From positions 1-24,039 of IMG/VR virus record IMGVR_UViG_3300032883_000219: a DNA stretch of 24,039 nucleotides; one strand, written 5' to 3'. The notes beneath the pieces were generated by a model. That model saw nothing but the letters and a program-made list of their open reading frames with translations. It ran no database searches and was not told where the DNA came from. Of this stretch, positions 1 through 24,039 are shown piece by piece. The stretch comes from a virus. Each line of letters begins with the position of its first letter. The stretch's first letter is position 1. Both the position numbers and the translations under genes were made by a program.

Positions 1-2398
1 CGACAACCACGATGCAGTTGGGCCGCTGTGAGCCATCGATCGCGCACAGGAGCATGTACCATTCGCGCTCCAAGTAACAAAGAAAAGCCCCACGGGTAAA
101 CTGTTCCTGCCCCGGTGTGATCCTCCTGAGAAGAGGAGATATGTTGTCAGACAGGGTTTCGGGTTCTCCGACGCCGTTGAAGATTTTTATTGTCAGATCG
201 CTGCCCAGCCACACAAATCCGTAGGGAGTTTCCGCTCCGGAATCATGAGAGCTGGATCCCTGATTCCAGGGCAACTGCTCCAAGACCGCGCTGTAGAGTA
301 TCTCTTCATCCGTCTGAATGTCTTCGATGTTGCCCCGAAACATGAACATCTCGTTGCTTTTGGAAAAAATCACCACACCGGCCTGAACGGCTCCCATGCC
401 GCGAACGTCGTCCGCTCCGATCGCCAGTCTAAGGCGATTGTTTGGAGGGAAACTCTCCTCCGGTCTTCCCAGGAAAATCCTTTCATAGCCCGAGAAAGCA
501 ACATCCTGCGGTGCTCCCACGATGCCCGCGACAAAGATGCGACCTTGAAAGGTCGTTAGATATTTTCCGAGCGGTGGAGGAGCATTCAATAGCGGCGCTT
601 CAATGTCGAGATTCAAATCTGTATCCGGCATCTCATCCAGCACAAACGTGCCGTGGCCAACGCCGCTGATTGTCGGGGGCGCCGCGCCTCCAGCTCCGAA
701 TCCACCAACGGGTTCCGTGACAGATGCCCCAAAGAGGATCACGCTGGTATTCTGCTTGTGGTAGGCCGTTCCTCCCGCGATATCCACGTATAGGTTCCAG
801 CCCAGGGCTCCTGGCACGCTTGTGACCCCGCTGACAAGCGCGAGGTGATTGGCGCTGATCGGAGCGACAACCGCATTTCCCCTGATGCTCTCCCCGCCGA
901 TGGTTGCAATCGTATAGACAACCCCATAGGTTCGAAGCGCCAGCGCGCCGCCAACCAGCTCGCCCAGGGTAGGAGCCGGATCCGCTTCGGGGTCATAAAC
1001 ATCGGTAATCGGGAAACTTCCATCAGAAGAATCGGGGTTCGGCCGCAAATAGAAAGTATTATCTCCATCCAAGGTGGCAAACAACCACACCTGATCGGCC
1101 TGTGGATCGCTTGGCGCTGGCACCCAAACACCGAATTTGCCCGCGGCGATCGGGCCAGTGCTTGCCGAGGCTTCCGAGGCCTGGCCAACATGCCCCGTGA
1201 CAGAATTTCCATAGGCGGCGCGATAACTGCGCCCAACCGCAAGCGTGAGCGTTCCCAGCCCGACAGTCGTATTTGCAGTGGGCGGTGGATCGCCGATTTG
1301 CGCCGTGTTGGATCCTGGAACCGCAGCGCCTGTATTCGTGAATCCGGTTAAGGGCTCAACCTTCGGTTGCGTGAGCAAAAGCACAACATCGTTCTGCAGG
1401 GTCCGCGCCGCGCCGCCCAGAATGTCGACGTAACAATTCCATCCCACAACCCCATCCGGAACGGTTATTGGAGCATTGACCAGGGCGATCTGATCCGCTT
1501 CCAAAGTCACCGCAGTCGGCGGGCCCTGGAAGGTCTGGCCGGACATCGTTACAAAGCTGAAGCTGATCGAGTATGTTCTGTGTGTAAGGGCCGCTCCGCC
1601 CATGACTCCCACAACCGGAGCCACCGTCGGACAATGAAAGCCCGTGGCCGGTTCTGCGAGATTCGTCCCGAACGCGATCGGAGAGCTATTCATCTTTCGA
1701 TGTACCGCTCCTCCAGCCAGGTCGATATAGCAATTCCAGCCGATCGCGCCGGCAACTTCCGCGGGGCTCACGATCACGGCTGTATGATTGATAGCTACGG
1801 CAGCAGCCGTCGACGGGCTCTTTAGGGTTTCTCCAACCGTGCCGATAAGAGAGAAAGTGACTTCATAGTTACGAGCCGGAAGACTTCCAAGCACAACGGT
1901 GTTGACGGTCGGACCGCCAGCCGGATTCGCCACCGATCCAACTGAAAGAAACAAAACCGTGGGGGGATCTATCGGCTTTGCGATGCCCCAGTTACGCAGC
2001 ATCGTTCCGTCCCAGATTGCCGTGCGCAAACCGTTTGCCAGAAACATCAGATTGCTGGCCTGGCAGAAACTCATTCGCGCGGAGTTTAATCCGTTCGATT
2101 CAATGAGCGTTGGTATCCACGTGCCCAGATCGAACCTGTAGAGATGTGGGCCGACACCAACAATAAGCTGACGCACACCAAAGGCATTCTGGAATTCGGA
2201 GATGCTGCCTGGTCCATCGAGACCAGAAACCGGAGGCGCCAGGATCGTCCCCCCCCTGAGCTTTGCCAGACCCCCGCTTGTTGAGGGAATCACGTTGTAA
2301 CATTCGAGGGCATAATCCGGAGGAACGTTTACAACACTCGGCCATGAGGCCATACCCATGAACCGGCGAATTCGCGTGGCTTGCAGATTTCGTGTCAT
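1..2398 (-). CDS. large tail/head-stabilisation protein with tandem Ig-like repeats (partial, runs off left edge)
   Basis: An open frame of 799 codons runs from ATG at 2398 off the left edge, so the C-terminus is missing. It begins one base after the adaptor stop. The N-terminal ~150 residues read like the beta-propeller tail proteins of podoviruses (P22 gp10 or T7 gp12 type), with PPDYALECYNVIP, a GGLAKLRGG turn and WDGTMLRNWG. From about residue 150 to 590 there are four repeats of ~100 residues. Three carry a GWN(C/L)Y signature with the Trp at residues 221, 320 and 534; the fourth, between the last two, is degenerate (ADQVWLF). After the repeats the propeller-like sequence resumes (APPPLGKYLTTFQGRIFVAG). 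The repeat also occurs in the upstream adaptor. A virion tail role is inferred from position and repeat type; the exact family is not certain. Confidence 0.72.
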   Translation of the reverse strand, partial: MTRNLQATRIRRFMGMASWPSVVNVPPDYALECYNVIPSTSGGLAKLRGGTILAPPVSGLDGPGSISEFQNAFGVRQLIVGVGPHLYRFDLGTWIPTLIESNGLNSARMSFCQASNLMFLANGLRTAIWDGTMLRNWGIAKPIDPPTVLFLSVGSVANPAGGPTVNTVVLGSLPARNYEVTFSLIGTVGETLKSPSTAAAVAINHTAVIVSPAEVAGAIGWNCYIDLAGGAVHRKMNSSPIAFGTNLAEPATGFHCPTVAPVVGVMGGAALTHRTYSISFSFVTMSGQTFQGPPTAVTLEADQIALVNAPITVPDGVVGWNCYVDILGGAARTLQNDVVLLLTQPKVEPLTGFTNTGAAVPGSNTAQIGDPPPTANTTVGLGTLTLAVGRSYRAAYGNSVTGHVGQASEASASTGPIAAGKFGVWVPAPSDPQADQVWLFATLDGDNTFYLRPNPDSSDGSFPITDVYDPEADPAPTLGELVGGALALRTYGVVYTIATIGGESIRGNAVVAPISANHLALVSGVTSVPGALGWNLYVDIAGGTAYHKQNTSVILFGASVTEPVGGFGAGGAAPPTISGVGHGTFVLDEMPDTDLNLDIEAPLLNAPPPLGKYLTTFQGRIFVAGIVGAPQDVAFSGYERIFLGRPEESFPPNNRLRLAIGADDVRGMGAVQAGVVIFSKSNEMFMFRGNIEDIQTDEEILYSAVLEQLPWNQGSSSHDSGAETPYGFVWLGSDLTIKIFNGVGEPETLSDNISPLLRRITPGQEQFTRGAFLCYLEREWYMLLCAIDGSQRPNCIVVV

Positions 2399-2399
2399 T

Positions 2400-3407
2400 T
2401 TAGACGATGTACGGGGTAATGGTTCGATGCTTGGCCTGGTTCTGCTGGTTTACGGACAGCAGCATTTGCGTGCGCGCCTTCTCGGCCTGATCTTCCCAGC
2501 CTCTGGCCTGGTCGAACTCGTAAATACTCACACAGAGAAGAGACAAGGCGAAATACCGGATGAAGCGCTTCGCCGTAAGAGTCTGAAATGGAATGGCGGC
2601 GTTGTCGTAGCGCAGCCGGCGGGGTTTCGCAATGTAGAAGTATCTCGGAATTTGCTGCACCCCTGCCGCCGGCCGCAGCTCGATCGTCCGGCCGTTGATC
2701 AGATCCCAGTAGTAGTTTTGATACTGCGACGATGAGGCGACCCCTCTCGAAGCCCGCCGTAGAAGTTCGGAGTCGATGTCCGCTTGATCCCACGCCCGAT
2801 ATCCACCGCTCGCCAAAGCGAGCTCCATGTGCCGAATATAAAAAACATTGTCCGATGTAGTGTTGGCAAGCGGAGGAGAAGGTAGAGAGGGTTCATTCAC
2901 CCAGCCCGTCTCAGGTTCGACATAGATCAGCTGGCTGAAAGGAATCGGCATGTCGTTCTGCCGGCAGCGCAAAGCCGCTGACTGGCTGGCGTAACAGTTC
3001 CAGCCGATCGCTCCATCGACGAACGCCGGAGTATTGACCTCACAGAGATTGTTTGCCCCAACGACCGTATAGGCTAGCGCCGGGCTTTCGAGGGTCTCGC
3101 TGCCCGATTCCGTGACGAGTGTATAGGTGATCGAGTACGTGCGCCCGGCAGCGAGGCTCCCACCTGCGAGGATGCCAGCCACCGGGGCAACCAGCGGATC
3201 CGTGATCACCACAATCTGAGCGCGCTCGGCAGCGGCCGCGAAAGTCACATTGACCGGGCCTTCCATGAAAAGAGAGAGCTGAACAAGGATCAGGCTTTCC
3301 CAAAGACTCTCGATCGCGTCGTTGATTGCGTCGCCGCAGAGATCGGGGTCTACCGACTCCCGAAGCCACTTTTCAACGCTTGCCTTCATGCTGCCGAGTG
3401 TGTCCAC
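2400..3407 (-). CDS. head-tail adaptor-like protein with Ig-like insertion
   Basis: 335 aa. The helical N-terminus (KASVEKWLRESVDPDL, residues ~8-45) and the C-terminal helices (RFIRYFALSLLCVSIYEF and the following charged helix, residues ~285-325) resemble podoviral gp4/T7 gp11-type adaptors that sit under the portal. Residues ~65-180 form a separate beta-rich module (YSITYTLVTESGSE and GAIGWNCY, Trp136) nearly the same as those repeated in the downstream tail protein. The gene lies between capsid-associated genes and the tail protein, with its stop one base from the next start, which suits an adaptor. The assignment rests on architecture and position, since no short catalytic motif exists for this family. 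Confidence 0.6.
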   Translation of the reverse strand: MDTLGSMKASVEKWLRESVDPDLCGDAINDAIESLWESLILVQLSLFMEGPVNVTFAAAAERAQIVVITDPLVAPVAGILAGGSLAAGRTYSITYTLVTESGSETLESPALAYTVVGANNLCEVNTPAFVDGAIGWNCYASQSAALRCRQNDMPIPFSQLIYVEPETGWVNEPSLPSPPLANTTSDNVFYIRHMELALASGGYRAWDQADIDSELLRRASRGVASSSQYQNYYWDLINGRTIELRPAAGVQQIPRYFYIAKPRRLRYDNAAIPFQTLTAKRFIRYFALSLLCVSIYEFDQARGWEDQAEKARTQMLLSVNQQNQAKHRTITPYIV

Positions 3408-3411
3408 CTTC

Positions 3412-3933
3412 TTATCCCCTCTTCGGCTTGGTGAGTTCCTCGACCTTTTGCGTCAGGATCCGCACGCTCTCCATCAAAGCCTTGTTGCTCTCTTTCAGTG
3501 CATCGAAGTCTGCTGAGGAGGTCTGCGTCTGGGGAGTCACCATCCAGCCGGCCGGATTGATTCCGAATTGCTTAAGATCGACCCCGTCTTCCTCAATAAT
3601 TCGTTGCACTACGGGAGAAGGAGGAAGCGGAGGAAAGTTGTGCCTTATTCGATCTTCCTGCTGAATCTTGATGTAGCGCGCGACAAGCTCGCGCCGGCCG
3701 GCTGTGAGCGCCGTCTTTGCCGCACCCGTTGCGCCATCGATGTCAAACTGGATTCCTCCCCGCGATCGCAGAACGGCAACTTCCACGAGCCCTTCGAGAC
3801 GCTTATGCTCGAGGATCGCACGAGCAATGAAGTCGTCCTTAACCTCGACGGGCTCCCCGGGCGGGAAGGTATACATGCCAATGTCCTGAACAAAGTCATA
3901 AACGGGCTCATTGCCCACATGAAGCAGATACAC
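3412..3933 (-). CDS. hypothetical phage structural-region protein with C-terminal coiled coil
   Basis: 173 aa, not recognised. The N-terminal half is mixed alpha/beta with a Pro-rich stretch around residues 100-108 (FPPLPPSPVV). The last ~35 residues (ALKESNKALMESVRILTQK) have the heptad pattern of a short coiled coil ending in a basic tail. It lies 4 nt upstream of the adaptor gene and in the same orientation, so it is expected to be made with the late virion genes. An oligomeric accessory virion protein is possible. Nothing in the sequence proves a function. Confidence 0.6.
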   Translation of the reverse strand: MYLLHVGNEPVYDFVQDIGMYTFPPGEPVEVKDDFIARAILEHKRLEGLVEVAVLRSRGGIQFDIDGATGAAKTALTAGRRELVARYIKIQQEDRIRHNFPPLPPSPVVQRIIEEDGVDLKQFGINPAGWMVTPQTQTSSADFDALKESNKALMESVRILTQKVEELTKPKRG

Positions 3934-3942
3934 AAATCCTCC

Positions 3943-4533
3943 TCAGTTGATGGTCTCAGCCCGGGCTTTCTCAGCCCCGGTCTGCATGTGGTCGAACGCC
4001 TTCTCATCATCTCCGTGGACAATTACCGTTTCCCCGGTGCGTAGAGCGTTCTCGACCTCTAGGAATTCCTCGGCTCGTTTTTTACTGAGGGAATCGACGG
4101 CTGCGAGCACCTTCTCGTCGCCCTCTTTTTGCCGCTGTGCTCGAATACGGGCAGACTTCTCTCGCTTGTAGGCCAGGTATGCCTCCGGAGACGGAAAGCG
4201 CCATGTATCGCCCTCCTGGAGCGTATTAATGACCTCCTGGTCGAGATGCCCCTGAAGCTGCATCACGGTGACAAAGGCGCGATCCGCCCGGCTGTACCGT
4301 TCGATAATCCATTGCTGCCCGAGATAGTCCCACCGTACCTCGAGCAAGCGATCCAGTTCGTGAAGGCGCTTGCGAAACCAGCGCGGCGCCTGTGTGCGCC
4401 CGGAGCGAAATTGCTCGCACCGCTCTCGAATCAGATGCCTGACTTGCGGCCAGGTATGAATCTGGGCAAGCGTAAGATGCGACGCAATCCGCATGCACAT
4501 CTCGGTTTCGATATCCAGAGCGTACTCGTGCAT
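3943..4533 (-). CDS. hypothetical phage protein, helical and highly charged
   Basis: 196 aa, not recognised. It is rich in Arg, Glu and Gln and predicted almost fully helical, with a long charged segment at residues ~120-195 (YKREKSARIRAQRQKEGDEK) that could be a coiled coil. An aromatic stretch with several Trp residues (TWPQVRHLI, RWFRKRLHEL, RWDYLGQQW) lies in the first 80 residues. The ATG at 4533 directly abuts a TGA in the original frame of the preceding gene (TGAATG), which indicates translational coupling before that gene was disrupted. Position suggests a head-tail connection or packaging accessory role, but this is only inference. Confidence 0.6.
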   Translation of the reverse strand: MHEYALDIETEMCMRIASHLTLAQIHTWPQVRHLIRERCEQFRSGRTQAPRWFRKRLHELDRLLEVRWDYLGQQWIIERYSRADRAFVTVMQLQGHLDQEVINTLQEGDTWRFPSPEAYLAYKREKSARIRAQRQKEGDEKVLAAVDSLSKKRAEEFLEVENALRTGETVIVHGDDEKAFDHMQTGAEKARAETIN

Positions 4534-4552
4534 TCAATCCTCGATTTCAGAT

Positions 4553-4801
4553 TCATCCGGCTCCGGAACTGCCAGCTGTCGCTCCGGCACTGCCGGGTAT
4601 AGATGATCCGGCGGCTCCGCAGGTTGAACCGGAGCAGGAACATCGGCCACAGCATCGAATTCCGCAGAACGGCATCAAATGCCCCGGGTTGGCCGAGGCC
4701 AGTTCGATGAGTCTCGATTCGGCGTCCCACGGCTGGATCGTTCCACCTGAGATCTTTCCGCCCAGGGCCCTGAGTTCGTCCGATATCTCCTTTAACGTCA
4801 T
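4553..4801 (-). CDS. small phage protein, frameshifted by a short insertion
   Basis: 82 aa as it now reads. The start is ATG at 4801, with GGAGG 7 nt upstream, just after the capsid terminator. Residues 1-36 look like a normal helical phage protein (MTLKEISDELRALGGKISG, then WDAESRLIELAS). The rest is an odd Cys/Ser/Gly-rich tail (CGIRCCGRCSCSG) typical of an out-of-frame reading. The change occurs at a 32-bp sequence that also occurs in the gene at 7775-8416. Removing 31 nt joins residue 36 to an acidic, Pro-rich tail (EFDAVADVPAPVQPAEPP, ending DESEIED) that stops at 4534, exactly before the next ATG. The ancestral product would be 78 aa. Function unknown; probably damaged here. Confidence 0.6.
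   Translation of the reverse strand: MTLKEISDELRALGGKISGGTIQPWDAESRLIELASANPGHLMPFCGIRCCGRCSCSGSTCGAAGSSIPGSAGATAGSSGAG
4664..4695. repeat. 32-bp exact direct repeat, copy 1 (recipient)
   Basis: This stretch is identical over 32 bases to 7943-7974 and in the same orientation. Both copies are read in the same frame on the minus strand as ANPGHLMPFC. It sits where the reading frame of the small gene at 4553-4801 breaks. The flanks are unrelated to those of copy 2. Confidence 0.95.
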
Positions 4802-4814
4802 CTTGCGCCTCCAT

Positions 4815-4845
4815 AAAAAAGGGCCCTGCTCTAGAAACAGGGCCC
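4815..4845 (-). terminator. intrinsic terminator after the major capsid gene
   Basis: On the minus strand GGGCCCTG and CAGGGCCC form a perfect 8-bp stem around a 9-nt loop, followed at once by six T residues. It lies 20 nt downstream of the capsid stop codon and just before the next gene's ribosome binding site. It would reduce transcription into the connector and tail genes. Confidence 0.9.
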
Positions 4846-4864
4846 AGCCAAGGCAAAATCAGAA

Positions 4865-6271
4865 CTAGATGGTGCCTGTCTGCTGCCAGAAGACATCATC
4901 GACACTCAGATTCTTGATCGCGCCCCACGAGGAGCGCTGCAGAGTGCCAAGATTGACGTAGGTGCGAAGCAATCCGGCCACCGCATCCGCGATGCCGCCC
5001 GCTCCGATGATGCGAGTCCAGGTCCCCGCCTCGTCGTCAGCGAGAGTCAACGGAACCGCCTCGAACTTCTTCATCATCGAAGAAGCGCCGCAGTAAATCC
5101 GGTCCGGCCGGGCGTCCTTGTCCTCGATGATCGGGATTCCCGCATATTCGAAGACGTCGTACCCGATATCGAGAGCCTTCTTGCCGATCGGCTTCCCGCC
5201 GTTTGTTTCGAAACGGTAATTCTGGGTCGCAAACCTCACGAGCTTCGCAACCTGAGCCGAAGGGAAGATGAAAACGTCGGGCTGCTCACCGCCGCGGTTC
5301 TTTACGAATGCCCGCAGAGCGTGCAGGTAATACGAGGAAAGATCGTCTCCCGCAACGTCGTAGACGAACGATGTCCAGGATTGCTGCCCGGCCGTCGCCG
5401 GGTTAAGCCCCTGAATCGCTCCCGTGTCATTGACGAGCGAAACCAGCCCTTCCATCGTGGTCGGATAATTTCCGACAATGCAGGACTCGCCACCGAGCGT
5501 CACAGCTTCCGCTGCTATCGCCGTTCCGAGCGTGTGGGTGACAGCTCGCGTGGCGTAGTTGATCGCCGTGATGATAGAACTGCTGCACGTCGAGACCGCC
5601 ATTCCACCGACGGTGTATGTGTCGATCGGCATCCCGAGCCGCAGATACAGCGCCCACGGGAATCCACCGGCTGCGTCTGCGGTGAATGTCCCGGCACCAG
5701 GAGCCGGCGCTGCAGCAACACTCGCGATCTGCCCGCCGCGATCCGCGCCAACAGACAGGACGTTCATGTGACTGACCAGGTCCTTGGTGTCATACTTGAC
5801 TTCGAGCGCCTTTGCCTGCATGAAGGAGCGCGCATCGCCCTTCGAGAGATTCTCAGCCTGCCCGGTGATTGTCTCCGGCACGTAGCCGTATTTCAGGAGG
5901 ACGGTCGCGTTTGCTAACCCCTGGTTGCCGCCGGCTCCTACACCAGCCACACCTTCAGGCCTAAACCCCATGTTGAAGTTAGGACGCAGACGGGCGAGGA
6001 AGACATAACCTCGGACGCCCAGATTGTTGACGGGCTTACCAAATTTGCTTCCGTCCCCGAGTAAATTCATAAACGCGGGAAGGGTGCTCACTTGGTCCTG
6101 AATCGCCCCATAGATGATCTTCATGTCCGCGAGAAACGTTGTCGCGTCAACGATCCCGAACATCGGGAGCATGAACGGCAGCAGGGCCAGAAGGCCCAGT
6201 CCGCTCATGTGAAATTCCGCATGCTGAAACAGAGGCATGAACAATGCCCAGAGAATGCTGATAGGGTCCAT
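4865..6271 (-). CDS. major capsid protein (HK97-fold-like)
   Basis: 468 aa, the main shell protein by inference. It follows the scaffold gene by 20 nt, has GGAG 7 nt before ATG, and is followed directly by a strong terminator, the usual setting for the most abundant virion protein. The sequence has HK97-like features: an N-arm/E-loop-like region (residues ~60-190), a P-domain-like region (QPDVFIFPSAQVAKLVRFA around 325-345), and a C-terminal segment typical of A-domain strands (AGIPIIEDKDARPDRIYC). Unusually, the first ~45 residues contain two hydrophobic runs (ISILWALFMPLF and GLGLLALLPFMLPMF). These may be an N-arm that is removed or buried on maturation. Confidence 0.8.
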   Translation of the reverse strand: MDPISILWALFMPLFQHAEFHMSGLGLLALLPFMLPMFGIVDATTFLADMKIIYGAIQDQVSTLPAFMNLLGDGSKFGKPVNNLGVRGYVFLARLRPNFNMGFRPEGVAGVGAGGNQGLANATVLLKYGYVPETITGQAENLSKGDARSFMQAKALEVKYDTKDLVSHMNVLSVGADRGGQIASVAAAPAPGAGTFTADAAGGFPWALYLRLGMPIDTYTVGGMAVSTCSSSIITAINYATRAVTHTLGTAIAAEAVTLGGESCIVGNYPTTMEGLVSLVNDTGAIQGLNPATAGQQSWTSFVYDVAGDDLSSYYLHALRAFVKNRGGEQPDVFIFPSAQVAKLVRFATQNYRFETNGGKPIGKKALDIGYDVFEYAGIPIIEDKDARPDRIYCGASSMMKKFEAVPLTLADDEAGTWTRIIGAGGIADAVAGLLRTYVNLGTLQRSSWGAIKNLSVDDVFWQQTGTI

Positions 6272-6291
6272 CGTCGATCTCCGTCAAAGCG

Positions 6292-7143
6292 CTAGGAGTA
6301 CTTCCCGAGAGGCCCGGTCTTCGGGAATCGGCCGGCAGCCATATCATCCAAGGTGAACTTGGTGTCGCCGTCGGTTCTTCCCTGCCCCGGTTTCGGTGGT
6401 TCTCCCACGCGCTTTTGCTCTCGCTGTGCGCGGGCGAGGTAGTACTTATCGAGAAATGCGCGAGCCTCATCCACGATCCGAGCGACGTCCGAGATCTTCC
6501 TTTCCGACACCACCCGCTTATAAGCTTCGGGGTCGGCTTTGATCATCTCGGCTGCCACGGTGTAGAGAGTTTCGCGCTCCTCTTTCGGTATTACATCGTC
6601 TTTGAACAGCTCTTTGACTTTGGCATCGAAAGCCTGGTCGAAACGGTTGTTCGCCTCGTCTAAGAGACGCTCCCGATCCCTGTCCAGGACCGGCTTCAGC
6701 CGCTGATTCAGCTTGGATTCGAGCAGCTTGTCCAGGTCCTGGGGAGTACCGCTTTTCGTCGTTTCGGCCTGCTTTTGACGCAGAAAGGCCATCGTCCCAT
6801 GGGGGTCCTCGGCGTAAGCTTCGAGGATTTCCTTTTGCTCGTACCCAAGCGCCGCGCCGATCTCAACCGCCCCATTTCGCCCCTTGGCGAAAGACTGGTA
6901 TGCGGTCGCGACTTCCTCGCGCTTGCCGAGCTTTTCCCACTCAGTCAGATTTCCTTTCGTCGCTTCGTACTGCTCCCGGAGTTGGCGCATGTTGGCCGTT
7001 TCTCCGGAAGAGGGGGGAGGCGAGCCCCCGCCGCTGCCTTGCTGCGCTCCTGGCGAGGGAGTGGCTGCTGCCGGTACTCCAGATCCGGTTGGGGCTGGCG
7101 AGGCCCCTGTGTCTGCCGGTAATGCACCCGGACTTGATGCCAT
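6292..7143 (-). CDS. capsid scaffolding protein
   Basis: 283 aa. The first ~50 residues are disordered, rich in Pro, Ala, Ser and Gly. The rest is helical and charged, with a coiled-coil-like core around residues 130-185 (LDKLLESKLNQRLKPVL, RERLLDEANNRFDQAFDAKV), ending in a short basic/Gly tail (GRFPKTGPLGKYS). This composition and the position directly before the major capsid gene are characteristic of phage scaffolds that guide procapsid assembly and are then lost. The start at 7143 has AGAGG 7 nt upstream. No protease motif is seen, so the scaffold is probably expelled or cut by another enzyme. Confidence 0.75.
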   Translation of the reverse strand: MASSPGALPADTGASPAPTGSGVPAAATPSPGAQQGSGGGSPPPSSGETANMRQLREQYEATKGNLTEWEKLGKREEVATAYQSFAKGRNGAVEIGAALGYEQKEILEAYAEDPHGTMAFLRQKQAETTKSGTPQDLDKLLESKLNQRLKPVLDRDRERLLDEANNRFDQAFDAKVKELFKDDVIPKEERETLYTVAAEMIKADPEAYKRVVSERKISDVARIVDEARAFLDKYYLARAQREQKRVGEPPKPGQGRTDGDTKFTLDDMAAGRFPKTGPLGKYS

Positions 7144-7157
7144 AACAATCCTCTCAA

Positions 7158-7188
7158 AATAAAAAGGCCCCGCGACATGCGAGGCCTT
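7158..7188 (-). terminator. intrinsic terminator upstream of the scaffold gene
   Basis: On the minus strand AAGGCCTCGC pairs with GCGGGGCCTT (one G-T pair) around a 5-nt loop, followed by a T-rich run. It separates the 171-aa gene (stop at 7207) from the scaffold gene (start at 7143). The stem closely resembles the one at 8436-8463. Confidence 0.85.
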
Positions 7189-7206
7189 GGTTTGAATTGA
7201 AATCCG

Positions 7207-7722
7207 TTATGCCTTTACGAGAGCTGCAAGCTCGAACGTGATCGGGCCAGGAGTCGTTCCTGCCGGAATCAGCGTATAGTTGAGGCCTTCACCCAGCGCC
7301 CCATTACGCACCATTCCTGCCGTCAGCGTTCCCCGACCTTCAGCCGCCGCGTCCGTAATGGTCGCCAGAGTCGAGGTGTTGACCGCCACCACGCCCGGCC
7401 CAGCCGTTGTCACTGTTTGCACTTGCGGAGGCTGGCCTTTGACAACCATGGTCAAATACCTGGCTGTCACCGTGGCGATTGACGTGAAGGCGCAGATGTC
7501 CCAGCGCGCGTAGACCCCACTTGGCAGCCTGTGAAACGTGTTGACGAAGAATGCATAGGTCTCGTCGGCGTTGGTCCTGTCCGCCAGGACCATGTTGAGC
7601 GTGATGATGACTTCTTTCACATCCTCAAGCCCGAAGAGCTTGTCAATCCCGTTGATGGTCGTCGGACCAGCCAATTGAGCCGGTGTCAGGGTGATCATCG
7701 GCTGTAAAGTGATCTTTTTCAT
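7207..7722 (-). CDS. putative virion decoration/minor capsid protein
   Basis: 171 aa, no firm family. It is small, acidic to neutral and beta-rich (TVTARYLTMVVKG, QVQTVTTAGPGVVAVN), with many Thr, Val, Ala and Gly residues and no Cys-rich or catalytic motif; such composition is common in capsid decoration proteins. ATG at 7722 is preceded by AAGGAG at good spacing. The gene is bounded downstream by a terminator and lies between portal and scaffold/capsid genes, so it is expected to be abundant in the virion or procapsid. Decoration is an inference from place and composition. Confidence 0.55.
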   Translation of the reverse strand: MKKITLQPMITLTPAQLAGPTTINGIDKLFGLEDVKEVIITLNMVLADRTNADETYAFFVNTFHRLPSGVYARWDICAFTSIATVTARYLTMVVKGQPPQVQTVTTAGPGVVAVNTSTLATITDAAAEGRGTLTAGMVRNGALGEGLNYTLIPAGTTPGPITFELAALVKA

Positions 7723-7774
7723 TTCCGTCTCTCCTTAGTGTCGGTTGACATACTGCAACGCGAGAAACTCGCCC

Positions 7775-8416
7775 TTAAATGGGCACCTCTTCCCAGATGA
7801 AGCTTTGCTGAGCGACAATCGCAACCGCGGTGGATCCGACCAGCTGGATTGCGCTTCCGGGCGGAACAACGATTCTCCCATCGACGTAATCGACCAGCTG
7901 GTAAGGCTGGATGGTCTGTGCCGACGTCACCGGGAGAACACTGCAGAACGGCATCAAATGCCCCGGGTTGGCCGTTGTGGTGTTTACCGCCGGCGAGAAT
8001 AAGGCCGTCGATGAAGCTCCAAAACCGATGTAAGCATTGACCGGGGCAACGAAAGTTGCCGTGGGGAACGGAGCGGCTGTTGCAATGCCCGATCCGGCCG
8101 GAGAAACCCATCCATAACACACGCAGCCCATAAGGCCGGTTGTGCTGTGGTGCGCGAGGATAGTAGCAATCAGTACCAGGTCATAGTTATTTCCTGCCGG
8201 GTTCCACAGCGTCAGGGCGTTTGCCTTGGCGCTGAAGATCGGGATAGCAAGCCCCGTAACCAGATTGCTTCCGATGAATACGCGGCCACGCTTCACGGCT
8301 TCGTAATACATGCCGTGCGCAGTTTGAATCACCTGCGCCCCGCTCCGATCAACCCTGAGCGGACCAGTCCCATAACCGTCCAGTATGACTTGTGCTCCAA
8401 CAACTTTGTCTGGCAT
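7775..8416 (-). CDS. putative virion structural/decoration protein
   Basis: 213 aa, beta-rich with many Gly, Ala, Thr and Val residues (LTLWNPAGNNYDLVLIATIL, GRIVVPPGSAIQLVGSTAVA), reading like a jelly-roll or Ig-like virion surface protein. The start at 8416 has GGGAG upstream and follows a terminator that ends the portal unit. It contains ANPGHLMPFC at about residues 148-157, encoded by the 32-bp sequence also present at 4664-4695. Here it fits smoothly between flanking beta segments, so this gene is the likelier donor. No enzymatic motif is visible. Confidence 0.55.
   Translation of the reverse strand: MPDKVVGAQVILDGYGTGPLRVDRSGAQVIQTAHGMYYEAVKRGRVFIGSNLVTGLAIPIFSAKANALTLWNPAGNNYDLVLIATILAHHSTTGLMGCVCYGWVSPAGSGIATAAPFPTATFVAPVNAYIGFGASSTALFSPAVNTTTANPGHLMPFCSVLPVTSAQTIQPYQLVDYVDGRIVVPPGSAIQLVGSTAVAIVAQQSFIWEEVPI
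7943..7974. repeat. 32-bp exact direct repeat, copy 2 (likely donor)
   Basis: Identical to 4664-4695. It is in frame within the 213-aa virion protein gene and does not disturb its reading frame, so it is probably the original copy. The two copies lie 3.28 kb apart. Confidence 0.95.
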
Positions 8417-8435
8417 TTGCTTTTCTCCCTCAAAT

Positions 8436-8463
8436 TAAAAAGCCCCGCTTTTCGGCGAGGCTT
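8436..8463 (-). terminator. intrinsic terminator after the portal gene
   Basis: On the minus strand AAGCCTCGC pairs with GCGGGGCTT (one G-T pair) around a 6-nt loop, followed by T-rich sequence. It lies 65 nt beyond the portal stop and 20 nt before the next ATG. It is nearly a sequence copy of the terminator at 7158-7188. Confidence 0.85.
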
Positions 8464-8527
8464 CGGTTTGCTGCAATCGGCATCGGCAAAGCATGGCCGC
8501 GCCGGCACTGGTGTGCTCTTTACTGCA

Positions 8528-10657
8528 CTATCCCGGAGGTATGTTCCCCGCGACCGGAGGCATGTTGGGCGCAGGCGGAGCTCCAGGAATACCTGGTGGA
8601 CGTCCGAGAGCCGGAGGGGAGATGGCCTCCGCCTGGCGAACCCCGTCAATGTATTGAATGAGCATCTGCTGCGCCTCTGGTTTCCAACGGTCAAAGTCCA
8701 AACTCTTTGCGGCTTCCAGACAAATCCCGATGTGCGTCGAGGCGTCATCGATCCCCGATCTGAATTTCGCCGGCTGGCCCACTCGCATTTTCTTTACGTT
8801 GACCCGGGCCCTGCGGGCATCGTCGTTGAACGTCTTCAGAAGCCCAGTCTCTCCAAACAGCTCGAAGACCTTCTCCTTCACGTTCGGGTCGTTCATATCC
8901 AGAGCGCCCTTGTCATAGAGAACCATCAGTTCCTGCCGGCGCTCGTCGCGCGTCTTCGGCAACCCGGAGCTCGTCGCGATGAAGGTCAGCCGCTTGTCGA
9001 GGTCCGCTTTTTGAAACTCCTGTATTTGACTGGCCTTGTCCGTGCCGACGATCGCCGCAATCTGCTCGAAAGTGTAAAACTGCTGGTAGTTTTTGATTAC
9101 CTTTCGAATGGTCTCCTTCCACAGGTTATTCCAGTTCGAGGTAGGTTTTGAAAATTGCAGCTCCGCCTGGCCGCGGAGTTGCGAGATCGCACTTGCCGCC
9201 GTTACCGACCCGGGCTGCTCGCCCCTGAAGACCGCCACCGCCGCGCTGATCCGCTGCATCGCTTCCAGAATCTGCGTGCGTTTCGCATAGATCGCCTCAT
9301 CCAGCGATCCGTGCTGCATGCGGTGCGGTTCCCGAGATCCAGGTCCGATTGACCGCCAATGAATGACTTTGTCAGCCCGGCCTGTGATCTCGCTTACGAC
9401 GGTGTTATCGTCGATCACCACCGGCTCCACGGCGCTCGTCTTACTGTGGAGCGAAATGATGCTCTCGTAACTGTTCAGCTCCCTCTGCAATTCGAGGAGA
9501 TCAAACGACACCGACCTTGCGAAAAAGATCGTCGGCATCTGCAGGTAATCGCCCTTGCTTACAGGATGCTCGACAAACGGCCACGGATTGGCGATCTGAA
9601 CTTTTCCGCTGACATAAACGGCATACAGCCCTTCGGGCCAGTCTTTCATCTTCCCTGGTTCAATAAAGCACTGAACGACCAGCGCCCCGTCCTGACTCTC
9701 GAGCTGTCTTTGTGAATACCCGAGATACCAGAAGGCCATCGACTGTTCGTAAGTCACCGCAAAGCCATCGGGCTGCTCGTTGTCGGCCGTCACCTCGATC
9801 CCCCAGCGCTCCCGGATCTCGTCGATCGAGAAACGCTGACCCCAAAGCAGGTAGGGCGTCTCACCCATATTTCTCGCCCCAGGCCTCGGGAATGCGTGTC
9901 CCGGATCACCAACCTCCACGCAGATCTTCTTGCGGGTGATCTCCTCCATCACCGGCTGTCCCTGATCGTCAAGCACCTGTTTCGGCTCCATCCGATCTGA
10001 ACTCTCGACCGGTCCACCGCACTTCGGACATTGTTCTACCGGAGCCTGCAGCCCTCCCTGATAGAGATCGCACTCAGCGCATTGAAAGCCATAGCTCTGG
10101 CCCTGCTCCATCTTGGGGCGCTGGCCCACTTTGACGTCCTGGGGATATACGAGCGTAAAGACGTTTCCCGACAAAACAAATTCCTGTGCTGCGGAACCCG
10201 CCTTGTCTTCGTCACTCTTGTAGTCGCTTCGGAGGGCGTTGTCTTTGATGCAGAAATCTATGAGCTCGTTTGCAATCTCCGCCACCTGCATGGCGAGCTC
10301 GTCGTCTCGCGGCTGGGGAACGGCCTCAACCTCGGGAACCGTGTTGAAATTACTGCAGATTGCGTCGATCGCCGGAGCAAACTCGTTGATGCGAGGCTGC
10401 GGAACGAAATCGTCATTGGGAATCGCCTTGCGCCAGAAACTCCCTTGAGCGAGATCGCGATCGAGCCACATCTCACCCGCGTAAAAGAGCCTCGCCTCCC
10501 AGATTTTCAGATGGTAGACGTGATAGGCCGTCCGCAGTTCAAGCCATTTCTTGTTTACGAACTCCTGGGCTTTGCCCATCAAATCGTCAGCAGGCACAGC
10601 TTCGCCCTGGCTTTTGCCTCCCGGCAACAAGCCTGCGATTTTATCGAGTAAGCTCAT
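8528..10657 (-). CDS. portal protein with internal zinc ribbon (podovirus P22 gp1-like size)
   Basis: 709 aa, close to the ~725 aa of P22-type portals. Portal-like features include the N-terminal helices and clip-region order, the segment FRGEQPGSVTAASAISQLRG (residues ~500-520), and the WNNLWKETIRKVIKNYQQFY helix (residues ~530-550). The position downstream of terminase and before decoration, scaffold and capsid genes fits the dodecameric DNA gate. Residues 193-213 hold a four-Cys zinc ribbon (C193, C196, C210, C213) inserted near the middle of the N-terminal half. The C-terminus is a Pro/Gly-rich tail. The start overlaps the upstream stop as ATGA. Confidence 0.8.
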   Translation of the reverse strand: MSLLDKIAGLLPGGKSQGEAVPADDLMGKAQEFVNKKWLELRTAYHVYHLKIWEARLFYAGEMWLDRDLAQGSFWRKAIPNDDFVPQPRINEFAPAIDAICSNFNTVPEVEAVPQPRDDELAMQVAEIANELIDFCIKDNALRSDYKSDEDKAGSAAQEFVLSGNVFTLVYPQDVKVGQRPKMEQGQSYGFQCAECDLYQGGLQAPVEQCPKCGGPVESSDRMEPKQVLDDQGQPVMEEITRKKICVEVGDPGHAFPRPGARNMGETPYLLWGQRFSIDEIRERWGIEVTADNEQPDGFAVTYEQSMAFWYLGYSQRQLESQDGALVVQCFIEPGKMKDWPEGLYAVYVSGKVQIANPWPFVEHPVSKGDYLQMPTIFFARSVSFDLLELQRELNSYESIISLHSKTSAVEPVVIDDNTVVSEITGRADKVIHWRSIGPGSREPHRMQHGSLDEAIYAKRTQILEAMQRISAAVAVFRGEQPGSVTAASAISQLRGQAELQFSKPTSNWNNLWKETIRKVIKNYQQFYTFEQIAAIVGTDKASQIQEFQKADLDKRLTFIATSSGLPKTRDERRQELMVLYDKGALDMNDPNVKEKVFELFGETGLLKTFNDDARRARVNVKKMRVGQPAKFRSGIDDASTHIGICLEAAKSLDFDRWKPEAQQMLIQYIDGVRQAEAISPPALGRPPGIPGAPPAPNMPPVAGNIPPG

Positions 10658-10929
10658 TTGGATTTGATTTTCTCAGCGAGTTCCGTTGTGGTCTTGGCCT
10701 GGTCGAACCACCCGGAGGAACGAATCGGATCCGACCGACGGAAAATGAGAGGCTTCCCTTCCGCCCTTACCAGAGCCTCAGTCAGCGCTCGATTGTCCTG
10801 GCGCAGTTCGTGAAGCTCTTCGATCAGCTTTGCCGCTTGCCGGCTGGCCTGATGCGCCCAGAGCCAGATCAGCCAACAGGCCGCAGCCAGGAAGAAACCC
10901 AGAGTTATGCAAAGTTCTATTGGTGTCAT
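10654..10929 (-). CDS. small membrane-anchored helical protein
   Basis: 91 aa. A single N-terminal transmembrane helix (residues ~5-25, LCITLGFFLAAACWLIWLW) is followed by a charged coiled-coil-like helix (residues ~28-58, KLIEELHELRQDNRALTEAL). It overlaps both neighbours by 4 nt (ATGA), so it is coupled to them. Such a layout resembles i-spanins (Rz-like) or other phage inner-membrane accessories, but a lysis role is not supported by neighbours: no endolysin or holin is adjacent. Function unknown. Confidence 0.6.
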   Translation of the reverse strand: MTPIELCITLGFFLAAACWLIWLWAHQASRQAAKLIEELHELRQDNRALTEALVRAEGKPLIFRRSDPIRSSGWFDQAKTTTELAEKIKSK

Positions 10930-11246
10930 GACGTCGGGAAACAGTCCTCCAGGATTCCAATCGCATCCGAGGCCTCGAGAAAGACCTTTGTTGAGGGATC
11001 CTCGTAGTGGTCGATCTCGTGGCCGTCTTTGTTCTTCTCTTTGCGCGATTTGTATCGGATCGAGGCCGTAAATCCATTGTCGACCTTGCGGATCGTTACC
11101 TCGTCCACCACGCGCCTCGGATCCGGTTTGTCTTTCTTCTTTATTCCTGGATCAGTGTCCTCATTTTCATCCACGTCAGTCATGATCGACTTGGCCATGC
11201 TCGCCATGCCCGGCTTGCTGATTGGTTCCTTTTCACGGAATGCCAT
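10926..11246 (-). CDS. hypothetical phage protein, charged
   Basis: 106 aa from ATG at 11246, which overlaps the upstream stop as TGATG and has GGAGG 7 nt upstream; a GTG three bases earlier is less likely. The first half is disordered and rich in Lys, Asp and Glu. The second half looks like a small beta-rich fold (EVTIRKVDNGFTASIRYK) ending in a helix (SDAIGILEDCFPTS). No known family recognised. It sits in a block of small genes between terminase and portal and is translationally coupled on both sides. Confidence 0.6.
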   Translation of the reverse strand: MAFREKEPISKPGMASMAKSIMTDVDENEDTDPGIKKKDKPDPRRVVDEVTIRKVDNGFTASIRYKSRKEKNKDGHEIDHYEDPSTKVFLEASDAIGILEDCFPTS

Positions 11247-11614
11247 CACCGCACCTCCAGAATGTAAGTAACCCCCGAAACCTTCTTCGCTTTCTGCCCC
11301 TCGACGAACCGCCGGGCGCGTAGGTTATCCTCGTCGACCACCATCAGCGCCTCGCGGTGTCCCATCGTGCGGGCCGCTCCCATCTCATATGCCGAAAGGA
11401 TCTCAGCGACCTTGTGGCTGCCAAGGGATGGCTCTACCGCGAGGCAATGGATCAGCAGCATCGGCCTGATCGCTATACTCCCGACGATCCGTCCCTCGCT
11501 CTCGACCACCACAATGACATCCTTCCCGGGATCCAGATCCGCCATGTCACCGTGGCATAAGTCTTTCAGTCCATCAAAATCCTCAGGATCCTTATAGGCC
11601 CTTGCGAGCATCAT
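11246..11614 (-). CDS. GNAT-like acetyltransferase-fold protein
   Basis: 122 aa. The order of elements matches a GNAT fold: beta strands with VIVVVESEGRIVGSIAIRP (residues ~33-51), then LLIHCLAVEPSLGSHKVAEI (motif A region, residues ~53-73), then a strand and helix with EALMVVDEDNLRARRFVEG and a final strand (VSGVTYILEV). The acetyl-CoA pyrophosphate loop normally reads R/Q-x-x-G-x-G/A; here it is SLGSHKVA, so binding may be altered. Small GNAT proteins are known in phage morphogenesis regions, substrate unknown. The start overlaps the upstream stop. It could be a structural relic of the fold. Confidence 0.6.
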   Translation of the reverse strand: MMLARAYKDPEDFDGLKDLCHGDMADLDPGKDVIVVVESEGRIVGSIAIRPMLLIHCLAVEPSLGSHKVAEILSAYEMGAARTMGHREALMVVDEDNLRARRFVEGQKAKKVSGVTYILEVR

Positions 11615-11919
11615 CCTACATTCCGCCGCGGCACGTTACGTAACACGGCCAGGTCGTTCCCCGTCGGCTCAATGATTCTACTTCCCGGAACTTCTTTGGG
11701 AGCCTCAAACGCCATCCAGGCATAGGAGAGCTGAGGCACGAACACCGGCGCATTAATGGCACCGCAGGCGTTACACTTCCGCTCATCCAGGCTCCAGGTC
11801 GGAATCAGCGCGATCTGGCTCATCATCCCGTTATCCGCGCGCACCATGACCGGCTTATGCACGCGCATCGGCGCCTGACACTTGCCGCACAAAAGGTCTA
11901 TCGTCTCAATCTCCGCCAA
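11611..11919 (-). CDS. zinc-ribbon protein in the late operon
   Basis: 102 aa starting at TTG 11919, with GGAGGG 7 nt upstream and a 14-nt overlap with the gene before it. Two CxxC pairs (CGKC at residues 11-14 and CNAC around 49-52) form a four-Cys zinc ribbon interrupted by ~34 residues. The remainder shows no recognised motif. It lies between the large terminase and the GNAT-like gene. The role could be assembly or packaging support, but nothing in the sequence decides this. Confidence 0.6.
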   Translation of the reverse strand: MAEIETIDLLCGKCQAPMRVHKPVMVRADNGMMSQIALIPTWSLDERKCNACGAINAPVFVPQLSYAWMAFEAPKEVPGSRIIEPTGNDLAVLRNVPRRNVG

Positions 11920-12088
11920 AGGGCTTCCCTCCGAATTTCTTCTTCTTCAGTCCAGGACTGCCTCTCCTGAAATGTCCGAGCGTCGGGTCTTCATGCAGCT
12001 CCTTTTCCATCTTGGCCTTCTCCTCTTTCGAGAGCGGAGAGCCTTTCGAAAAGAGGTATTCAACCTGCCGCTCTGTCCAGGGTGCCAT
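11906..12088 (-). CDS. small basic hypothetical protein
   Basis: 60 aa from ATG at 12088, whose start overlaps the large-terminase stop as TGATG with AGGAG upstream; a longer upstream reading would run inside the terminase gene. The protein is very polar and Lys-rich (LSKEEKAKMEKELHED), ending in a basic Gly/Lys tail (LKKKKFGGKPFGGD). It has no known domain. Coupling to the terminase and basic charge would suit a nucleic-acid-associated packaging accessory, but that is speculative. Confidence 0.55.
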   Translation of the reverse strand: MAPWTERQVEYLFSKGSPLSKEEKAKMEKELHEDPTLGHFRRGSPGLKKKKFGGKPFGGD

Positions 12089-13629
12089 CAGAACCAGCTC
12101 TCCTCGTTCTTTGCCTTGCCGAATCCTTTTGCCCACTTCTCGTGCGTCCGTAACCGCACCTGCTCGATAGTCGGAAGCCGGGCCACATCGAGCTTCTTTT
12201 TCTCAGCTGCGGACGGCCGGCTCATCAGGGTGTAGCGCACATCGTCCAGCCAGTGATCCGAACCCGCGAATTCGATCGTTCCATCACTGCGTAATTCCTT
12301 TTTCAGACCCACCAGCTCACGCCACCCGTTCGGATTTCGCCGTCGGCTGATGAAGATCCGAGGGCTGCCGAGAGTCTGCGTGAAGGGGTTGACGTGAAGC
12401 GGATTGACGTGCAGGTACTCTTTAATCAAGTCAATCCCGACCCGGATATTGGCCCTGTGGGCGGCAATTGTTCGGATCTCCCTGCCCGCCTCGACATGCC
12501 CGAAGCGCGGATCCGAATAAGCCGCCTGCACCGAGTACATCTCTTTCCCTGATTGCAGGGTGTCGCTTTCGGTCGACGGGTCGATCAACCGGTATTCCGG
12601 ATGCCGATAGGCCTCCTCGAGATCCCAGATCGCCGCGGCGTGCTCGCTGATGCGCTGGTTTTCTTTATAGTGCTCCTGCAGGGCAAAGCAGTTTTCATCC
12701 GAATCGAATCCCGTCAGCGCGTATGCGGTGATGCCTGTCGATGCGTGATCCAGGCACCCGATCAGCCGGAAGCCCGAATGAAAGCGCGCCCATTTATCCG
12801 GGTCCGACGTGTCGAAGTAATTATCGAGATTATGGATCCGCTCGTTGAGCTCCGTGAAGACCTGCCCTTCATGAATCTCCCAGCTGCCCTCGAGGTAGCG
12901 CTTTACCCACTCCTCGTCCATCGTGGCCCGAAGATCGGCTTCCCAGTTCGGAGGAAGGCCGGGGTTATCTCGAGGAAGGAACTGAATGAATTCCGCGTCG
13001 GCCTTGCCGACGATGTAGTCCTCCGACTGATCGTCTGCAAAGCGGTTTTTCACCCAGCCGGGCTCCGGGTTACTGGTCAGCATGGCCATGTAGGGCGGAC
13101 GCCGTCCCTCGGGAAGCCTCCAGCAAAGCTGAGCCAGCAACTGCCGATAGGCGTCGAAACTGCATTCCGAAGCCTCGTCTATCCAGAACCAGCCGAGCTC
13201 CACCGACTTCGCGCGTTCCTTGGATCGCGACCTGGCCGTCGAGGCAGAATCCTCGCCGAGTCCGCGGTAAATGATTTCAGAGGGATGCTCGGGATCTGTG
13301 CTCCGGATGACTATCCGGTGTTCCGACTTATTGTGGAGGATGATCAGTTCAGGAGGGCACAACTCGAAGAATGTTACGAGGGTTGAATCGCGCAGATCGG
13401 TAAAGGCCTGCCGGCCGATCATCCCGCGGTTCCCCGGGAAGACTACCGAAAGCATGATCGCCTTGGCGGATCCGATGACTCCTTTCCCGCCGCGCTTTGC
13501 CCCGCCGCCCAGCTGTTCCCGCGCAGCGGAGTTCAGAAACTGCAGCTGCTTTGCCGACGGACCGTAGCAGCCATCGTTACGCAGCGGCCAGCGAAGATCC
13601 ACCGCGGGCGCAGCTGTTACGATCGCCAT
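12088..13629 (-). CDS. terL: terminase large subunit
   Basis: 513 aa packaging motor ATPase/nuclease. A Walker A-like loop (GGGAKRGGKG, residues 41-50) is unusual in ending KG instead of KS/KT. Walker B is WFWIDEA (D151, E152), followed by a coupling motif region TSNPEPGW (185-192). The C-terminal RNase H-like nuclease domain has candidate metal ligands D294 (LIGCLDHASTG), D350 and the D462/D463 pair (HWLDDVRY). The frame is open further upstream, but an earlier ATG at 13668 would add a hydrophobic segment and overlap the small terminase; ATG at 13629, 25 nt after that stop, fits other terminases better. It works with TerS and the portal to package DNA. Confidence 0.85.
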   Translation of the reverse strand: MAIVTAAPAVDLRWPLRNDGCYGPSAKQLQFLNSAAREQLGGGAKRGGKGVIGSAKAIMLSVVFPGNRGMIGRQAFTDLRDSTLVTFFELCPPELIILHNKSEHRIVIRSTDPEHPSEIIYRGLGEDSASTARSRSKERAKSVELGWFWIDEASECSFDAYRQLLAQLCWRLPEGRRPPYMAMLTSNPEPGWVKNRFADDQSEDYIVGKADAEFIQFLPRDNPGLPPNWEADLRATMDEEWVKRYLEGSWEIHEGQVFTELNERIHNLDNYFDTSDPDKWARFHSGFRLIGCLDHASTGITAYALTGFDSDENCFALQEHYKENQRISEHAAAIWDLEEAYRHPEYRLIDPSTESDTLQSGKEMYSVQAAYSDPRFGHVEAGREIRTIAAHRANIRVGIDLIKEYLHVNPLHVNPFTQTLGSPRIFISRRRNPNGWRELVGLKKELRSDGTIEFAGSDHWLDDVRYTLMSRPSAAEKKKLDVARLPTIEQVRLRTHEKWAKGFGKAKNEESWF

Positions 13630-13654
13630 CAGCACCAATCCAAAAAAGAGCGTT

Positions 13655-14218
13655 TTAGCCAGCCGCATTTTGTGGTTGGGCCCAGGGAGGCGCCGGGATC
13701 CCGGCAAACTGTACAAAGAGCGGCCCGCCAGCAACACCCGATATCTGTCTCGGTGCGTCAAGTCCGAGAATATCCGCCCGCTTGCGTATGCAGTCACCGA
13801 TTCTCTCCAGGAAGCGCGGATCTCCAGCCAGCTTCTCACGCTTACGCGTCTCTTCAACCCCCGGGAGCTCCACCAGCTCGCCTTCCCGGTCTGCCATCTT
13901 CACGCTGGTAGTCTTCGTTGTCACCGTCGTGTAGTAGCCGATCGAACGCTCCCAGGCCCGCCAGGCCTCCACCTCCACCTGGTCGATGCGTGCCAGCTCC
14001 CGCGTCTTCTGCTGCTCGATCGCTCCCACGGCCCGTGTGCGCCATTGCTCGCGGCACCACTTCATATCCTTGTGGATCTGGACGACGCTGACATGCTCGT
14101 CGGCTGCAATCTGGGCCAGCGTGTCCCCGTGTGTGTACCTCTCCGATACCCGCATCCGCCTTTCGAGCATCTGATCCGGGTTCAGGCGCTTTTTCTCTAT
14201 CTGCGGTTCCTCCGCCAT
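13655..14218 (-). CDS. terS: terminase small subunit
   Basis: 187 aa. Residues ~33-55 (DTLAQIAADEHVSVVQIHKD) form a helix-turn-helix for recognition of the packaging site. A long central helix (residues ~65-95, AIEQQKTRELARIDQVEVEA) is typical of the oligomerisation core. The C-terminus is Pro/Ala-rich and probably contacts the large subunit, whose gene follows at once. Shine-Dalgarno support for ATG at 14218 is weak (AGAAAG). Confidence 0.78.
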   Translation of the reverse strand: MAEEPQIEKKRLNPDQMLERRMRVSERYTHGDTLAQIAADEHVSVVQIHKDMKWCREQWRTRAVGAIEQQKTRELARIDQVEVEAWRAWERSIGYYTTVTTKTTSVKMADREGELVELPGVEETRKREKLAGDPRFLERIGDCIRKRADILGLDAPRQISGVAGGPLFVQFAGIPAPPWAQPQNAAG

Positions 14219-14227
14219 TTTAACTTT

Positions 14228-14410
14228 CTATGTGTTTAATCTCGCAGGTGGTTCGAGCGCGCGTCTCTGCGCCGCCGCAAAATGGCCCCAAAACCATCTA
14301 GCTTTTCGCTCCCGATTCGACAGGCGTTTCATCCGATGCCCGCCCTGGATCGTGTAGTAGGGATGCCTCTGGTCTTCGTGATACACGCGGGCAATGTCGA
14401 CGCTGTTCAC
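14228..14410 (-). CDS. small basic hypothetical protein
   Basis: 60 aa from GTG at 14410, which overlaps the upstream stop as GTGA. It is rich in Arg, His and aromatic residues (RVYHEDQRHPYYTIQGGH, then RLSNRERKARWFWGHF). No known domain is visible. It precedes the small terminase by 9 nt. Role unknown. Confidence 0.5.
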   Translation of the reverse strand: MNSVDIARVYHEDQRHPYYTIQGGHRMKRLSNRERKARWFWGHFAAAQRRALEPPARLNT

Positions 14411-14733
14411 GAGCAATACCTTTCCACTGCTGCCTCGGTACCGTTCTTCGGAAAGCTGACGTTACATCCCGGAGGATATGCCGCTCCCGGGTAGTTTCGC
14501 GCTCCGTTCCAATAGACTCGCTCGCCGCGGTTGCGTGCAAATTCCGCCGCTTCTTCGCGCAGGCTCTGCGAGCTCTCCGCGCGCCGGCGGACACTGCTTG
14601 CCTTGTCCGTGAAACGCAGGCGCCCATCCGGAAGCCATGCGGCAATACCCCTTTCCACAAAACCAGTCGCCTGGCGTTCGGACGTATACCTCGCCCCATC
14701 CAACCTGGGGTTGGAGATTTCAACTTTTGCCAT
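14407..14733 (-). CDS. hypothetical protein, first gene of the late operon
   Basis: 108 aa from ATG at 14733; the same frame is open to a TTG at 14805, and neither start has a good ribosome binding site. The product is basic and polar, with a helical middle (RRRAESSQSLREEAAEFARN) and a C-terminal part rich in Tyr, Gly and Pro (NGARNYPGAAYPPG). No family recognised. It is the first gene after the candidate late promoter at 14827-14856 and overlaps the next gene by 4 nt. Confidence 0.5.
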   Translation of the reverse strand: MAKVEISNPRLDGARYTSERQATGFVERGIAAWLPDGRLRFTDKASSVRRRAESSQSLREEAAEFARNRGERVYWNGARNYPGAAYPPGCNVSFPKNGTEAAVERYCS

Positions 14734-14826
14734 TTGTTTTGGATATACCTGTGGCTTACTTCCCGTCGGCGTCCGTGGAACGGGCCGGATCACGCCCGGC
14801 TGCAAATCTGCAGTCTGTCACTGCAA

Positions 14827-14856
14827 ATTAGAGATTGCGCGATATAACCCAGTCAA
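14827..14856 (-). promoter_or_regulatory. candidate sigma70 late promoter
   Basis: On the minus strand TTGACT (14856-14851) and TCTAAT (14832-14827) are separated by 18 nt, each 5/6 to consensus. Start of transcription would be near 14820, ahead of the whole terminase-capsid-tail array. Three phased boxes lie upstream, at about -70 to -97. Confidence 0.6.
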
Positions 14857-14887
14857 GCGATTTTGTGATTTCATCGAAAAAACTGTG

Positions 14888-14917
14888 CAGTTGGTTACAG
14901 TTGGTACCAGTTGGTTC
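14888..14917. repeat. three tandem 10-bp boxes (CAGTTGGTWM) upstream of the late promoter
   Basis: CAGTTGGTTA, CAGTTGGTAC and CAGTTGGTTC follow each other without gaps at 14888, 14898 and 14908, so each unit is on the same face of the helix. They overlap the 3' end of the zinc-ribbon gene and reach past its stop into the intergenic region. Their place relative to the promoter suits an activator-binding array. Confidence 0.7.
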
Positions 14918-15059
14918 GGTTGCCGGCCTTGATTCGTCTGTGCTTTCGCTCCCAAATTCGCATGTTGCAGAAGTGGCACTTTCCGCTTTTCATGATCTTA
15001 TCGATGCGTCCGCAGTCCGGACAGCGGGCAATTCGCTTGATCATGTGGCCTTTGGACAT
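14895..15059 (-). CDS. small zinc-ribbon protein
   Basis: 54 aa from ATG at 15059, chosen because GGGAGGG stands just upstream. CPDC (residues 13-16) and CHFC (residues 28-31) form a compact four-Cys zinc ribbon, flanked by many Lys and Arg residues (RIWERKHRRIKAG), so nucleic-acid binding is likely. It overlaps the HTH gene before it by 19 nt and is the last gene before the late promoter. A regulatory part in the early-to-late switch is possible, not shown. Confidence 0.65.
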   Translation of the reverse strand: MSKGHMIKRIARCPDCGRIDKIMKSGKCHFCNMRIWERKHRRIKAGNRTNWYQL

Positions 15060-15241
15060 ATTCCCTCCCTTCTGATGCCTTCCCGTAACACCCGCTCGAA
15101 CTCGGCACGCGGAATTTTGAGCTTCTTTCCAACGTGCACATGCCGGATCAGGTCCTGGTTGATCCAAATGTAGACGTTTCGTACAGACTCATCAAGACGC
15201 GCTGCGAGCTCGTCCGGCCGGTAGAAATCCTTTTCGATCAT
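15041..15241 (-). CDS. excisionase/MerR-like helix-turn-helix protein
   Basis: 66 aa. The sequence RPDELAARLDESVRNVYIWI (residues 8-27) followed by a wing-like KKLKIPRAEFERVL matches the winged-helix fold of HTH_17/excisionase proteins, which bind DNA as small monomers or filaments. ATG at 15241 has GAGGGA upstream. It lies downstream of the replication initiator and just upstream of the zinc ribbon and late promoter. A separate excisionase-like gene sits next to the integrase, so this copy more likely regulates transcription. Confidence 0.7.
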   Translation of the reverse strand: MIEKDFYRPDELAARLDESVRNVYIWINQDLIRHVHVGKKLKIPRAEFERVLREGIRREGICPKAT

Positions 15242-15248
15242 CCGTCCC

Positions 15249-16211
15249 TCATCCTAGTTTGCGCCGCTGCTTTTCAATCTCCCTTGCGAGCGATTCCATT
15301 TCCTTTTTGCGGCGTTCCTCGACCGTCTTTTGGATCTCTTCCGGCGTAAGTAGATTCTTGGCGTCCGCCGGCTCTCCGCCCACCAGGTCCGGCACCCGCG
15401 CCGGACGACTCGCCTCCTGTTCGTGCAGGAATGCTGTGATGTTATTTGAGAAAAACGACAGTGGCTTTCCCATCCGCAAATAGAACGGATCCCAGCTTTC
15501 GAGAAAGCGAATGATCGCCGCTTCGACGGTCGCAATCTCTAATCCGGGAGCTCTCCTGAGCATTCGCCTTAGGTCCTCGTGGTCTTTCGGGTGCGCAATG
15601 AAATCGTGAGATCGACAGTGGGCGAAGTGTTTTGAGAAGTACTCAAGGAGAGGAGCAAAGCGGGGGTCGGCGGCTTTCTCGCCGCCCCTTCTTTTGGTTG
15701 TAGTTGGTTGTAAATTGGTTGTCTGCAACTTCCATGCCTGTCCATCTCCTTGTGTCGACGCACTTTCATTGCCATTCTGAAAATGGAGAGTGGGGTTTTG
15801 CGCGGACTGTGGGGTGGTGTTTTCACCCCCCTCTGGTATGGTATTTTTAAGGGAGAGTGGGGTTTTTAAGGGAGAGTGGGGTTTTACTCCCCCTCTCACT
15901 TTCCACGTTTCCCAATCTTTGTTGATGGACCACTGTGCCGCTTTACGAAATCCGGGCCTCTTTGTCTGAAGCACGATATTCTTGCGCTGGAGCGTCACAA
16001 GCGCAGATCTCACCGAGTCAACGGGCCGCGCGGTTAGTTCCCTGAATTTAGATAGCGAAATATGCGCCTCTTTTCTTGTCCATCCCCAAGTCTCTCGGAT
16101 TACCACTCCCAAACAGGACCACTCCACGCTGCCGAGATCGGCGAGCAGTAGATGGTCCCAAATCTCATTGGCAATTCGGATGTGACCATTTTCCAGTTGC
16201 GGACGAGCCAT
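15249..16211 (-). CDS. replication initiator, lambda O-like
   Basis: 320 aa. The N-terminal ~95 residues match the phage replication protein O winged-helix domain (ENGHIRIANEIWDHLLLADL, then ETWGWTRKE and ISLSKFRELT). A linker at residues ~105-150 is encoded by repeated iterons, as in lambda O, where the origin lies inside the gene. The C-terminal part (DPFYLRMGKPLSFFSNNITA) and the charged terminal helix probably contact a helicase or loader. No P/DnaC-like loader is seen in this window, so the phage may recruit a host protein or encode one elsewhere. Confidence 0.85.
   Translation of the reverse strand: MARPQLENGHIRIANEIWDHLLLADLGSVEWSCLGVVIRETWGWTRKEAHISLSKFRELTARPVDSVRSALVTLQRKNIVLQTKRPGFRKAAQWSINKDWETWKVRGGVKPHSPLKTPLSLKNTIPEGGENTTPQSAQNPTLHFQNGNESASTQGDGQAWKLQTTNLQPTTTKRRGGEKAADPRFAPLLEYFSKHFAHCRSHDFIAHPKDHEDLRRMLRRAPGLEIATVEAAIIRFLESWDPFYLRMGKPLSFFSNNITAFLHEQEASRPARVPDLVGGEPADAKNLLTPEEIQKTVEERRKKEMESLAREIEKQRRKLG
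15694..15722. repeat. three phased TTGGTTGT boxes inside the initiator gene
   Basis: TTGGTTGT occurs at 15694, 15704 and 15715, with 10- and 11-bp spacing. The core TTGGTT is shared in the same orientation with the boxes at 14888-14917. It lies on the late side of the iterons and may be part of the origin or a regulator site. Confidence 0.65.
15785..15885. repeat. origin iterons within the initiator gene
   Basis: GGAGAGTGGGGTTTT occurs exactly at 15785, 15852 and 15871; the last two belong to a tandem 19-bp unit. A degenerate copy and inverted G-rich relatives lie between and beside them (about 15808-15835 and 15886-15900). They encode residues ~109-142 of the O-like protein, the same relative place as lambda ori. 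Confidence 0.8.
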
Positions 16212-16214
16212 CGT

Positions 16215-16676
16215 TCATAGTTCCGGCGGCAGAATAAAGGTACTTGATTCATTCAGTTCTTTTTGAAGCAAAGCCATCACATATCCCATATTGTGATGAA
16301 TCTTGGTTATCATTGGAGTCGTTCTTTTTGCTCCTTCTTCCAAAAACGAATCGTCGTCATCAAAGCCTTCGAGGTTTGAGAGACATGCCCAGGCCTTCCA
16401 CATAAAGTTCAGAGCTTCCGACAGATTTCCAGCAATTACGGTCCACTTCGGATCCGTCATTGTTACCCCGCGAAGGAATGCCTGACATCCTCTGCAGAGT
16501 CCAACGAGATCGCTTAGTTTTTCCGCGCCAAGCCTCTGAAAACTAATGTGATGGAAACAGTCCATATGATTCACATGACAACGCTCGCAGGATTCAAAAC
16601 AACGCTGCCGCACGGCCTCCCTAAGTAGACCCCACTCGCGACTGCTCATATACCGGTAGTACGCTTCTTTTTCCAC
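16215..16676 (-). CDS. HNH-like zinc protein, catalytic His missing
   Basis: 153 aa from GTG at 16676 with AAGGAG five bases upstream. Residues 30-64 show the HNH layout: CERC (30-33), FHHISFQRLG (41-50), then LSDLVGLCRGC (54-64). In active HNH enzymes the second CxxC is followed by His; here it is Gln65, so nuclease activity may be lost. The C-terminal half is helical and unassigned (YVMALLQKELNESS). It lies between the sponge-like gene and the replication initiator. It may bind DNA without cutting it. Confidence 0.6.
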   Translation of the reverse strand: MEKEAYYRYMSSREWGLLREAVRQRCFESCERCHVNHMDCFHHISFQRLGAEKLSDLVGLCRGCQAFLRGVTMTDPKWTVIAGNLSEALNFMWKAWACLSNLEGFDDDDSFLEEGAKRTTPMITKIHHNMGYVMALLQKELNESSTFILPPEL

Positions 16677-16686
16677 GTTGCTCCTT

Positions 16687-16983
16687 CTACAGCCCGCGGC
16701 CATTCAGCGCGATCGAGGCCTTCGCCATGTGAATCGCTTCCCGCAGTTTCCGGATCGCGTCCGTCCGATCTCTGCAGGGCGGGCAGACGTTCATGATCCC
16801 CAGCGCGGCGCTTTCACCCAGGTCAGACAGCACGTAGCAGCGCTTCTCGCTTTCCTCGTCGAGCTTGTGGTAGGAAAACAGTCCCCGCACGCTCTCCCGG
16901 TTTTGTGATCTCTCCTTCATATCAAGCTCCAGGAGCTGCCGCTTCAGCCGCTCCCGGGTGTTCTGAAATGAGTCGCGATACAT
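16687..16983 (-). CDS. Acb2/Tad1-like cyclic-nucleotide sponge candidate (anti-CBASS/anti-Thoeris)
   Basis: 98 aa from ATG at 16983, close to the ~94 aa of Acb2. The C-terminal hairpin segment matches what I recall of the Acb2/Tad1 hairpin family: LFSYHK (residues 35-40), a helix ending in NVCPPCRDRTDAIRKL (65-80), then REAIHMAKASIALNG (81-95). Family members carry F-x-YH, CPxSRE, LxxLEEA and ANAxIA at these places. Acb2/Tad1 oligomers bind cyclic di- or trinucleotides or cADPR isomers and so blunt CBASS or Thoeris signalling. The true start is uncertain: the frame is open upstream, with TTG at 17010 and a possible ATA at 17091 behind a strong AAGGGAG. It stands beside attP, a common place for accessory genes. 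Confidence 0.58.
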   Translation of the reverse strand: MYRDSFQNTRERLKRQLLELDMKERSQNRESVRGLFSYHKLDEESEKRCYVLSDLGESAALGIMNVCPPCRDRTDAIRKLREAIHMAKASIALNGRGL

Positions 16984-17111
16984 CGCTCCTGGATCCTGGC
17001 TGTCGGCCAAGTCCGCCAGCTCGCTGACCGTCTGGACCTGTCCCTGGTCTGGATTAACTGCGTTTTTGGTCTCTTTGTTCTGATCGTTTATTCGCTTCTC
17101 CCTTCGATTTG

Positions 17112-17130
17112 CACCGACAAAACGTCGGTG
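17112..17130. promoter_or_regulatory. perfect hairpin in the leader before the sponge-like gene
   Basis: CACCGAC and GTCGGTG form a 7-bp stem with a 5-nt loop. No T-run follows on the minus strand, so a simple terminator is unlikely. It could protect or regulate the leader of the gene at 16687-16983. Confidence 0.45.
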
Positions 17131-17180
17131 TTTCAGTGCGCTGCAAACCCCTCTCTTTCAAAAGAGGGCACAATTGACGC

Positions 17181-17418
17181 GTCCCGCTTTCGTCCCGCTC
17201 AAGGACGAAAAACAACTAAATTCTTCACGTTTTGAGGTGGGGGTGGAATCGGATAAGATGTTGAAGATATAAGGATTACTAAGGATTTCATCAAATGGTA
17301 ATGAGGACTTCGAATCCGCAGGCCGCCCGTTCGAGTCGGGCCGGGTGCGCCACTCCCTGCAACAACTTACGCCGATTTTGAAATTTTCCTCATTCATCGC
17401 TCGTCCCGCTTTTGTCCC
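17181..17418. other. attP: attP region: tRNA-Arg(UCG) 3' half flanked by repeated arm-like sites
   Basis: The core 17303-17352 (plus strand) is the 3' half of a tRNA: anticodon loop CTTCGAA, 3' anticodon strand TCCGC, T-arm GCCCG-TTCGAGT-CGGGC, acceptor CGGGTGC, then G and CCA at 17350-17352. The 5' anticodon strand has a mismatch and no 5' acceptor half is present, as expected if crossover lies in the anticodon region. A 16-bp sequence, GTCCCGCTTT(C/T)GTCCC, lies at 17181-17196 and 17403-17418 and may be integrase arm sites. Phage genes occur on both sides. The stretch from 16984 to 17389 otherwise holds only the leader of the sponge-like gene. Confidence 0.75.
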
Positions 17419-18496
17419 CTCTTTTATCATTCTGCAACTCGATTTCTTCTTCCGCCTGCGCCGACCGTACCGCCAAGTCCGCATGGCTGTCCACGTACTT
17501 GACATATCGCATCGTCGTCCGGATGTCGGAATGTCCCAGAAGTTCCTTCACCGTCCGCAGGTCGACGCCGTGCGTCATCCACGTCGTCGCCCTCATGTGC
17601 CGCAGCGTGTGAAACGTGATCCATTCGAGGCCCGCGGCCTTTCTCCCCCTCCTGAAGATCTTGTCGGGATTGAGCCACCGCCTGCCGTCAAGTCTCACCT
17701 GCCCCTGGTGAACGAATAGGTGTGGATTGCGAACAAACGGCACCAGGCTCCGCAGCTTCTCCATCGCGAAGTTCGAGAGCGGTATGGAGCGCACCTTTTT
17801 GCCCTTGGTCTTTTCCGTCAGGATCCGAGCGGCCTTCCAGTCTACCTGATCGCGGCGTAGATTGAGTGCTTCGTTCTTTCGGAAGCCCGTTTCTCCGAGC
17901 ACGGCAACAAATGCCGATATGACAGGATCGGGCATCGCGTCCACCAGCCGATGGTACTCTTCTACCGTGGGCAGCCGCAGCGCCTTCTCCTGTACTCTGA
18001 TCCCCGGAAACCTCACAAGCGGATGATGCTCGACCGCCCCGACTTCCAGGGCGTAGGAGAACATCTTCTTGATGGCCGCGATGTCCTTGTTGATCGTGCT
18101 GTCGGATACCTGACCTTTGCGTTTCTGCATGTAACTGTGCAAGTCCTGGCGGCGAAACTCGCCGAGCGGGATCGTGCCGAATTCGGCATTGAGTGTTCGA
18201 AACGACAGCTCGTAGCGGCTCCAGCTCGATAGTCTCGGTTTGCAGTACTCATCCCGGAATCGCTCCCAGAAGGAGGATACCGTCGCTGTCGCCTCAAGGG
18301 CTCCCACCAGCCCCGGCAAGACCGTGTCGAGCGTGCCGGACGCGATCGCGCCGCTCAGCCTATCGAAAACATCCTGCGCCATGGTCCTGTTTTCGTACCA
18401 GCGTCGGAAGCGCTTCATGCCGAGCTTGTTACGTGGCAGCCGCCGGCTCACTCCGTAGCGCCACTTGCCGTTCACCTTTCGCTTAATTATTCCCAT
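17390..18496 (-). CDS. int: tyrosine recombinase integrase
   Basis: 368 aa. Site-specific recombinase that joins attP to the host attB. An N-terminal arm-binding region with basic residues (residues 1-60) is followed by a SAM-like core-binding domain (~75-165). The catalytic residues are complete: R206 (GFRKNEAL), Lys in TKGKKVRS (231-234), H296-x-x-R299 (FHTLRH), H322 (LGHSD) and nucleophile Y331 (TTMRYVKY). The gene ends 38 nt before the tRNA-derived core, and one arm-like site overlaps its last codons. It overlaps the excisionase gene by 14 nt, so both are on one transcript. Confidence 0.93.
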   Translation of the reverse strand: MGIIKRKVNGKWRYGVSRRLPRNKLGMKRFRRWYENRTMAQDVFDRLSGAIASGTLDTVLPGLVGALEATATVSSFWERFRDEYCKPRLSSWSRYELSFRTLNAEFGTIPLGEFRRQDLHSYMQKRKGQVSDSTINKDIAAIKKMFSYALEVGAVEHHPLVRFPGIRVQEKALRLPTVEEYHRLVDAMPDPVISAFVAVLGETGFRKNEALNLRRDQVDWKAARILTEKTKGKKVRSIPLSNFAMEKLRSLVPFVRNPHLFVHQGQVRLDGRRWLNPDKIFRRGRKAAGLEWITFHTLRHMRATTWMTHGVDLRTVKELLGHSDIRTTMRYVKYVDSHADLAVRSAQAEEEIELQNDKRGDKSGTSDE

Positions 18497-18707
18497 GGTC
18501 TACCCACTTCGGCTGCGCGTCGAGCCAAGCATCCAGATCCTGCAGCAGAAAAATGCGATGACGCCCGATGCGCCGGCAAGGCACTTTCCCGAGGTCCGAG
18601 AGCTTGCGCAGCGTCTGCGCGTGCATGCCAAGATACTCCGCTGCCTCGGTTATCGGATATCCTCTCTTCGCCGGCACCTGGTACACGGCAGATAGTTTTC
18701 CGATCAT
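18483..18707 (-). CDS. excisionase-like helix-turn-helix protein
   Basis: 74 aa. YPITEAAEYLGMHAQTLRKL (residues ~17-36) and the following wing with RRIGRHRIFLLQDLDAWL match the MerR/HTH_17 excisionase fold. It directly precedes and overlaps the integrase gene, the usual place for a recombination directionality factor that bends attP arms and drives excision. TAGGAG stands upstream of ATG at 18707. Confidence 0.82.
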   Translation of the reverse strand: MIGKLSAVYQVPAKRGYPITEAAEYLGMHAQTLRKLSDLGKVPCRRIGRHRIFLLQDLDAWLDAQPKWVDHGNN

Positions 18708-18708
18708 T

Positions 18709-18810
18709 TCACGCTCCTACAATTTCTCGCCCGCAGCCCTTGCAGTGGTTTTTGTCCTCGTATTCGTATCCCTGGGCCACCAGATCAGTGTCAGTTCTCG
18801 AGAATGCCAT
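18709..18810 (-). CDS. 33-aa protein with CxxC motif
   Basis: A small gene between the excisionase and the 72-aa gene. ATG at 18810 overlaps the previous stop as TAATG, and its TGA ends 1 nt before the excisionase ATG. The product is acidic with a C-terminal CKGCG (residues 23-27), half of a zinc ribbon, so two copies might share one zinc. Gene packing and coding sense support it; function unknown. Confidence 0.6.
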   Translation of the reverse strand: MAFSRTDTDLVAQGYEYEDKNHCKGCGREIVGA

Positions 18811-19028
18811 TAAATCACCATGCGCAACGAGAAGGCCTGCGAGACGTGGGGCACCGGTTGCTCCTGCAGTTCCTGTTCAAACTGCGAGCTGTCGGCCGTC
18901 TTCGCGACCGCGACGAGGGTCACCAGGAGCACGAACTCCACACCGCCTTCAGTCTTGCCCAGCCAGATGCGCGCGGGAATCCCGTTCATCTCTACAATCT
19001 GATCCGTGCTTTCCACTGTGGCTCTCAT
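18810..19028 (-). CDS. small hypothetical protein
   Basis: 72 aa starting at ATG 19028 with GGGAGGGG upstream. It is predicted mainly beta at residues ~10-42 (IPARIWLGKTEGGVEFVLLV) and then polar with Gln and Glu. No family recognised. It lies in the early operon upstream of the excisionase and is coupled to the next gene by TAATG. Confidence 0.55.
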   Translation of the reverse strand: MRATVESTDQIVEMNGIPARIWLGKTEGGVEFVLLVTLVAVAKTADSSQFEQELQEQPVPHVSQAFSLRMVI

Positions 19029-19117
19029 GCATGCCCCTCCCTATGCGGTTGCGGATTTTTCAGCTTCCTCCGCCGGCGATTCCTGGAAAATGATCTCGTC
19101 CTCGTTTTCCCTCCCAT
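19025..19117 (-). CDS. possible 30-aa very basic peptide
   Basis: ATG at 19117 overlaps the preceding stop as TGATG and the ORF's TGA overlaps the next ATG as ATGA, the same junctions used by neighbouring genes. The product is strongly basic (NRRRRKLKNP). In another frame the same 90 bases read an acidic 27-aa peptide from TTG. Which of them, if either, is translated cannot be decided here. Confidence 0.3.
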   Translation of the reverse strand: MGGKTRTRSFSRNRRRRKLKNPQPHREGHA

Positions 19118-19854
19118 CACGCAATAATGGGGACGTCGAGCTTCTGCACCTCGAGGTACTGCCGGATCGCCTGGATGGCGTCGAGCTTCCACTTGCCACC
19201 ATCTGCCTCAAACAAGGCGCACTGGGGCTTGTCGCCCGGTTTGCTTCGCACGCGGAGCACGAACAGGCTCGCCGGCTGTTCGATCTCGCGGAAAGTCCGG
19301 AAAGGCCGCAGCTCGACCGGATTCGGGACCGCGACCTCTGCCACCAGGGCGACGCCGGCCTTCGCGGTCACCGCCTGGCTCACACCGTCGTCCGAGTGTT
19401 CGCGGACCGCCGACTCCTTGATTGTCCCGATCACTCGCAGGACCTGGGCGCGCTCATGGGTGTCGAGAAACAGGGTCTGAAGGCTGACGACGAATGATTC
19501 GTGGTCGTAGAATTGCCCAAATGCAAAGGACTTCCCGAAGAGGTCCTCGAAAGCCGCGGTAATGAACGTATCGCGCTGCCTGCAGTCGCCATAGAGATTC
19601 GAGATCAGATGCACCTGGCTGTGACTCTCCACATGGATCGTGCAGGTAGCTTTGCAGACGTCTGCAGCGCGGTTTTTGACGTAATCGATGAATCCCGTAA
19701 GGGTCGCGACCTTGAGAGTCCCGGGTTGTGCGAGCTTCCTGTCTGGAAGGAGATGGACGGGCCTGGTAGCATACTCTTTGCCCTCGGCGTCCTTCAGAAT
19801 CTCGGTTTTCACTGCAGCCTGGAGTTCCTTAATGGTAAGGTCACTAATCGCCAT
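19117..19854 (-). CDS. conserved phage protein of unknown role (DUF2303/YfdQ-like)
   Basis: 245 aa. It reads like a widespread phage protein found in early operons: LPDRKLAQPGTLKVATLTGF near the start, IHVESHSQVHLIS (residues ~73-85), FVVSLQTLFL, DDGVSQAVTAKAGVALVAEV (~154-173), and the strongly conserved NPVELRPFRTFREIEQP (~177-193), ending ALFEADGGKWKLDAIQAIRQ. The name DUF2303/YfdQ-like is from memory. No catalytic site is evident. It follows a partner gene that usually accompanies it and overlaps it by 11 nt, with AGGAG upstream. A nucleic-acid or recombination role is often guessed, not shown. Confidence 0.6.
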   Translation of the reverse strand: MAISDLTIKELQAAVKTEILKDAEGKEYATRPVHLLPDRKLAQPGTLKVATLTGFIDYVKNRAADVCKATCTIHVESHSQVHLISNLYGDCRQRDTFITAAFEDLFGKSFAFGQFYDHESFVVSLQTLFLDTHERAQVLRVIGTIKESAVREHSDDGVSQAVTAKAGVALVAEVAVPNPVELRPFRTFREIEQPASLFVLRVRSKPGDKPQCALFEADGGKWKLDAIQAIRQYLEVQKLDVPIIA

Positions 19855-20260
19855 CGGCTACTTCTCCTGTCTGAAAATTTACGGCGGTTGGTTTGGCTGG
19901 CTCATCGAATAGAGAGGGCTGATTCGGGTTGTTTTCCACCGCGAAGCATCGGCCCCCATGCTTTCCGAAATAGAACATCGTCCCCAAGCCCTGGATAGGT
20001 CCGGTTTTGGATGTCACCTGAATCGAGACGGCGCCGATGCGTCGGTCGTTGCCTGGCTTGATCCGGAGCTTGAGGTTGATTTCACGAACCGCCTCCGGGT
20101 CCGTGTTTGGATCTAAAATGTTCGATACTACGCGCGATAACTCCTCGTCAAAATGCTCCGCGACCGCACCTCCGACGAGGTTGTAAAGCGTGACCGGTTC
20201 TTCTTTAGGCATTTGCCCCCCTTTTGTGGAAACCTCTCCGACAGAAACTATTGGTTTCAT
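19844..20260 (-). CDS. conserved phage protein, partner of the DUF2303-like gene
   Basis: 138 aa from ATG at 20260, which overlaps the preceding stop (ATGA) with GGAGG upstream; an internal ATG at 20212 also has a G-rich site. The core LYNLVGGAVAEHFDEELSRV (residues ~25-44) and DPEAVREINLKLRIKPGNDR (~54-73) match a family of unknown function often next to the 245-aa type. The tail, with FAVENNPNQPSLF, is characteristic of the family. The two products may act together. Confidence 0.55.
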   Translation of the reverse strand: MKPIVSVGEVSTKGGQMPKEEPVTLYNLVGGAVAEHFDEELSRVVSNILDPNTDPEAVREINLKLRIKPGNDRRIGAVSIQVTSKTGPIQGLGTMFYFGKHGGRCFAVENNPNQPSLFDEPAKPTAVNFQTGEVADGD

Positions 20261-20739
20261 GCGGCCTCCGGATGAGAGATGCGCTTATGCTGCTCGAACA
20301 TCACAGCGTTACTGAATACCTTCGGGCAGTGCGGACACGGATATTTTCCGTCGCGAGAGGCAATCAGATCTCTCCAATGCGCAGCATGACGCGCCCTGGC
20401 ACACACTTTGCACTCGCCGGTGTGACCATCCCTGCATTGCGCGTTCGTCGGATACTCCGCCAGGATCTTGGTTTTCCCGCATTTATGGCAGGCCTTCTCG
20501 GTTCTGGTCTTTGCGTCCTGGCTCCCACTTTGCTTCGGTGGCTTCCGTTTCCGCATGCTCCTGGCCACCTTCTTGACGGCCTCGGGAGGGCATACGGTCA
20601 CCTGAACAACCGGTTCCATCACCTCTTTGACGATCGTCTCTACACCAAGAAGCTCGTCAATGGCCGCGAGCGTCTTGTCGATCTTCCAGCGCCAGGCGCG
20701 GAGATTTGTGGCGGTATCCTTGAGGGATTCAAGATTCAT
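20257..20739 (-). CDS. phage protein with zinc ribbon and C2H2 zinc finger
   Basis: 160 aa. Residues 84-113 form a zinc ribbon (CHKC at 84-87, CKVC at 110-113) of the kind seen in endonuclease VII-like or HNH leaders. Residues 135-156 form a classical C2H2 finger (CPHC, then His151 and His156; C-x2-C-x12-H-x4-H). The first 80 residues are helical and then basic (SMRKRKPPKQ). GAGGTG precedes ATG at 20739. DNA binding is very likely; a nuclease core is not seen. C2H2 fingers are uncommon in bacterial viruses. Confidence 0.7.
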   Translation of the reverse strand: MNLESLKDTATNLRAWRWKIDKTLAAIDELLGVETIVKEVMEPVVQVTVCPPEAVKKVARSMRKRKPPKQSGSQDAKTRTEKACHKCGKTKILAEYPTNAQCRDGHTGECKVCARARHAAHWRDLIASRDGKYPCPHCPKVFSNAVMFEQHKRISHPEAA

Positions 20740-20753
20740 GAGTGCACCTCGTA

Positions 20754-20963
20754 TCAGGTTATTGGAATTGAGGCCTTAGCCACGCTGCGGAGATAAGCCT
20801 CGGGATCCTCGCAACTGCGGTGCCGGATCCGGCCGTCGCTGCAGAACACGTACTTGTGATTGCGCTGAATCGGCTTGCCGCATTCGGCGCAGACTTTTTT
20901 GGGAACGTGATCCATTCGATGACCACAGGTGGGACAGGTCAGGTTCAAGAGCGACGCAACCAT
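20754..20963 (-). CDS. small double zinc-ribbon protein
   Basis: 69 aa. Two zinc-binding knuckles, CPTC (residues 10-13) and CAEC (25-28), and a further Cys/His set near CSDGRIRHRSC. The start overlaps the previous stop as TAATG. Role unknown; part of the run of small zinc proteins in the early operon. Confidence 0.6.
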   Translation of the reverse strand: MVASLLNLTCPTCGHRMDHVPKKVCAECGKPIQRNHKYVFCSDGRIRHRSCEDPEAYLRSVAKASIPIT

Positions 20964-21259
20964 TACAACACTTTCACCTTCAAGGTACTCACTTCAGAAC
21001 AGGTCTCAGGAACGACCATAGGAGAATTAACCCCGCCAGCACAATCGTGAAACAAAACGCTGCCGCCCCGAGAATCGGATCCAATCGCTTCGCGTGGGTC
21101 ATCTTCATGTTTCCTGCACAATCCGCAAATCCAGCCCTTTCCACTGTCGCGCCAGCCGGCGGCAGCCGCCAGGGAACGGACCGTGATGCGCGGTGCGCGT
21201 GAAATGAACGAGTCTTTTCTCTGGCAGCGCAGGCACTTGATAACAAGGGAGCAGATCAC
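20963..21259 (-). CDS. zinc-ribbon protein
   Basis: 98 aa from GTG at 21259 (GTGA overlap with the gene before). CLRC (residues 9-12) and CGLC (45-48) flank ITVRSLAAAAGWRDSGKGWI, a pattern seen in small phage zinc ribbons of about 60 aa. The last ~45 residues are less protein-like and overlap a membrane-protein frame, but the stop is coupled to the next gene as TAATG, which supports the full length. Function unknown. Confidence 0.6.
   Translation of the reverse strand: MICSLVIKCLRCQRKDSFISRAPRITVRSLAAAAGWRDSGKGWICGLCRKHEDDPREAIGSDSRGGSVLFHDCAGGVNSPMVVPETCSEVSTLKVKVL
20989..21108 (-). CDS. possible nested 39-aa membrane protein
   Basis: Lies wholly inside the 3' part of the zinc-ribbon gene in another frame. 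ATG at 21108 has AGGA just upstream. The product has a short basic start (MKMTHAKRLD) and one strong transmembrane helix (AAFCFTIVLAGLILLWSF). Either this gene or the tail of the overlapping frame could be the chance reading; both signals are present. Confidence 0.4.
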   Translation of the reverse strand: MKMTHAKRLDPILGAAAFCFTIVLAGLILLWSFLRPVLK

Positions 21260-21432
21260 CGGAGGTACCTCTCAAGAATGAAGGGACGCCAGCCCGCGCG
21301 TCGAAGCATGCCTACCCAGTCCGGATCGCGATCGATGCGCGGATGCATCCCGATGCGCTCCAGGAGCAGAATCAGACACCTGAAGTACTCAAAAATCCTG
21401 TGCTCTCCGCTGTTTTCCATCCAGAGAATCAT
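21256..21432 (-). CDS. 58-aa hypothetical protein
   Basis: ATG at 21432 overlaps the previous stop (ATGA), and its TGA overlaps the next start (GTGA). The sequence is helical with hydrophobic and basic residues (IFEYFRCLILLLERIGM, then WVGMLRRAGWRPFIL). It has no recognised family. Perfect coupling on both sides supports it as real. Confidence 0.65.
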   Translation of the reverse strand: MILWMENSGEHRIFEYFRCLILLLERIGMHPRIDRDPDWVGMLRRAGWRPFILERYLR

Positions 21433-21635
21433 TTCTGTTTGTCCTCCATCAGAAATTCGCCGATGGGTTTCAATGCATGAAATTCCTCACCGGTGATCTC
21501 AAGCGCATTGTTGTCCGCGTCGAGGACGAAATACCTGATACGGACATTCGGCTTGCGCGCTGCAAAGAAGAACATGAAGGCCACCATCCCAGCCAAATAT
21601 CCAACCAGGAAAAGCACTACCTCGCGAGCGTGCAT
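21429..21635 (-). CDS. small single-pass membrane protein
   Basis: 68 aa. One N-terminal transmembrane helix (residues ~6-25, VVLFLVGYLAGMVAFMFFFA) followed by a short soluble beta part (VRIRYFVLDADNNALEIT). It overlaps the resolvase gene by 19 nt. No known family. A membrane-associated accessory role, such as superinfection exclusion, is possible but unsupported. Confidence 0.6.
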   Translation of the reverse strand: MHAREVVLFLVGYLAGMVAFMFFFAARKPNVRIRYFVLDADNNALEITGEEFHALKPIGEFLMEDKQK

Positions 21636-22090
21636 GGCCCCCTCATGTGTTTCTGCTGGTTGTGCTCGGAGTAGGTTGTGAAGATGTTCGACTTGCAGGT
21701 TTGGCAGTAGCCGATCGCGGATAAATTCTCGATGCGGATCGTGGTCTGCCGCGGCTTACCCTTGGCCTGGGTCACCTCGATCTCGATATGCTCCGGGTCG
21801 TCTTCGAAGACGAGTCCCCAATGCACGATCGCATCGAGAATGGGCTTGCAGGAGGCCACGAGGTTATCCGGATCCAGCAGCCTAGTTCTGACCTGGTGAA
21901 TGGCGATGAGGCACTTCGAACCGGGCTCGGGAGTTCCCGCATACGGGATCTGCGCCCGGATCTCCTGGATCCAGCTTTGAAAGTATTTCGATCGCCGCAT
22001 GAAGTGCATCCGCAGCAACCCGGACGGGCCGTTGGGGCCCACCGGGATTCTGGGAACCGTTATCCGAATTATGTCCGCACTCTGGGCCAT
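21617..22090 (-). CDS. RusA-like Holliday junction resolvase with C-terminal zinc finger
   Basis: 157 aa from ATG at 22090; the frame is open to TTG at 22138. RusA-type active-site residues are visible: D73, D75 and N76 in LLDPDNLVASCKPILDAI, D86 in the same helix, and D97/D98 in LVFEDDPEHI. These enzymes cut four-way junctions as dimers with Mg2+ during phage recombination. Unusual is a C-terminal C2H2-like unit (C129, C132, H143, H148) not typical of RusA. It lies near the NinG-like gene, which suggests a recombination module. Confidence 0.72.
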   Translation of the reverse strand: MAQSADIIRITVPRIPVGPNGPSGLLRMHFMRRSKYFQSWIQEIRAQIPYAGTPEPGSKCLIAIHQVRTRLLDPDNLVASCKPILDAIVHWGLVFEDDPEHIEIEVTQAKGKPRQTTIRIENLSAIGYCQTCKSNIFTTYSEHNQQKHMRGPCTLAR

Positions 22091-22139
22091 AGTCGTTATC
22101 AGATCCGACCCACCCACCCGAGAAGCTGCATCAGCCAAC

Positions 22140-22373
22140 CGGACTCTCGATCAAAAGGAGAACCATCGCGACCGGAAAGGGGGGATGGATCGAGAGCCTG
22201 GCAAAATGATGTGCTGGACAGGCTGTGCAAAAGGAACGATATCGAAATCCTTTCCTGAGTAACGGGCGCCCGGAATCCGCACGGAATCCAGGCGCCCCCT
22301 CTCATGACCAGATTGATTCTTGCTCCGCCTACCGCGGGGCCCTGCATCCCCTGGCGCACGCCAGGGAATACCG
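22140..22373. other. intergenic stretch with inverted repeats, no confident gene
   Basis: No reading frame here looks convincingly coding on either strand. Two inverted repeats are present: GGGCGCC/GGCGCCC at 22264-22270 and 22291-22297, whose loop holds CGGAATCC twice, and an 18-bp near-perfect palindrome, CCCTGGCG-CA-CGCCAGGG, at 22349-22366. No T-run follows either. It could be structured RNA or a protein site. Confidence 0.45.
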
Positions 22374-22559
22374 TTATATCTTCCAAGCCAGGTACGCAAC
22401 GTAGGACACGAAAGCAACCCAAAGGAGGATGGAAATCAGTACTCCGCGATGTCTTTGGATGAATGCGCGTATTTTGATTCTCCGCCAAACGTAGTTGCGT
22501 GGGCGCTGCCGGCAGAAATCCATCGGGAGACTCTTTGACCTGGTCGCTTCATGCCGCAT
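22374..22559 (-). CDS. small basic single-pass membrane protein
   Basis: 61 aa. The N-terminal half is strongly basic (RNYVWRRIKIRAFIQRHRG), then a C-terminal transmembrane helix (VLISILLWVAFVSYVAYLAW). ATG at 22559 lies inside the last codons of the NinG-like gene, with GAGGCGG upstream. A tail-anchored or N-in topology is likely. Function unknown. Confidence 0.6.
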   Translation of the reverse strand: MRHEATRSKSLPMDFCRQRPRNYVWRRIKIRAFIQRHRGVLISILLWVAFVSYVAYLAWKI

Positions 22560-22899
22560 GTTTCCGCCTCAGCCAGGCGAGCACTCTCGATCGGTCGATC
22601 TTTACGACCTCCCGGGCCCGGCTTGCCAACGCATCAAAGCGCTCCTGTCCCAGACGCGCGACTTTCCAGTCCCGGTAGTGAATCGGGTGATGATCGAAAT
22701 AGTCGTGGCACTCGAAACACAACGCATCGCAATTTTCCGAGTCGAAGCGGACACTCTTATTGACCCGGCTGTGAAAGTGCGCGCAGTGAAGCATGTCACT
22801 CGCGTCCCCACCGAAATACCGCCCGCAACCCTGACAGGTCCAGTCGGCCATGCTCCTAATCACGTAGGAGAATCTATGATCGAGGGAGTCAAGCGGCAT
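22549..22899 (-). CDS. NinG-like HNH recombination protein
   Basis: 116 aa from ATG at 22899 (GGGAG upstream, overlap with previous stop). The core has CQGC (22-25), HCAHFHSR (38-45), VRFDSENCDALCFECHDYF (50-68) and later HYRDW, the layout of lambda NinG/Rap and related HNH proteins. Candidate zinc ligands are C22, C25, C61 and C64; catalytic His/Asn candidates are H41, N56 and H65. Such proteins act on recombination junctions. It lies 0.5 kb from the RusA-like gene. Confidence 0.7.
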   Translation of the reverse strand: MPLDSLDHRFSYVIRSMADWTCQGCGRYFGGDASDMLHCAHFHSRVNKSVRFDSENCDALCFECHDYFDHHPIHYRDWKVARLGQERFDALASRAREVVKIDRSRVLAWLRRKHAA

Positions 22900-23107
22900 T
22901 GGTCGTCTCCCGCGTCCCGTATAGCGCCTCATCGATGAGCTTTTGCATTCCGGGAATATCCTCCCGCAGCTCCGCGGCGACGATCTTGCGCGCCCACTCC
23001 TCCGCTTCGAGTCCGCTCAGCTTGCGATTACCTTCCATCAGCTGATCGCGCAGGCTTCGCAATTCCTCGAACTTCTCGCACCGGCATTCGAACGTTGTAC
23101 AGCTCAT
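22889..23107 (-). CDS. small helical protein with Cys cluster
   Basis: 72 aa from ATG at 23107 with GAGG upstream. The start (SCTTFECRCEKFEELRSL) has a Cys-rich patch, then a charged helical body (GLEAEEWARKIVAAEL, then IPGMQKLIDEALYG). It overlaps the NinG-like start by 11 nt. Not recognised. Confidence 0.55.
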   Translation of the reverse strand: MSCTTFECRCEKFEELRSLRDQLMEGNRKLSGLEAEEWARKIVAAELREDIPGMQKLIDEALYGTRETTNAA

Positions 23108-23111
23108 ATCC

Positions 23112-23321
23112 TCACCGAAACCCGGCCCTTTCACACCGTTCCAGGATCCGCTCCATCTGGGGCGTGATCCGAACATGAGGAGCTGCGATCAATTTCTTAT
23201 CCGACGGGCAATACTGATGCGCTGACGTCTTTGGCCCCATGTGAACGATTACCTCCCCGCAGCGGATCGCCTTGTTGCACCGCCGGCACCGTCCCCGAAA
23301 TCGTGCAATCTGTGTTTTCAT
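23112..23321 (-). CDS. small zinc-ribbon-like protein
   Basis: 69 aa from ATG at 23321, just after the previous stop (TGAGATG). It has CRRC (residues 12-15), then C21 in KAIRCGE and a later HQYC, a Cys/His arrangement often seen in phage proteins that may bind zinc. The C-terminus is helical (TPQMERILERCERAGF). Function unknown. Confidence 0.55.
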   Translation of the reverse strand: MKTQIARFRGRCRRCNKAIRCGEVIVHMGPKTSAHQYCPSDKKLIAAPHVRITPQMERILERCERAGFR

Positions 23322-23322
23322 C

Positions 23323-23511
23323 TCACGCGATCTCACGCTGTAAAACGCCAGTTTGCGCGACTTGACCATGCTTTCGTTGCCCGCGCAGGCCGGCGATGAT
23401 AAATCTCCGCACCAGGTAGGACGCCGGGCGATCCCGACGCTCCGCCGCCGCCTCCAGTTCGTTTTTGAGCTCCTCGGGAAGCCGAACATTGATGTTCTCG
23501 GTCTTTTTCAT
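23323..23511 (-). CDS. ribbon-helix-helix DNA-binding protein
   Basis: 62 aa. TENINVRLPEELKNELEAAA (residues 4-23) and RPASYLVRRFIIAGL (28-42) match the Arc/CopG ribbon-helix-helix fold, which binds DNA as a dimer through the N-terminal strand. It is an early gene just after the leftward regulator, so it may control the early operon or replication. Weak G-rich sequence precedes ATG at 23511. Confidence 0.72.
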   Translation of the reverse strand: MKKTENINVRLPEELKNELEAAAERRDRPASYLVRRFIIAGLRGQRKHGQVAQTGVLQREIA

Positions 23512-23556
23512 CGCACCATTTCCCAGGCCTCCGGAGGGGCAGAAGTCGGAGGAAAA

Positions 23557-23772
23557 TTAAGCTGTTTTCTGTTCCGTGTCGTCGATCACGAGGGAGGCCA
23601 GATCCATGCTCAGCGCATCTGCAATCTTGCGGATTGTCTCGGGCTTTCCGCCCGTTCCACGCTCGATATTTCCGATCGTCTTTGCAGTCACGCCAATGAG
23701 CTGCGCCAGACTACTTTTACTCAGACCTTTCTCCATTCGACGCCTCTGGATTCCATTCCTGTCATACCTCAT
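23557..23772 (-). CDS. XRE-family regulator (Cro-like), possibly leaderless
   Basis: 71 aa from ATG at 23772. The HTH core is SKSSLAQLIGVTAKTIGNIE (residues ~18-37), followed by GKPETIRKIADALSMDLASL. An ATG three codons earlier overlaps the -10 box, so it cannot be used with that promoter. From the promoter at 23780-23809 transcription would begin at or beside the ATG, giving little or no leader. It is divergent from the second XRE gene, as in lambda-type switches. Confidence 0.75.
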   Translation of the reverse strand: MRYDRNGIQRRRMEKGLSKSSLAQLIGVTAKTIGNIERGTGGKPETIRKIADALSMDLASLVIDDTEQKTA

Positions 23773-23779
23773 GACCAAC

Positions 23780-23809
23780 ATAATACTACATAACTATTAT
23801 AAATGTCAA
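23780..23809 (-). promoter_or_regulatory. strong sigma70 promoter for the leftward early operon
   Basis: On the minus strand TTGACA (23809-23804) and TATTAT (23785-23780) are 18 nt apart, with a perfect -35 box and a -10 matching 5/6. The surrounding ~75 bp is very AT-rich and separates the two divergent XRE genes, so it should hold their operators, though no clear repeated operator stands out. Confidence 0.75.
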
Positions 23810-23847
23810 GAGTTTTATATATATTAATGGAACAATCGGCCTAGATC

Positions 23848-24039
23848 ATGAACATTGGCCATAGAATCCGGGTCTTGCGAGAGCGTTCAGGAAAATCTCA
23901 GGAAAAACTTGCTGACGATGCCGGTCTGAGTCGCGAGGCCATTGCCGCGATAGAACAGGGAAGGCAACGCAATCCCAGGCTCATGACCCTTCGCGCAATA
24001 GTCACGGCTTGCGGCTGCAGCATGAATGACCTATTTCCC
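23848..24039 (+). CDS. XRE-family repressor (partial, runs off right edge)
   Basis: 64 codons visible from ATG at 23848. The HTH is KSQEKLADDAGLSREAIAAI (residues ~15-34), with GRQRNPRLMTLRAIV after it, typical of CI-like N-terminal domains. It is the only clear plus-strand gene here and faces away from the leftward operon, the place of a lysogeny repressor. Whether it has a cleavable C-terminal peptidase domain is outside the window. A short single-domain regulator is possible. Confidence 0.72.
   Translation, partial: MNIGHRIRVLRERSGKSQEKLADDAGLSREAIAAIEQGRQRNPRLMTLRAIVTACGCSMNDLFP

Follow-up and report, generated by a model that had tools for sequence, protein, structure and literature searches.

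The window, a stretch of viral DNA analysed over its whole length of 24,039 nucleotides (IMG/VR virus record IMGVR_UViG_3300032883_000219, positions 1 to 24,039), encodes a protein at the margin of the Acb2/Tad1 hairpin fold family, whose members sequester bacterial alarm molecules. In the conflict between phages and the defences that signal through nucleotides, Acb2-type sponges hold a central place. Neither the family nor its mechanism is new and the protein described here is a variant, one that keeps the scaffold of the domain, lacks polar residues that are nearly invariant among its relatives and carries a long extra helix at its N-terminus. Judged from its sequence, the cyclic-dinucleotide pocket is probably altered or lost. 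Since near-invariant residues have been lost and a long helix has been added, the protein probably has another ligand, or another role, than is the norm in the family. If it is just another sponge it is ordinary; as a member that keeps the scaffold without the near-invariant polar residues it is a naturally occurring case in which to ask what residues determine the choice of ligand, and also whether the hairpin fold can be reused for another signal or target.

Reading frame, fold and family

The gene and its parts are located as follows.

16687–16983, minus strand: gene for the Acb2-like hairpin protein in its ATG form, stop included (open reading frame, PF24729, phrog_1454, AlphaFold2 model)
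16984–17091, minus strand: candidate N-terminal extension of the coding region, reaching back to an ATA codon (open frame, codon usage, AGGGAG motif)
16879–16980, minus strand: added N-terminal helix, residues 2–35 (AlphaFold2, comparison with a typical relative)
16708–16878, minus strand: hairpin domain, residues 36–92, comprising the FxYH loop and helices 43–66 and 71–92 (PF24729, AlphaFold2)

The frame of the Acb2-like protein runs intact on the minus strand from an ATG at 16983 to a stop at 16687 (98 aa), and its in-frame codon usage is coding-like. A first-pass annotation of this DNA had set the limits of the gene at 16687 and 17091. The stop end stands, while 17091 marks an ATA, which is not a usual start, and the ATG form begins at 16983. 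From that in-frame ATA, 36 codons upstream of the ATG, 134 codons can be read without a stop. The codon usage of the upstream stretch (16984–17091) is also coding-like, scores as high being reached by 0.2% of shuffles and 1.6% of wrong-frame windows, both sets restricted to those free of stops. An AGGGAG motif lies six bases before the ATA and an AGGAG only two bases before the ATG. Owing to the upstream codon usage and these spacings, the length of the protein may be 98, 107 or 134 aa. A perfect small hairpin (ACCGAC GTTTT GTCGGT; 17111–17130, minus strand) is present just upstream of the AGGGAG and the ATA and is possibly regulatory; a promoter and terminator scan found nothing.

Assignment to the Acb2/Tad1 hairpin family had been proposed in the first-pass annotation, together with the accession PF24729, which is correct. 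This profile matches the protein with E 1.5e-5 (25.5 bits, range 25.2–25.9) over the full domain (residues 37–92), just under the curated cut-off of 27 bits, and phrog_1454 matches it with E 1.1e-7; these matches, like the coding-like codon usage, place the protein well above chance. A pattern scan of IMG/VR yielded more than 200 loci encoding relatives, of which 80 were kept. PF24729 is matched by all 55 rows of the alignment (54 phage relatives and the window protein) and by T4 Vs.4 as well (E 7e-20). One relative, gp101 of Tunturiibacter phage Tunturi_1, comes from an isolated phage. All the motifs singled out at first reading are found in the expected order, namely FSYH (36–39), CPPCRDRT (67–74), AIRKLREA (76–83) and AKASIA (87–92). 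The remark that the length is close to that of Acb2 is misleading, in that the hairpin occupies residues 36–92 and the remainder is the added helix. The description as a divergent branch is borne out by an end branch of 2.23 in the IQ-TREE phylogeny, the longest in the tree, against a median of 0.45, and on such a branch the suggested preference for another ligand is reasonable.

An AlphaFold2 monomer prediction built on a 50-row alignment (pLDDT 92.8) consists of three helices, 2–35, 43–66 and 71–92, with pLDDT above 95 in the two helices of the hairpin. The paired-helix hairpin on which the original assignment had been staked is present in this model, and the overall architecture, an N-terminal helix followed by two antiparallel helices and no strands, is that of Acb2. 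In a Foldseek search of the PDB, T4 Vs.4 with cGAMP ranks first with a weak E of 1.2 and Pseudomonas phage Acb2 fourth with a weak E of 2.6. A typical relative modelled in the same manner finds the identical top match at an equal level, so the weakness of the match is not peculiar to the window protein. Among the predicted viral proteins of BFVD, every one of the top twelve matches bears the name of an Acb2/Tad1 hairpin protein, at probability 1.00.

The Acb2 structures of T4 Vs.4 (7UQ2) and Pseudomonas phage p26 (8H2J, 8H2X, 8IXZ) share with the model the antiparallel two-helix hairpin after an N-terminal helix, which is short in both and 34 residues long in the window protein. No direct sequence match to these PDB chains was found. 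Among solved chains, a profile of the family sequences retrieves only Acb2 homolog 43 (PDB 9PTQ; E 5e-4), whose N-terminus is also short. The short hairpin proteins of the phrog_1454 type (PF24729; for example Tunturi_1 gp101 and L099) have the domain in common with the window protein at 27–44% identity, along with the elements FxYH, P-x-D-x-A and A-x-A-x-I-A. Tad1 shares the name of the PF24729 hairpin domain, but its hairpin is preceded by beta strands at the N-terminus (PMC12043709). An identity as Tad1 was rejected on architecture, since the AlphaFold2 model contains no strand and the window protein is thus not built like Tad1. Tad1 chains align with the family profile over about 20 residues only, with E 0.4 or worse.

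Replaced residues and the dinucleotide pocket

Across 75 non-redundant relatives, the domain has 16 positions at which 85% or more of the sequences agree. The window protein departs from five of these (P41L, Q45S, R53S, M85H and N88K), residues that nearly all relatives of the phrog_1454 type keep. By a leave-one-out count the next most deviant relatives depart at three of the 16, and 65 of the 75 at none or one. This count is the one to be relied on, as an alternative one (0 of 7 "stripe" residues) used positions picked after the differences had been seen. At less strictly conserved positions the window protein also carries Y49C and K57E. Residues 45, 49, 53 and 57, at intervals of four, share one face of helix 43–66. 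The scaffold positions are all kept (F36, Y38, H39, A60, P68, A76, E82, A87, A89, I91 and A92). Two of the replaced codons are located as follows.

16825–16827, minus strand: codon 53, Ser; Arg in 74 of 75 relatives and Lys in the experimentally studied Acb2 proteins (alignment)
16720–16722, minus strand: codon 88, Lys; Asn in 74 of 75 relatives (alignment)

A second scan used a pattern made of residues 76–84 only, as a guard against bias from motif-based retrieval. The other distinct sequences of this sample, some 30 in number and in part shared with the first set, all keep Arg 53 and Asn 88, as read from their translations.

The long end branch, and the concentration of replacements at the most conserved polar positions, could also mean that this is a decaying acb2 gene whose protein is still read and folded while its function has gone. 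Such decay is distinctly improbable, given an intact frame with coding-like codon usage and the retention of every scaffold position, which random decay would not spare. The first-pass annotation had looked elsewhere, to Cys residues, for a sign of altered ligand preference. This argument does not hold: C67 before Pro is found in 39 of the 75 relatives and C70 of the CPPC motif in 16 of 75, and only C49 is rare. Cys at 67 and 70 is therefore ordinary and gives no reason to expect an altered ligand. As far as the alignment can indicate, the loss of P41, Q45, R53 and N88 is a stronger sign of changed ligand binding than the Cys residues.

In an ungapped alignment the segment around position 53 reads NAIKDAE in T4 Vs.4 (K23), NRVKELG in Pseudomonas phage p26 (K26), KLIKSTM in Acb2 homolog 43, which thus keeps a Lys, and EAIREAA in the family consensus, as against YVLSDLG in the window protein. 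The Tyr located 15 residues earlier is kept, Y38 of the FxYH motif being aligned with Y8 of T4 and Y11 of the Pseudomonas phage, whereas the basic residue 15 positions after it (K23 in T4, K26 in the Pseudomonas phage) is not, its place being taken by Ser53. In Pseudomonas phage Acb2, K26 is reportedly needed for dinucleotide binding, and it is this Ser at the K23/K26 position that makes an altered or lost pocket probable. T4 Vs.4 is an experimentally established sponge, and replacement of Y8 by Ala in T4 Acb2 disrupts dinucleotide binding (PMC12657218). A mutation in the Acb2 of phage T2 probably disrupts the dinucleotide site selectively, as the authors of that work argue (PMC12657218), which suggests that loss of this site occurs in nature.

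It is accordingly very unlikely that this is a regular Acb2 in which other residues compensate and standard cyclic dinucleotides (e.g., 3′3′-cGAMP) continue to be sequestered. Family membership, the kept Y38 (Y8 in T4) and a new Lys 88 on the neighbouring helix would be in keeping with it, but Arg or Lys stands at position 53 in T4 Vs.4, p26, Acb2 homolog 43 and 74 of the 75 relatives where the window protein has Ser, and K57 has been replaced by Glu.

The added helix and candidate functions

In the models, the N-terminal helix of the window protein comprises 34 residues compared to eight before the FxYH loop in a typical relative. About one relative in five also has an N-terminal extension, of different sequence, so an extension alone is not new.

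The preferred reading, to which an even chance may be given, is that of a sponge with a changed or missing cyclic-dinucleotide pocket, probably not directed at the standard cyclic dinucleotides. Acb2 itself, a hexamer, sequesters cyclic di- and trinucleotides and inhibits CBASS. The protein would assemble into an Acb2-like oligomer and, by analogy with its family, would sequester a nucleotide alarm signal so that the defence effectors stay off. The sequestration of CBASS or Thoeris signals named in the first-pass annotation would likewise follow from the family. With the basic residue of the pocket gone, a ligand other than the standard cyclic dinucleotides is probable. Binding would more likely take place at the separate cyclic-trinucleotide site in the middle of the hexamer, or in a new pocket to which the extra helix contributes; in Acb2 the trinucleotides occupy a central channel of their own (PMC12043709). 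Loss of dinucleotide binding would also keep Panoptes-type decoy systems from being triggered. The PF24729 match, which T4 Vs.4 shares, and that to phrog_1454, the kept scaffold, the replacement of P41, Q45, R53, M85 and N88, the alignment of R53 with K23 and K26, the outcome of the second sample, the intact frame and the hairpin model with its fold matches count for such a sponge, as does the argued loss of the dinucleotide site in phage T2. Counted against it are the Pfam score below cut-off, a PDB fold match with E of about 1, the fact that the only close relative belongs to the same virus, and the extra N-terminal helix, which might block oligomerisation.

Another, less probable proposal is a dinucleotide-blind relative of Acb2, in which the oligomer would be kept, the pocket dismantled and the new helix used as a new ligand site (for trinucleotides only or for another signal) or to reach a new target. 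Decoy systems such as Panoptes punish dinucleotide sponges and show that dinucleotide binding can be a liability; if true, a dinucleotide-blind relative could be a phage answer to them.

The retention of the scaffold while conserved polar residues were lost, the long N-terminal helix and the overlap of the gene with a neighbour of the RepO-like gene would also suit a hairpin scaffold that has been repurposed. Such a protein would bind no nucleotide and would act by contacting proteins of the host or of phage replication, perhaps by means of the N-terminal helix, which is long and charged. This is doubtful, as no partner is known and relatives in which the conserved residues persist can also have N-terminal extensions, unrelated in sequence.

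The phage genome around the gene

The source DNA is a viral record and the carrier is a temperate phage, with integrase, terminase, portal and capsid genes. The order is integrase, 3′ half of a tRNA, Acb2-like gene, HNH-like gene and RepO-like gene, followed by the terminase, portal and capsid genes; the Acb2-like gene is thus at the head of the replication-side genes of the phage and adjoins a putative attP.

17390–18496, minus strand: tyrosine integrase (PF00589, E 8e-28)
about 17307–17352, plus strand: 3′ half of a tRNA, putative attP core (T arm, acceptor 3′ strand and CCA by inspection), adjoining the integrase stop
16215–16703, minus strand: HNH-like gene with a 17 bp overlap with the Acb2-like gene (weak HNH-type PHROG matches)
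15249–16211, minus strand: RepO-like replication gene (PF04492, E 2e-15)

The location beside attP given at first reading is plausible, in that the tRNA 3′ half is seen by inspection and Rfam gives a sub-threshold tRNA match at 17290–17341 (17.5 bits, cut-off 29). ARAGORN reported no tRNA gene, and no integrated copy that would prove the site was found. The best relative of the integrase outside this virus (53% identity) is encoded in an Anaerolineales MAG, in which there is no match to PF24729 or to the attP region. Among 301 genomes of the phylum of this MAG there is one sub-threshold match, which fits a phage-borne family, in a search run without a positive control.

Close relatives of the Acb2-like protein were absent from the genome collection, and the viral contigs contained none apart from another assembly of this virus; scans with the HNH-like and RepO-like neighbours likewise returned only that second assembly. 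The second contig (G001) is 100% identical to positions 1–18387 of the window and shares its last 123 bases (23917–24039), so that both contigs represent the same virus. Together they would close into an implied circle of about 36.8 kb. The contig IMGVR_UViG_3300033061_001707 begins inside the integrase and its positions 1–55 translate to RHTRSSSVTGVQTCALPI, which we take to be sequencing-adapter read-through, an assembly artefact.

The GC content at third codon positions is 0.49 in the HNH-like gene versus 0.80 in the overlapping Acb2-like gene, suggesting that the two have different origins. PADLOC returned no match among nine proteins of the window. A GNAT acetyltransferase-like gene (11246–11614; PF00583, E 1.5e-5) is located between the portal and terminase genes, and an exact 32-base direct repeat (4664–4695 and 7943–7974) brackets the major capsid gene region.
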